Shown one piece after another: positions 1-64,000 of a DNA stretch of 64,000 bases (the stretch's first letter is position 1; each line of letters opens with the position of its first letter). The DNA is taken from NCBI GenBank assembly GCA_947650285.1, contig CANTFL010001445.1, positions 124,001 to 188,000 on the forward strand. The letters run 5' to 3'. The position numbers and the translations under genes were made by a program. Source of the stretch: Hyaloperonospora brassicae (Eukaryota > Oomycota > Peronosporomycetes > Peronosporales > Peronosporaceae). The notes beneath the pieces were generated by a model. It did not search any database. It had not been told where the DNA came from and saw only the letters and a list, made by a program, of their open reading frames with translations.

Positions 1-82
1 CGCCGATACAGCCAGCGAGCAGCAAGTCAGAATCCAATTTCAGCGCTACCATCCCAGCAACAAGCAAAATGCATCTATCTAG

Positions 83-1162
83 TCACTTACATTTCAACTG
101 GCGTTGCGGAGATAGCGTGGTCGTATCAGCTTGCATCCCACGCCAACGCCGATTGCCGCCTTGACACACTGTCGCTCGCTTCTCGTCATCCTTTTGCTGA
201 TTATACGTCTCATGTAGCATGCGGTCTTCGATCGTGATCCCCCATGCGACTCCACGCGCATCGTACTGTAACGTATCTCGACTACTGCAAATCGACGTTC
301 GCGCCTCTCCCCTTTCTTCGTTCTTTCCACTCACAAGCAGCTGAACATGAATCATGCCCGTACTATGGCTCTCGCTGCTGCTGCTGTTGTTGTTGTAACT
401 ACATCCACCAGCTGGTAGCTGCCGCACCACGCTCACGCCTCTTCCAGCATCGTCGACGTCGCTCTCGACTCGCTCCGTCGTACCTGTGTCCGACCTTGTC
501 GTGTGTGCGTCCGCCACGTCTCGTGCCTCGATTTCCATTGCCTCATCCCTCGTCACTGTCGTCGAGTCACGAACTGCGTCACTGCTCGGACGCACATTAA
601 CAGCTTGATGCAAATGAATGCCGCTGGTCCCGTCCACGCTGTGTGGCCCATCTCGTGGCACGTCCATCCCCTGCACCCTCGGCAACGTCTTGCTCTTTTT
701 CAGTGGCTGGGAGCTCCCGCGCGACATGACGGACGCGGGCGTGTCGCTGCTTGCTCTGCGCGGACGAGAACGCTCGGGCGTCCCGCGTCTCGCGGCTGCA
801 GACCCACTGCTGGCGCAGGGCTCGCGCCGTTTCAAGGGCTTGGGGCGATCACTCGGTACGGCTCGAGTCGACGCTGTCGTCGTGGGCTTCGACGAGGCAC
901 AAGACCGACGTGCACATCGGTCGACGGCTGCCGGTTCGGACGTGGATGGGGAAGAGAGTCCGCTCGCGCGCGCTGGACGCACGCCGAGTGACGCGCCTAC
1001 GGAGATAACGCCCATCGCGACGCACGCGGTGAGTGTTGAGCGGGAAACTGCGGGTGGCGCTCGGGGGTCAACGAGAGAGCTCAAGTAATGGGGCGCACGA
1101 GTCGATAATATGGGCGGAAAACTGGGTACAAAATGGCCAGGAGGTGGATAATATGTACGCAC
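83..1162 (-). CDS. Hypothetical Ser/Arg/Ala-rich low-complexity protein
   Basis: An uninterrupted 359-codon frame is the longest outside mobile elements on the left side. The protein is rich in Ser, Arg, Ala, Pro and Thr and looks mostly disordered. A poly-Asn/poly-Ser tract around residues 255-265 comes from a CTG/TTG repeat near 375-395. A Lys-rich patch (around residues 150-160) could be a nuclear signal. I see no signal peptide, membrane segment or known domain. The DNA at 420-1100 is clearly more GC-rich than the flanks, which favours real coding sequence but also lengthens open frames by chance on every strand. The first Met is not certain; internal Mets near residues 50 and 145 could be the start. 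It may be one exon of a longer gene. No function is inferred. Confidence 0.35.
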   Translation of the reverse strand: MRTYYPPPGHFVPSFPPILSTRAPHYLSSLVDPRAPPAVSRSTLTACVAMGVISVGASLGVRPARASGLSSPSTSEPAAVDRCARRSCASSKPTTTASTRAVPSDRPKPLKRREPCASSGSAAARRGTPERSRPRRASSDTPASVMSRGSSQPLKKSKTLPRVQGMDVPRDGPHSVDGTSGIHLHQAVNVRPSSDAVRDSTTVTRDEAMEIEARDVADAHTTRSDTGTTERVESDVDDAGRGVSVVRQLPAGGCSYNNNSSSSESHSTGMIHVQLLVSGKNEERGEARTSICSSRDTLQYDARGVAWGITIEDRMLHETYNQQKDDEKRATVCQGGNRRWRGMQADTTTLSPQRQLKCK

Positions 1163-2498
1163 GATTCCGGAGTCCCTAATCTAGAACAATTGAGGCCAGA
1201 CGACAGAAGAATGCGGAGCACAGGCTTACGGCGCAGCGCTATTTACAATAGCGCTCGGTAAATTAACGCTTCTATTCTGTGAACGACAGGCGTTTGCAAC
1301 TTGATCGTGGATGGCGGGCTTGAGTGCGTGTTGAAATACACCGTGCGCATCGGCTAGATAGAGACATTGGGAAACGGCTGATCGACGCATCGCACGTGCA
1401 AGTTGTACGAACGAAGACGCAAATTCGTGATGTCGCGACTTTCATGAAGCCACGACATCTAGCTTCTTCATAAGTCTGTTGTCTTTTTTGCCACGGGACG
1501 TGCTAGGGCTGCCATAGCTCCAGCATGCCATGTACAAGAGAGAACAGCACTATGTGTCGACGTGCTCGATTACATCGAATTCAATAGCGGCAGACGGTTG
1601 ATCTAATGTAGCTAGGGACGCCCATCATTTGCTGACAGTAGTTTACAGTAGTTATCGCTCCTCGGGCGTTGGCTACAGATGGCGCGTTTGATCATGGCGA
1701 TCGGTCCGTAGAAAGCAGAAATAACAACAAACAAATGGTCTGGTAGAAGCCTGATAGAAGCAAAAGCCTCCCATAAACGCAAGGCAATGCTGTTGCAATC
1801 AATCTGCAGTTGTCAGACCAGTCGATGTGTCTTTGTGCATGTTAAAAAATGACCTAAAACATTCACGTAGATCGACTTGCTGCAGCCTACCAGCACTTGC
1901 CAATCTAGTCGAATAAGTGCGTGAATGAAAGTCAAAAGCGTAATGGCCCAATTTCTTAGCATATATTCATACTGAGCCTCGAGTCGGTCAGCGCCATCAT
2001 GATGCATGACAACAGCACACAGGCGTCATATGTCTAGACATGACGACGTCACCTTACGATCAAACGATTCGGCCCCCGCCTAACCGTCCGACATGCGCAC
2101 ATTACTCCGATTTGCAAGTCGTTCGCACTGGGCAGCGGAATTCTCGACTTGATAGAAAAAAGACTTTTTAAAAGCAGGGGCGCCTGTGTGGGTTGATTGT
2201 GCACTCAGGCCACACCCAAAAGAAATGTTAACAAACTTGAGGCTTTTCAGCACCACGGCGTCTGCAAGTGCAGTCGGTAACTCGACAGTCGGCGACTAAT
2301 CGCGTGCCTTTCGCCTCAGCAAGAACATACAAAGGAAGTAAAGCGAAGAGGACGCACTGCAGTACCGCGCTATTAGCGTCGTCAATGTGACTGCTGACGC
2401 TGGGGCTTGCAACGAAGGCTGTTCTCCGTCCAATGAACTCGAAAGAGCATTAACGGGCACAAGTCTTCGCGATCCTCTTAAATTAAGCCGAAGTAAGC
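1163..2498. other. Intergenic, nothing recognised
   Basis: Only short frames occur here (longest about 64 codons, 1813-2007 minus). I see no transposon domain, RNA gene or terminal repeat. Confidence 0.5.
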
Positions 2499-2503
2499 AT
2501 TTC

Positions 2504-2946
2504 TGTAACGGGGTAGCCTGTTACATGACATTGTCATTAATGAGAAAATGACAGTAAAGAATATTACGTTGAATGCTTTTTAAACAATATCACAGAGCAT
2601 GATGATATTGTTGAGATGACCGAAGGGTCTACTCATTGGTTGATACCCTGATGATATCAACGCACCAATCGCTGCTAGACGCGCGCAATGGGTGGTGAGT
2701 AGACAGCATCATACGTTAAGTTAGATTAATATAACCAAGTCAGGACGAACTGAGACACAAGAGTGATAAGACTTAATTGTATTAAATAACAGTTTTACTT
2801 TTATTGGAAACTAGAGTGTTCACTTAGTCTCCTTTCCTTCTCTGTGTAAGTGTTTACACCTAGCTGGGCACTGACCTTGACTGTCGTCAGTGAAAAATAA
2901 ACTCCGTACTGGTTGTCCAGTACGTAGTTGTCGATGCCCCGTTACA
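2504..2946 (-). mobile_element. Solo LTR of the Ty3/gypsy B family
   Basis: The reverse complement matches the two LTRs of element B, closest to the right-hand one (26515-26958). It starts TGTAACGG and ends CCGTTACA. The 5 bp on each side are identical (ATTTC at 2499-2503 and at 2947-2951), which is the direct repeat left by gypsy integration. No internal sequence lies next to it, so the element was lost by LTR-LTR recombination. The outer tip again carries a near-perfect TGTAACGG-type hairpin. Short frames crossing this LTR (2820-3005 minus, 2890-3111 plus) are not genes. Confidence 0.9.
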
Positions 2947-2951
2947 ATTTC

Positions 2952-4966
2952 GATTTCCCCATGCTCTTCTGGTAAAAAAATCGCATGTGTTTGGCCGTAT
3001 TCCAATGCCGACGTTGGCTGTATTCGAACTACAAGATCACATGACGTGTTTGAAACGGACCATTTGGCGCTACGGCTTCCTCGGACCCGAGACGCGGGTC
3101 AAGTGGTGTAGTCTGAAGCAATTGATGCAGAGCCATAGTCACATGATAATGTTGCAAGTGATCATAACTCAGAATGAAAGAAGTGAGAGGACATTTTTGA
3201 CTGCCGATGATGGGTCAAAACCAAACGCTGCAACGAAATCGGTGAGCTCCGATGCGCGCTGAGTCAACCCCTTCGCCTAGTGAAAAACATGCACGTTGAA
3301 CAGCATGGAGACTCTGCCCATGTGTGCGAGACTGAATGTATCTGTATCGTTTTCGCCACGTTTCCAGTCCCGCGTTATCACTGTAGTCTCATTTGATAAA
3401 CAAGTCCATGTTTCATTGTCCAAGGCGCGTGTATCTCCTTGTTTATTGCATCCTTTCAGTGTTCTACATCACCACTGTAAATTACTTGAGTATAGAAGGT
3501 CATGTCGGTCGTTATCGCTGACTTTTAAAGCTGTGTTTACCAGAAGATTGTGGGAGCCTCGACGCCTCCGGGTCGATTAGTATTCATATTATTGCGAGTG
3601 GCGCTTGATAAATTGAGCTCGAATGTCCGTCATGTGGTTGCGTCAGTAGCTTTATCAGGATGTATATCTGATAGGCTATCCGTGTACGGGAAAGGGTAGT
3701 GTGGAAATCAGCAAGGTGAATGTGACATCAATACAGGCACATGCCTTATCAATGAGATGGCGTCTTCTAGCTGGAGACGTCACCGACAAGTTGACTTGAA
3801 TCAGCAAGGCTCGAAAATAAGGGTGTACCACAACACTACAATTGGCCGCAGAGGATGATACTTACTATTTATACAAAGGAGTGCACTGGTCGATGTGAAG
3901 GTTCTTATCTTTGCCCCCAATAAGGTTCATGGGGCTGCCAGCAAATTCTCTTCGTCTAAGATCAAACATAGGACTTACATGCTATATCACGGCACGAGTG
4001 GAATGTAAGGTGTCATGTGACGAATGACCAAGTTTTAGCCGCCACAATCACTCGCTACTTTCCATCGCGTCTTATCTAGCAAATTGCATTGGATACTTTT
4101 GACGCATGGCAAACGTCCGTTGACTAATTCATATTGCGCCCAGACAAGTCGTGAGGTGTGTATGACCTTGCTTACACGCAACTTGGTTGCATACTTCATC
4201 GATGTGAGTGGGTATCAAATTGCCTTTCGAGCGTGCGACAGTGGCGAGCTAGATACATTCAATTAACGCAGAAGTGTCGCAACACCTCATTGTGTGGACC
4301 ATCACCTTGCACATCCATGCGCGACGCCATTTCTCTCGGTGTTGTTCGTCGCATATACCCGTCCATGCTAGTATGATCTCGTCTTGCAAGATCACAAGCA
4401 CTAAATGAATCCCACTGCATCCCAAAGAGGTAAATTTTCATTTTAACTAATCGTGGTCGTATCTTTGCAAACCCTTTTGAGCAGGAGCTACGAAAAGGAC
4501 CATCCGCTGCTCATACTCAACTACTGCGCGCTGTTGCGCTTTGTAAATTGACGATCGCATGCGAATATCAGGATCCAATGCGAGTTCCACTGTATGCGCA
4601 TATCATTGTCTTGCAATGTGAAGGCACAAAGATCAGCGTTCATACAAACAAGCCCAAACATACATGACTGTATTCATGCTGACACGATAGCTATCATAGA
4701 GCTGACAATCTGACACTTTGGCAGGCACAATAGATTCTTGTACATGGTAACATGTAGGTAGATTCGTTTACGCGTCTCCATAGATGAAAAATAGCTCCCT
4801 CTCTTTCTCTCTGCCCCATGTATCTGATGTCGCCTATAGGAATGGTTCCAGAAACGCTCACATCGTCAAGATCGCAGAAGAGGTGTACAAGGGTCGTCGC
4901 ACAAAAATTCATCGTCGGAGTTCGTGAGCGTCTCACAAGAGTGCACGATCTGGTACGCTCCAAGGT
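2952..4966. other. Intergenic, nothing recognised
   Basis: About 2 kb with only short overlapping frames in several phases (for example 3296-3580 plus, 94 codons). No domain, repeat end or RNA gene was recognised. Confidence 0.45.
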
Positions 4967-4974
4967 ATTATGCT
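4967..4974. repeat. hAT target-site duplication, left copy
   Basis: ATTATGCT abuts the left terminal inverted repeat and is repeated exactly at 8253-8260. Eight bp is the standard duplication length for hAT transposons. Confidence 0.93.
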
Positions 4975-4990
4975 TAGGGCTCCTACCCGG
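4975..4990 (+). repeat. hAT terminal inverted repeat, left
   Basis: Sixteen bp beginning TAGGGCTCC, matching the complement of 8237-8252 at 14 of 16 positions. Many hAT ends begin with a pyrimidine followed by AGGG. Confidence 0.9.
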
Positions 4991-5002
4991 ACCGGAACCC
5001 CC

Positions 5003-5080
5003 CCCGAAGGAACCCCCCGGGGGGGGGCTGGGAGGTGGGGATTGGGGGCACGTCAACCCCCCGGAGAGTCGCTGGGGTTT
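5003..5080 (+). repeat. G/C-run subterminal block, left end of hAT
   Basis: Just inside the left repeat lie runs of 6-9 C or G. On the plus strand four G-runs (5019-5027, 5030-5032, 5037-5040, 5044-5048) are separated by 2-4 nt, which fits the standard G-quadruplex rule. A comparable block is at 8155-8236. Confidence 0.75.
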
Positions 5081-5241
5081 TACATATGTATTTGTAGATA
5101 CATATCGGTATAAATTGCATAGAATCTACAACAGATCATATACACTCTCTACAAAACAACCCTCGACAACTTCTTGTACCAGTCCTGCATTCACATCAGC
5201 ATCTCAATGGTGTACCCGTTCAGAGATGCCCTTTCATCTCT

Positions 5242-7509
5242 TCAAATCAAACCACCCATCGAGAAAGCACGCTCGGAAGGGACACTGGTTGCAGGAATTG
5301 CCAGAAGGACCCTCGCCATCTTGCTCAAACTAGGAAAATCCACCTGTCGACGGTGCTAATATCCCAAATGATCCACATCCCTATCGTCCAGGTCTTCCCC
5401 CAATACTTCACAATTTCCCCGTCTACGTTGGTAATCTTCTGCCGCTTTGCATAAATGAAATCTTCAAAATCGTCGACCTCTTCTCCTGCCTCTTCAGTAG
5501 CCATGAAAACGGCTGCATGAGTGCTGTACCGGCTTGTAGCAGCAACAAAGCTCGCACGAATCATGCAAACATGGATGCCATACTGAGCGAAATGTCCCGC
5601 ATGCTTACTGAACAAAAACATCTTGATGCGTGGATCGAGAATGACGGCGTGGAGGCAAACAGGTTTCATGAGAGCCGCGTTTAGATACTTTTCAAGCTTT
5701 TGAATAATGTCTCTAGCTGGCTGTAGAAGCTCCTCCTAGTCGTAGGTCTGTTTCACCTGCAAGATTCAAATATTCTTGAACATGGATATTGATAACGCGG
5801 ATTCTCTACTTTAAAATCATAGCTTCGCACCTTTTGCAATTGAACAATGAGGACAAAAAAGATCGGGAGAGCTTTCCGAGCGTGGGGAAACGTGAACCTG
5901 CAAGACTTTCTGTGGCCTTGTTCAGAGGTTGGGGAAACATCATGATCTGTACAATCTTTTTCCATTCCTCTTTTGAAAGGGCAAATTTCTGATAATCGAT
6001 ATCGCTGAGGCAGACTCCAGTCTCGGTCGGGCTGTCGAACCGAAAAGAAAAACAACTTTAGCAATGAGTCGAAGAAACAATTCACAAGTACATACCGATA
6101 GTGCAAAAAGCGCGAGCACATCGGATAACTCGAATTGCACCGCGTTTTGACATCGGGACTCAAACAGTTAACAGTAGAAACTTGTTGATGGTATTTCACA
6201 ACTTATGCAAAACATTGGCGACATTGATCAAAAGATCGTAAAAAGACTGACATGCCGTGTATACGCTTTAGGACCGTAGCAAAGTTGACATCGAAACCAT
6301 CAGGTTGGGTGGTGATGTTGTGTACTGACATGACACATGTGGCGGCGGAGTACTCCTCTTCATTGTTGAGGTATTCTTTCCCTCCAAGGGTCGTGAGTCC
6401 ATCCATTGCAGCCAAATGGATCACGTGAGCCATGCAACCAAACAGCTGATCCTTAGGGAGAACTCCACTTGCTCCATGCGCGAAAGAGCTCCAGCCATAG
6501 CGAAGTTTGTGCTGGCATTGTCGGTAGTAATGGCAGAGAGGGATTCAACTATGCCATAATCGTACAGAACGTTGTAATGCAGTTCTGCAAAAATTTGAGC
6601 AGAATGCTCACCTGCAAAACATGATTGTTTAAAGTAAGAAGAAGATCTCGCTGTAAAATTACACAATACGCATGCAATTAGGAAAATGCACCTACTTATC
6701 ACAGCAGGAACCCCCAGCAATCGTTCTTGCATTTTCCAATCGGTGTCAATCCAATGAGCAGTGAGCGCCATCAAGAAATTCACGTTGGGTGAATTCCAAG
6801 CATTGGAAGTAATAGCGATCACTTCGACCTTAAGAAGACTGTTCTTGATGAATTCGCGATGCTGAGCATACATTCGGAAATATGGTTCTGGATGGCGTCG
6901 GTCTTTGATATCATCTGGGGTACGTTCTCGTTACAGGTGCCTAAAAGATTGATAAAAGAGCTTCGTTAGATGATGGAGAACGGCAGGCTGGCGTCAGCAA
7001 TGAAGTATCCGATATGAGTTTTGAGGTCCTTTCCGTTCAACACATTTTACGGCTTGGATCTATTCAGTCTTTTGCAAATTCAGGTTACACATGTTTCACA
7101 AGCTCACCTTCTCGAGAGTTCCCTTTTGGAAGTACTTCTGAACATATGCATTATTCTTGTCCTTCTTCTTCGGATCGCTAATATTGTGGACCTTTGTCGG
7201 GTGCTCGTTCAGTTTCTTGGTGCTGCCGGGCTTGTCAAGGATAAGGGAGCGACCACATGCACGGCCCGTCCTTTGGTTTGTGATGACTTGGCAAAGAACT
7301 TTATTGGCGTCGGCATCAGCCTCAAAATGAGCCTTAAACCCAGCTGCGTTTGGCACTTTGGGTGGTGGGATGCGCAATGGTATCGTTGAGAACGTTGGCA
7401 CTGGTTTTAGACATGGTGAATGGCACAGGTGGAGGCAAAGAGGGCAAATGTGGGCAGAGAGATGGTTTTGTCGTTTGATCCAGTGTTTTTTTACTACAGT
7501 GCTCACCAT
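5242..7509 (-). pseudogene. hAT transposase, interrupted
   Basis: Read on the minus strand the conserved order is that of a hAT transposase. A BED-like finger lies at 7330-7190 (Cys, Cys, then His-x-x-x-x-His). The DDE core follows at 6873-6421, with ITSNAWNSP and then AITTDNASTN. Next come the Cys/His-type AHVIHL segment (6433-6400), a DVKTRCNSSY motif near 6140 (usually TRWNSTY), and AVILDPRIK near 5645. The C-terminal dimerisation motif AIPATSVPSERAFS is at 5310-5260, stop at 5242-5244. An intron with GT...AG ends is likely at about 6695-6612, between the two core blocks. The C-terminal motif is in another frame from the upstream part: there is a frame slip near the C-run at 5397-5401 and an in-frame TAG at 5356-5358. 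Further breaks or introns lie near 6200 and 7000. The protein is probably not functional as it stands. Confidence 0.85.
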
Positions 7510-8080
7510 ATTTAGTGTCCGTTCAGAAATAGTGTCGCGCCGGAATTAGTGCCCTGGACACTGATTCACGTGTGAATCAATTTTTCCATACAAAAATGTT
7601 GGTTAAATTCGAACCAAGTAATCCAAATGGTAATTTTGATTGAAATACAACCAAAACAATTTCATTGTCGCACTATTGCAGATCTAATCATACACAGCAC
7701 CATTACCGGCCTTCACCAGTGACTGCATGAAGTTCGATTTACTTTTGCAAACTTAACTACGTGCCCACAAAATTAGCGGAGGTACCCTCGGCATACAAAC
7801 TCCAATTTGAGCTTAGTATATAAATTGCACTTGGTCCCCACTTCGATACACAATGGCGCAGACACTGAGTATGAATGTGCCTCAAATAGAGTCATGGACA
7901 CTAATTTTAACACACAGAAATTAGTGTCACATTACAACCAGTGTCATGGACACTATATCCTGTGCTTGGACTCGAAGGGTACTACACAAAAATCAGTGTT
8001 GCGGACACTATATACGATGTCCACTATAAGCGCGTTGCTTCGTCACGAGGCGACCTTAACACTAGTGACACTTGCACAAT
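7505..8080. repeat. Subterminal GGACACT/AGTGTCC motifs of the hAT
   Basis: The heptamer GGACACT or its complement, exact or with one change, recurs in both orientations: 7514-7520, 7531-7537, 7556-7562, 7896-7902, 7923-7929, 7940-7954 (two facing copies), 8003-8009 and about 8057-8072. hAT transposases such as those of Ac and Tag1 bind short subterminal repeats; that these are binding sites is inference. The region has no convincing coding frame. Confidence 0.6.
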
Positions 8081-8154
8081 CGATTTAAATGATGTGCGTT
8101 ACATTACCATTGGACAATTACACAAGGAAGACAGAGCACATATTGCATAGCACC

Positions 8155-8236
8155 CCGAAAACCCCCCATGTGGCCCGGGGGGTGGCGATCCCTTTGGGGG
8201 GTGGGATCTGGGGGGTGCCCTCAACCCCCAAAAAAA
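8155..8236 (+). repeat. G/C-run subterminal block, right end of hAT
   Basis: Several runs of 5-6 G (8177-8182, 8196-8201, 8210-8215) and C lie just inside the right repeat, like the block at the left end. G-runs are on the plus strand at both ends. Confidence 0.7.
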
Positions 8237-8252
8237 CCGGGTAGGAGCCCCG
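8237..8252 (-). repeat. hAT terminal inverted repeat, right
   Basis: Complementary partner of 4975-4990 and immediately followed by the duplicated octamer at 8253-8260. Confidence 0.9.
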
Positions 8253-8260
8253 ATTATGCT
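8253..8260. repeat. hAT target-site duplication, right copy
   Basis: ATTATGCT, identical to 4967-4974. Confidence 0.93.
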
Positions 8261-9425
8261 CATACAACCTTTGACAATCTAGCTAATGGAATACGAGCGC
8301 TTCGTGCAGCTAATGCACATTGATATTCGCTATTCGCTCGCCATCTTGTCCACGACAAGACATATTGCGCTGCTCGCTGCCGCTGCGTGCAAGAATCGAT
8401 GCGCACCCTTACATCGGTAAGCTACCATCATCAATAGCGCCACTGACATCTGGTATCCTCCACACGTGACGTAAAGACGTGCTACGATCTGATGTAATTC
8501 TAGCCTCTGCACAGATCCAAAGCACATTCTTGTTCGATCTGACAAGGAGAGACACAAGGCAACCGTCACATGTTTCAACATATAAACATCATTGTGAATG
8601 TGGATCGGTTTAATAACGGCTTGTGAATCGTTTCCCTTATTTTTTTCTTGTCTAAGGGCGCGACCAACGCGCAGCATTCCATCACAATGCCAATAGTTAT
8701 TCTTCTTTCTATTTCCTGATCTTTTGTCTTTTCGATCAATTCACGTGTAAAGGATCGAGTAGTGGACCACGCAAGCTGTGAGCATACTGCATATATCACA
8801 AAGGCACCGGATTACTGGGAAGGGCAACTGCGCGCTGACGCAATTCATTACAGGACGCACTACTCCTTATAACTACCTCGTAAGCTGTCCATTCGGACAC
8901 AGCCAAATCAAGATTATTGCGAAGCGGTGATGAGCCGTGGGGCAGTTTGCGTCGGTTTTTAGGCTGATCAGTACAATGTATATCAACTTTCTTAGTATAG
9001 CATATCTCATACTCCTGCCCCATGAGCTACTCAAGTAAGCGGTAGGTCACGATAGTCTGATGTCTTAATCGACACTCATACCAACGTATCATTTTAGATG
9101 CCTGTTTGATGGTAGAAAAGTGTATCAGACAGTAGCACGCATTGGCAGTGATGGCCCTTGGCAACTGCCTTTACGCAAAGCACGAACTGCGTACCGATTA
9201 TCCGAACAGGTATGTCTCACTCAAATTTGTCGTAAATTTCATAAGGTTGAGAATTTATTAAATCCCAAGAAATTTCTGATTCACGCAACATTACTTCACT
9301 TAAACCAAAATTTATAGCAATTTTAGCAGAAATAATAATAATGTTTACTAAAAGCTGTTTCCAGATTCTATCATTTGTTAGGATTTCTTCGATTTCATCT
9401 TAACGCGTATCTAAATGTTCTTAAA
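8261..9425. other. Intergenic, nothing recognised
   Basis: Short minus-strand frames (8330-8677, 8575-8799, 8796-9023) overlap in different phases and match nothing I know. The DNA becomes AT-rich after 9200. Confidence 0.45.
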
Positions 9426-9527
9426 AAATGTAAATATCATTACACAAACATTATGGTAAATCTTGATTAACTCCACCAGGTCTTAATCAAGATTTACCAA
9501 AAGGTTTGATCAATGATATTCACAATT
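9426..9527. repeat. Foldback (inverted-repeat) element
   Basis: Two arms of about 45 bp (9426-9470 and 9483-9527) are reverse complements at roughly 80% of positions. The inner 17 bp are perfect (TGGTAAATCTTGATTAA at 9454-9470 against its complement at 9483-9499) around a 12-nt spacer. It could be the remains of a MITE or a hairpin-forming locus. No coding frame and no clear duplication flank it. Confidence 0.7.
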
Positions 9528-9758
9528 CCTGCACATTGTCATCGCACTACACTACGAATGTATTCGTCGGCTGGTCTTAATATGTTATAACGGTAGAGGA
9601 GCTTAGGTGGATCGTCGAGAGTATAGATTGCTCGAAACGTTGACGTATGGAGCTGTGCATAAACACACGTTTAGACGCACGTCCACGTTGTTAAATAGAA
9701 TTGGCCAAAAATAATACCTAAGAAACGATGCCCGTCCGAAAGTTCTAGATAGCTCCTG

Positions 9759-10262
9759 TGTAAAGGGGTGAGCTTGTTACATAAAAATTGATATTTTTGT
9801 ATCATTGTTTGAGTATTATCGATTCAGATAATGTTCGATCGACATTACCCGTAAGGAGTTAGGTGGAAGGAGTATTAACCTCCGAGGGTAATATTTCTTT
9901 GATGGGTTGCTCCACCTGATGGTTTATGTTCACGGTTGATCAACCGGATTAACCACCATTCGCTGCTGTGCGCGTGCAATGGGTTGTGAGCAAGAAACGC
10001 ACATAGGAGATTGTAGTTTAATATAGTTAGCTCAAAAAATCGATTGTTTATTAAAAAATTCATATCTATATTTAATACAGTTCTACTTTTTTTCCTTAGA
10101 CAAAAAAGAGTTTTCGAAATCTGTCTAATTCGCTGTGCTTCCTCACGCCACGTGTACGTGACGTTGGGTGCACGCAACCTTGTGTTGAATTGACAGAAGG
10201 CGTGCCCCGTCACATCCGGTCCAGCAACTACTTGTGATCAGTGCTTGGGCGTGCCCGTTACA
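9759..10262 (-). mobile_element. Solo LTR of the Ty3/gypsy E type
   Basis: The reverse complement resembles the LTR of element E (58094-58483), including the TGTAACGG...CACGC start and the TACACGTGGC block, and shares the ATTCGCTGCTG...GCGCGTGCAATGGG core of the B LTRs. The left tip (9759-9781) is a mutated form of the LTR-tip hairpin. The 5 bp on each side are identical: TCCTG at 9754-9758 and at 10263-10267. The right end carries a tandem duplication. Confidence 0.8.
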
Positions 10263-10291
10263 TCCTGTCCAGCAACTACCTGTGATCAGTG
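10200..10291 (+). repeat. Tandem duplication spanning an LTR tip and its flank
   Basis: Copies at 10200-10243 and 10249-10291 both contain the LTR tip (GTGCCC...ACA) followed by the same flank (GTCCAGCAACTAC and GTGATCAGTG), with about four differences. Part of the host flank was therefore duplicated with the LTR end after insertion. Confidence 0.75.
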
Positions 10292-10390
10292 TACAACCAA
10301 ATGATGTAGCTGCCACACAGGGTTGCGGAAAAGATAGTTTCTATCAACGTTTACATGACTTTAGTTTCAAGAATGCGATCTACGCAGGCT

Positions 10391-10924
10391 CTACCGTGTC
10401 TCTACTCGTTGTTTCGTTTGTGATTCCTTTGTATCTAGAAGGTGAATATCAAGACAGCGTGTTCCACGTCCAATATCCGCGTTGATGACCTCTCTTAAGG
10501 ATTGAAGATGCGCTTCACTTTCTTCATGCCATCGTTCTTTGTGCTGTGGACACTTTCTCGCATCATATATTTCTTCTTCGACCCAGTAGCATGCGCTGTC
10601 GTGTGTTGGTATGTCATTCTTAGCTGATGCGTAGGAAACGTCGGCTACCGTACTACTGCAGACATTTGACGACGTCATTAACCGTGGAAGCTTTGTAGAG
10701 TAACAGATCGATGGGTGTGGTTTGAATGCACAAGAAAATGGTACGCTTGATCTGGTATACCACAGCAGACTTTGCTTGCTTGCTTGCTTGCGCGCTGCTT
10801 TTTGGGCACCCACATATATTCGAAATCGAAGAAGTTCGTCCAATGCCGCCATAACGCGCCTCACAATTTGGCGAAGACAGACTGATAGTACAAGATCTAC
10901 GCGCACTGAGCAGGAAATTATCAA
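10391..10924 (-). CDS. Hypothetical protein, doubtful
   Basis: An open frame of 177 codons with no domain I recognise. The C-terminal half is charged (WVEEEIYDAR, then a His/Glu-rich stretch) and looks more protein-like than the N-terminal half. A (GCTT)n run at 10775-10795 lies inside. No neighbour suggests a role. It may be an exon of a decayed gene or chance. Confidence 0.2.
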   Translation of the reverse strand: MIISCSVRVDLVLSVCLRQIVRRVMAALDELLRFRIYVGAQKAARKQASKQSLLWYTRSSVPFSCAFKPHPSICYSTKLPRLMTSSNVCSSTVADVSYASAKNDIPTHDSACYWVEEEIYDARKCPQHKERWHEESEAHLQSLREVINADIGRGTRCLDIHLLDTKESQTKQRVETR

Positions 10925-11468
10925 TATGATAGCAGACCATCAATTAGTTTATGATATGCCATGACAGAAGTAGCCGTGGCCTCGACAGCGTGACCCCGTA
11001 CCGCGTCTTTGCTCCTAGCTTGATCAGCGTCCTAGCGTTGATCTGAGACCAATGAAGATACATCTAGAGACTCGTCGATAGTTATACAATCGAGTAGCGA
11101 GTGAAATGGAAATGAAGTGACCAGAATGCGATGAGATTGAAAACGTGTGGGAATTAGTGTATTGTACGGAATGGCAAGACAGTCATCTAGATTGTCAACT
11201 TACTTAATGCGTGCACCTCCTAATTACGTTTGTGCTGATAGATGATCTTTTTTTGGCTAAGTTAAACATTCTGTCGACCATCACATCGTCGTGTCCATTC
11301 CAAGCACTTACACTTGCATATAGTTACACTCATATTGACGGCTGGTGCATCTTCATCGCACCACTTGCAGTCTAACGCGCAGCGTCGGGTGACGCCAGTC
11401 TTGTTGGCATCTCCTTTTTCCTCATAGGCACCGGATCAGCGCCCAACCTTTTCATATATCTCGGTCAT
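10925..11468. other. Left flank of element B, decayed Cys-rich frame
   Basis: On the minus strand around 11430-11270 one frame has clustered cysteines (CALDCKWCDED, then CKCKC), resembling the start of a zinc-finger transposase, but stops interrupt it. Nothing else is recognised. This flank does not resemble the right flank of element B (the gag of element D). Confidence 0.3.
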
Positions 11469-11909
11469 TGTAACGGAGAACTGGTGACAACGTACCGGTT
11501 GACCAGTACGGATCTCAATTCCACTGACAACAGTGATAGTCAGTGACCTGCTAAGTGTTGCACCAACACAGAGAAGGAAAGGAGACTAAGTGAACACTCT
11601 AGTTTCCAATAAAAGTAAAACTGTTATTTAATACAATTAAGTCTTATCACTCTTGTGTCTCAGTTCGTCCTGACTAAATTATATTAATCTAACTTAACGT
11701 ATGATGACGTCTACTCACCACCCATTGCGCGCGTCTAGCAGCGATTGGTGCGTTGATATCATCAGGATATCAACCAATGAGTAGACCCTTCGGTCATCTC
11801 AACAATATCATCATGCTCTGTGATATTGTTGAAAGAACATTCAACGTAATATTCTTGGCTGTCATTTTCTCATTATTGACAATATCATGTAACGGGCTAC
11901 CCCGTTACA
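11469..11909 (-). repeat. 3' LTR of element B
   Basis: Runs from TGTAACGG to CCGTTACA, 441 bp. The last 330 bp match the partner LTR at about 95%, but the first ~115 bp match poorly. The plus-strand right tip, TGTAACGGG-CTAC-CCCGTTACA, is a perfect 9-bp hairpin. Confidence 0.9.
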
Positions 11910-11922
11910 TCACACTTCCCTT
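11910..11922 (-). promoter_or_regulatory. Polypurine tract of element B
   Basis: On the sense (minus) strand the sequence AAGGGAAGTGTGA ends exactly at the LTR. Elements A and E have the same kind of tract (AAGGGGG...TGA) in the same place, which fixes the sense strand and shows which LTR is 3'. Confidence 0.75.
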
Positions 11923-12044
11923 AGCTGATAGTCACCTTGTGACAATCGAAACTTGGTGACCACCCGTTGGATGCCAACGGGACGGGGAGCACTTGTTTGT
12001 CTGATCCATTTATTCTGACTTTTTCTCGCATAGTTACCGTTTCT

Positions 12045-13590
12045 ATGCGTGGTGGTTTAAAGACGACGCAGTATGCTACCGTGCCAGCCTTCGCGGAAGG
12101 CGATTCGTCGTCTGCTGCTCGGTCTCTCCCTGCAGTAAGTGTTGCTGCAGGCGTATGTGGTATCAGGCGTATGTGGTATCGCACCACATGCACACAGTGA
12201 CCTCGAGCTAGGGGTCAGCTACTCTGGCGAGTCAGACACATCCGACTCGGAAAGACTTTATCAGCATCGCGCTCACCTTCGGTGCCTCGCTCACCAAGAG
12301 ACCTGCCGAACGAACGGACTTGCGCCATGCGTCACAGTCTGTTTAAAAGTGATGATGAATATAGTGATAGGTACGATTACTCATCACCGCGATCAACTCG
12401 TGCGCCCTCGCGAGAGCGCGTTGACGATGGCGCGAGCCGTCGTCATATTGAAACCCGTGGTACCGGCAAATATACTACATCGAAGCGTGATGAGCTGAAG
12501 CCGTTGAGTTTGCCTGAGCGTCTCATTAATGGTTTCTCTTATGACCAAAGTCAACATCACCGAGTTCCATTTTTCGATGCGAGCGAACTTCATGGGTTGA
12601 GCTCCAGCCAAAAGAAATTTCGCGCTGAAGAAGACTTCTATCTCAATGCTTTCCTCAAGCATCGATGGTACAATGGTAACCTATACCGTGACAAGGCTTC
12701 GCTTTTAGATGCATGGAATGAGTTCGTCCAAAAAGTCAATAATTTTGAATGAGAAGGATGGCTTCAAAAACTTGAAGCAATACGCATCAAGTTTGAATAT
12801 CGAACGCCAACCGGTGCAAGGTACAGGCTGCTCCGATTGAATTTTTTTGAGTTAGGCGAGAATTCTTTGCCTCACTCGGGGTGATCCTTGTGCAAGTTGT
12901 GTTGACAACTTCCAACGTGCACAAATGAAATTTTATTCCCTAAGTTCACCCGGGGGAAGGGCACATATATTCAGCAGAGATGCAGGACGCAATTGCAAAC
13001 TTGCAATCCGTCTACAAGCACCAAAAGCACGTTTGCCGATGGGCACGAGGACATTTCGGATAAGTCTCGTCTTACTGGTGGACGAGACCCTCAACATCAG
13101 CCATCAGCTGGATTCGAGGTTCAGAGCTGTCATACGATGGTGAATACCCACGCCAGCGGACAAGGTAACTTGTTAGATCCCCATTCTTCACGCGGTGGCT
13201 CAAGATACGACCCACATGAAAGCGTAGACCACCGATAGTCCACTTGTGGCTCCGGTGGTGAGGGAAAGACACCGTCCGGCTCAGCTGCCGGTACTGCATG
13301 AGATTTTCGGTAACCATAAACCTTACCTGACCGAAGTGAGGGAGGACGTCTATCACGAACACGATCGTAGACACGACTTGTTGTCGACCGTAAGACGTCT
13401 CCGTACCGATCGGAAGAAAAACAGATCGAACTTTGCTCTCGCTCAGCTTGAGAAAGAACGCTAGAGGCGCCATTTGCGCGACGGGCTAGAGGCGGCTCGT
13501 CACGGGAAGACGTTGCTGAAGGACCAACTTAGGTGTTTTTGGTCCGTAATCACAAGAATTTGCTGGATGTTCTTGAACGTGTTGGTCATT
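12045..13590 (+). pseudogene. Antisense ORF of element B, degraded
   Basis: Lies on the strand opposite to pol, between the 3' LTR and the chromodomain. It is homologous along its length to the 527-residue frame of element E. Pieces are at 12045-12200 (N-terminus), 12282-12752 (LFKSDDE...[13 protein letters not shown]...HRWYN), 12993-13238 and 13246-13464. The start codon of E is GTT here (12039-12041); the next in-frame Met is at 12045. Frameshifts fall near 12150-12280 and stops after 12752. In a gap-free comparison of 56 codons (12581-12748 with 59149-59316) I counted 15 synonymous and 14 amino-acid-changing codons, fewer replacements than expected without selection. That segment lies beyond the end of pol, so pol coding cannot explain it. 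Confidence 0.75.
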
Positions 13591-15286
13591 TCCGCTCTCG
13601 GAAGAGGCCTCGTGCTGATAGTACGGGCGGAGACGACCTACATAAAACATAGGATGCGTGCGCATCCTGCGAGGCAACCTCTTTGTGTATGCATTGACTT
13701 TGCAGTGCAATAAACGAAAGAAATCAATGTATTTCGGCAGTGGTTTACTACTGCCGGCTCAAGTGACTGTATGTCAAGGTAGGGTTACCGCGGACAGTAG
13801 TACGAGATCGTTAACTCTAAATGAAAGAACATCTGCTCTTCCATTCTTGTCTGCACTCCGTTTCTAGCGGTCGACCGCATGTGCGATAGAGTCCTGAACG
13901 TAATGGACTACCGCCTCTCGAGTCACCAGGAAGTTATCTGCTGACTCGTTATTTTGTCCTTAAGTGCGCTTCGTGCGCACTGCTAAGATAATCTTCTCTT
14001 CTCTAGCGAGGCTGTCCTCTTCCTTGCTGGCATAATCGTAGACGATGCTGAATATACCAGCATCGTCATCATTGGCTGAAGTAGCAGCAGCGTCATCGCT
14101 ACTGCTAAGATCAAGTTCTATGATGTCGATATTATCGACATCGACATCGAACGTATCGGCATGTGCGATGATGCGTGATGCGCAAGTGCCAAAACGGGCT
14201 TTGCTCGATCGATTCCCTCCCCCCTTGACGCAGAGTCACTTTGTATTAGGGCGGGAATACGTGGGTGGCGTAATCCATTCACATAGAACGATGTATGCGT
14301 CGTGGACGCATGCATTAAGTTGTTGATGGCGAATTAGACCATCGGCAATAATACACTTCAACTCGATTACGAGTGGACATATCCTCGAAGGATCTTTTCA
14401 AAGACGCAATTTGCACGCTCTGTCTGACCATCTGTTTCAGGATGGTCAAAGGTTGACATATACAACCGTGTTCCGAGAGAACGGAACACGAATTGCCAAA
14501 ACTCCGCCGTGAACCGAGAATCACGGTCGGATACGAGTTCACGGGGTGTCCGTGGAGTCAAAATATCGTGTTGAAAAAGACGCGCGCACATCCGTGTGCA
14601 GTGATCGACTCTGGAACTACAGTAAAATAGATCATCTTGCTGGAACGATCGACATACACAAGAATACCATTATTCTTGTGAGTGTCTTCGGAAAACTCGA
14701 AGACAAAGTCCATGGAAACGGACTCCTAACATTCTGCCCGTTCCGGCAGAGGTTTTAATAGTGCACAGGATGAAGTAATAGGCTTTACCGGTTGGTAGAT
14801 CTTGCAAGAACGAATGTACTTGCGAACAAACTGATACTGGCGGGGCCAGTAAAAGTCACGACTTACTGTAAGGTAAGTTTTTCCCTACCACGATGCCCGC
14901 TTGACGGCTCATCGTTACATTCGAACATGATGCGTTAACGCAAATAATCATGATCGGGAACGACGATACGAGCAGTGTCGTCAGCAACTGCTGTATAGTA
15001 CAGCAGGCCATTGCGAGTCGTGTAGCGATACAAAGTGGACATGTATAGAGCCGACAAATCCGACGAGGATTTCCGGGATGGGTTCGCAAGATGACCTATC
15101 AAAACGAGGAGATTCGTATTCTCGCGTACGCCTTCCGCACGTCGTCATGTAAAGGTGACGACGGCACGCTGACTGACTAATTTGCAATAGTGGGCAAGGA
15201 CTCGCTATTGACTGATGTAGTCGGCTCGAAATCGGGCCGACGTGATAGCGCATCAGCGACGACATTCAGTCGTCCTGGTTTGTACT
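13072..15286 (-). pseudogene. Element B pol, 3' part (RNase H end, integrase, chromodomain)
   Basis: Read leftward from the A insertion: the RNase H tail YKPGRLNVVADALSRRPDFE (15286-15225), a damaged integrase HHCC finger (about 14930-14800), the integrase core with ELVSDRDSRFTAEF and TDGQTER (14591-14367), an acidic linker (about 14150-14000), the GPY/F-type module with RRMRTHPMFYVGRL (13710-13600) and a chromodomain (13270-13072) ending RWRGYSPSYDSSEPR. Several frameshifts separate these blocks. The chromodomain region is read in antisense by the plus-strand ORF. Confidence 0.85.
15282..15286. repeat. Target-site duplication of element A, left
   Basis: GTACT here and GTTCT at 23112-23116, one difference. 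Joining the B sequence across A with a single copy restores gap-free alignment with element E at 61870-61900. Confidence 0.85.
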
Positions 15287-15617
15287 TGTAATGGGCCACA
15301 TTACATAATAAACAGATAATTACATTTGTAGGTAGGTGCTGTGCCTGAATAGCGGGCACAGCTTGATTTTTTTTATTGGTTTATAATTGGGGATCTAATA
15401 GACCCAGTATGAGCCAATGATAATTTAGCCTAAAATGAGTGGTTCCCGAAAGTCGGAAACAAGATCGTGTTTGGTATGATTCAAATATCTTCGGAGCTAG
15501 TACGAATCAAAACAAAAATAAAATCAGAGTAAAATTACTTGATACCTAGTAATTAGATTATACGCTTCCTCAAAGCGCCTGTGCAAGCTAGCGACGGGAC
15601 GTTCTAGACCCGTTACA
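15287..15617 (+). repeat. 5' LTR of element A
   Basis: Starts TGTAATGGGCCACATTACA (itself an inverted repeat) and ends CCCGTTACA. Matches 22782-23111 almost completely. Confidence 0.93.
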
Positions 15618-15619
15618 CC

Positions 15620-15630
15620 TGGTAGCACTT
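15620..15630 (+). promoter_or_regulatory. Candidate primer-binding site of element A
   Basis: TGGTAGCACTT lies 2 nt after the LTR end and begins with the TGG complementary to a tRNA CCA end. Element B has the same 11 bases at the equivalent place (26502-26512 minus). I cannot name the tRNA. Confidence 0.65.
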
Positions 15631-15643
15631 AGTAGTCCTTCCC

Positions 15644-16692
15644 ATGCCCGAGTTTGGGATGAGCGATACTCCATATTATGACTCTCTAGATTTATTATTG
15701 GGGCATGCGAGCTTTCCCAACCTCACTGGTGTTGAGTGGGGTGCGCTTAATCGACTCGTGGCGATATCGGGGGAGGCGTTCGTCATGTCACCGTTGAGAT
15801 CAGCGACCCCTGATGGACAACGATTTGCCCTACACGATTTTATGGGCCGCAAGCTTGCAAAATCTATTCGGCGAGCCTTAACTCCCTCATGATCTTCACG
15901 GAACAACTTCGTAACGATGGAGACCTCCGTCAACTCAGGAGAAGGCAAGGATCGAATGTCGCTGAGCCGTTGGTTTCGGAAAGTCGACATCGCCATCTCT
16001 TAAGGGATTCTTGAGGCTTCCCAGGCTAAGGTCAACTTCCTCCTTCCCGTCCTACAGGAAATGCCAAAGAGTGGGCCCTTGGTAAGCTCGTCTTGGACGA
16101 GCACGCCTTTCATACCCTAAATGATTTTTAGAATGATCTTTGTCTTACGTTCGAGCCACCTTAAGAGGAGAAAATGGTGCGCTCGAGGTTCCTTTCTATG
16201 CGACAGGGCAAAATATCGATGCGTGACTACGTGCAGTTGGCTCGACATCTGGCGTCGTGTATCATCACGCATCTCATGGACATATATACTCAGGTGAATG
16301 TCTTCGTGGATGGTATGCGTGAGGGACAGACTCGCTTATCTCTTGAGCGCGCGGAGCCTGCCACATTGGAGGAGGCATTTAGCATTTCCCTCCGTGAGGA
16401 CTTCAGGGTCACAAAGGCTTACACCAAGCCCTCTGTCGTCACCGTCGTCAGTCCTCCTGGGCCAAAACCTATGGAGATTGACGTGATTGATTCGTCAAGT
16501 GACCGACGACGGGTGACTCCACATAAGGGAGACGCTCGTTCCGGGCGTCAAATGGTTTGCTTTCGTTGTAGAAAGCCAGGGCATCGCGCGGCTGAGTGCC
16601 GCGCGCCTGCGCCGATTTCGGCACATACAGTGAACGCCCAGCACGAGGAAGCTGCCCCAGCTGCAAGTCCAAAAAACTGCCGGGAACAGTAG
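15644..16692 (+). pseudogene. gag of element A
   Basis: The N-terminal part (15644-15892) contains LTGVEWGALNRL, matching LSDVEWSAIERM of gag B. After a break (about 15893-16170) the capsid part reads from 16174: MRQGKISMRDYVQLARHL is the usual gypsy gag segment. It ends with a complete CCHC zinc knuckle, CFRCRKPGHRAAEC, at 16558-16599, for RNA binding. The gap between the two parts has stops and frame changes. Confidence 0.85.
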
Positions 16693-16764
16693 GTGCAGGG
16701 CGCCCTACTGGTTTGAACGAAGGTCCGGGTACCCCAATGGCAGCCTGACCTTTCCAGACCACCT

Positions 16765-17140
16765 GTGCTACACGCACGCTTTAATGCCACCACTACGAGT
16801 GGATATTCACGTCTGATCATTGTCAGTTTGCACGTCGCCCTTGTTCGGAAACCTCTACGAGCCCTCCTAGACTCATGGGCTACTAATAATTTCTTTCGTT
16901 ACTCTTGTTTATCAATACTGAACCCAGCATTCCGGAACGCGAGTGACCTGGCCAAGTCGTCGTCAAATTGGCTGACGGAAAGCCACACCGCGTATTGCGG
17001 CGCAAAGTGTCGTTGCCGTATACGTTTGACTGTTTCAATAGTAATGATGATTTCTTGGTGATCGAGATAAATAATGCATTTGATTGCATAATGGGCATGC
17101 CATGGTTGGCACGTTGTAAGCCCCAGATCGACTAATTAGC
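16765..17140 (+). pseudogene. Protease of element A
   Basis: The aspartic protease active site appears as LRALLDSWATNNFF near 16857-16898, with Trp in place of the expected Gly of Asp-Ser-Gly. The second conserved block (AFDCIMGMPWLARCKP) follows near 17070-17125 in another frame. Both features mean the enzyme is inactive. Confidence 0.75.
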
Positions 17141-17147
17141 CATATCA

Positions 17148-18127
17148 GTGAGACGTCGACGCAAGTTCGATGTCAGTGAAGTGTTTACGCATCTTTTGAT
17201 GTCCCCAAGCGATTGGTCCAACGTCACAGTCTTGGATCGTAAAACCACGACGGAAGTGGTGCACAGAGTAAACGATGGTCCTCTCTGTACTGCTTATTCG
17301 GTTCTTCGAGACATCAGTAAAAGTGACTTCTCGCTTAGCAGCGAGGAGAATGACGCGGACGAGCAGAGGCTCCCGCACGAGGATGACGCGGTCTAACAGG
17401 GTTTCCCGCACGTGCATGCAGTGGTTGAACCGGGGTTTCCATCTGCACCCATTGTAATCGAGCAGGGGATCCTACAAGGGCAATTTGAGAGTGAGCACGA
17501 GCTCGATAACGAGTGTGACGTGGATGGACAGGAGTCATAACGTGAGAGCTTGATGGTCGAACCGGGGTTCCCATCATCACTCAATGTGGTCGATCCAAGG
17601 TTCCCACATGAACAATTTGTGGTTGAGCAGGGGCTCCCACGAGAGAGAAACGTGGATGGACAGTAGTCTTTACGTGATAGAATGATGGTCGAACCGGGGT
17701 TCCCATCATCACCCACTGTGGTCGAACCAAGATTCCCACATGGACACGTTGTGGTCGATCAGGGGCTCCTACACGAGCTAACAGAGGCCAGGTTGGAGCT
17801 CCCGCATCAAGTTTCGACGGTCGAGAATGAGTCACTCCCGTCATGTGATTACGGCAACAAGGATGAGGACATTCAGTGCCTAGAATGGGGGGATGGCTTA
17901 CCACCTGGATGCGGTTCGCCAGCTACGAGTATCGTCTTGGAGCACGATGGGGACGCAAGAATCGAGAATTTGGCGTTGGAATGAGTCCACGCTATCGTAT
18001 ACGTGGAAGGAAGTCCACAAAGGCGCCTTTACATCGAAGTCTCGAGTCCACCTCGTGACGCGTCTCAATTACAAGCCTTCCGGGACTCCCCTGGAAGCAT
18101 TTACTACGTAACTTTAAGGGAGGCACA
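17148..18127 (+). repeat. Pol linker of element A with VEPGFP-type repeats
   Basis: Between protease and RT. From about 17420 to 17790 the plus strand encodes repeated units of the form V(V/D)(E/D)(P/Q)(G/R)(F/L)P. The nucleotide motif GGTCGAACCGGGGTTCCCA is exact at two places (near 17553 and 17686). Two or three longer units of about 130 bp are visible, each with a conserved GTGGATGGACAG stretch. Stops interrupt the frame. Elements B and E have a linker at this position but without these repeats. Minus-strand frames over the repeats are shadows. Confidence 0.65.
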
Positions 18128-19740
18128 GTGAATTATGTGTGTTTGATCACCAACGAGGTGATAATCGAGACATACGAGGAGCATATGACACGTCCTCGTA
18201 GCGCTGAACCGAAGTCAGCGCGTGAAGAGATATTTGCATTGCAGACATGGGAGGCTCTGCGAGAGTCTGGTAACCCCGTCTACGACATTGCACGTGAGTA
18301 TGCAGACGTGCTTCCGGAAATGATTCCGGCTGAACTTCCTGCTGATCGTGGTGTTTGGCACGAAATTGACCTCGTGCCAGTTTCGAAGGATTGTGTAACA
18401 CGGCAGTGGCCGATGCCCCGGGATCAAGTCGAGGCTATTGATGCATTCTTCGAAGGCCGTCGTAAGGCATGTCATGTGCGTGAAAGCATTTCACCACATT
18501 CGAGTCCAAAAATCTGTGTGAAGAAGGCTACGGGAGGCTGGCGGATCGTGCATGCGTTTAATAAGTTAAATGATGCCACTATTCCTGCGCAAACGCCTAT
18601 CCCCAGGAAGGACATGGTGTTGAACTTTATGTCAGGTAGCGCTATCTTAAGTGCCATCGATCTAACTGATAGCTTTTATCATATCCTGATGCAATCGAAT
18701 GACATACCACTCACAGCGGTGAGCACTCCGAGCGGTATGCGGTATGCTATGGGAATGTTTGGTAATGCCACAAGGTTTGAAAAATGCTCCGACCACCTTC
18801 AATCGTATGGTATCCCAAGTGTTGAGACCACTACATGACTTCGCTCCTAGTTACTTCGATGACATCTTCATCCATATTCGCGCCGAGGAAAACCTCAGCG
18901 AAGTTCAAGTTCACCTTAATCACTTGTAACAGGTGTTCCAATTCATGCGAGACAACGACTTATACGCGAATCTCATAAAGGGTGTCTTTTGCGCACCGGA
19001 GATCCCGTTGCTGGGATGTTATAGGAATAAATCGGGAGTTCGAGCTGATTTAGAGAAGATATCGTCAATCTGTTCTTGGCCCACGCCCAAGAACCCTATG
19101 GAATTACGTCAGTGGCTCGGTTTGGCTAATTACTTGCACATGTATACAAAGGATTACGTTGGTTCTATACAGGCTTTGTCATCACTTTTAAAGAAAGTCG
19201 CACGTGGACGTGGCGTCCCGAGCTTTAAACGGCCTTCGATACGGTAAAAAAAGAGCCTGGCATCAGCCCCAAAGCTGATCCTTTCGGATGACTCCAAGCC
19301 ATTCCATGTGGTATGCGACGCCAGTGATTTCGCAAACGGATGCGCCCTTATGCAATCTGACGACGGGGGTCGTGAACGAGTCGTGAGTTATCAGCCACGA
19401 CAGCTAAAGCCGGCGGGAAAGAACTACTCAGTTCACGACAAGGAGTTGCTAGCAATGCGCTACGCGCTCAATAATTTCCGCGTCCATCTGCTTGGTGAAA
19501 GTATATTTGCGTTGTATACCGATCACGCATCGCTACGTACAGCGATGAAGAGCCCACATCCGTCTCAACGGATGGCACGGTAGCTTTCTTTCTTCTCCGA
19601 GTACGATATCGTCGTATACTACAAGCCAGGCAAGACCAATGTTCTTGCAGACGCCCTGTCACGACGTCCCGACTATGATCCTCGGAACGAGTTGAGCCGT
19701 CATTTAACTGACGATGACGAAGATGATGATTGATGTGCGA
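18128..19740 (+). pseudogene. Reverse transcriptase and RNase H of element A
   Basis: RT blocks occur in order: RQWPMPRDQVEAID, SPHSSPKICVKKATGGWRIV, AQTPIPRKDM, LSAIDLTDSFYHILM, then after a frameshift near 18745 the MPQGLKNAPTTFNR block and the intact catalytic YFDD at 18855-18866. RNase H follows from 18933, with VVCDASDF, VHDKELLA and YTDHASLR carrying the acidic residues. A stop at 19581-19583 replaces a usual Trp (QRMAR-stop-LSFF), and the tail YYKPGKTNVLADALSRRPDY is near 19620-19680. At least four lesions are visible. Confidence 0.9.
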
Positions 19741-21870
19741 CGTGTGCTTCGCTGAGTTTAACTCAAGTCGACTTCGAGCTGTGTTTATTCGATGAAATTG
19801 TCGCTCATATAAGAACGACCCCGAATATGCGGATATTATAGCCTACCTTCGTGCTCCCTGCGATGCTGCACCAAGAGCTCTAACACGAACTAAGCGTGAT
19901 CACATTAAGCAATATAGCATGAACGGGGACTTGCTTCTTTATAGAATCGATCAATTCAACGCTCCACGTACGGTGATCGCGAACGATTGACTTTGCGTGC
20001 TCGGATCATTCATAAGTATCACGACTCCCCGGCTGGTGGGCATCTAGGACGTGAAAAGACATTCGCAAATGTGTCTCGCGACTTTTTCTGGTCCCATATG
20101 TACAAGTGGGTGCGCAACTGGATTCGAACGTGCAAAATCTGCCAACGCGTGAAACCATCGTCATCGTCGCAGGCTCCCCTGCGTCCGTTTGCCAATTGCG
20201 ACTGAGGATTGGCGTTGGAGTTCGATGGACTTCATCTTCGGATTAGCACCCGACAGCCAAGGTCGAACGGGTTCCTGGTCTTTGTCGACAGATTCAGCAA
20301 GATGACACATCTTGTGCCTGTTCATGCCAAAATCGCCGCGGTAAAGACCGCGGTGCACTTTTCTGATGCTGTATTTCGTCATCATAAACTGCCGGAAAAT
20401 ATAGTTTCGGACCGTGATCCTCGATTCACATCCGCATTTTGGACACCACTGTTTGAGCTTCTGGAAACGAAGCTGCAGATGTCTAAAGCGGCCCATCCTG
20501 GAACTGATGGGCAAACAGAGCGTGTAAACCGAGTCCTTGAAGATGTTCTTCGAAGTTATGCTACGTAATTCACGAGTTGGAGGGCATTCTTACCACTTGT
20601 TGAGTTCGCACTCAAAAATGCTGTGCACGCGTCAACAGGATTGACGCCATTTTTTGTGAAATCGGCTCGACATCCTCGAGCTCCGACTCTTCTCGCCAAG
20701 GGTAACCTCACTGCATATCGTGGCGTTACTCTGGAGGGGGATGAAGGTGATAAACAACGATCGAGTGCAGCTCACGGTATTTTGTGCGCGAATTCAGTTA
20801 GACGTTTAAGGCGAAGTCGTCTGCTTTAACGCCACTTGGTGTGGCGTCTCCGTTAACTCGATGGACTGCACAGACATTGATTGAACTATCCTCGGGTAAG
20901 AGTTCACCCACCGCTAACTACGCGCCTGTTGAGTCGGAGCGACCAATTGACGACATGGCTGTGTAAAAATTTATACTTCTACGTTAATCCATCACCCGGT
21001 TCGTCCGTGACTCACTGCAGGCTGCAGTGGAAAAACAGAAGGAAAATGCAGACAAACACGGAAGGAAAAACATGACTAAATTCAAGAAAGGTGATCGTGT
21101 GTTATAATCGACGAAAGGATTAAGAGACTCTGCATTTACTAATCTTGTGGCGAGTAAACTCGCGCCTCGCCTCGTCGGCCCTTTCACGGTTCTGAAGTCG
21201 ATGGGTGACGCCTACACACTTGATATCCGCTCATCGCTGCGTCTTCACCCGACGTTTTACGTCGGGCTACTGAAGGAATATCGTCCAGCTACTCTTCACG
21301 GGTTAACTCCGCCCTCGAAATAGCAGGATCGTAGACCTACCTCCCTGCCCGTCTTACTTGACGCGCGAATGATATCGACGAGGATGAGTCCCCGTCTGCG
21401 CATGACCCAGAAAGTGGCGCTCCAGGTCCTCATCCGTTCGAGCAGTTCGCGATTCGACTGTCGAATCTCGCTTGTGGTCCTCTCCGCTTGGGCAGCACGA
21501 TCAAGAGCAGACTCAGCTGCCAGTCGAACGTCAGCAGTTCTATTCACAGCTTCGTCAACATCGTCCTGGGGTCCTAGGACGCCAGTTTTATCATCGCGAG
21601 GGACCATCTTCGTTTGTGAATGCGGAGGGCCAGGTGCGCTGGATCGTGGATCGTATCGTAAATCACGAATACCCTCCCCGTGCTGTGACGTCGTCGGCCC
21701 ATGACACGCGCGCATTTCATCCGCGCGTAAGTACCGTGTACGCTGGCTTGGGTACCCACCCGAGCAATATACGTGGGAGCCGAGTTCCACGCTTTGTCGC
21801 GAGGTTCGTGATGTCGTCCATAATCATGAGTCGACGGTGGTGAACTACTTGGATACAACTGATGTTGTGA
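19741..21870 (+). pseudogene. Integrase and chromodomain of element A
   Basis: The HHCC finger (YHDSPAGGHLGREKT ... CKICQRVKP) is at 20015-20158. The DDE core follows after a frameshift near 20210, with NGFLVFVDRFSKM, VSDRDPRF and TDGQTERVNRVLED. A GPY/F-like module (GPFTVLKSMGDAYTLDIR ... HPTFYVGLLKEY) is at 21177-21290. A chromodomain lies in two frames: VNAEGQVRWIVDRIVNHEY (21615-21675) and RWLGYPPEQYTWEP (21741-21785). Chromodomains bind modified histone tails and steer integration. A long antisense frame covers the chromodomain. Confidence 0.85.
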
Positions 21871-22555
21871 ATGTTCTCGTGAAAAACGAGAACGATGAGT
21901 CGCTCTATGACGTCGAGAACGAACACGATGGTGCGATTCATGGCGTCGCGAATGAACACGACGACAATAACGAGAACGAGTCCGAGAGCGAGAATGTCGC
22001 GGTGAATGTGTGTCATCAAGACCACGAAAACAAGATCGAACACGAGATAAGAGCCCCGCAACGAGACGGGCAGGTAAACGTGTCACCACCCTGCGCTGAG
22101 AATTCGGCGGAGTCAAACTCCGCTGTCGACAGTGGTCATCCCATTTTGGTGCACCACGAATAACTGCAACCTTCCGTTCGCTCAGAATGCGCTCGTACTT
22201 CCCGATCCGTTGTCGTTCTTGTTCACTGATTGGATTCTCAGTGATGTGTTGTTGCCACTCTTCGCGAAAAGGGCGCGGCAAAGGGTTTCAGGTACTGCAT
22301 CCTTCGTTGACGTGCACAAAGCAGATTCGATCGCCGTTCCAATCATTCTCAAATATTTTTTCGCGTAACGCGCCGATTGAACGTTCGGCGCGAAATTCTT
22401 CCCGATTGGTGAGCCATGACAAGAAATTGATTTCCTCTTCAAGCTGCCGGTTCCAACGTTGAATGAACGCACAACAGGAGATTTGCTAGGCATCGTATGA
22501 GGCTCTTTCAATCTTCCTTCCGCGCAATGCGCGGAAACGTCTGAAGTATACTTTC
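21574..22555 (-). pseudogene. Antisense ORF of element A
   Basis: On the strand opposite to pol, starting about 225 bp inside the 3' LTR. One frame reads from an ATG at about 22557, with stops only at two places (near 22486 and 22287), to 21574; the last 235 codons are open. The N-terminal half has WNRQLEEEINFLSWL, REEFRAERSIGALREKI and PLPRPFREEWQQH, which look like genuine protein sequence, and lies beyond the end of pol. The C-terminal half is Arg/Ser/His-rich and is antisense to the chromodomain. I see no similarity to the antisense ORF of B and E. Confidence 0.6.
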
Positions 22556-22768
22556 ATGGTGTCAAGTGATTCCGGAGCTCACGCTCCGGACAAGTCGTAC
22601 AACGCCCATAACTTGAGTTAAGGGTCCATCACGTGGACGATGGCGCTCCCGCTTATCGTGTGCAGGTGTGTTGCAGAGTTGGGAGTTATGTGTTCGCTCA
22701 TCGTTAAACGTCGCTGTGATGATTGAAGTCTCGACGGTTGTGCACTTACGGTTGGTGTGTGCTGTTTT

Positions 22769-22781
22769 GAGAAGGGGGTGA
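22769..22781 (+). promoter_or_regulatory. Polypurine tract of element A
   Basis: GAGAAGGGGGTGA ends exactly at the 3' LTR and matches the tracts of B and E. Confidence 0.8.
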
Positions 22782-23111
22782 TGTAATGGGCCACATTACA
22801 TAATAAACAGATAATTACATTTGTAGGTAGGTGCTGTGCCTGAATAGCGGGCACAGCTTGATTTTTTTATTGGTTTATAATTGGGGATCTAATAGACCCA
22901 ATATGAGCCAATGATAATTTAGCCTAATATGAGTGGTTTCCAAAAGTCGGAAACAAGATCGTGTTTAGTATGATTCAAATATCTTCGGAGTTAGTACGAA
23001 TCAAAACAAAAATAAAATCAGAGTAAAATTACTTGATACCTAGTAATTAGATTATACGCTTCCTCAAAGCGCCTGTGCAAGCTAGCGACGGGACGTTCTA
23101 GACCTGTTACA
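22782..23111 (+). repeat. 3' LTR of element A
   Basis: 330 bp, TGTAATGG...CCTGTTACA, about 98% identical to 15287-15617. The partner duplication GTTCT follows at 23112-23116. Confidence 0.93.
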
Positions 23112-23116
23112 GTTCT

Positions 23117-24655
23117 CGACGGATAAGTTATACTCCGCGAAGAAGGACAGCCACCTCGCAATCCTTTGCGAGAGATGTGGGCTGTTTAAGGCCGTGCGTT
23201 GTGACGCATGGTCCGTATAGACGATGAACGGTCTATCTCCCAAGATTTAGACCCGGAACTTAGCCATTGCATACTTCATGGCAAGTAGTTCCTTGTCATG
23301 CACTGGATGAATGCGTTCAGCTGGTTGCAGCTGACGCAATGTATAGCAGACGACGCGCTCTGCGCCGTCTGTGTCGTACTGCATCAACGCACAGCTGATA
23401 GCAAAATCGCTGGCGTCACAGACCACATGAAAAGGTCTGTCCCGATCTGCATTCGCCAAGATGGGCGATTGCATCAAGCTTTTCTTAATGCTTTCAAAGG
23501 AACGCTTACATTCAGCGTTCCATGACCACTTGACCTTTTTCTTGAGCAAGCAAGAAAGATGAACAGTCATCTCGGCGTAGTTGCGCGAGTACTTGTGCAA
23601 GTACGCCGCAAGACCAAGGAAATTCCTTAGTCCCTTTTCATCGGCTGGCACTGGCCAGTCGGTGATCGCCTTGATCGTTTCGGGATCAGGGCGTACGCCT
23701 TATTTGCCGACGATGAACCCAAGAAGTGGTATTTCGCTTGCCGCAAGCATACACTTCTTGAGGAGGCACACAACTTGTGCTTAAGCATGAGTTGAAGGAC
23801 CAGACGAATGTGAGTTTTGTGAATTTCCACGTCCGTCTTTCCGTTCATAGCCCGAGTATGGACAAACACATCGTAGAAGTAACTTGGTGCGAAGTCTCTC
23901 ACCGGTATCAACAGATTTGTAACACATCTGTTGAATGTTGCAGGGGCATTGCTCAGCCCCTGTGGCATCACTAGCCACTCCCAAAGCATACCGCTGGGGG
24001 TTCTCACTACTGTGTACGGAATGTCCCGTTCACGCATGAGGATCTGATAGAATCCGTCCATCAGATCCATGGACGAAAAGATGGTACTCTTTGACATACC
24101 ATCTATGATTACGTCCTTCCTCGGTATCGGCGTCTGAGCCGGTACCGTTGCAGCATTCAACTTGTTGAATGAGTGCACTATCCGCCACCCTCCTGTGGAC
24201 TTTCGCACACAGAAGGTCGGAGAGCTGTGAGGGGATGTAGATTCCCTCACATGGCCCACAGCAAAGTGATCGGCAAAGAACTTTTCTATCGCTATCACTT
24301 GTTCACGAGGCAGTGGCCACTGCTTCATGACACAATATTTCGAGCCCGGTTTGAGCTTGATCTCGTGTCGAGTGCCTTTGTCCTTAGGCAACTCGCAAGG
24401 CACGGATTCAGAGAACACATCCTTGAATTTGATCAAATCCTTATACAAAGGATTTGCCTGAAGTGACTCCCAGGATTGAGACGCGCATCGCTCAATCCGA
24501 GTCTTCTCATCGAGGACACTTTCGTCCATCGATGAACTGTTGAGAACCCGTTCATTCTCAGTAAACACCGTTGCCGATCGAATATCGGTAACGTACTCGT
24601 CCTCCGCGACGAGTACACAGATCTGCTTGACTTTGCCACTACGTAGATCACGCAA
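23117..24655 (-). pseudogene. Reverse transcriptase and RNase H of element B
   Basis: The RT frame is open from 24655 to 23627 with KQWPLPREQVIAIEKF, SPHSSPTFCVRKSTGGWRIV, AQTPIPRKD and MPQGLSNAPATFNR. The catalytic motif reads YFYD instead of YFDD, so polymerase activity is lost. RNase H continues in another frame from 23651 to 23247 (VVCDASDFAISCALMQ, VHDKELLAMKYA). The rest of RNase H lies left of element A. Confidence 0.9.
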
Positions 24656-24691
24656 AACCCGTTTCGGTTCTAGCGTCGACAGTTACATTAT

Positions 24692-25290
24692 CTATGAAGT
24701 TAACTTTGGAGGAGCAACTAGATCAAGCTTGTAAGCGCCTACGCTTGATCCATCATTAACCAAGACATTCAGTGTCTCGATTACCTCATGGGAAATCACT
24801 TCAACATTATCAGGGTGAGATTTCTCCACAATGTAGTGATCACTCACATTTTGTTCTTGTACAGTCGTGCTAACGACCGTGCCACGAGTGAGGCCATTGC
24901 AATCGCTCGTAGTACACCCACGTAAATGTGGGTGTTCCAAGACATTTTTAGGTTGTCATCTGAGGAACAAGTAGCAGGTTAAAAACTGGTCGATGCTGCC
25001 ACTCACTCTTGGCTCGTATCTTCTGAGCCAAGGTAGTCCTAAGATATCATCAAACTTGTCATCCAGGTCAAGTACGATGAAATCATCATCGTACTGTTCG
25101 CCTATTAACGTGTAGTGGATTCCGACTACACGTCTTTTCACAGTGATCGATACGCCTGTCGCAAGGCGCACCGTTATTATAGTTTGAGGGATCTCAAGCT
25201 TTACAAAGTTGATACTTTCAGGCTCTAGTGAATGGCGACGATCAAATTGTTCAATGCCCCACAGTCAACTAGGGCGCGAAGTGACAATTC
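24692..25290 (-). pseudogene. Protease and linker of element B
   Basis: The active-site block reads LVDCGALNNLI near 25280-25245 (Cys for the Ser of Asp-Ser-Gly). Stops follow, then VLDLDDKFDDILGLPWLRRYEP (25090-25020), the typical C-terminal half of a gypsy protease. The linker (24940-24692) corresponds to the linker of element E, including LNVLVNDGS. Confidence 0.8.
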
Positions 25291-25479
25291 CTTTGTCACT
25301 TAAAATGTCAAGGTGATTAGGGAAACCTCATCATCTGGTGCAGAGACACGCAGAGACTGTGTGTCTGGATTAGCCTTCGTCAAGAGATTTGATAATTCTC
25401 TTAGTGTTGCCTAATCAGTAGGGAGCTCCGCTCCTACTGAACCCGATCATTTTTGATAATCCACTTCGTTGTTGCGGTT

Positions 25480-26473
25480 TTGCAACAGCATCGAACCCTC
25501 TTCCTCCAAGTCTTCCAACTGGTAGACGTTACAGCGATCAGCTAAGCGGGGGATACTGCATTCGTATGCATAGTATCCCAGCTTATGACAGCTATGGCAT
25601 CTGACCGTTCGCTTGTCGCTCATAGGGCGAAGTTATTTGCCCTCGACATGACAGATATTAGTTGGATCTGGACCTTCGACCACTGGTCTTCTCTGTGGAC
25701 GATAGGGGGTCAGCGTGGTATGAGCCTATCTCATTCTAAAGTCTTCCTGCATCGCAGCGTAGATTGCTCCAGATTGCGTTTAAAATTTTCCTCGGAACAG
25801 GTGTTCTTGGTGGTATCAATCGAAAGTCCTTATATGAATACTGTAATCAACACAAATTAACTCACATGATCCAGACCCATTCGTCTTTCAAGGTATAGAA
25901 CATGCTGAGCGTAAGCACGAATCTTACGCTTTACCTGCTTGATCTCGAGAACTTCAGATAAAGTCCTGAACTTTGCCCTAGGTGGCTCAAAAGTCTCACT
26001 AAATGGGTTCTCGAAAACGTCTAACGACTTGAAAGCGTTCGGGTCGTGTTACGTAATCGACGGGCCTCGAAGATCCTGTCGATTTCGACGAATCATCTGA
26101 ACAGGAATCTTTTATTACTCCCCGGAAGTTGGAGATGTCTAATTTAAGAGACTCCTGTCGACACTCAAGCGTCGACAATGCGGACTGAAACTGATGTTGT
26201 CCCATTTTTTTTGTTCGCTGGTGATCTTGTTGTTGCAACAAGGTCACCCGCGCTCGCAAATCATGAAATTTCTCGTTTAAAGAGCTTGCTGATGACGACA
26301 TGCTGCTGGTATCTATCCCTTGATAATAGCATGGTCCAGATAGCTCCCTCACCAACGATCGAACTCATACGTTCGATCGCACTCCATTCGACATCGCTCA
26401 AATGGGAGTAGCTTTCACAAGTGCCGTGAAATCTGTCGTCTTCGACTTCCTTTAACATGTTTATGTTGGGCAA
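25480..26473 (-). pseudogene. gag of element B
   Basis: Starts just inside the 5' LTR with an N-terminal part (26473-26261, SHLSDVEWSAIERM). A coiled-coil-like segment follows (26355-25999, in another frame, with a Gln/His-rich LQQQDHQRTKKMGQHQ), then a capsid-type segment with LEIKQVKRKIRAYAQHV (about 25965-25900). A zinc knuckle near 25605-25560 reads CHSCHKLGYYAYEC, with Tyr replacing the His of CCHC. Several frame changes occur. Confidence 0.75.
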
Positions 26474-26501
26474 TGCGAGTGTGGTCCTTAGACGGACTTC
26501 A

Positions 26502-26512
26502 AAGTGCTACCA
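26502..26512 (-). promoter_or_regulatory. Candidate primer-binding site of element B
   Basis: On the sense strand TGGTAGCACTT lies 2 nt after the 5' LTR, identical to the site of element A. Confidence 0.65.
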
Positions 26513-26514
26513 GG

Positions 26515-26958
26515 TGAAACGGGACACCGACGACTACGTACTGGACTATAAGTACGGAGTTTACCTTTCACTGACGACAGTCAAGGTCAGTGCTTAGCTA
26601 GGTGTAAACACTTACACAGAGGAAGGAAAGGAGACTAAGTGAACACTCTAGTTTCCAATAAAAGTAAAACTGTTATTTAAAACAATTAAGTCTTATCACT
26701 CTTGTGTCTCAGTTCGTCCTGACTTGGTTATATTAATCTAATTTAACGTATGATGACGTCTACTCACAACCCATTGCGCGCGTCTAGCAGCGATTGGTGC
26801 GCTGATATCATCACGATATCAACCAATGAGTAGACCCTTCGGTCATCTCAACAATATCATCATGCTCTGTGATATTGTTGAAAGAATGTTCAACGTAATA
26901 TTCTTTAATGTCATTTTCTCATTAATGGCAATGTCATGTAACGGGATGCTCCGTTACA
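26515..26958 (-). repeat. 5' LTR of element B
   Basis: 444 bp from TGAAACGG (mutated TGTAACGG) to CCGTTACA. The inner ~115 bp match the solo LTR at 2504-2946, not the partner LTR at 11469. Confidence 0.9.
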
Positions 26959-28240
26959 CAACGGAGGTCCTTTCTAACTGCACTTCCGACACGTCAATCT
27001 TTTTTAAACCAACGATCTTCATGCCTCGTGAATCCGTAGTGGGTGCATGGCTTTGATCGTCCCCCATGATATCGATCCATGCGATCCGAATCTTGTGATC
27101 GTTTAGCAAAATTCCGATCACGTTGGCAACCATATTATTAACTTCCGCGCGGCGAGTGCCCAAGTTCTTGTTCATCTCCAGGACTGAAAGTAGCTTGTAG
27201 TTTCTTATGTTTTTCCCGAATCTTAGTACGATCCTGTGATCCCTCCGCACACACTCGTCGTCGGTCCACATCCACATCCGATCCACTTGACTCAGCATCC
27301 GATCCAATGATTTCGCTTTCTTCCTCTCGAATCGATCGCACCGCCTCGGTCGGTTTCAATGGTGTTGGATTTGAAATGAAACCAGATCGAGATCGAAATT
27401 TGCTCGATCCCATAAGGGATTTATTGGATCTAACTTCTATGCTCTGGTAGGCGCGCAGGATATCTTCCATCTCAACAGCATCTATCATTCGTAACAAAGT
27501 CAACTGTTTGGCCAAGTCACGATTGTCCAGCGTTTTAATGAAATGCCACATGCTCGCGTCTGATAGCTGGCGTAACGCCTCTGGTCGAGATCTACGCTCG
27601 GATTGCCGCCACATTCAGCCGATATCGATACACCAGCGGAGTTTCATCCGATCGTTTCGTTGCATTGTAGTATTGTCGACTTGTTAATGCTCTATGCCTT
27701 CCATATTGGATCACAAAATTATCCAAAAGGGTCTTTCGTTCATGGCGAGTCGATCGGATTTTATGGCGGTACCAGCTTCGGGCCGTTCCCGTGAGCAAAT
27801 CATTAAACACTAGGCACTTCTCTGCATCCGGAGCATGCTCACGTAAATATGTAGATTCGACTTTTTTTATCAAGCTCCTAGCTTCGTCTCTGGCTCGACC
27901 ATTAAATTTTTTTAGGTCGCTATCTGCCGATAGTCGTATCCTCTGCGTCGTCATTCCGCCACTTAGTGTTGTCTAGGCAGCAGCCATCAGTGTCCGTCTA
28001 AGATCCTTCTCATCAAGATGACGAGGATCGTAGTAGTAACATCGACTAAGATCCAATTCTTTCACCGACTCCATCGCCACATTTAGTAAATTTGCTTCGG
28101 TGTTCGTGGCATATACCGTCAATCTAAAAGGGTTCATATAATCCATCTTCCTCTGGCTTTCTTCGTATTTCTTCATATCTGCTTCATTGTACAACTGTAG
28201 CTGTCCAGCTGAAAAATTGTCGCTTAATTCGATCTCGCCT
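26959..28240 (-). pseudogene. gag of element D
   Basis: The retrotransposon gag (capsid) domain is clear at 27954-27592: DLKKFNGRARDEARSLIKKV, APDAEKCLVFNDLLTGTARS and PLVYRYRLNVAAIRA. It continues in another frame (27614-27138) with LRQLSDASMWHFIKTLDNRD and an acidic SDVDVD segment. A third frame (27307-26954) runs up to the LTR of B. Upstream, YNEADMKKYEESQRKMDYMN lies at 28194-28135. There are at least two frame changes. Confidence 0.8.
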
Positions 28241-29276
28241 CTACCGGGGTTATCCTGTCGCGAATAAATGCACCGCCGAACAGTCCAATTTACAGCCGTT
28301 GAATTTTCAACGAATTAATCGAAGAACGAGTTTGCTGACACTAACTGCGACGACCCAGTTTGATAACTTCTCGGTGTGTCTGAGATCGCCGTGATTGCTT
28401 ACTCCGACTCCCCATAATCGATCCATTCCATAATGACCAGTTAGATCTCCCTATTTATTAAATCTCCAACGCTCACCCACTAAGTTAACTTCGCACGCAG
28501 CGATCTGTCCGCATCTATCACTTGGTCAATCTCACTTTGCAGCATTGTCTGTGCATCGAAGGATCCAGCTGTGACTCGCGCGTCTTGTAGTGTCTGCATA
28601 AGATTGCGGATCGCATCCAACTCGTTCGTGGGTGGAACCGGAGTTGATGTCGGCATTCATGGCGGACCTATTAGCTGTGCTTTCAAGACCTTCAGCACTA
28701 AATCGCTGGACAACATTTTCTCATCTTCTTCTAGTGATATTCTTTCGCCAGCAGTTTGACCTGACAGTCTACGAGCCAGCCCATCATCTTGTTTTCATCG
28801 TTTACTAACTTAAAATTTCACGCGAATGTTATTATAGCGTAATCCTCTGAATCCGATCTAACCTTGCCGTCCCATGGATTCGATCCAGCGGTTTCTTTTT
28901 CAATTTGCTCAGCCTTCACGAACTTCTCTTTCTACGTTGATCAGAACTTTTTTTGGTGTTAAGCTTTCGCGAAAGAGAATTTGCGCCCAGAGAATCATAC
29001 TTTGCAGCATGCTCCGTGGTGGTTCTCATTAAGACCTTAGGAGCGGTTTGAGGTTTATCGTTCAGATCGACAATTAGATCTTACGCTTTATAAATTTATT
29101 GTCATCAAGGATCCTCTCAAAACCTTGCAAATATGATGATCCTTTAAGGTTGCACTTCTACATCGACTCATCATTGTCTGACGCTTCCATTTCAGGTTCC
29201 GTCTTGATCTTTACATCTTTACTCAGAGACGCACGGTAAATCTCAAGTCACCAGAAGATCAGGGCACGCGCACAAT
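28241..29276 (-). other. Degraded 5' internal region of element D
   Basis: Between the gag domain and the LTR. Only short frames remain. The part next to the LTR (29190-29276) resembles the same place in element C (49730-49811), including GGGCACGCGCA. Confidence 0.5.
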
Positions 29277-30220
29277 TGTGGTGGAGCGGCGATCGCTCTT
29301 TCATAGAGTAGATCCTACCTAACCCTTATCGCCCAAAAGACCGAATGTCGGAAGGGGTATCCCATTATGTGCCTGATTTTTTACTCAACTCATGTAGCCG
29401 CCGATAGGAAGGCTTCACTCGTCTCGGAGCACTCTTGTCGATGCTAAACTTGACCGTGTATGGGACGGAGGTGATCGTGTGGAAATCTTCACCCGATCAC
29501 AGGTCACTTGTGCGTACTCGATATGAGCTACCTGGATCTCAACGAGATTGCCTTGTCCAGTATGTAGATCTTGATCTGCTTGACCTTCTAACCACTTGAG
29601 CCTTCTCGCGATCTTGGTCATCCTTGCTTTCTTGCTGCGCCGAATCGCAGTGATCTTGATGTTTGTGATAGTCCTGAACGCACCTGGCCAAACAATACAA
29701 GTGCGTCACTAGTATAGAGGAACGGCGCAACAATGTGTTTCGTCACGAGGCCTTGTATCCATCCCGAAAGAGATGACGCGTTTATTTTGAAGTAAATTAA
29801 GCTCTGTTGAATGCCAGCCAATTAAAAGAAGAACAACCATGACCTAGCGTATCTATGTCAAAGGCACTCGTCCGTGTCTTCCAACGAATCCCTCTGTCTC
29901 TTCTACCCCGTAGGCTCCCGGTTTATCCCATAACCCTGACTCAGGTCGGCATATGATCTGGTATCGATCCACTCTTGAATCGTAGCCATCCTGGGATCGG
30001 GTCACATCAGGAATAGAATCCTTTCTTAGACTAGATCTCCTCCCGGATCCGGTCCCCTCTTGATATAGACCCCCTCTTCGATTGAATTCTTTATAAGGTC
30101 GGTTCCACTCTTGATGACTGGACACACTCTTAAATCGGATCCAGTAGACGTCATTAACCCATCCACGTTTCGCACCTAATCCGGGTAGCACGAAAATTCA
30201 TTCTTCATACCTGTATCACA
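29277..30220 (-). repeat. LTR of element D
   Basis: About 944 bp, TGTGGTGGAG...ATCACA. Homologous in order to the element C LTRs but strongly diverged. Short frames here are not genes. Confidence 0.7.
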
Positions 30221-30447
30221 ACAATTTTCGATCCGCTTTTTCAGATTGGTTTCTCCTAGCGTGCCTGTAATTTGTGTGACCCCAAGACAGCAAAAGTAAT
30301 ATACTTGGTCATCGCCTTGACGGAATCGATCAGTTATTTTTCGGCAAGCAAGAACGTGGGGTCGCGAGATCCAAAACACCAAAGCATGCAATATGAAAGT
30401 TTCAACCGACCATTACATTTAAAACGATATCTGTTAAATGCTAGAAG

Positions 30448-30669
30448 ATGTTCAATAAGTTAGAGAAATTACAGCAAAGTTGGACAAAATATATTCGGTA
30501 TCTTTATGCGATGGGTAAAGCTTGTAGAGGCGCAGATGATCCGGTCCTGAACGCATTGTTCACCACGTATATTCATCTATATTCACGAAGAAGAATATCA
30601 CGCCTTAAAAAACGAATGGGACTGATCTATTTCGATAGGATGTTGAGGCTGCATAACTTGATCAGTTAA
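30448..30669 (+). CDS. Hypothetical 73-residue ORF
   Basis: A short frame with believable composition (LEKLQQSWTKYIRYLYAMGK, then a basic SRRRISRLKKR segment). It could be a gag-like remnant of the copia fragment just downstream. No domain is recognised. Confidence 0.25.
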   Translation: MFNKLEKLQQSWTKYIRYLYAMGKACRGADDPVLNALFTTYIHLYSRRRISRLKKRMGLIYFDRMLRLHNLIS

Positions 30670-30939
30670 TAGTGATCGATGTTCAATTCAATTATTTGGT
30701 CGAAACTTATTGGACTTGGTCGAGCCGACCAAGGATGACAAATTATATTGACCGCAAAAAGAAGCACTTTGACTAATATGAATTGAAATGGTGCTACGTG
30801 TATGTGAACACCAGACACATCTACGCTACTAAGACGAAGAGAACAACCGAATAAAGATGATGAGAGGTCCTAGCTGTTTACGATCTAGAGAATAGTTAGA
30901 CCCATTCGACTAACATGTATGGACTGGACAGCGACGCAG

Positions 30940-31209
30940 GACGCCAACTAAGACCTTTTACCTAAGAATGACAAAAAGCTTGGCTGGACTGCATATCTGG
31001 ACGCTTCAACGCAGCTTTTAATCATGAATCGTTCAGGATTACGAACCAAAGTAAGTGTGAGTTTTCGGGCCAAGGCACTTGAATCTACAAATTGCATTCG
31101 ACTTCTCGATGTTCGCTACACCTTTGAGTTGGGGCAAAAAAATTTTCTTGTTGCAGAAATAGAAAGAAGGGATGCACTCTTAATTCTTGTGAATAAAGGT
31201 GTAATTTGA
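30940..31209 (+). pseudogene. Ty1/copia fragment (protease / GAG-pre-integrase region)
   Basis: GWTAYLDASTQLLIMN resembles the copia protease block (W-x-DSGAS-x-H) and LLDVRYTFELGQKNFLVAEI resembles the segment before the copia integrase (compare LLDVQYASNLERNIISFGKL in element F). The similarity is weak and no other copia domain is found nearby. Confidence 0.35.
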
Positions 31210-34149
31210 CTTATGGCATGGTGGTGTATCCTTATTCTACGTTATTAGCATGATCAATGTGTAAACTACGTTTTTTCTATGATACCTTCATGGCTAATTC
31301 TTTGCGGATTTAGATTATTAAGGGAGGCTTTGATTGGGAATGTCAAATGAGATGATCGCACACAGAACTCGAAAAGTAACATGCATATTTTTTATTGTCC
31401 TTTCTTTGTTGCTCGGGTCTTCTAAGTGACGACACATAAACTAAGGTGACCCACAAATTTGCTTCTCGTATCAAAACAAGTGATACTCATTCTGTTTACT
31501 GCTTAATTGCGCAGAAGGCATGGAGAAAAAGGACTTACAGGCATACAAGTGAAGCGAAATGTATATGCTAAGCAGATGTGTTACTTGAAGGTGTATATTG
31601 AGTCTTTAAAGGTCCCAAGACGCCTCGTAATTAATACGGCAATACGGTTTTGGACCAGCTTTGTTGGTTGTCAGGCTAATTTCGTCAGGACGCTTGGCAA
31701 AACCTAGCATGTCGCTGCGATGAATGCCAATCACGTTCTGTCGGCTTCCGGGCGACGATTAAGGTGCCGTATTCAAAGAGTTGTACGAAAGTTTGAGGCG
31801 AATTCGATAATCTGGGCGTGTTTCGCATGAAACTAATACATTCGCCAAATTATCAAGCGTGACAATAAGGACAGATGCTGTAAAGCCGAAAGAGTTTAAT
31901 ATCATTATGAACGTGGTGCGCACAATGGTGTTGAAAGTGAAATCAGAACGATGCATAGGGGTTATTTTACTGAGTACAGTGCCTACATTAATAATCTAAA
32001 GATTAAAAAGGCATATAAGGGGGAAATTTCACCGATACAAGATACTCATCAGCAGCTTATAAACTTTTTTGACATCGTTCTTTCTGCCACAATATCCATA
32101 TATACCAACAACATGACAAATTGTTGTTGGGTGCGCTTAGAAAAGCATCTAATATTATATACATATATGTATAAATATGTTTTATTGTTTGACGTGTTGA
32201 ATTGTCTAGCTGCCGGAAGAGCGCATCGTAGTGGAAAATAAGCACGTTCCGAACATTAAAACCAAAAAATATTAGAGACAGTCAAAGTTCGCGAGATGTG
32301 CATAGAACTGAAGGGAATGAAAAGGCAAAATATGGATATGCCAACGAATAGCGAAGGTTTTTTATTCGTCTGGATTGAACCCTTAAGAAATACGTTATGA
32401 TGTCTCCATATAAAACCTTAAGCAAGTCAAGTCACAAATTTGACCATTTTGACGAATAATGCTTTGGAGCTCCATAATTGAACCTAACCCAAAAAATCTC
32501 TTTGACGCTGTAAAAAGATCTTACGAGGACAAGTGGAAATTACAATCAACGAAGTGCTGAATGCATAGGACATCAATGGTTGCTGGGGGTAATTTCCCCC
32601 GGGTAAGGACATGTGATCCACAACAAGTAGATATTCTTGACAAATATCGAAGCATTTACATGAGAAGAGCGATACAAGTTAACATATATTGTATGCGGGA
32701 GCAAGAAACTACTTTAATTGACCAATCGTTGTCGTTTACTGCAGCCCTGGTGCTTGGTCATGTAATGATCATCTTGAAAATCTCGCGACAAAGAAAACTT
32801 ATAAGTGTGTTTTGGTGACGTTTCAAAGCAAACTTTACCGGTAAAACTGAACAAAACCTTGATATATATATATGGTGTACCAAGTGCAATGCTATTCCAT
32901 CAAGACATCTTGATCAAATTTGTATCGACGAATAAGAAATTTTCTTTTTCTGCTGTTAAATAAGTCGCGATATTTTGTGGTAGACCAAGCGTTTCTAAGG
33001 CAGACTATCTATATCGAATTGGTAAATAACGTTTTGCAACAGTTTACCACATATATGTGCCGTACTTAAAGGGGAAAGACTAATTATGTTAAGGTTGTAC
33101 GTTGTTACGTCAACGACCAGTAGGTAATAGGCAATTTAACTGAAGGCGGTCAGCGTTTCATCGTAGTCATAGTGTATATTTATTAATTTTAGTAAAAGGG
33201 TATAGTAGCTAATTACTAGGCTTACAGACATTGTTTATTGTTGAGGTGGATTCGTTATAGATCGGAAAGCGATGTCCAACCCACTAATAAAGGTACAGGG
33301 CATTCAATCGGTGAGGAGGTCCATATATCTATCGGCAGAGAATACAATGGCTCAAATTTACAAGGCTCAATTATCTTCAAAAATTTAAATGCGATTTAAG
33401 CATCAATTATCATATCCCTCATGGGAGGCTGATTTGGTTTGCTCGTTTAACGCAACTCGATTTAATCTTGACAGTTAACCTTGCGACTAGAGATACTCAG
33501 TACCAACGATATAGTGTTTATAAGATGACCAAACGAGTTGCAAATTTTATAATGGATTCGAAGACATCTAAGTCGTGCATCAGCTGCACCTAAAACTTAG
33601 CAATACCAAAAAAGTATTGTTGCTGGAGTGACTTACACCTTGTCCCGAACAAGTCCGACCAAAAGTCAACCTCAGGATAAAGCTGATATATACGACGAAG
33701 TGGTGTCGTGGGGTTTAAAGTGACAAAAATGGCTCAGCAGTGTCGTGTTCTGCGTAGTAAGATTAGTGGTAATTTACCAAGAACCATTTAGGCCAGATTT
33801 ATTATCAGCACCCCAGGTTGAAACGATATATGATTAAACCTCAAGGCGAATTAACGAGTTGGACACGAAGGTAAACGAGCCGATGTTCATGTCGATAGAC
33901 ACCCAAGCAGAAATCATGCAATTAAAATCCAGAAGGGAATATCAAAAGCAAAATGAGGTTGGCATTCGTTTTTATATTATAGGCTATTAGGCTCAAGCAA
34001 AGGTCGTGTTGTCCACTTTGGCCAACTCTGAGAATGATGGAGGGTCTGGTATCTACAGTACTCGCAGCATCGGATATTGTGGATAGGCGCAGTATGTTTT
34101 AGCTATATTACATCTACAATGAAGTCGAGTAAAAGTGATAACAGCTATT
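31210..34149. other. AT-rich decayed DNA, nothing recognised
   Basis: No frame exceeds about 96 codons and none shows a known domain. A short TA run is at about 32862-32873. Possibly very old transposon sequence. Confidence 0.4.
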
Positions 34150-34489
34150 GTTTCGAACAAATTACAAACATATATAGTTTAAATGCATAGACAGTGATAG
34201 GAGCGTTCCTACCCCACCTGATTGGCTGTAGGGTGACATCTTGACAGGTGGGACAAGCAGATGCGGGCATCGAGAGAAGAGGTGACCGATGGGACAAAGA
34301 GGGTAGGACGTCACGTTACTAGTTGGCACATGGTAGTGGATGTAAGAGCGCCACATGACATGGTCATGTTGTCGTACCGTTGAGGATACTTGTCGGGTGT
34401 TGACAAACAAAGTAATCAACGCTTAATATATAACAATCTCAATTCTACCTGTCTTGCGCTTAGGGCACAAGTACGTCTACACTTCAACA
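34150..34489. repeat. Possible solo copia-type LTR
   Basis: The stretch has the look of a copia LTR: a TATATAACAATCTCAATT promoter or poly-A-like core near 34424 and an end CACTTCAACA at 34480-34489 like the element F LTR end (TTTCAACA). The left boundary is not fixed and no duplication was found. Confidence 0.25.
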
Positions 34490-35137
34490 CGCACTTGGCT
34501 TCTCCGGAATGACATAAGACCGTAAGACGTAGTAAATGATTATAGGCAGAACGTCGCTGACATCCTGAATATAGCGTTTGTGACGAAACGCACACGCTTG
34601 TCAGAAGCAGTGTAGAGTAGACACCATAAACGCCTCATTCTCACCAGCGCTTCGAGCATTCTTCTCGTGTCTGCAATTTTCCCACCATCTCTTTACACAT
34701 CCATCTCTCGATCTCTGGGCATCTCTCGTGCTTGGAATATCTTCTACGCGCCGCATGAGCCATTCGTTATGCAAATCCGTGCCGGTTATGAGACCGTCTG
34801 CTGATTGATGCGAGTATGTCCAGTCCTTGTCTTTTGGGTTACATATTTAGACTAAGCAAAGCGAGAACATCAATGCTTCCAAATTTTCAGTTTCGTCGCA
34901 TCCGTCGTCTAATGTTCCGCTTGCTGCAACGCGAAAGCCATCTGACGCCTTTCAATGCTCTCTATCTCACTTAGTCCAGTGTACTGGGGACAGCACAAAA
35001 TGTGGCAAACAGTGCTTGACTAACGGCTTATATTCAAAACATGCTAACCTCTCACCTAATCGGCCGTGTTTGATAATCACAAAGCCACCAGAGAAAGAGC
35101 TTCAAATTCTTGGTCTTTAGCGTTACAACTCTTATAC

Positions 35138-35362
35138 TCAGCACTTGAAGCGACACAGTGTCCCTAGAGTCCATCGCCTCATCTCATTGTCAGCTACAAG
35201 ACTACCTCCGTTGTTTGTAGCAGTATCTCGAACGCCCACTCGTCGACTTTTCCGCCGCTTGACCTTGGTATGATCTAGACTATCTTTAGCGCGTTTGGCA
35301 GACATTTTAAGACTGATCTCCGTCGCCTCGTGGTTTTTTTCTTTGAGACGCCGTCCAGACAC
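35138..35362 (-). CDS. Hypothetical small basic protein, doubtful
   Basis: A 74-codon frame rich in Lys and Arg (SAKRAKDSLDHTKVKRRKSR could be a nuclear signal). No neighbour or domain supports a role. Confidence 0.2.
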   Translation of the reverse strand: MSGRRLKEKNHEATEISLKMSAKRAKDSLDHTKVKRRKSRRVGVRDTATNNGGSLVADNEMRRWTLGTLCRFKC

Positions 35363-36479
35363 TCAGCACCACAGTGCTTGATATCGCCGCAATCTATGGA
35401 CAAAGTGCTGTCAGCGCTATCGCTAGGACTGTGCTATTTAAAGATTCATCGACTGTTGAGGGCTTTCCGAATTGATTAACGCGAACGTTAGACATCATTG
35501 TATATTACTTTCAAAGATTGTAAGCGGCTCGAGCATTCGTCATGAATGTATCTTGACAAAGATGTTTGAACAAGCGGGTCGATCAGAATATGATTAGTTT
35601 CAATCAGAAAAGGTTCGTGTCAATCAACCGTTTTGGAGGCGGTAATAATATTGACCTATTCGTAAACCTTTTTTAAGCAGAACCGCTGACTGCATTAATG
35701 TATATAATGTTGATAGCCAATACAACCCCCTAAGATAAAATTGCTTTAACGTGATCTCAAGCTCAACCACCGTCGCAGCCTCAAGCTCGAGGGCTGCCAC
35801 CATATCGTAAAGCTCAACTGCCACCGCAATCTCCCTAAAGACAATTTTTGATGATGATGCACAAGATTTGGCCAGGTCAAAATCAGCGATTGAGGTGATA
35901 ATAGGGAATATGAACATCACTCTGTAGTGGAAAAAGACGCCTTCTAAGCAAAAAATCGTTCATTGCAAAAGAACGTAAAAGGTCAACAAGACTACAAAAA
36001 CAATTCGGCCCAGCACATAAAAACAAACATTCAACTAAGCTGGTGGTGACTGTCAACGATACGCGCTGCGCCCAGGTGAGAAAGTGCCCTGTTTTTGCAG
36101 GTCCTTGAGTTCAATTTTCAAGATCAGTTTAAGGCGGCACTTTTCGAATTTCTTCCATTAACTGACCAGCCATTTGCTTTAATCGAAAAGAAAGTTTTAG
36201 GAATATGGTGACTGTATAGAAAAGCCGCGGAACTGTTTTTTCAAAAACAACGTTGAACCCCCGTATAAAGGCCACGGTTATAGATAAACGGAAGAAATTC
36301 GCTATATTGAGTACGAAACCTTAATCAAAGCTGTTTTATACAGCGGAGATTTGGATATCGCCAGATGGTGTCCTGTTCATGGCTATACCGTGCGTTTAGT
36401 TGCCTACTAGAATATATAATCGCTTAACATTGATTCTTAACACGTCCCCGGATCGCATACAGAAATAACATGGCAGAGG
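35363..36479. other. Decayed DNA upstream of the hAT fossil
   Basis: May hold the 5' part of the hAT transposase, but no block is recognisable. Short frames only. Confidence 0.4.
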
Positions 36480-37690
36480 TGGTCAAGACTTCATCAGATG
36501 GAATGGGTATTTGGGACAAGAGCCTGTAATTTAACGTCGAAAACGCGGAAAATGACGATACGATATTGAAGCAGTTACATATTGACCTTGATGTGAAAAT
36601 ATTTTTGGACATTACATTTCGGAGCTTTGCGCATGTGCTTAACTTAGCACCATGTAATTCATGAAAGGCAGTATCACCGACCACCATTCGTTATACCGCC
36701 CGTGCTATACGATACTCGTCTCGCACAATTTATTAGCTGGAAGAGTATTGCAAGGCAAAAAAGACGATAACTGGCAGAGTGCCCCAATCGAGTTTTTAAA
36801 ATCCGTAATGGATTTTAAGTCGCGTTAGAATTCAACATACGAGATGTAGGACCTGGTGGTTAAGTTTTGCAATTTTTGGTCAAGCATATGTACAATTTTG
36901 CCGAGGATGTGGAAGCACGAATACATGAAACAATGACGCGCAGCACACGATGGTGTGACAGCACCAGACAAAACATTTTTTTCATTTTTAGCTATCAGGC
37001 ACATAGCAGTATACTGCATATACCATTTACGAGTTCATATGGGCCTTTCAAAACGCTACGGAAATGACATGCGGTGACACGTCCGTTAGCCAATCAATAG
37101 TGAAACCGCTAAACATCGATCTATTGGAGCAAGTTAGTATATTTTCGGCGATTCGACGCTCACAAACGAGATGAAATGATCAATTTGGACGAGACACTCG
37201 AACGCTACTACGAAGTTACAAGCCATAGCTGCACGGTGAAGACTATACGATTTACGAACTTGGTTTGACTGCTACTATGTGCGGTATGATGAGGATACTG
37301 ATACAAACGAAGACCTAGAGGTCATCCTTTAAACGGCAAGATACATACACACACATAGGCTACAAAACAAGCGCATCGGATTCCCTTAACACATAAACAC
37401 AGAGATGTGTACCTATTGAGTTTGGGAGCCGAATGTTAAGGAATTTGAGGAGGGCCGTTGCTACATACATTGATGAACTTGACGTATATATCTATATATA
37501 TGCTTGGCGCACAAGAACTTCCTGTGCCACTGCAACTTTTGTGGTGGAAATCACACGAAATAACGTTTCCGACATTTGCGAAAATGGCAATGGACTATCT
37601 GGCCATTTCTGGGACCTTGATATCATTGGAAAGAGTATTTTCCGCGGCAAGCCTGCTGGTAGCCGACCAAGTATGTTCACTGTGATCACG
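36480..37690 (+). pseudogene. hAT transposase fossil
   Basis: Three hAT blocks occur in correct order on the plus strand. ITFRSFAHVLNLA (about 36610-36650) matches the usual CFAHVLNL. DFKSR-stop-NSTYEM (36813-36848) matches TRWNSTYEM with the Trp codon changed to TAG. The C-terminal dimerisation region, LWWKSHEITFPTFAKMAMDY ... LERVFSAA, is at 37541-37655. Stops and frame changes lie between them. No terminal repeats were found. It is distinct from, and much older than, the hAT at 4975-8252. Confidence 0.7.
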
Positions 37691-37942
37691 CACCATTAGT
37701 GCAAGTTGTAGCCTTAGAAAATGATTCATATAGGAAGCACGCAAGTAGTAGCCAGCAGATCAATACATTCTAAGCAGGTTTAACAATTGATTTTTGATAA
37801 AATGTTTGCCCAGAGTACTCAATTTACCAACAATCGACTGGTTTGATTACAAATATGGGAGAATAAAAATTTGTTAAATTAATTATGAGAATAGAAAACA
37901 AATTTATATAATTGAAACATAAAAATGCCTTACTTTTTAGTA

Positions 37943-38133
37943 TTAGTAAGGTAATATGGCACACACAAAAGAAAATGACCTTACTTTTTTGTAGCCCATT
38001 TCATGGCCGTGACCAACACCCGCCCGGTCCAGAAATCCGCGAAGACGGTTCTGCCGCGGGCGTGCTGATCTTTCAGCCACCAGTTGCAGAACCCTCTCCG
38101 CGGCCCGGTCCCAAACAAGGCGTGGGTTGGTCA
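37943..38133 (-). other. GC-rich open stretch at the element C insertion site
   Basis: GC-rich DNA between AT-rich sequence and the left LTR of C. A minus frame (TNPRLVWDRAAERVLQLVAE) has a spaced Trp/Leu pattern as in Myb/SANT-like DNA-binding segments. Before insertion it would have adjoined the Thr/Ala-rich frame now at 50828-51145. Weak. Confidence 0.25.
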
Positions 38134-39136
38134 TGTGGTGGAGTGGTGATCACAATTTCCTTGTGATAGTGACTCTACACTGGCGCCCGGACGACCGACT
38201 AACGGAGGGGATACCCCGATTCCGTGTTTGGTATGTTCTTGCCCACCTTGTGTACCCGTCGTTGGGGCGGGTTGCGCTCTTCTTGGTGGACTTGAGCTGA
38301 ACCTGAACTTTACCTTCTTAGGGATAGGTGTTGATCGGGTGGAGATGCTTCACCCGGTCAAACGTAGTTGTGGATCGCGTGGAAAGTCGATCGCTTGTAA
38401 CTTGAGCGCTCTCCCAGAGTCGCCTTTGCCAGGGGTGATGCTTGATACGCGAGCGTTCTGACCATTTGAGCCGTCTCGCGATCTTGAATCTGAACCGTAG
38501 GGTTCGCTGCGTCCTATCGCAGTTGACGGGGGGGGTGAGAATTGCCTTTCCGCCTGGCCAAACAATCCAAGGGCGAAGTTTGCTGAGACGTAGGTGACTC
38601 TCTATTCAACGGGAGGCCAAAGATCCTGCCCGGAAGAAGTCGACGCGTGTCTTTCGTTGCAAATTCAATTCTGTTTAATGTCAACCAGCCAAATCCTATT
38701 AATATTTCTATCTGTTCGCTAGGTCAACTGTTGTGCACCGCCTGTCTATTTCATTCGCCTCTTCCCTCATGTAGTCCACAGAAGATACTCCTAGTGGATC
38801 GCCCCATACCGGATCGCCAGTACCGGATCGCAGAGTACCGAATCGCAGAGTAACGGATCGCAGAGTACCAGATCGCAGAGTATCTCGGTGATCCAAAACT
38901 TCAATCGCATATCGCGATCGGTCAATCGTCAAACCTTGACTATACTCCTTCTTGACCGTTAGATGGGTCACTCTGCATAATTTCCACAGTCATTTCCTGT
39001 CACTCAGTCGTGTGACACCATCATCCGTGATAACAGGCCTATCTCCGTACACGCTCCACCATTCAAATTGATTATCGCACTAAAGGCGGATCGCGCGATC
39101 CACACTTCCGTCGTTCTTCCTACGCGCTTCTCCACA
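38134..39136 (-). repeat. 3' LTR of element C
   Basis: Begins TGTGGTGG and ends TCTCCACA on the plus strand. Against 49812-50826 I count about 15 substitutions, three 1-bp indels and one 15-bp unit. Identical short frames in both LTRs (38228-38461 and 49906-50139) reflect LTR identity, not coding. Confidence 0.92.
38812..38885 (+). repeat. 15-bp tandem repeat inside the element C LTR
   Basis: Units of the form CGGATCGCAGAGTAC occur about four times with small changes. The other LTR has one more unit (about 50495-50570). Confidence 0.85.
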
Positions 39137-39172
39137 ATCGTCTACTTCACCGGCCATCGACAAACAGCGTCG

Positions 39173-41313
39173 ATGGAATGTGCACCCACGACGCCCATGG
39201 CTCCTGCATCACCTGCACCTTCCACCATGGAGGCCGATAGCCCGATTTCGACTTTTTCTCCGCCGCCGGAATCACCCGTGAGAAGACCAGTTGTGTTGTC
39301 GTCGTCTCGGGTGAGCGTTGCATCCTTGTTGGATCGCGATACTTTGACTGCGGGGATTGGAGCGCTCTTCGATTAATTGGATCTTCATGCCGGTGTTGTT
39401 GCAGACTACCACTCGTTGGAGGAGTAGTGTCAGGACCAGAGACTGCAGATCGACCGATTACAAACGGAGTTTCAATCGTACGTCGAGCTCGGCCCGCGCT
39501 TGGCGACCTAATTTCAGCAGAGTTATCGTGGCCACTGGACTGATGGACAAAGTATGATCGAGATGTTGCACGGGTTCCAAACGGAGCTGGCGCGGCGCTT
39601 GGGTCAAAATCACGTGGTCCGAGAACTCAAAACGGCTCGCTTAGAAGCCGAAAGGAAGTTCAAACAAGTCGAGGATCGGCGCATTCGTGAATCGTTCGTC
39701 GCCCAACAGCAAATGGAAGCGTTGACTTCGCGCCTAGCTGCTGCGGAACAAAGTTTCGGTGGCAATTTTAAGCTGCAACAGAAAAGGCATCCAAGTACAT
39801 GAATCGCTTTTGGATATCATACATGAAACTTGGCACGGCCAGAATAGCGTTGAAAACACGACGAAGACATATCAAGACTGCCTCCGCGCACAAGAGCGCA
39901 TAAAGGCGGAGCTACAGTAGCTGAGATCGGACCTCGGGGACCGGGACGCCCAGGTGTATCGTCTGCGCAGTCAAGCATTGATCTGGGAACAGCAGTGTCT
40001 CGTGGCCGTTCGCGATCGCGACACGACTCGGACTCACCTGTCTCAATTAGTGTCTGGATCGATTCGCCTTCCTTCAAATGTACCGTCCACGACCTCCGCT
40101 ACCGCACCAACCGGCGAGCGAACCAGGTATACGGATCTTATTGCCCAATCGAGCGTCCCCGCACTGCGAAGCTGACGCGGGACGAAACAAAATCGGTGGA
40201 TACCCCTAAGACCAAGTCAGCCGGTGAGCATCCGCGATCTACTGGACCAGTGCGATCTGCCAAATTTCCGGATCTGATGGAATAACACGCGGATCTACGC
40301 GACCTTCCAGATCAACTCGCTCGGACGGGTCCACAGCTACGTCAGGATCAGCACGGATTCCAACAACTTAAGGCACCGGGAGTAGAAAGCGATCCGCCTC
40401 TTAAACAGGAAGTAAGCGGGCCCAGAAGCTTCCAACTGGAGTTCAACCGCTCTCCAATACAGAATTGTTCAAGTCTTTATAAGTATATACTCTGGCCGCC
40501 TTGTCTGGATTGCGCTCTTCGTTGCGGTGCCGTTGATCGTCGATCAATACTCCACCTTCTGCCGGATCGATGCCTGCCTCCATTTTGGTGGATGGCCCCG
40601 TCCCAAGTCTGGATCGTCCCCAATTTCGAGTGGATCCGCACCACCTGCATAGCATTGAGCCTCGAAGGTGCATCTCTTTGGCGAAGCATCAAGCGCCCCC
40701 GACGAATTGGTCAATAATTAGCGACGCGCGGGATGCCGAAAATGCATTGCTTCTGCCCGCGGAATACGCCCGTTTTGCTTCGACTTGGTTACCTCGCGCT
40801 GAATGGTTTCCTGGATACCGCGATAGAGTACCCTGGTCCTACCAATACGTACACCCGTGGTCGTCCCGTCGTCTCAGTTTGACCTGCGTGGCGGAGCTGG
40901 ACGTGGATACCTTATTCAAGTATGTGACATGACCGAAAGGGTACATCTTCCCAGCACCCACCGCGCCTCGATCCAAAGCTGCTCCATTTGAATCTGAGTA
41001 GATTCCACGGCTGGGTAATTTGGCTAAAGTGGTGGCGTTGTACCGGCGAGACCCTTGGAACCAATATCATAGCCAAGTCAAACGGGTCTCGTTTTACGCG
41101 ACTGGTTGGCTCGCAGAGTTGGCATCAGCGTACCGCGACTTCAACACCCGGCATCGCCAGGCTCTATGGGAAGCAGCCCACGCTATTTATTTGCCGGCCG
41201 AGCAGCGCGATCGCGATCCGGAGTTGGCGCAGATTTACCAGCAGCGCAAACAGCGGCGGTCGCGATCCGGACCCGATGGAAAACCGTATTGTGCTTTATC
41301 CTTCAGGAGATGA
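39173..41313 (+). pseudogene. Antisense ORF of element C, degraded
   Basis: On the strand opposite to pol, starting 37 bp from the 3' LTR. The first piece, from ATG 39173 to 39376, is Pro/Ser-rich (FSPPPESPVRRPVV). The middle pieces (39554-39802) are strongly coiled-coil-like (RELKTARLEAERKFKQVEDR). The C-terminal pieces have aromatic-rich globular sequence: LLLPAEYARFASTWLPRAEW (40750-40810), VPWSYQYVHPWSSRRLSL (40827-40880) and YRRDPWNQYHSQVKRVSFYA (41042-41101). Stops and frame changes separate the pieces. It lies beyond integrase, so pol coding on the other strand cannot explain it. No similarity to the antisense ORFs of A or of B and E was seen, and no domain is recognised. Confidence 0.6.
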
Positions 41314-41559
41314 TCGACGGACACTGAGATTTATATCTGTTGCTGGATCCATTCTTCATGCATCTCCCGTCAATGGTTGGAATTCGTTCATGGTACCCGA
41401 GTTTGGGCGATTTTCAGAAAATCATTCCCAACCTGATCACCGCGTTGGCACGCTCAATTACAGTTGAACCCTGGCGCAAACAATTCGACCATTCATCGAG
41501 AATAATTCAGGGTCTTCAATCGCTCGCTTTTCAAATAAATATTTTTCGAAGTAATTCGT

Positions 41560-43300
41560 AGCGATCCGGCAGTCCTTTCTAAACGGTCAATATATTTCCA
41601 TCATTTTATTACTTGTTGATCATAACTAAAATTTATTTTATCCGCAGTTTCTAATTACTAACGGCGATCAGGACTTACTACCCTGGATCGAAACACAATT
41701 CATTTTCACTTGTTCACCCTCTGCAACCCTCTTTCAGGCAACGTATCATTCGACACGTCGCTTACTCGTCCTCCGCTTATTTGTGTGATTGCATCACCTA
41801 AAGCGGTTCTTGCTTACTCGGTGGCGATCGAACTCTTACAGAAAGGCTTCAAAGTTCAAGTCGACCTCATCTATCCAAGTCAAATCGACCTATCCCTTCC
41901 ATTGCATCAAATACTGGCGATGAACTCTGCCGAAACGGGTACGCCTGCCGGATCGCACACTCAATATCTTCTCGACTTCGAATTTCATCTTCATTCAATG
42001 TGCGTTCCCAGCTATCTTCTCGCAGCAGGAATTCATCAAAATCGAAGCCATTCACCCCTTCAAGGTTCAACAGGTTTTTTGGCCGATCCGGGAAGGTTTT
42101 CACCCGCTTAAGCTTGGATGTATTTACCAACGGAAATAATCGATACGTCGTATTCGAGATTCCAATTGTACCGCGTATCTCCCGTCAAGTTCCATTACTT
42201 AGAATGGCCAATGCCACACATCTGCCAGCTTTCGGGCGTATCCTTCTTTCACTTGATCAATATAGAGCCACACTTGCGATCCAACTTCGATATTACGCGA
42301 TCCGTTCTCAGTGCTATGTCGATCGGCCCGATCTTGGATTGCGATCCGTAGACGATCGTCAACGGCTTCTCTCGCTATCTGGTTATGACGTTGCATATGG
42401 TAACGGCATCTTCTTGGATATTAGTTGCGTCGTTTGGTGATTCCCAAAGGCAAAGTCGCTTCCAGCGTCGATCGTGGGTCCTAACCGTAAATAAGGTCGA
42501 ATTACATATATCCTCGTACGCGATCCTGTGCCGTATTGATGGCGAACGTCAACCTTTATGCGTACTCGTCCCAATCCTTCTGATTCGTATCTGTAACATA
42601 CAATTTAACGCCCTCGTCAGTGTCTGCAATATTCTTTCTGCTGTTTCATTCGCTTGGGGTCGATGAGCCATAGTAGCACGCTTTTCATGCCCCGAGATTC
42701 GGTTGAAAGCTCATAAGAAATCAGACATGAATCCTGGCTCTCGATCATTGCGGATCGATTCACTGGCTGTAAATTTTTGAAACAAACACTCTTCGTAGTT
42801 TTCGGCGATCGTTTGCGCATTTCTGAAGAAACTCGCCTTGGCAATTAATTACCCTTAGAAAGGATCTACTTACAGCAACAACTTAATATTTCCCTTGAAA
42901 GATCGTGGCAACAATAGAATATGGTCCATAACATTTATCTGAAACGGATAAGTGGCTTAGACATTTCTCGGCGAATCGCCGCGCAACTTAGAATTTCCTT
43001 TTCCCGTCGTGCAATCAATACATTCTCCTATTTAACGCTGGATAGACCGATAGATCCATATCCAGTGGAACTTGGACCGGATTCGTTGGTATGTTCTGCC
43101 GATAACTTGGTGTCCGCCGTCCAGACTTGTAAGATAATTTTAAAAGGAATTCTTGCTGCTATAGTTATGGTACCACCAAACGGACCAATTACACGCGGCT
43201 ATCTGGATCTTTCGTCGATCGCGTGCAGAAAAACAATGGTCCGCTTTCAACTACTTCATAATCGAATGTGATCCGAGCACATAACTTTGCTTCTTCAATA
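41560..43300 (-). pseudogene. Integrase and C-terminal tail of element C
   Basis: Integrase core residues appear in IRNDREPGFMSDFL (42760-42715) and MAHRPQANETAER (about 42665-42628). The C-terminal part contains IEVGSQVWLYIDQVKEGYAR (42285-42225) and VNTSKLKRVKTFPDRP (42127-42080), a common oomycete gypsy segment before a chromodomain-like tail. Many stops and frame changes. Confidence 0.8.
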
Positions 43301-43554
43301 CTCAATTTCGTTATGTCTCCGATCAGTATTTCCTTCAGGTTGGCAATCCAACTCTCTTCTTACTGTGCTTGCTTGATTCTCTCGATTATAATCTACTGAA
43401 CAACTTCTTCTTGCAAGATCTCAGGAGACCGCCGTCTCCTTACGGCTGATCTAGTGATGGCAGATATTTTCACGACCCGATGAACACTTTTGGGTGTTAA
43501 CAACTAGTCCAACCGGTCTAATGAACGTAAAATATGACGATCTTGTTCGGATAA

Positions 43555-43975
43555 AGCGATCGAGCCTTGCTATTGTTCTAAAGCGTTGCTTTCTAGACGA
43601 TCGGCACTCTAATTCCAGTCCCTCTTCATATGCTAGAGATCGGAGATCGGCCACGATCGGAGCTTCTCCATAGCTTTGTAACGTAGCAAATGTAATCCGG
43701 GCGCCTTGCGATCAATTTCTCCGCGCATCTGTCTGACCAATTAGTTATAATCGCTACATATGATGATGCGCCCCCGCGCCTGATCGGCCAGGAGATCAAA
43801 ACCTAGTAACAGGCCACAATACTCGGCTTCGTTTACTGTCATGTCCGTCGCATATTCGGATTCAGCAGTCACTATGCTTCATTCTTGGAGCTTCCATACT
43901 ATTGATCGATATGCCCCGACTTTTCGTTTTGTTCGGGCTGATCCATCGAAACTGACCACCCAAAGACTTTAACCT
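43555..43975 (-). pseudogene. Second (plant/archaeal-type) RNase H of element C
   Basis: The minus strand reads WVVSFDGSARTKRKVGAYRS, then MTVNEAEYCGLLLGFDLL, IIICSDYN, RQMRGEIDRKAPGLHLLR and HMKRDWN-stop-SADRL. This is the order of a plant-type RNase H fold, with Asp (FDG), Glu (NEAEY), Asp (CSD) and Asp (SAD). Three or four Trp, Gln or Leu codons have become stops. It sits between the ordinary gypsy RNase H and integrase. Such a second domain is reported for plant Tat and for oomycete Chronos/Archon elements. Confidence 0.8.
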
Positions 43976-44139
43976 TCCTCCACCGTTGGTGGTGGCATAC
44001 CTATAGTATTTTTGGCTGTTTCCCAGGGGCGATCGCGATCAACATCTCGTCAACTTCTTCGCGCGGAGTTATGCTGGCGGCGAGTGTACCCAGAATTTCA
44101 TCTTCTCCCTTTTCACACTTCTTGATCTATAGCGTCCGG

Positions 44140-46500
44140 TTTGATAACAACGCCGCCCATCTCCCTAGCCTTCAATTCAGGCCTGAAGATTCTACCAGCC
44201 AGGCCAACGTCGAATGACGCGTGAGCACGTTGACTTCTCGTGCAACCAAAATAGTCTAGCCGATATCCAGGATGCGCAGCAGAGCCAAAACCTCTTTTCT
44301 TACCATTCTATAGTTAGTCTCGTTGGGATCTAAGCGCTCGGCATGTGAACATTACGGGCCAGTATATTTTGCCGTGTTATTGTAGAAAAGCCACAGATAC
44401 TGACCGTATACTAAAATAGACCACGATCACTGGAGGAAGGTCCGGATCGAAGTGTTCAAGAATCAGAGCGTTAGCGATCTTATCCTTCAATATGGTTACC
44501 ACATCATTGCTTTCTCCCATCGGCTTCTGTCTGTTGAGGCCCAGTCGCCCCCTGTAACACAGGAAAAGGCTGGATCGCGACCTGATACAACGATATGATC
44601 TGGATCGCTATCACCTTGGTCTTTGCGATCCACTTTGGATCGCCCCCTGCTACACCGATATGGTCTGGATAGCTATAACCTTGATCTCTTTGATCGTCCA
44701 CTATTGGATAGCCCCCTGTAACACCGATACGATCTGGATCACTATCCCCCCCGACTTTTCCGATCGTCAACTCTCTTATCACTCGGTATAGAGGACTCCA
44801 TCTTTTCCATGCGGCGGATTGGGTGGAAGTCTGCTTCGAGTAATTTGTAGAGCACTGATTCGTATATTGAAAAGTAGTTAATGAATCGGCTATAGTAATT
44901 TAAACTTCCCGAGAACGTCTGCATCGACCGCAGCGTTCGAGAAGGCGGGTTGTTGACCAGCGATCTGAGATATTTTGGGTGGGATTCCAATCCTGCGAGT
45001 GATACTTATTGACCACGATAATCCACCTTGCGCCGTCCCCAAAAACATTTAGTCAGGCTGATAGACAGATTTCACTTGTCGCATACACGTAGCAATCCTT
45101 CAACTATTTCATATAGAGTAGTTTACGATGTAGCCGGAATCAATATGTCATCGATGTACAATCTTCGACCTAGCACAGATGGTGTATGACTGGTATCTGG
45201 TTTACCTTCTGTGAGCACGTCGATCCATTCGGACGACTCCATATAGGAGGCGTCTCTGGGTCAGCACCGGTCTTAAGAAAGCCATACAATGAAATGTCAA
45301 TCATCGGTTGGTAAATATGCGGAGCGTTTTTTAATTCAAACGCCATCCGTAGCCACTCAAAAAAGCCTCATGGCGTAATGAATGCGGAAATACTTCTTGC
45401 TCGTTTTGGCATCTTCACCGCCCAAAACCAGCTTGCCATATCCACTAAGCAGTACCCTATCTTTTTGTCCATGTCCTGTATAAGTTCGCTGCTCAATGGC
45501 ATTAGATAAATCATGCCCTATGTTAGCTGAAAGATCCGTCGATAATCGATACACGATCATATGTACTTATCATTCTTTTGATAATAAAGACAATCGGCGA
45601 ATCCCATGGTGATATGGAAGGTTGGATGATCCTAAATGATATTAGATCTTTGATCAAATCCTCTACCTTTTTACGGAACTTAAGGCGCTACTGGCCGTTT
45701 TCTCCGTACGATCGGGCTCGCTCGTCCCACGTCAATATAGCATATCGCCCCCCGTGCGGCTGGGGGAAGTCCGTTTCCTTAACCAATAAGAAGGTGCTTG
45801 TTGCTCTAGATCAGTTGTATTAATCATTCCTGGTCATCCGTTGGTGGCAAGGCTGGATCGCCTACCTGAATAACTTCAATCGTGACTTCGGCAGTAGGCG
45901 TAAAAATGTCAGGCAATACCTCCATGTGATAATCCAAATCCTAGGCATACAGCTCCCTACTTTCATGACGATAGGTAGTGACGTCCACTTCTCCCGCGAT
46001 CCGGTCATTCTCCGGACATGGATTTTCGTCGATCGTTACATCTGGTGAATGTCTGGCCTCTTTCTTTAACTGATCGCCTGTCCCGTTGGTCGTTGTTCGT
46101 TCGTGGATCGCAATAAACATAGGCAGTACGCTTGTTGATCGATAATACGCATGAAGATCGTCGATCATATCACTCGATCCGTCATGCGATCGATCGGTAT
46201 CCCTATCCTTAGTCGTTATACCTACTTCCATTGGTCTCTCGGGTACTCAATCGAATCTATCCGTCTCCTCGATCGTGTTAACGATACGTGGTGGTGGCCT
46301 CACATGTGAAATAACTTTTGCGTCTCGGATTGGACAGTCCGTTAATTTAATATTCTCTTTCGGTCTATTTAAAACCTGCTTTGGCGTAGGGTAAGTCGGG
46401 TGATCCACAAGCGGTCCAGCGAATGCGGGTGGCATTTCTTCTTCTCTTTCTGTTGTAGCTTTCATAGCTAGAGTATGCCACTCGTTGTAACGTCGCGATC
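44140..46500 (-). pseudogene. Reverse transcriptase and first RNase H of element C
   Basis: The RT thumb/connection segment is clear at 44990-44842 (LRSMQTFSGSLNYYSRFI, ESVLYKLLEADFHPIRRMEK). Upstream RT sequence is scattered over 46500-45000 with stops (for example 45560-45357). RNase H starts at ILRHFDPDLPPVIVVYFS near 44480, giving way to stops. A tandem repeat (44572-44755) lies in the linker between them. Confidence 0.75.
44572..44755 (-). repeat. Tandem repeat of about 67 bp in the pol linker of element C
   Basis: About 2.7 units, each with GATCGCCCCCTG-type start, ACACCGATA, GTCTGGAT and CTTGATC or similar. On the sense strand the units encode DPDRIGVTGG and YPDHIGVAGG-type repeats. 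Confidence 0.75.
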
Positions 46501-46522
46501 CAACCGAGAAGTAGCCTTGATA

Positions 46523-47165
46523 TCAAGGCACCATATTGGCAGTCATAATACAGCTTAAACCCGGTCCGCGATCGAGGGTGACTTTCATGTCGCTAAAATT
46601 TGTGATATGGAAGTACTTGATCCGACCGATCTCGGTAGTCACGGTGGGTTTTCGTGAGAGATCGCGTCTCACCCACATTATGGCATTCAACTGGATATTG
46701 CGAATCCTTATCTCTGTCAATCGACCAACCGGTAGAACTACATGCTGTTCTAGGATCACGATCGACAGCATGGAAGATCGGTTATGAGGTATTTGTTCTG
46801 ATAGATGATAGTCCTCACTTTATCCGGCAATACCAGCGTCCCATTAGCTAATTGCAGACTTATACCTGCGGGTACAATAAAATTTATACCCAGGATAGCG
46901 CTTTGACCGACTTAGTCACCACCCCACACATCAAAATAGTACATCAGTGATCCATTCAAGGTGATCTTAATCTGGGTACGTTCTCCGGTCATGTACATGT
47001 TTTCACCTATCCCCACACACTTCTGTTTAAGATTCTCGTCGATTACACATTATACCTCACGAGAAAAGGCAGTGTTCACGATCAAGATCTCAGCTCCCGA
47101 GTCAAATAGCATTGTGGGATTTTTGTTGTTCATCTTCCCAACCACGTAAGCTTACTTAAACCATT
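46523..47165 (-). pseudogene. Protease of element C
   Basis: The minus strand shows the active-site block TMLFDSGAEILIVNT (47120-47075), intact Asp-Ser-Gly, and later a Leu-Gly-Ile block (SAILGINFIVPAG) near 46895. Stops separate the two, for example within FDVWGGD-stop-VGQS. Confidence 0.75.
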
Positions 47166-47249
47166 TTCCTAGTGTATAATATGTCCAATATCCCCTTGAA
47201 TCGCCAGACGCTAAGACCAATTCTATCTTGGTGGGCGATCGGTCGTACT

Positions 47250-49850
47250 TGTCTTGTATATTAACACTCGAAATGGAACACATACATTTGAAGAATCTTA
47301 TGTATTATGTAGATCATCCTGCTTGTCATCGCTTCCGTCGAACAACTTCCTCTTCACAAATGAATATACGCAGAGCCTAGAACGCTCGAATCGTACCAGA
47401 TCCCAATTTTGCGAGCCTCCTGATTTAGCATCTTCTCGGCTTGTTCCGGCAAAATCCCTGCATGCTTGGTAGGAACATACCACTGCCAATCAGGTTACAA
47501 AATTGTTCCATCTGGCACTTTAATAAATTATGGACATTCTTGCATACGGAACGCACCTAGTAGCACATGTTCGCAAAAAGACGTTTACGTCCGCAATTCT
47601 AACATGTCAGTCGTTCCAAAAACCTGCGATCATTACGCCTCTTCGACCCACAGTGAGTACGCACTGTTTGAGGCTTCCCACGATCGTATCCCACGATCGT
47701 ATTGCCACTCTTGATCGAACAAATCGTTTTACACGATCAGGTCTTCTGACTTCTGAGCGCGATCCGCAGCTGTATCCACGTACACGTTTAGTCGATTAGA
47801 GTCAGTATCCTATCCGCCGAAGTCAACTTTTGATCCACTGCTTTCGCGTTCCACGTGAATCGCTTTCACAGCACGGGCTGGTTTCGCTGGTAGTTTAGCC
47901 GCCTGTGACGTAAAATACTGTCAAAATTTACTCGACCCCATTGTGGCGTGAGCTTCTCGGACTCCTATATTTTGCGTTCTTGCGGAATTTCTTCAATATC
48001 GTCTGCATCTACAAGGCGTAAAATTGTCCCATTCTCGCCAGCTCGCGATCGTCCAGGTTACCGATGTTATGATTTACATATTCCTTGCAAAAAGCAGACG
48101 ATTCATCTTGTATCGGGACCTTCGTCCAGATCACAGCCACATTTAGACGGTACAAGTAATTTAACGGAGTCTCGTCCGATCGCTTACAGGCTTTGTAGTA
48201 GAGTCTCCTGATCGAAATACCGGTCTTTTTCCTCCATATTTAACCATGAAGTCGTCCAGTAGTGCCGTACACGAAATCCTCGTTTAGCGACTGGGATAAT
48301 TATACCAGCCACGAGCCGGTCTTATAAGAAGATCGCTAAACATCACAAACTTTTATTCATCAGGCACTTGATCGTGCGGGAACGATGAATTTACCTAACT
48401 GATCCAGTTTCTTGCTCGTTCTTCATTCTTCGTCCGTTCGGCAAACGCGTTCAGTTCGGACGTGGCAGATGTCCGAATCCTTTGAGTAAGGAAACCACCA
48501 CCATCCCAAGCCACTGCCGTTGCCACCTGTGGTAATCGCTTATTACCTTTATCTAGGCGCGCACAAGCATGGTCGGGCGATCAACTTAGACGCGATTTTA
48601 CTAAATCCATGTTCACATTTTGCATTTTAATCTCCGGTTCGAGTTGGTGAATAGCTGATCGCCCGGCATTCATGTGAAATTGTACTAGCTCATATTTCTT
48701 CATTACTGATTGAATATAAGAACTCACTTGGTCTGAATCCAACATGTTCAATAAACTGCGTTGCCGATGGCCTTCTCGCTTGCGCTTCTGCCTCATTCCG
48801 TTCACATGTCTTCCGCAACATATCCGCGCCCTTTGGTCCTAGCGACGTCCGTTGGATCTCGAACGAATCGTTCAAGTCCTCTTCCGATTCCGCCGAAGCG
48901 TATCGGGACGATCAAGTGTGTTTCTTCTTGAAACAATCGTTGATCGGCGTGATCCGTTGATCCGACATGACGATCGGCGGGGTCGGGTTGTCTCCGGGGT
49001 CACGTATATCTAGAAGCGGACTCAATGTCATAAACAGCAACTGTCCGGCAGCGATCACTCGATCGTGGTTGCATTTTAGTAACGTTCGTACGTTGAAAGT
49101 TCCCGCCGTAAATTTCGCCTTTAATAGCAGATTGATAAGGCGCCGGAGTGCCTCCAACACGTTAGGGGTTGGTTCAAGCGCTTTAATCGGTCCGCGTAGC
49201 GATCCGGTCAGCTTCGGCTTAATCGTCTTGAGCACTGGATCGTTCGACAGCAGCTAATTCAGCTCCTTCAAGTGGTACTCCCGGCCAAGATCGTCGAATC
49301 TCCAATCTTCAAACTTAACCATGCAATACACTGACTTTGAGCCTTGATCTATCATCTACGTCTTGACCTGGCAACCAGCTGGCTTGATATAGTAAACATT
49401 TTGATCTTGTTTCACCTCAGCCAGCTTCTTTAAGTCTTTCAAACATCTTGTCTCTCTCTCCATCATCTCCGATGGTTCATATGATAGATTAAAATCGTTT
49501 AAAACATCCCCCAGGACTTTCATCCTACGGCTCGCGCTTTACAGTGATATCCGCGGTGGCCCCCGAAGGGGGTTCAGGAGGGAGTTAAGGTTTTTTTCCA
49601 GATCGTGCAAACGATCGTCTTCTTTTCTTTTCTTGTCGTCAAAGCCACTCCCAAAACTTTGACGATCCTGGGATCCTTCATCTTTACGCGTCTGCGACGA
49701 TCCCTCTGCCGCTAGAGCTTCTATCCCAGGTTCTGTATTGATCCTGACTTCTTCGCCCAAGCACTTACGGTAAAATCCCGAGTCACCTAAATATCCGGGC
49801 ACGCGCATCATTGTGGCGGAGTGGTGATCACTATTTCCTTGTGATCCCAA
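47250..49850 (-). pseudogene. gag of element C
   Basis: Starts at the 5' LTR (49803-49539: acidic/basic N-terminus with DDKKRKEDDRLHDLEKNLN). The capsid-type region near 48230-48000 keeps YCRLNVAVIWTK, corresponding to YRYRLNVAAIRA in element D. Near 47490-47440 is WYVPTKHAGILPEQAEKMLN, the segment that follows the zinc-binding region in this gag family. Numerous stops and frame changes. Confidence 0.7.
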
Positions 49851-50826
49851 CTCTACACTGGCGCCCGGACGACCGACTAACGGAGGGGATACCCCGATTC
49901 CGTGTTTGGTATGTTCTTGCCCACCTTGTGTACCCGTCGTTGGGGCGGGTTGCGCTCTTCTTGGTGGACTTGAGCTGAACCTGAACTTTACCTTCTTAGG
50001 GATAGGTGTTGATCGGGTGGAGATGCTTCACCCGGTCAAACGTAGTTGTGGATCGCGTGGAAAGTCGATCGCTTGTAACTTGAGCGCTCTCCCAGAGTCG
50101 CCTTTGCCAGGGGTGATGCTTGATACGCGAGCGTTCTGACCATTGAGCCGTCTCGAGATCTTGAATCTGAACTGTAGGGTTCGCTGCGTCCTATCGCAGT
50201 TGACGGGGGGGTGAGAATTGCCTTTCCGCCTGGCCAAACAATCCAAGGGCGAGTTTGCTGAGACGTAGATGACTCTCTATTCAACGGGAGGCCAAAGATC
50301 CTGCCCGGAAGAAGTCGACGCGTGTCTTTCGTTGCAAATTCAATTCTGTTTAATGTCAACCAGCCAAATCCTATTAATATTTCTATCTGTTCGCTAGGTC
50401 AACTGTTGTGCACCGCCTGTCTATTTCATTCGCCTCTTCCCTCATGTAGTCCACAGAAGATACTCCTAGTGGATCGCCCCATACCGGATCGCCAGTACCG
50501 GATCGCAGAGTACCGAATCGCAGAGTACCGGATCGCAGAGTAACGGATCGCAGAGTACCAGATCGCAGAGTATCTCGGTGATCCAAAACTTCAATCGCAT
50601 ATCGCGATCGGTCAATCGTCGAACCTTGACTATACTCCTTCTTGACCGTTAGATGGGTCACTCTGCATAATTTCTACAGTCATTTCCTGTCACTCAGTCG
50701 TGTGACACCATCATCCGTGATAACAGGCCTATCTCAGTACACGCTCCACCATTCAAATTGATTATCGCACTAAAGGCGGATCGCGCGATCCACACTTCCG
50801 TCGTTCTTCCTTCGCGCCTCTTCACA
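49812..50826 (-). repeat. 5' LTR of element C
   Basis: 1015 bp, TGTGGCGG...CTTCACA, followed by GTCA (50827-50830), matching the left duplication. Confidence 0.92.
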
Positions 50827-50827
50827 G

Positions 50828-51145
50828 TCATGGCCAGCCCCAGTCGTTCTGTGCTGACGTTGTTGATTCTGATGTTATTGCTTTTGGTATTGTTCTTTCA
50901 GTAGCTACTGTTGATATTGTTGCCGCTACTATTAATGCTACTGGTAATGCTACTTCTGTTGCTGCTGTTGCGTTTGTTGTTGTAGGTGCTATTGTTGATG
51001 GTGTTTGAAGTATGTATGCATCTTGACCCTCGACATCAGAGGCACTTTTTGAGAGTAGCATGGTGGGCGCAGGATACAGATGAAGTGAGCTTGGATACCG
51101 GGCTGATTTGTCACAAGGTCCGTACATCAAATGTAGAACCAGCAT
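50828..51145 (-). CDS. Hypothetical Thr/Ala-rich ORF at the element C insertion site
   Basis: 105 codons, with a Thr/Ala/Val-rich tract encoded by imperfect GTT/GCT repeats (50850-51005). It ends in the duplicated target site. Probably low-complexity DNA rather than a gene. Confidence 0.2.
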   Translation of the reverse strand: MLVLHLMYGPCDKSARYPSSLHLYPAPTMLLSKSASDVEGQDAYILQTPSTIAPTTTNATAATEVALPVALIVAATISTVATERTIPKAITSESTTSAQNDWGWP

Positions 51146-52315
51146 ATTTTGACTCGCATAATCTTAATAATAGCGCGGCGCCTTACAGCATATATCCTTA
51201 TCAGGTTAACAACAAATGCAGAACGCCTACGTGGGTGCGGGTAAACGTGACGTAAGTGGTGAATGAGCACTGTGTAGCGTCAGAGTATTGTCTGCAAAGA
51301 CATCCGATACACTGCTAATACCAATCTGCCAATTTTTTGACGGTGACGTCGCAGTTAGTTCTTTAATACATCCCGATTATTGGAATCTTGAACTATGGCC
51401 TGGCAACTCAACTTGTTGTGAACATAACACCGGAACTGCACCGATTGTGTTTCGTTTTCACTATCTATACGGCCACCTCCTTCGCGATTATTAAACTTTT
51501 AGGAGCATTCCTGCGTGTTATGATAGGCAAGAGTACGTGTAGGATGACGGTAATGGCCTTATAGAGTAAACTTGTTCTCCAAAAACCAATGTGTATCGAC
51601 AGCAGCAGCGTTTACTTGCCCCCGTACTTCGATAGAGGAACGGTACGATCTCGTAGCAATTTAGTATGTTACATTTGGGCATAAAAGCTCAAAAATGTAT
51701 ATTTAACTCACTTGCTGCCTCGACTGATGCCAACGCCTATCTCACTTGCTGCTGCCGAGCCTCTTCGGTAATACAAAAACGTGGAACATTTTTTTTCCAA
51801 TTATTTAAGGAATTTTATTCGTGATTAATTTCGAAATTTTCTTCCCTTAATGTTAAATTTAAATGTTCAATATATAAGGTTTGCCCTGAGCGTTCTAATT
51901 GGATCTTCGATTCGACCGACTCTAGACTTCGCTGCATACTTTTCACGCGCACCAGGTCCAGCGCTTTGCTGTCCCTACCTCCGCTCGTTGCCGTCCCGTG
52001 CAATAGCTGCGTAATTCGCGCGTGTACCGTGTACAGTATGTGGAGTTAGACCGAAGGGCGTGAGAAGCACGGAAACCGCTGGAAAAAAGTTTATTATTTG
52101 GGTCGCGGAATTCGTAGCCTTTGAACACGGATCTGAATGCGGTGCTGATGTCGCATTCAATAAGATAACTAATGTAATAATACAGGAAAAATAACAGCAA
52201 TCACGCTCTCGCCAGGGAAAAGTAAACGTAGAAACTTGTCCTATTGGTGTGTGTCTTCTACAACTGCTTCAAATTTATCCACAACAATACGTACTACTTC
52301 TTCTTCTTCTTCCTT
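51146..52315. other. Intergenic, nothing recognised
   Basis: Only short frames. No terminal repeats or domains seen. Confidence 0.4.
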
Positions 52316-52429
<114 letters not shown>

Positions 52430-52574
52430 CACTCCTACTTGTTCGGCTGCTCCCACCTTTCTGCCTCGACCTTCTTGTCCTCATGTCAAAGCTGACAGTG
52501 TCAGCCGAGTGTGAAGAGCCGTGGACAATCACAGACCGCCCGCGCATCTCGGCCCACGTCGTGGTCAACCACTA

Positions 52575-52950
52575 TGTTAGAAGTATGTGTTCGTCGTTGC
52601 GCTCGTGCAAAGGTAGGTAGAAGTAAAAGTGAAAAATATTAGCAATAATCCTTCTCTCTCGACAATGCTACAACATGTATTGCCAACGGCACTGCAACTT
52701 GACCTGGTCAAGTTACAGATGGCGTGCGTCCAGTACGCACATCCCGTATGCTGGTCCCACATGTCAACCGTCTCTCCCGGTCCCATTCCCCAACATCTTG
52801 GTCGTCCTGCGTGGCGTCCGCCTCTCTTCGTTCCATCTGTCAAGCTGTCATAATAACAACCAATCAGGTGAAGTTGTACCTTTCCTGTAACAGGTCTTGA
52901 AGTTGACGCTTCAACACTCGACGGCCTGTGAAAAGTAATGCCTTTCAACA
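52575..52950 (-). repeat. 3' LTR of element F
   Basis: 376 bp, TGTTAGAAG...TTTCAACA. On the sense strand it is preceded by a purine tract (complement of 52951-52971). Confidence 0.9.
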
Positions 52951-52971
52951 CTCCTCCTCAGCTTCATCCTC
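52951..52971 (-). promoter_or_regulatory. Polypurine tract of element F
   Basis: On the sense strand GAAGCTGAGGAGGAG runs directly into the 3' LTR start TGTTGAAAGG. Confidence 0.65.
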
Positions 52972-53226
52972 AACGGTCTTGAACATGAACATCTCTCGCA
53001 ACGTCAAAATCCCTATGACCGGCAATGCCCTTGTCAGGAGGTCGGCAATTGTGTCTTCCGACTTGATTTAACGTGGTTAAACGGTGCTTGCTTGAGTGTA
53101 GTGAATGATGAACTTGAAACGAATGTCCACGTGCTTGGCGCTGGACGAATTTTTTCTCGCTCTATAACAAGTTATTAGCGGCTTGATTGTCCACATACAT
53201 CGTCATGGGTTGCAGTGTCGGTATCC

Positions 53227-53676
53227 CTAGGCCGCAAACAGTTCTTTTAGTCCCAGTATCTCGCGACCTGTCTTTGAGGTCGCTATGGATTCCGCGTCCA
53301 TGGTGGTTAGCGATACTCCGGTTTGCCTATTGCAAAACCAATCCATCACTGCCCCGTTCATCGTCAGCACTGATCCTGATACGAAATTCCGATTCATTTT
53401 GTCTGCAGCAAAGTTAGCATCGCTCCAGATATCAAACATGATCGGCTCAGCGTTTTTGGCACTCTTGATGCATAATATCAGCGCCTTCGACTTCTTGAGA
53501 TATCGGGCAATTCGCTTGGCCATCTTCCAGTCCTCCATGGTAGGCTTGTGTTTCTGCCTGGTTGTCCGATGCACAGCAAACTGATATCCTGATGTGACCG
53601 ATCCACAGCAGAATACCAAAAGAGATTGGAAATGCTTGATGCTTGGAAATCCGGCCGTTAAAAGTGATGGAATCAA
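53227..53676 (-). pseudogene. RNase H of element F
   Basis: An open frame with FDIWSDANFAADKMNRNFVS, VMDWFCNRQTGVSLTTMDAE and SKTGREILGLKELF, the usual copia RNase H blocks in which Asp, Glu (AES) and flanking residues are kept. It is in frame with itself but separated from RT by stops. Confidence 0.9.
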
Positions 53677-53689
53677 CTCTTTGTTTTAA

Positions 53690-54664
53690 TTGTCAGCTTC
53701 AGTGCAGTCATCGCAAATGGGGGTGCGAACTCCATTTGCATTGTCCAGTCCATGCTCCTTCAACAACAAATCAATGACCACTTCTTGATACAGCACGTGC
53801 CCTTCCTTGTCATCCAAATGAACCATTAGTCCCAGGAACTTTTCACGACCCCCGAATCCTTAATCTATAACTAATTCATGTTACAAATAAAATTGCCCGA
53901 CAACCTCGTTTGCCGTACCGGTGACCAGTAAATAGTCGACGTAAACACCCACAACTATCACCTTTTCTTCAATTCGTTTGACGTACAAACACATGTCCGT
54001 AGTGCACTTCTTGATGATCAACTCGACCAGCTTGAAGTGCAGAAGCTTGCTCTAAAGTATGCCTGCTTGTTTAAAACCGTAGAGTGATTTCTCTAAAAAC
54101 CAATTCGAGATGTCTAGGGTTTTCGACTTCGTGTTGATCCAAGGTGGCCCGACAGACTTGTATACCTTTAGGTATGTGCATGTATATGTCCAGGTCTTCC
54201 TCCTGGTCTGCCTTCGCATAGGCATTCGGGACCCCTCCGTGCCTTGCAGGAACGTTTCATCTACGGGACAAGGACACTTTCATCTTAACTATTACGAGCT
54301 TGATGACTGCGGCAAAAGTCAAAGTATAGTCAACTCCGAAGAGTTGCTCATTTCCACATGCGACTAGTCGTGCCTTGTACCTTTCCACATTTCCATCGGC
54401 ATCAGTGTTCGTTTTGAAGACTTATTAGTTCTGAAGGATGTGCGATCCTTTAGGCGGGACAACTACGGTCCATACGTTATTTTCTTCTCGATCTTGCAGC
54501 TCTTCTTTGATGGCTCTAGCCCATTTGTCCCAACCGGAGCTTCGTTTCACTACTCCAAAATTTCTCGGATCTTGTTCCTTGACTGTGATGACCACGTCAA
54601 TAGTTTTGGTATCGAAATCTTCATCACTGTAATAAATCTTCTTTCCTTGTGTTGATCGCGTCAT
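53690..54664 (-). pseudogene. Reverse transcriptase of element F
   Basis: The N-terminal RT block is open (54664-54425: KWARAIKEELQDREENNVWT). Later blocks are broken by stops. The catalytic motif near 53946-53930 reads YVDY instead of YVDD, so the polymerase is dead. Confidence 0.88.
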
Positions 54665-54837
54665 ATGACGATCACGAGTCCGTTCTGAAGATCATCTCAT
54701 ATTCTTGCCGTTATCGTACTTGGTATCATGCCCTTCCTGAACGACAACACCATTGAAGTCGTTCAGTGTTTCGATGTTCTAAACGTGATGTGTTACCACA
54801 ACAACGAGCTCCTTGGGTATGTAGACCTGATAGCCTT

Positions 54838-55938
54838 TCATCTCATCATTATTTTAGGGATAATAGCGGCTTTCCCGCGTGCACCCAAAGACTTGTTCGT
54901 GGTAGTTAGGTGTACGGTGCAAGGAGATCCACAAATTATAATGTCACGCAGTTCAGGTCGCCTTTCTGTCAACAATTTAACCGGTGAGGATCCACCTTCA
55001 TTTGCTGTCGTGGGGCTGCGATTTAGGATATACGCTGCATACTCAGCAGCATCTCCCCAAAATGTCAAGGGTAGAACACTTGCAAAAACATGCTTCGCAC
55101 CATATGCATGATGGTCCGATGCATCCTTTCAGGATTTCCATTGGTGATTGGTTTTCACGCTAACTAATTCAGCGTGATATACCATACTCGTTGCAAAACA
55201 CGTCTTGAGGTTTGTACTCGCCTTCGCCGTCCGTGCCTAGGACATGACTTGGCTATAAAAGCGTCGCTCAAAAGATACCAAAAAATGCTTGAAGTGCATT
55301 GCTGCAGCATCTTTGCTCTTCGCGAGAAGTACTCGGTAATAGTTTGACCTATGTCCAATGAAATTGACGAGGTACCTATTTCCGAGACAGCCACGAGGGG
55401 TCATAGTACCTTTAAGGTCGAAACAAACCACGCCTCCGATCACGTCAATGGGTGAGTTCAACCCAGTGTCTTCTCTCAATTGGAGGGCCTTGGTCTGCTT
55501 GCCGTGTGCGCTGGCAAGAAATTTGACACGCTTGGTATCAATTATTTGAATGCCAGAGACAGGAGATCGAGCCATCTTCATGATTGTGTCGTAACAGAGG
55601 TGTCCAAGACACTGATGGAAGTAATATAAAGTTTCAGCTTGGAGATTTGCATCCCTTTCAGATCCAACAGTCTCCACGATCGACATGATAGCATCTCTTG
55701 GTGATTCATTTCCATGATAATCAGTCTTCGAGTTGAGGTTAAAAACTTCAACAACCAACACATCGTTAAAGCGGTCAACATCCATAACTGGTGCGCCGCC
55801 AGGATGAGAAACCATCACACGCCTCCCTTCATGATATACAATAATGCATCCTTTCCTCTCTAGTTTTCCAAAGGAAATGATGTTACGCTCCAGGTTGGAT
55901 GCGTATTGAACATCGAGAAGCCGGGCGTTTTCAATCAA
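54838..55938 (-). pseudogene. GAG-pre-integrase and integrase of element F
   Basis: Open from 55938 to 55237. It has LLDVQYASNLERNIISFGKL, the HHCC-type finger (YFHQCLGHLCYDTIMKMA, then FLASAHGKQTK where both Cys are lost) and the first catalytic Asp in VVCFDLKGTMTPRG. After a frame change the second block (VLGTDGEGEYK, about 55245-55210) and FWGDAAEYAAYILNRSPTT (55062-55005) follow. Confidence 0.88.
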
Positions 55939-55939
55939 T

Positions 55940-57352
55940 ACAAGTGCTTAAACCCGATCACCACACTTCCTTGTTTGGTGACCCTTAGTAACCCACTGTC
56001 GAAAGAGGCTGTGAAGCATATGGTGTTGCATTCAACTGCATCCTCTAGCAAGCTTAAGTCGTTAATCAAGTGACGATTTGAGCCGCTATCCCAAACCTAG
56101 TTATGAAGACGATCGCCACCACCACCATGCACGGACAAGACGGAATCCGCGTCTTGTTTTTTTTTGTGCAACCTTTGGCAAGATACCTTAAGTTGACCAA
56201 CCCTATCACAATTTTAGCATTTTTTTGCCCTTGCACGTCGTAGCTTTCTTGACTGCATCATCCTTCGTTGGTTTAGCCATTGAATCAACGATGTTAACAA
56301 CTCTTCGACCGAAATTCTTTAATCGAATCTCGATTTCCGTCGATCGAGCAAGTTGTACTAGCTCCTCTGCTTGGCGTAGGAAGTCAAATCTGATCAAGTT
56401 CAATCGAGATAACATTGTCGTCCGCATCGACGGGTCAGCATTATGGACGATTTTATACAAGACCAGGTTATCCACACCACCACACGCATCACTGAAAGCC
56501 GTCAGGTACTAAAAATGTTTCGTCCAACTCCGTTGAGGCGACTTGACCGCAGTGAATAGTTTCATGTTTCGAGCCGGCGTGATCTTGGCCGTGAATGTTT
56601 GGAGGAGCCGTTGCACGGCGTGCTCCATAGTAGCATTATTAGTCCACCAAGTCTCGACTTGTCGATGGTAGTACTTCTGCGCCGTGCCCGAGAGGTGTTG
56701 ACCGAGGACGTCAACCTAAATGTCTTCGGGCCATACAAAACCGCACGCGCGTTCAAAGAATCCAACTTGTCGAACTAACTCTTTCCCTCATACAAGGAAA
56801 CCACAACCAAGTCCATAGTATAGTTCCTTGCCGTCGAAAAGTTGCCGTGCTAACTTTCTTTGGCGTCCGTCAGGCACGCCTTGCGGCACTTGTACATGTT
56901 GATATAACATTTGGCCCGGCGCCTGCACATTTCTGTATACTCCCGCGGGAGCACTTTGGGCTTGATGAGCTTTATCGTTGTTTTAAGCAATCCCATAGTT
57001 GATCCCAGCTCGTGATGGCGTATCGACCATGTGATCCCCAGCAATTGCTGGTCGTCGAATACCGAAGGACGTAGCCGGCGAGACATTTAGTCCACGTCTA
57101 GGTTGCGGGGTTCGCTCCAGAGCTTGAAATTAATGCCGCCTCCTAAACCGAGGACCGAATTAAAGACGCTTAACTCGCCAGAGTCGATTTGTACCGTTGA
57201 TCACGTTTAACGGGTTGGGAGAATTTCATCCTACGCATCCGGTCCGTCAAGTCACAAACCATCGCAAACATCTTGTCCAATGCCGCCGCGGGCACTGCCG
57301 ACTTTTCCTCCAATTGGTTGTCTTCGGTCGTAAACTGACCGTCGGCCACCAC
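55940..57352 (-). pseudogene. gag and protease of element F
   Basis: gag frames are at 57352-57170, 57086-56850 and 56475-56206 (LRQAEELVQLARSTEIEIRL). A zinc knuckle follows at 56225-56165, with a stop inside (KC-stop-NCDRVGQLKVSC, His lost). The protease block VWDSGSNRHLINDLSLLEDA (56102-56040) keeps Asp-Ser-Gly. Frame changes separate the parts. Confidence 0.75.
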
Positions 57353-57392
57353 AGCGGGTTCGCACTCTTACGTTAAGCCGCTAATACGTTCT

Positions 57393-57407
57393 GTTGGGCT
57401 CATAACC
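57393..57407 (-). promoter_or_regulatory. Half-tRNA primer-binding site of element F
   Basis: On the sense strand GGTTATGAGCCCAAC immediately follows the 5' LTR. It is complementary to an initiator-tRNA(Met) anticodon arm (loop sequence CTCATAACC with anticodon CAU). Drosophila copia is known to be primed by the cleaved 5' half of this tRNA. Confidence 0.75.
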
Positions 57408-57776
57408 TGTTAAAAGTACGTGTTAGTCGTTGCACTCGTGCAAAGGAAGGTAGAAGTAAAAGTGAAAAATATTAGCAATAATCCTTCTCTCTCGACAATG
57501 CTACAACATGTATTGCCAACGGCACTGCAACTTGACCTGGTCAAGCTACAGATGGCGTGCGTCCAGTACGCACATCCCGTATGCTGGTCCCACATGTCAA
57601 CCGTCTCTCCCGGTCCCATTCCCCAACATCTTGGTCGTCCTGCGTGGCGTCCGCCTCTCTTCGTTCCATCTGTCAAGCTGTCATAATAACAACCAATCAG
57701 GTGAAGTTGTACCTTTCCTGTAACAGGTCTTGAAGTTGACGCTTCAACACTCGACGGCCTGTGAGAAGTAATGCCT
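57408..57776 (-). repeat. 5' LTR of element F, end truncated
   Basis: TGTTAAAAG... as in the partner, but similarity stops at 57776, 7 bp short of the LTR end. Confidence 0.9.
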
Positions 57777-58093
57777 ATGAGAAGCTGCACATTCGGTAGT
57801 CTCCGGGCCATGACAAGCGCTGACACAGCTGCCAATCGATCATTGCGTTACCTCCGCAACGGGCATACCATCGATCCTCTTAAGGCTCGCAACACGACCT
57901 CACAGGTCCAATTCTTGTTTCAGACAGTCAGATATCGAGTTTGACGCCATCGACCGCGGATTAAGTCACGTTGCGCAGCAGAAGGCGACGCTCCGTCTGC
58001 TCGCCGAGCCCTTGTCGTGTAGGCACAGTCCGTGCGCAGGAGAACTCTGTGCACACGAACGAGGGATCGTGGCGCTTGTCTTGACATCTTAAA
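57777..58093. other. Spacer between elements F and E
   Basis: 317 bp of moderately GC-rich DNA. A 55-codon plus frame starts at 57777, and a minus frame (57920-58108) runs into the LTR of E. Neither is recognised. Confidence 0.4.
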
Positions 58094-58483
58094 TGTAACG
58101 GGGCACACCCTTGCGTAACTTAACGCAAGGGTTTTGGGTGCCCCGACGGACGTACACGTGGCAAGCGAGGAAGCGTAGGTAGGGTAAAAGTAGAACTGTT
58201 ATATTAATAAATTAAGTCTTTAAACTACTGTCTCTTCGTTTGACTTAATTCAATTATACTAATATAACTGCATGTATGGTGACGTCTCGTCACCACTCAT
58301 TGCGCGCGTCTTGCGGCGATTGGTGGGTTGATATCATCACGATATCAACCAATGAACAGACCCTTTGGTCGACCCTTCAATATCACCACTTTGGTGATAT
58401 TGTTTAAAGAATATCCATCTTTATATTCTTTATTGTCACTTTCCTTAAAGTGACAATTTCATGTAACGGGCTGCCCCGTTACA
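58094..58483 (-). repeat. 3' LTR of element E
   Basis: 390 bp, TGTAACGG...CCGTTACA. It contains strong hairpins: CCCTTGCGT near 58107 with its complement, GGTTGATATC near 58326, CAATATCACCA near 58378 (11 bp), AAAGAATAT near 58406 and TGTCACTTT near 58434. The tip TGTAACGGG-CTGC-CCCGTTACA (58462-58483) is a 9-bp hairpin. Confidence 0.92.
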
Positions 58484-58496
58484 TCACCCCCCCTTA
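58484..58496 (-). promoter_or_regulatory. Polypurine tract of element E
   Basis: On the sense strand AAGGGGGGGTGA ends at the LTR. This shows that genomic RNA is read on the minus strand and that the plus-strand ORF next to it is antisense. Confidence 0.8.
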
Positions 58497-58613
58497 ACTG
58501 ATAGTCACCGTGTGACTATCGAAATATGGAGGCCACCCGTTGGCCACCATTGGGACAAGGAGCACTTGTTTGGTCCGTTCCATTCACTTTCCGCTTGACC
58601 TCGCATAGTTAAC

Positions 58614-60197
58614 ATGTCTGTGCGAGGTGACTCAAGACCCACACAGCCCGGTGCTGTGCAAGCCTCTGCGGCAGACGATTCGTCGTCTGCCGCCCCTTCT
58701 TCGCCTGCAGCAACAGGTGCTGCAGGTGCACGCGGTATCACGCCGCGTGCGCACGATGACCCTGATGTAGAGGTCATCTACTCTGGCGAGTCAGACGTGT
58801 CTGACTCGGGCAATGCTCCAGAGGCGTCTCGCTCACCGGTGACGCCTCAGTATTCGCCAAGACCACTGCCGAATGAACGGACTCGTCATTTGCATCACAG
58901 TCTGTTCGGCAGTGATGACGATGATCAGGGTGGTGAGGAGTATATCTCCTTACCACCGCCGGCTCGTGCGTCTTCGCACGAGCGTGATGACGATGGCGCG
59001 AGCCGTCGTCAATCTGGGAGCCGTGGTACCGACAAGGGTACCACTGTGAAGCGTGATGAGTTGGAGCCGTGGCGTTTGCCCGAACGGCTCATCAATAGCC
59101 TCTCTCACGAGACAGGCCAACACCATCGAATACTTTTATTCGATGCAACCGAGCTTCACGGCTTGAGTTCCAGCGCGAAGAACTTTCGCGCTAAAGAAGA
59201 TTTTTATCTCGATGTCTTTCTTAGACATCGATGGTACAACAGCAACCAAAAGCGTGACAAGGCCTCGCTTTTGGCTGCGTGGAACGCGTTCGTCCAAAAC
59301 GTAAAGAATTTTGGACGAGAAGGGTGGCTCAAGAAACTTGAGGCGACACGCCTCAGGTTCGAAAGGAGAACGCCAACCGGTGCTAGGTACCGGTTGCACT
59401 GTTTATCGAGTGAGGCAGGCATTCCTTGCCTCACATGGGGAAACCCTTGTGCGAGTTGTGCTGACAACTCGCAGCGTGCACATAGGGATGTGTATTCCCT
59501 AGATTCGCCCTGGGGAAGGGCACACATCTCGGCTGAGATTCGTGACGCGATTGCAAACTTGCAATCCGTCTACAAGCGCCTAGGGCACGTGTTTACCGAT
59601 GGGCCACAGGACTCATCGGATGGGTCTCGTCATACTGGCGGACGAGACCTTCAACATCCATCAACAGCTGAGAGCGGGGCTCCCAGCTGTTCCAAGAGGG
59701 TGGATACCCCATCCACTGGACGAGGTAGCTCGTCCTTGATCCTGAATCGTCACGGTGATTCAAGATACGCTCCACTAGAAAGCGTTGATCACCGTGAGCA
59801 TCCACCAAAGAATGTGGTGGAGGAGGAAAGACCTCCTCCAGATGATTCGGTTCACCATCTCGACCCTTACGAGATGGATCGCGCAATCGATGAATTGCGC
59901 GATGACTTGAAGCACGAGCGCGACCGGCGCTACGCTTTGACCGATACCGTGCGGAAGAACCGCAAGGATCACGAGGCTGATCGGGAGAGGGATCGCGCCG
60001 ATTATGCGACAGCGCAGCTTCAGGTCGAGCGGGATGTCCGCTCCCTATTCGGCGAGCTGGCGACAGCTCGCGGGGAGATCTCTCGGTTAAGTTCCGAGGT
60101 ATCATATCTGCGCGACCAGACGGATCGTCTGGAGCGCAAACGCAAGAGCTTGATGGATGTTCTTAAATGTGGGAGCTATTTTTATCGGAAGAAGTAG
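58614..60197 (+). CDS. Antisense ORF of gypsy element E, 527 residues, unknown function
   Basis: An intact frame starting 130 bp inside the 3' LTR and running against pol; its last 600 bp overlap the chromodomain end of pol in antisense. Residues 1-150 are Ser/Ala/Asp-rich and disordered. Residues about 165-320 look globular: [57 protein letters not shown], and a [11 protein letters not shown] cluster. Residues 325-420 are low in complexity. Residues 425-520 form a probable coiled coil (heptad-like [17 protein letters not shown] ... [13 protein letters not shown]). It is not gag: gag of the related element B lies at the 5' end on the sense strand. Extra ORFs in antisense near the 3' LTR are known in some plant Tat elements; homology to those is not claimed. 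Expression would need a promoter in or near the 3' LTR reading inward. Confidence 0.75.
59593..60162 (-). pseudogene. Chromodomain end of element E pol
   Basis: In frame with the upstream integrase part but separated by a TAA (complement at 60163-60165). The chromodomain is at about 59790-59596: [40 protein letters not shown] and a C-terminal [11 protein letters not shown]. It binds histone tails in chromoviruses and directs integration. A Pro-rich stretch ([12 protein letters not shown]) precedes it. The whole segment is covered in antisense by the 527-residue ORF. If the TAA is real, the chromodomain is made only by readthrough or not at all. Confidence 0.8.
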
Positions 60198-61319
60198 GCT
60201 CGTACCGACAGTACGACCTGAGTCGCCCCACGTAAAACGTAGGATGCGTGCGCATCCTACGTGGCAATTCGAGTGTGTTTGCATTGCCCTTGCGATGCAA
60301 CACTCGAAACGGCCCAATGTACTTCGGTAGTAGTAAACTACTGCCGACACTAGTGACTGCATGTCCAGGTAAGTTTACCGTAGACAGTAGTACTAGGTCG
60401 TTAACCTTAAATGAAAGAACATTTGCTCTTCCATTCTTGTCTGCGTTCCGTTTCTGACGGTCCACCGCATTTGCGATGGAGTCCTGAACGAAACGGACTA
60501 CCGCTTCTCGAGTCAGCAGGAAGTTCTCCGCTGACTCTTTGTTTTGTCTGGCAGTGCGCTTCGTGCGCACTGCTAAGAGATTGCTCTCTTCTTCAGCGAG
60601 GTTGTCTTCTTCCTCGCTGACATAATCGTTGGCGATGCTGAATATACCAGCATCGTCATCATCATCCGAATCAATAATAGCGTCTTCGCTATTATTGAGA
60701 TGATCTTCTTCATCGATGTCGACTTGATCGACATCGGCATCATACGTGACGACGTTAACGTCGACACGTGATGAGCAAGAGCCAAAACGGTTTTTGCTCG
60801 AGCGAGTCCCTCCCCCCTTATCCAAAAGTCACACTCTATAAGGGCGGGCACTCGTGGATGGCGCAGGCTATTCACGTAAAACGGTGTGTGCTGTGTGGAA
60901 GCATGCACCGAATTATTGATGGCGAATTCCACCATGGGTAGGAATTCGCTCCAACTCGGAAACGAGTGGACATATCCTCGAAGAATCTCTTCGAGGACAC
61001 GGTTCGCACATTCCGTCTGACCATCTGTTTCTGGTAGGTCAGAAGTGGACATCTTCAATCGTGTTCCGAGAGTACGGAACACGGTTTGCCAAAATGCCGC
61101 CGTGAACCGAGGGTCACGGTCGGATACGAGTTCACGGGGTAACCCGTGGAGTCTAAAGACCGTGTCTAGAAAGACACGAGCACAACCCTGAGCCTTGATC
61201 GACTCAGGGACAGCAGCAAGATGGACCATCTTGCTGAATCGGTCAACAAATACAAGAATACCATTATTCTTGTGAGCGTCTTCGGGAAACCCGAAGACGA
61301 AGTCCATTGAAACGGACTG
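60163..61319 (-). pseudogene. Integrase of element E
   Basis: Core (61307-60840): MDFVFGFPEDAHKNNGILVF, FVDRFSKMVHL, VSDRDPRFTAAFWQ and TDGQTECANRVLEEIL give the Asp, Asp and Glu of the DDE site. A frameshift near 60810-60830 leads into 60825-60163. There an acidic insert (about 60755-60600, many Asp/Glu) precedes the GPY/F module, IGPFRVLHRKGNANTLELPR (about 60315-60256), and HPTFYVGRLRSY. Element B has a matching but less acidic insert. Confidence 0.88.
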
Positions 61320-62537
61320 CTAGCACTCTGTCGGAACAGGCAGAGGCTGCAATGGCGCACGGGATGAAGGACTAGGCTTCACCCGTTGACAAACTTCGCA
61401 AGCACGTATGTACTTGCGAACAAACTGATACTGGCGGGGCCAGTAAAAGTCACGACTTACCGTGAGGTAAGTCTTTTCCCTTCCACGATGGCCGCTTGTT
61501 GGGGCATCGTGACACTCATACATGATGCGCAAACGCAAATCATGATGAGCGGGTACGACGACACGAGGTGTGTCGTCGGCAACAGCTGTATAGTACAGCA
61601 ATCCGTTGCGTGTACTATACCGATCCGATGAGGATCGGTACAAAGCCGGTAAATCCCTCATGGATTTACTGGATGGATTTACCAGATGATCCATCAATCG
61701 CAGAAGATCCTTATCTTCCGCGTATGCCTTTCGTACGTCGTCAAGTAAACTTGACGACGGGACACTGACTGACAGTGTCGCAACAGTGGGCTTATCCTCA
61801 CTGTTGAATTGTGCGTCCGGCTCGAAATCGGGCCGGCGCGAAAGCGCATCCGCGACGACATTTAGTCGTCCCGGTTTATACTCCACGGAGAAGTTATACT
61901 CCGCGAAGAAATACAGCCACCTGGCCATTATTTGCAAGAGGTGTGGGATGTTTACGGCCGTGCGTAGTGACGCATGGTCGGTATACACGATAAACGGTAT
62001 ATCTCCCAAGAGATAGACCCGGAACTTAGCCAGTGCATATTTCATGGCAAGGAGTTCCTTGTCATGCACTGGGTAATTACGCTCAGCTGCTTGCAGCTGA
62101 CGCGACTGATAACAGATGACGCGCTCCGCGCCATCTGCATCGAACTGCATTAGCGCAAAGCCGATTGCGAAATCGCTGGCGTCACAGACCACATGAAATG
62201 GTCTGTCCTGATCTGCAATCGCCAAGATCGGTGATTGCATCAAGCTTTGCTTAATGCTTTCAAAGGAACGCTGGCACTCAGCGCTCCATGACCACTTGAC
62301 ATCTTTCTTGAGCAGACAAGAAACATGAACAGTCATCTCGGCGTAGTTGCGCGAGTACTTGTGCAAGTACACCGCAAGACCAAGCAAATTCCTTAGTCCC
62401 TTGACATCGACTGGCACTGGCCAGTCGGTGATCACCTTGATCGTTTCGGGATCAGGGGGTACGCCTTGTTTACCCACGATGCACCCAAGAAGGGGTATTT
62501 CGCAAGCCGCAAGCACACACTTCTTGAGGAGGCACAC
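61320..62537 (-). pseudogene. RNase H and integrase finger of element E
   Basis: Open for 405 codons. RNase H (HVVCDASDFAIGFALMQ, PVHDKELLAMKYALAKF, VYTDHASLRTAV, ADALSRRPDF) keeps its acidic residues. The integrase HHCC finger is YECHDAPTSGHRGREKT ... ACEVCQRVKPSP. The frame ends at TEC-stop, where sense sequence is expected to continue into the core, so the TAG at 61320-61322 is a lesion. Confidence 0.9.
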
Positions 62538-62581
62538 AACTTATACTTGCGCATAAGTTGAAGAACCTGACGAACGTGAGT

Positions 62582-63997
62582 TCAGTGGACTTCAACGTCC
62601 GTCTTTCCGTCCATAGCCCGGCTATGGACGAACACATCGTCGAAGTAACTCGGTGCGAAGTCTCGCACCGGTCTCAACAGATTTGTGACACATCTGTTGA
62701 ATGTTGCAGGGGCATTACTCAGCCCCTGTGGCATCACTAGCCACTCCCACAGCATCCCGCTGGGGGTACTCACTGCCGTGAACGGGACGTCCCGTTCACG
62801 CATCAGGATCTGATAGAATCCATCCATCAGATCCATGGACGAAAAGATGGTACTCTTTGACATACCATCTATGATTACGTCCTTCCTCGGTATCGGCGTC
62901 TGAGCCGGTACCGTTGCAGCATTCAACTTGTTGAATGAGTGCACTATCCGCCACCCTCCTGTGGACTTTCGCACACAGAAGGTCGGAGAGCTGTGAGGGG
63001 ATGTTGATTCCCTCACATGGCCCGCTGCTAAGCGATCGGCAAAGAACTTGTCGATCGCTAGTACTTGTTCACGAGGCAGTGGCCACTGCTTCATGACACA
63101 GTACTTCGAGCCCGGTTTGAGCTCGATCTCGTGTCGGGTGCCTTTGTCCTTAGGCAACTCGCAAGGTACGGATTTAGGGAACACATCCCTGAATTTGATC
63201 AAATCCTTATACAAAGGATTTGCCTGAAGTGACTCGCAGGATTGAGACGTGTATCGCTCAATCCGAGTCTTCTCATCGAGGACACTTTCGTCCATCGATG
63301 AGCTGCTGAGAACCCGTTCGTTCTCAGCAAATACTGTAGCCGACCGAATATCGGTCACATACTCATCCTCCGTGACGAGTATGCAGATCTGCTTGACTTT
63401 TCCACTACGCAGATCACGCAAGAACCGTTTCGGTTCTAGCGTTGACAACTGAGCTATCTCCGAAGTCAACTTCGGACGCACAATAAGATCAACTGTATAA
63501 GCGCCTACCCTTGATCCGTCATTGACCAAGACGTTCAACGTCTCGGTTTCTTCCTGGGAACTTGCTTCCACAGGTTGCTGAGGGCCTAATCCCTCAGCAA
63601 GCGACTCTTGAGGAATTCCTTCCTCAAGTACGTGGGGACTTATTCCCTCGACGTCTTCCGACTGTGGCTGTGCAACCACAGTCAGGAACCGATCCTCTAC
63701 GGTCGACTCTCCAGTCGACCTAGGATTTTCATGTTGCCCCTTGGGGGCAACAGGTTTCTTTCTTCTAAGATGCTGCCCGCTAGGCATGCATCCATGTCCC
63801 GGCCCACTCGACTTATTCGAGTGGTGGACCTTCGGCGCAGCCTGTACATCTGTACAGCCGCCGGGAGCTTGCTCCACAGTGTAGTGATCAACTACACTGT
63901 GATCTTGTGCAGTCGTGCGAACGACCGTACCGCAAGTGAGGCCATCGCACTCACTCGCAGAACATCCACACGCTTGTGGACGCTCCAAGATGTTCAT
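62582..63997 (-). pseudogene. Linker and reverse transcriptase of element E (5' end beyond window)
   Basis: Open for 471 codons up to the window edge. The N-terminal third is a low-complexity linker (SEDVEGISPHVLEEGIPQES) after the protease, which lies outside. RT blocks: KQWPLPREQVLAIDKF, SPHSSPTFCVRKSTGGWRIV, AQTPIPRKD, SSMDLMDGFYQILM, MPQGLSNAPATFNR and the intact catalytic SYFDDVFVH (about 62651-62625). A frameshift just after (62580-62540) separates it from RNase H. The start shown is only the first Met in the window. Confidence 0.9.
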
Positions 63998-64000
63998 CAG

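What the first reader, a model, noticed from the sequence alone, without database searches (positions are those of the whole stretch)
58094..63901. Gypsy element E is saturated with perfect short hairpins
Seen: over 40 perfect inverted repeats (stem 8-12 bp, loop 1-13 nt) tile the element, roughly one per 100-130 bp with many shorter ones between, in the LTR, the antisense ORF and pol alike. For random sequence of equal base composition, stems of at least 8 with loops 2-13 should occur about 12/65536 per position, or about once in 5.4 kb. In stretches of element C that I scanned (46961-47500) I saw nothing similar, and the hAT at 4975-8252 gave no such impression. Inference: either the genomic RNA is under selection for local structure (packaging, RNA stability, evasion or use of small-RNA pathways), or the element's replication repeatedly converts imperfect palindromes into perfect ones by template switching. 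I know of no description of this in oomycete retroelements.
Basis: partly seen in the sequence, partly recalled or inferred. Interest (0 to 1): 0.9.

Follow-up and report, generated by a model that had tools for sequence, protein, structure and literature searches.

The report
Retrotransposon tiled with conserved short hairpins
A mobile element in a water-mould (oomycete) genome is packed with perfect short hairpins far beyond chance, and evolution keeps their stems paired on both strands, which points to an unrecognised whole-element architecture rather than an accident.

Summary
Window 58094-63901 holds 75 perfect inverted repeats (stem 8 or more, loop 1-13); dinucleotide shuffles average 0.9 and a Copia control has none. 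The element is a 7,983-bp Ty3/gypsy LTR retrotransposon with pol on the minus strand and a conserved antisense ORF; at least 41 near-identical LTRs exist in the genome.

The stems are maintained. Variants shared between copies are depleted in stems, most in stem interiors, while single-copy variants are flat along the stem. Fourfold sites diverge about half as much in stems. Double changes tend to restore pairing.

The surprise is strand symmetry. G-U and A-C mismatches are equally common and equally purged, and both strands fold equally well. Selection on genomic RNA alone predicts otherwise. Template switching finds little support. Distant relatives carry fewer hairpins, mostly at other sites, so bulk matters more than position.

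Best guess: both complementary strands are kept self-folded, perhaps against RNA silencing. The purpose is inferred, not shown.

The parts
58107..63901 (.). 75 perfect hairpins (stem 8-12, loop 1-13), LTR, antisense ORF and pol alike
58094..58485 (-). 3' LTR of E (392 bp); the other LTR is at C853:189685-190076, outside the window
58614..60197 (+). antisense ORF, 527 aa, coding by codon-position signal; no Pfam family over its cut-off (weak coiled-coil-like matches)
59593..60105 (-). chromodomain ORF (PF00385)
60163..60825 (-). ORF with Tf2-1-like SH3 domain (PF24626)
60573..61307 (-). integrase core ORF (PF00665)
61320..62537 (-). RNase H and integrase zinc-binding ORF (PF17917, PF17919, PF17921)
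62582..63997 (-). reverse transcriptase ORF (PF00078)
11467..15286 (-). first part of older related element F, with decayed remnants of the same hairpins
23112..26961 (-). second part of element F
15287..23111 (+). element G of a more distant family, nested in F (terminal repeats 97.6% identical); 13 hairpins, 1.7 per kb

Best explanation
E is a young Ty3/gypsy LTR retrotransposon with a chromodomain whose sequence, coding and non-coding, has evolved into a series of local hairpins, 74 of 75 of them 18-29 nt long, with Watson-Crick stems of 8-12 bp and loops most often of 4-5 nt. Shown from sequence: the density, maintenance of the stems in the replicating lineage, near-equal behaviour of the two strands, and little shared position with distant relatives. 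Inferred: because pairing is kept on both strands and only the bulk property persists, each complementary strand (sense genomic RNA and antisense transcript, or small RNAs made from either) is kept folded on itself, so that long sense-antisense duplexes, guides and target sites are less available to the host's RNA silencing. The conserved antisense ORF gives a reason for antisense RNA to exist. The perfect stems are short (12 bp or less), so they are not themselves long duplexes.
For: Density against shuffles. Shared variants per site: stem 30 of 2159, between 174 of 5148, loop 29 of 676. Shared breaks: 14 over 849 interior pairs against 15 over 234 terminal pairs (p=.0003), with singletons flat at .155 to .179 per pair. 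Fourfold sites, E against F: stem 19 of 113, between 96 of 319, p=.006. E against E2: stem 47 of 1168, between 218 of 2634, p=8e-7. 17 of 23 pairs changed on both arms between E and F restore pairing (p=.004 if .44 is expected, my estimate). Strand symmetry. Hairpins of E and G2 share one site, of E and H none. Antisense ORF under coding constraint. Small RNAs of P. infestans map mostly to transposable elements, predominantly LTR retrotransposons (PMC3522703, abstract).
Against: No RNA, small-RNA or antisense-transcript data were on hand, so the purpose is untested. Only 25-27% of 25-mers of E fold at -6 kcal/mol or better, against 11% in a shuffle and 5% in a control stretch, so most small RNAs would not be blocked. 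Hairpins are as dense in gag and pol, outside the antisense ORF. Sense loops are purine-rich (217 of 373, strand-flip p=.005), a hint of asymmetry. Overall singletons are also lower in stems (.084) than between (.104) or in loops (.129). No compensatory pair is shared by copies.
Confidence: 0.4

Rival explanations
1. DNA-level or replication-level structure: hairpins matter in the genomic RNA and its minus-strand cDNA during reverse transcription, or as cruciforms in double-stranded DNA, for compaction, protection or control of recombination.
For: Watson-Crick only, strand-symmetric. Purine-rich sense loops mean pyrimidine-rich minus-strand loops, which suits DNA hairpins (recalled). Hairpins run through gag, pol and LTR alike.
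Against: No direct evidence for any DNA-folding step; nothing here separates it from two-strand RNA folding.
Confidence: 0.25
2. Sense-only RNA structure: bulk folding of the genomic RNA for stability, packaging by Gag or compaction, as in RNA viruses with genome-scale ordered structure.
For: Large folding excess, bulk property with site turnover, purine-rich sense loops with tetraloop third base purine in 17 of 18, Gag present with a weak CCHC match.
Against: G-U is no better tolerated than A-C (10/12 shared, 13/13 fixed); antisense z equals sense z. No loop bias in G2 or H (23 of 45 and 13 of 29 purines).
Confidence: 0.12
3. Mutational origin: polymerase or reverse-transcriptase template switching turns imperfect palindromes into perfect ones and keeps correcting them, without selection for structure.
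For: Predicts perfect, strand-symmetric stems. Arm homogenisation in short inverted repeats is documented in yeast genes (PMC8604942, abstract and passages). Several compensatory changes alter amino acids on both sides. One hairpin (piece A 3654-3677) has a spacer that reads as an inversion between E and F (seen by eye, 2-nt change).
Against: Spacer inversions: 2 hits from one event in 137 comparisons, 1.1 expected. The six hairpins present in one row only arose by one or two substitutions. Among 1083 pairs 31 shared broken states and no shared compensatory one, though unbiased correction should fix many changes as pairs. Fourfold divergence lower in stems.
Confidence: 0.12

Closest known systems
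Genome-scale ordered RNA structure (GORS) of some RNA viruses (recalled; only search listings seen)
   Same: Folding excess along the whole genome, bulk property rather than fixed sites
   Different: Here perfect Watson-Crick hairpins with equal effect on both strands and no G-U preference, in an LTR retrotransposon
Yeast Ty3 genomic RNA (PMC11381356, abstract and one section read)
   Same: Ty3/gypsy element with structured regions in its RNA
   Different: The paper describes a mosaic, with stable highly structured regions up to 30% of Ty1 and Ty3 RNA; E shows excess folding in all sampled parts of the window stretch
Template-switch homogenisation of short inverted repeats in yeast genes (PMC8604942, abstract and passages)
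   Same: Perfect short inverted repeats in coding DNA
   Different: No excess of spacer inversion or multi-base arm copying found; hairpins shared across subfamilies
Oomycete Ty3/gypsy families in Peronospora, Bremia and Phytophthora (protein matches)
   Same: Pol proteins 51-84% identical in the listed rows

Membership tests
Ty3/gypsy LTR retrotransposon with chromodomain | two LTRs in the same orientation | tested here: met
   392-bp matches at C853:182094-182485 and 189685-190076, both +
Ty3/gypsy LTR retrotransposon with chromodomain | pol order RT, RNase H, integrase, chromodomain | tested here: met
   Pfam matches in that order on the minus strand
Ty3/gypsy LTR retrotransposon with chromodomain | gag | tested here: met
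   Retrotrans_gag and Ty3_capsid over cut-off in another copy, L038; CCHC below cut-off
Genome-scale ordered RNA structure | folding energy well below shuffled along the genome | tested here: met
   mean z -4.98 in 77 windows of 150 nt; controls -0.04 and -0.30
Genome-scale ordered RNA structure | structure selected in the sense RNA, G-U tolerated (my reading of what sense-RNA selection implies) | tested here: not met
   GU and AC equal, sense and antisense z equal
Template-switch product | spacer inversions or multi-base arm copying in excess | tested here: not met
   2 hits from one event, 1.1 expected; rare hairpins from one or two substitutions; low power
RNA-silencing evasion architecture (hypothesis) | fewer small RNAs or weaker silencing where hairpins are dense | not testable with these tools
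   no small-RNA data
Known structured RNA family | Rfam match | tested here: not met
   0 matches at gathering score in 58000-64000

The most novel reading that the evidence does not exclude
A clade of oomycete retrotransposons has turned its whole sequence into self-complementary units of about 18-29 nt, the size range of host small RNAs, so that a small RNA of either polarity spanning a unit folds on itself and both its guide and its target are blocked: a strand-symmetric counter to RNA silencing written into protein-coding DNA.
Probability: 0.2. Interest if true: 0.95.

Novelty: new variant of a known kind. Interest (0 to 1): 0.85.

Why it matters
Whole-genome local folding is discussed for RNA viruses (recalled). 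Here it appears in a DNA-resident retrotransposon, strongly and on both strands, with many copies and relatives that record how it evolves. The symmetry test separates RNA-only from two-strand or DNA-level hypotheses and can be run on any oomycete gypsy family. If the silencing reading holds, it would be a new way for a mobile element to resist RNAi while keeping its proteins.

Tried and rejected
Chance and composition: rejected by dinucleotide and synonymous-codon shuffles. One repeated palindrome: the hairpin sequences listed differ from one another. Known RNA family: no Rfam match at gathering score in 58000-64000. tRNA gene in copy L038: none. Template switching. A lower mutation rate as the cause of stem conservation: singletons are flat along the stem, though overall they are somewhat lower in stems. 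Conserved hairpin sites between E and G2: pairing kept in 105 of 213 pairs against 0.26 for slid partners, about what 61% identity alone would give by my estimate, so not counted as evidence. Codon phase: 11 of 58 stems have third positions facing third positions where a third is expected (one-sided p=.012; chi-square p=.067), a weak sign of silent-site tuning. Tetraloop third-base purine (17 of 18) is one of several columns looked at. One search used stem classes shifted by one base through an offset error and is not used; one search repeats it. DNA of relatives in viral contigs and genome contigs: none found.
Full report
WHAT IS THERE. The window is G000:C853:124001-188000 of a 100.6-Mb assembly in 898 contigs. 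Element E starts at 58094 and runs past the window end to C853:190076: 7,983 bp with two 392-bp LTRs in the same orientation. Pol is on the minus strand: RT, RNase H, H2C2 zinc, integrase core, SH3, chromodomain. Gag (Retrotrans_gag, Ty3_capsid; CCHC below cut-off) was read from another copy. A 527-aa ORF on the plus strand (58614-60197) lies opposite the 3' end. The LTR search lists 43 matches, 41 of them full or nearly full length at 99-100% identity, with 40 of 2754 first-look candidates scored, so LTR and copy numbers are lower bounds. A PF17917 search scored 150 of 3630 candidates and listed 150 matches, most at one score; whether each is an E copy was not checked. The nearest proteins with names are from Peronospora effusa (81% over 99% of the query), Bremia lactucae (82% over 58%) and Phytophthora (1815 hits, 120 listed), which supports an oomycete; the species was not identified.

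THE OBSERVATION. 75 perfect inverted repeats (stem >=8, loop 1-13) lie in 58094-63901; 100 dinucleotide shuffles give 0.89 on average, maximum 4. By stem length, observed against the mean of 30 shuffles: >=6 123 against 15.8, >=7 94 against 4.3, >=9 44 against 0.2, >=10 23 against 0, >=11 10 against 0.03. After subtracting chance the commonest stem is 8 bp. Loops peak at 4-5 nt and are rare beyond 13. Total length has median 23 nt, 74 of 75 between 18 and 29 nt. Over the element, hairpins of stem >=8 and loop up to 20 cover 32% of bases. In the 20 stretches, one-kilobase bins wholly inside copies hold 7-19; flanking bins mostly hold 0-2, with two exceptions: L031 after the end of E (12 and 14) and the last bin of L040 (6), where other hairpin-rich stretches seem to lie. 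Background: 7 in 25.0 kb of flanks, 20 in about 42.7 kb of the window outside E and 11467-26961, and 0 in a 1.8-kb Copia stretch with mean z 0.07. Synonymous-codon permutation leaves 0.2-0.8 hairpins per ORF against 20, 11, 10 and 22.

MAINTENANCE. 117 hairpins (86 in piece A, 31 in piece B; 1083 pairs) were followed in up to 18 rows of A and 17 of B. L039 and L040 are two parts of one copy, and L036 gives two rows in B; rows are not all independent. Six hairpins present in one row only were left out of the pair counts and looked at. Shared variants per site: stem .0139, loop .0429, between .0338; singletons .0838.1287.1035; shared against singleton, stem against the rest, p=.0012. Within stems, shared broken states are 14 over 849 interior pairs, 7 over 117 outermost and 8 over 117 loop-closing pairs, while singletons are .155.179 and .162 per pair, which serves as an internal control for mutation rate. 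Two compensatory pairs occur, each in one row. Subfamily E2 (94.5%, 96.3% and 90.6% identical in three aligned pieces) differs from this E copy at 17 of 527 and 30 of 641 stem bases, 81 of 1300 and 137 of 1334 between, 4 of 171 and 31 of 203 in loops; pooled, stem against between p=8e-7, loop against between p=.49. Pairs broken in E2 were 6 and 20, compensatory 0 and 1, and 1 and 4 were already polymorphic in E. Between E and F (80.7% identity over 5,174 positions; 73 hairpins fully mapped) pairs are the same in 504, compensatory in 17, changed on one arm in 147 (39 GU, 50 AC, 58 other), changed on both and broken in 6, and broken in this E copy in 22. F is an old copy, so much of its breakage is decay. 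The compensation tests (p=.004 and .0015) rest on expectations that I estimated from the transition share and stem divergence. Fourfold sites in RT, RNase H and integrase: stem 19 of 113 differ, between 96 of 319, loop 9 of 26 (stem against between p=.006); for shared variants 3 of 133 against 23 of 345 (p=.07) and for singletons 15 of 133 against 60 of 345 (p=.12). Of the 17 compensatory pairs 10 lie in sense ORFs, and most of these alter an amino acid on one or both sides.

STRAND SYMMETRY. If only the sense RNA mattered, G-U should be tolerated and A-C not. Fixed single mismatches in near-perfect stems (at least 80% of rows) are GU 13, AC 13, other 14 with >=7 flanking pairs; 13, 10, 10 with >=8; 9, 9, 7 with >=9. 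Shared polymorphic breaks are GU 10, AC 12, other 7, gaps 2; singleton breaks GU 40, AC 62, other 70, gaps 3. At the between-region rate about 24 of each transition class would be expected among shared breaks; that yardstick is partly coding. Mean MFE z in 77 windows of 150 nt: sense -4.98, antisense -4.92, paired p=.93; controls -0.04 and -0.30; F -3.6. Against full symmetry, sense loops of 3-8 nt carry 217 purines of 373 bases (71 loops, strand-flip p=.005; by region .36 to .79, lowest where chromodomain and antisense ORF overlap); in G2 and H the counts are 23 of 45 and 13 of 29, no bias.

DISTRIBUTION. E2 has 24 hairpins in 2.0 kb (z -4.9) and 22 in another 2.2 kb. Two more distant families, about 52-57% identical to E in RT and RNase H, have 13 in 3.0 kb (G2; shuffle 0.6, z -1.5) and 7 in 2.5 kb (H; shuffle 0.34, z -0.7). 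G in the window, a decayed relative of G2, has 13 in 7.8 kb, 7 of them in 21000-22781. G2 and H share four hairpins (stem >=7) in register; G2 and E share one, H and E none. So an excess is seen in all four families of the clade that were sampled, is most extreme in the E group, and the sites turn over.

THE ANTISENSE ORF. In the part free of the chromodomain ORF, shared variants fall 10/11/28, E2 differences 31/20/44 and F differences 63/69/115 on antisense codon positions 1/2/3. In the overlap the pattern is less clear (7/8/13, 15/7/11, 22/35/26). It is therefore very likely a coding sequence, and an antisense transcript is likely. This is the main, and indirect, reason for preferring two RNA strands over DNA.

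MECHANISM. Shown: density far above chance, stems maintained, near strand symmetry, bulk rather than position. Inferred: both complementary strands must fold. I put silencing evasion first because it involves both strands, cares about bulk, and fits units of small-RNA size; P. infestans makes 21-, 25/26- and 32-nt small RNAs, mostly from transposable elements and predominantly LTR retrotransposons (PMC3522703, abstract only). Against it, only a quarter of the 25-mers of E fold at -6 kcal/mol or better (25% and 27% on the two strands; 11% in one shuffle; 5% in a control stretch). Folding of RNA template plus minus-strand cDNA is close behind and would fit the loop purine bias better.

LITERATURE. 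Ten searches listed no description of hairpin saturation in an LTR retrotransposon; I saw listings and abstract starts. Read further: PMC11381356 (abstract and one section), PMC8604942 (abstract and passages), PMC3522703 (abstract). The library lacks most subscription papers and preprints. Statements on GORS viruses and DNA loop preferences are recalled.

Noticed in passing
58614-60197 (+): The antisense ORF shows codon-position constraint against copies, E2 and F and has a related reading in F (47.7% over 411 aa); function unknown, C-terminal part with weak coiled-coil-like Pfam matches.
   Followed up: partly
L031 (C853:190077-192000), just right of E: The stretch after the end of E is also hairpin-rich (12 and 14 per kb), and an RNase H match lies on the opposite strand at C853:194217, perhaps a second element facing E.
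   Followed up: no
E copies, all aligned positions: Among single-copy variants sense G>A (170) exceeds C>T (122), p=.016; could be cDNA deamination or chance.
   Followed up: no
9454-9499: A lone perfect inverted repeat with a 17-bp stem and 12-nt loop outside the hairpin-rich elements (coordinates corrected by one).
   Followed up: no
11467-26961: Element F (terminal repeats about 89% identical) carries a nested element G with terminal repeats 97.6% identical; a further F-type LTR lies alone at about 2501-2948.
   Followed up: partly
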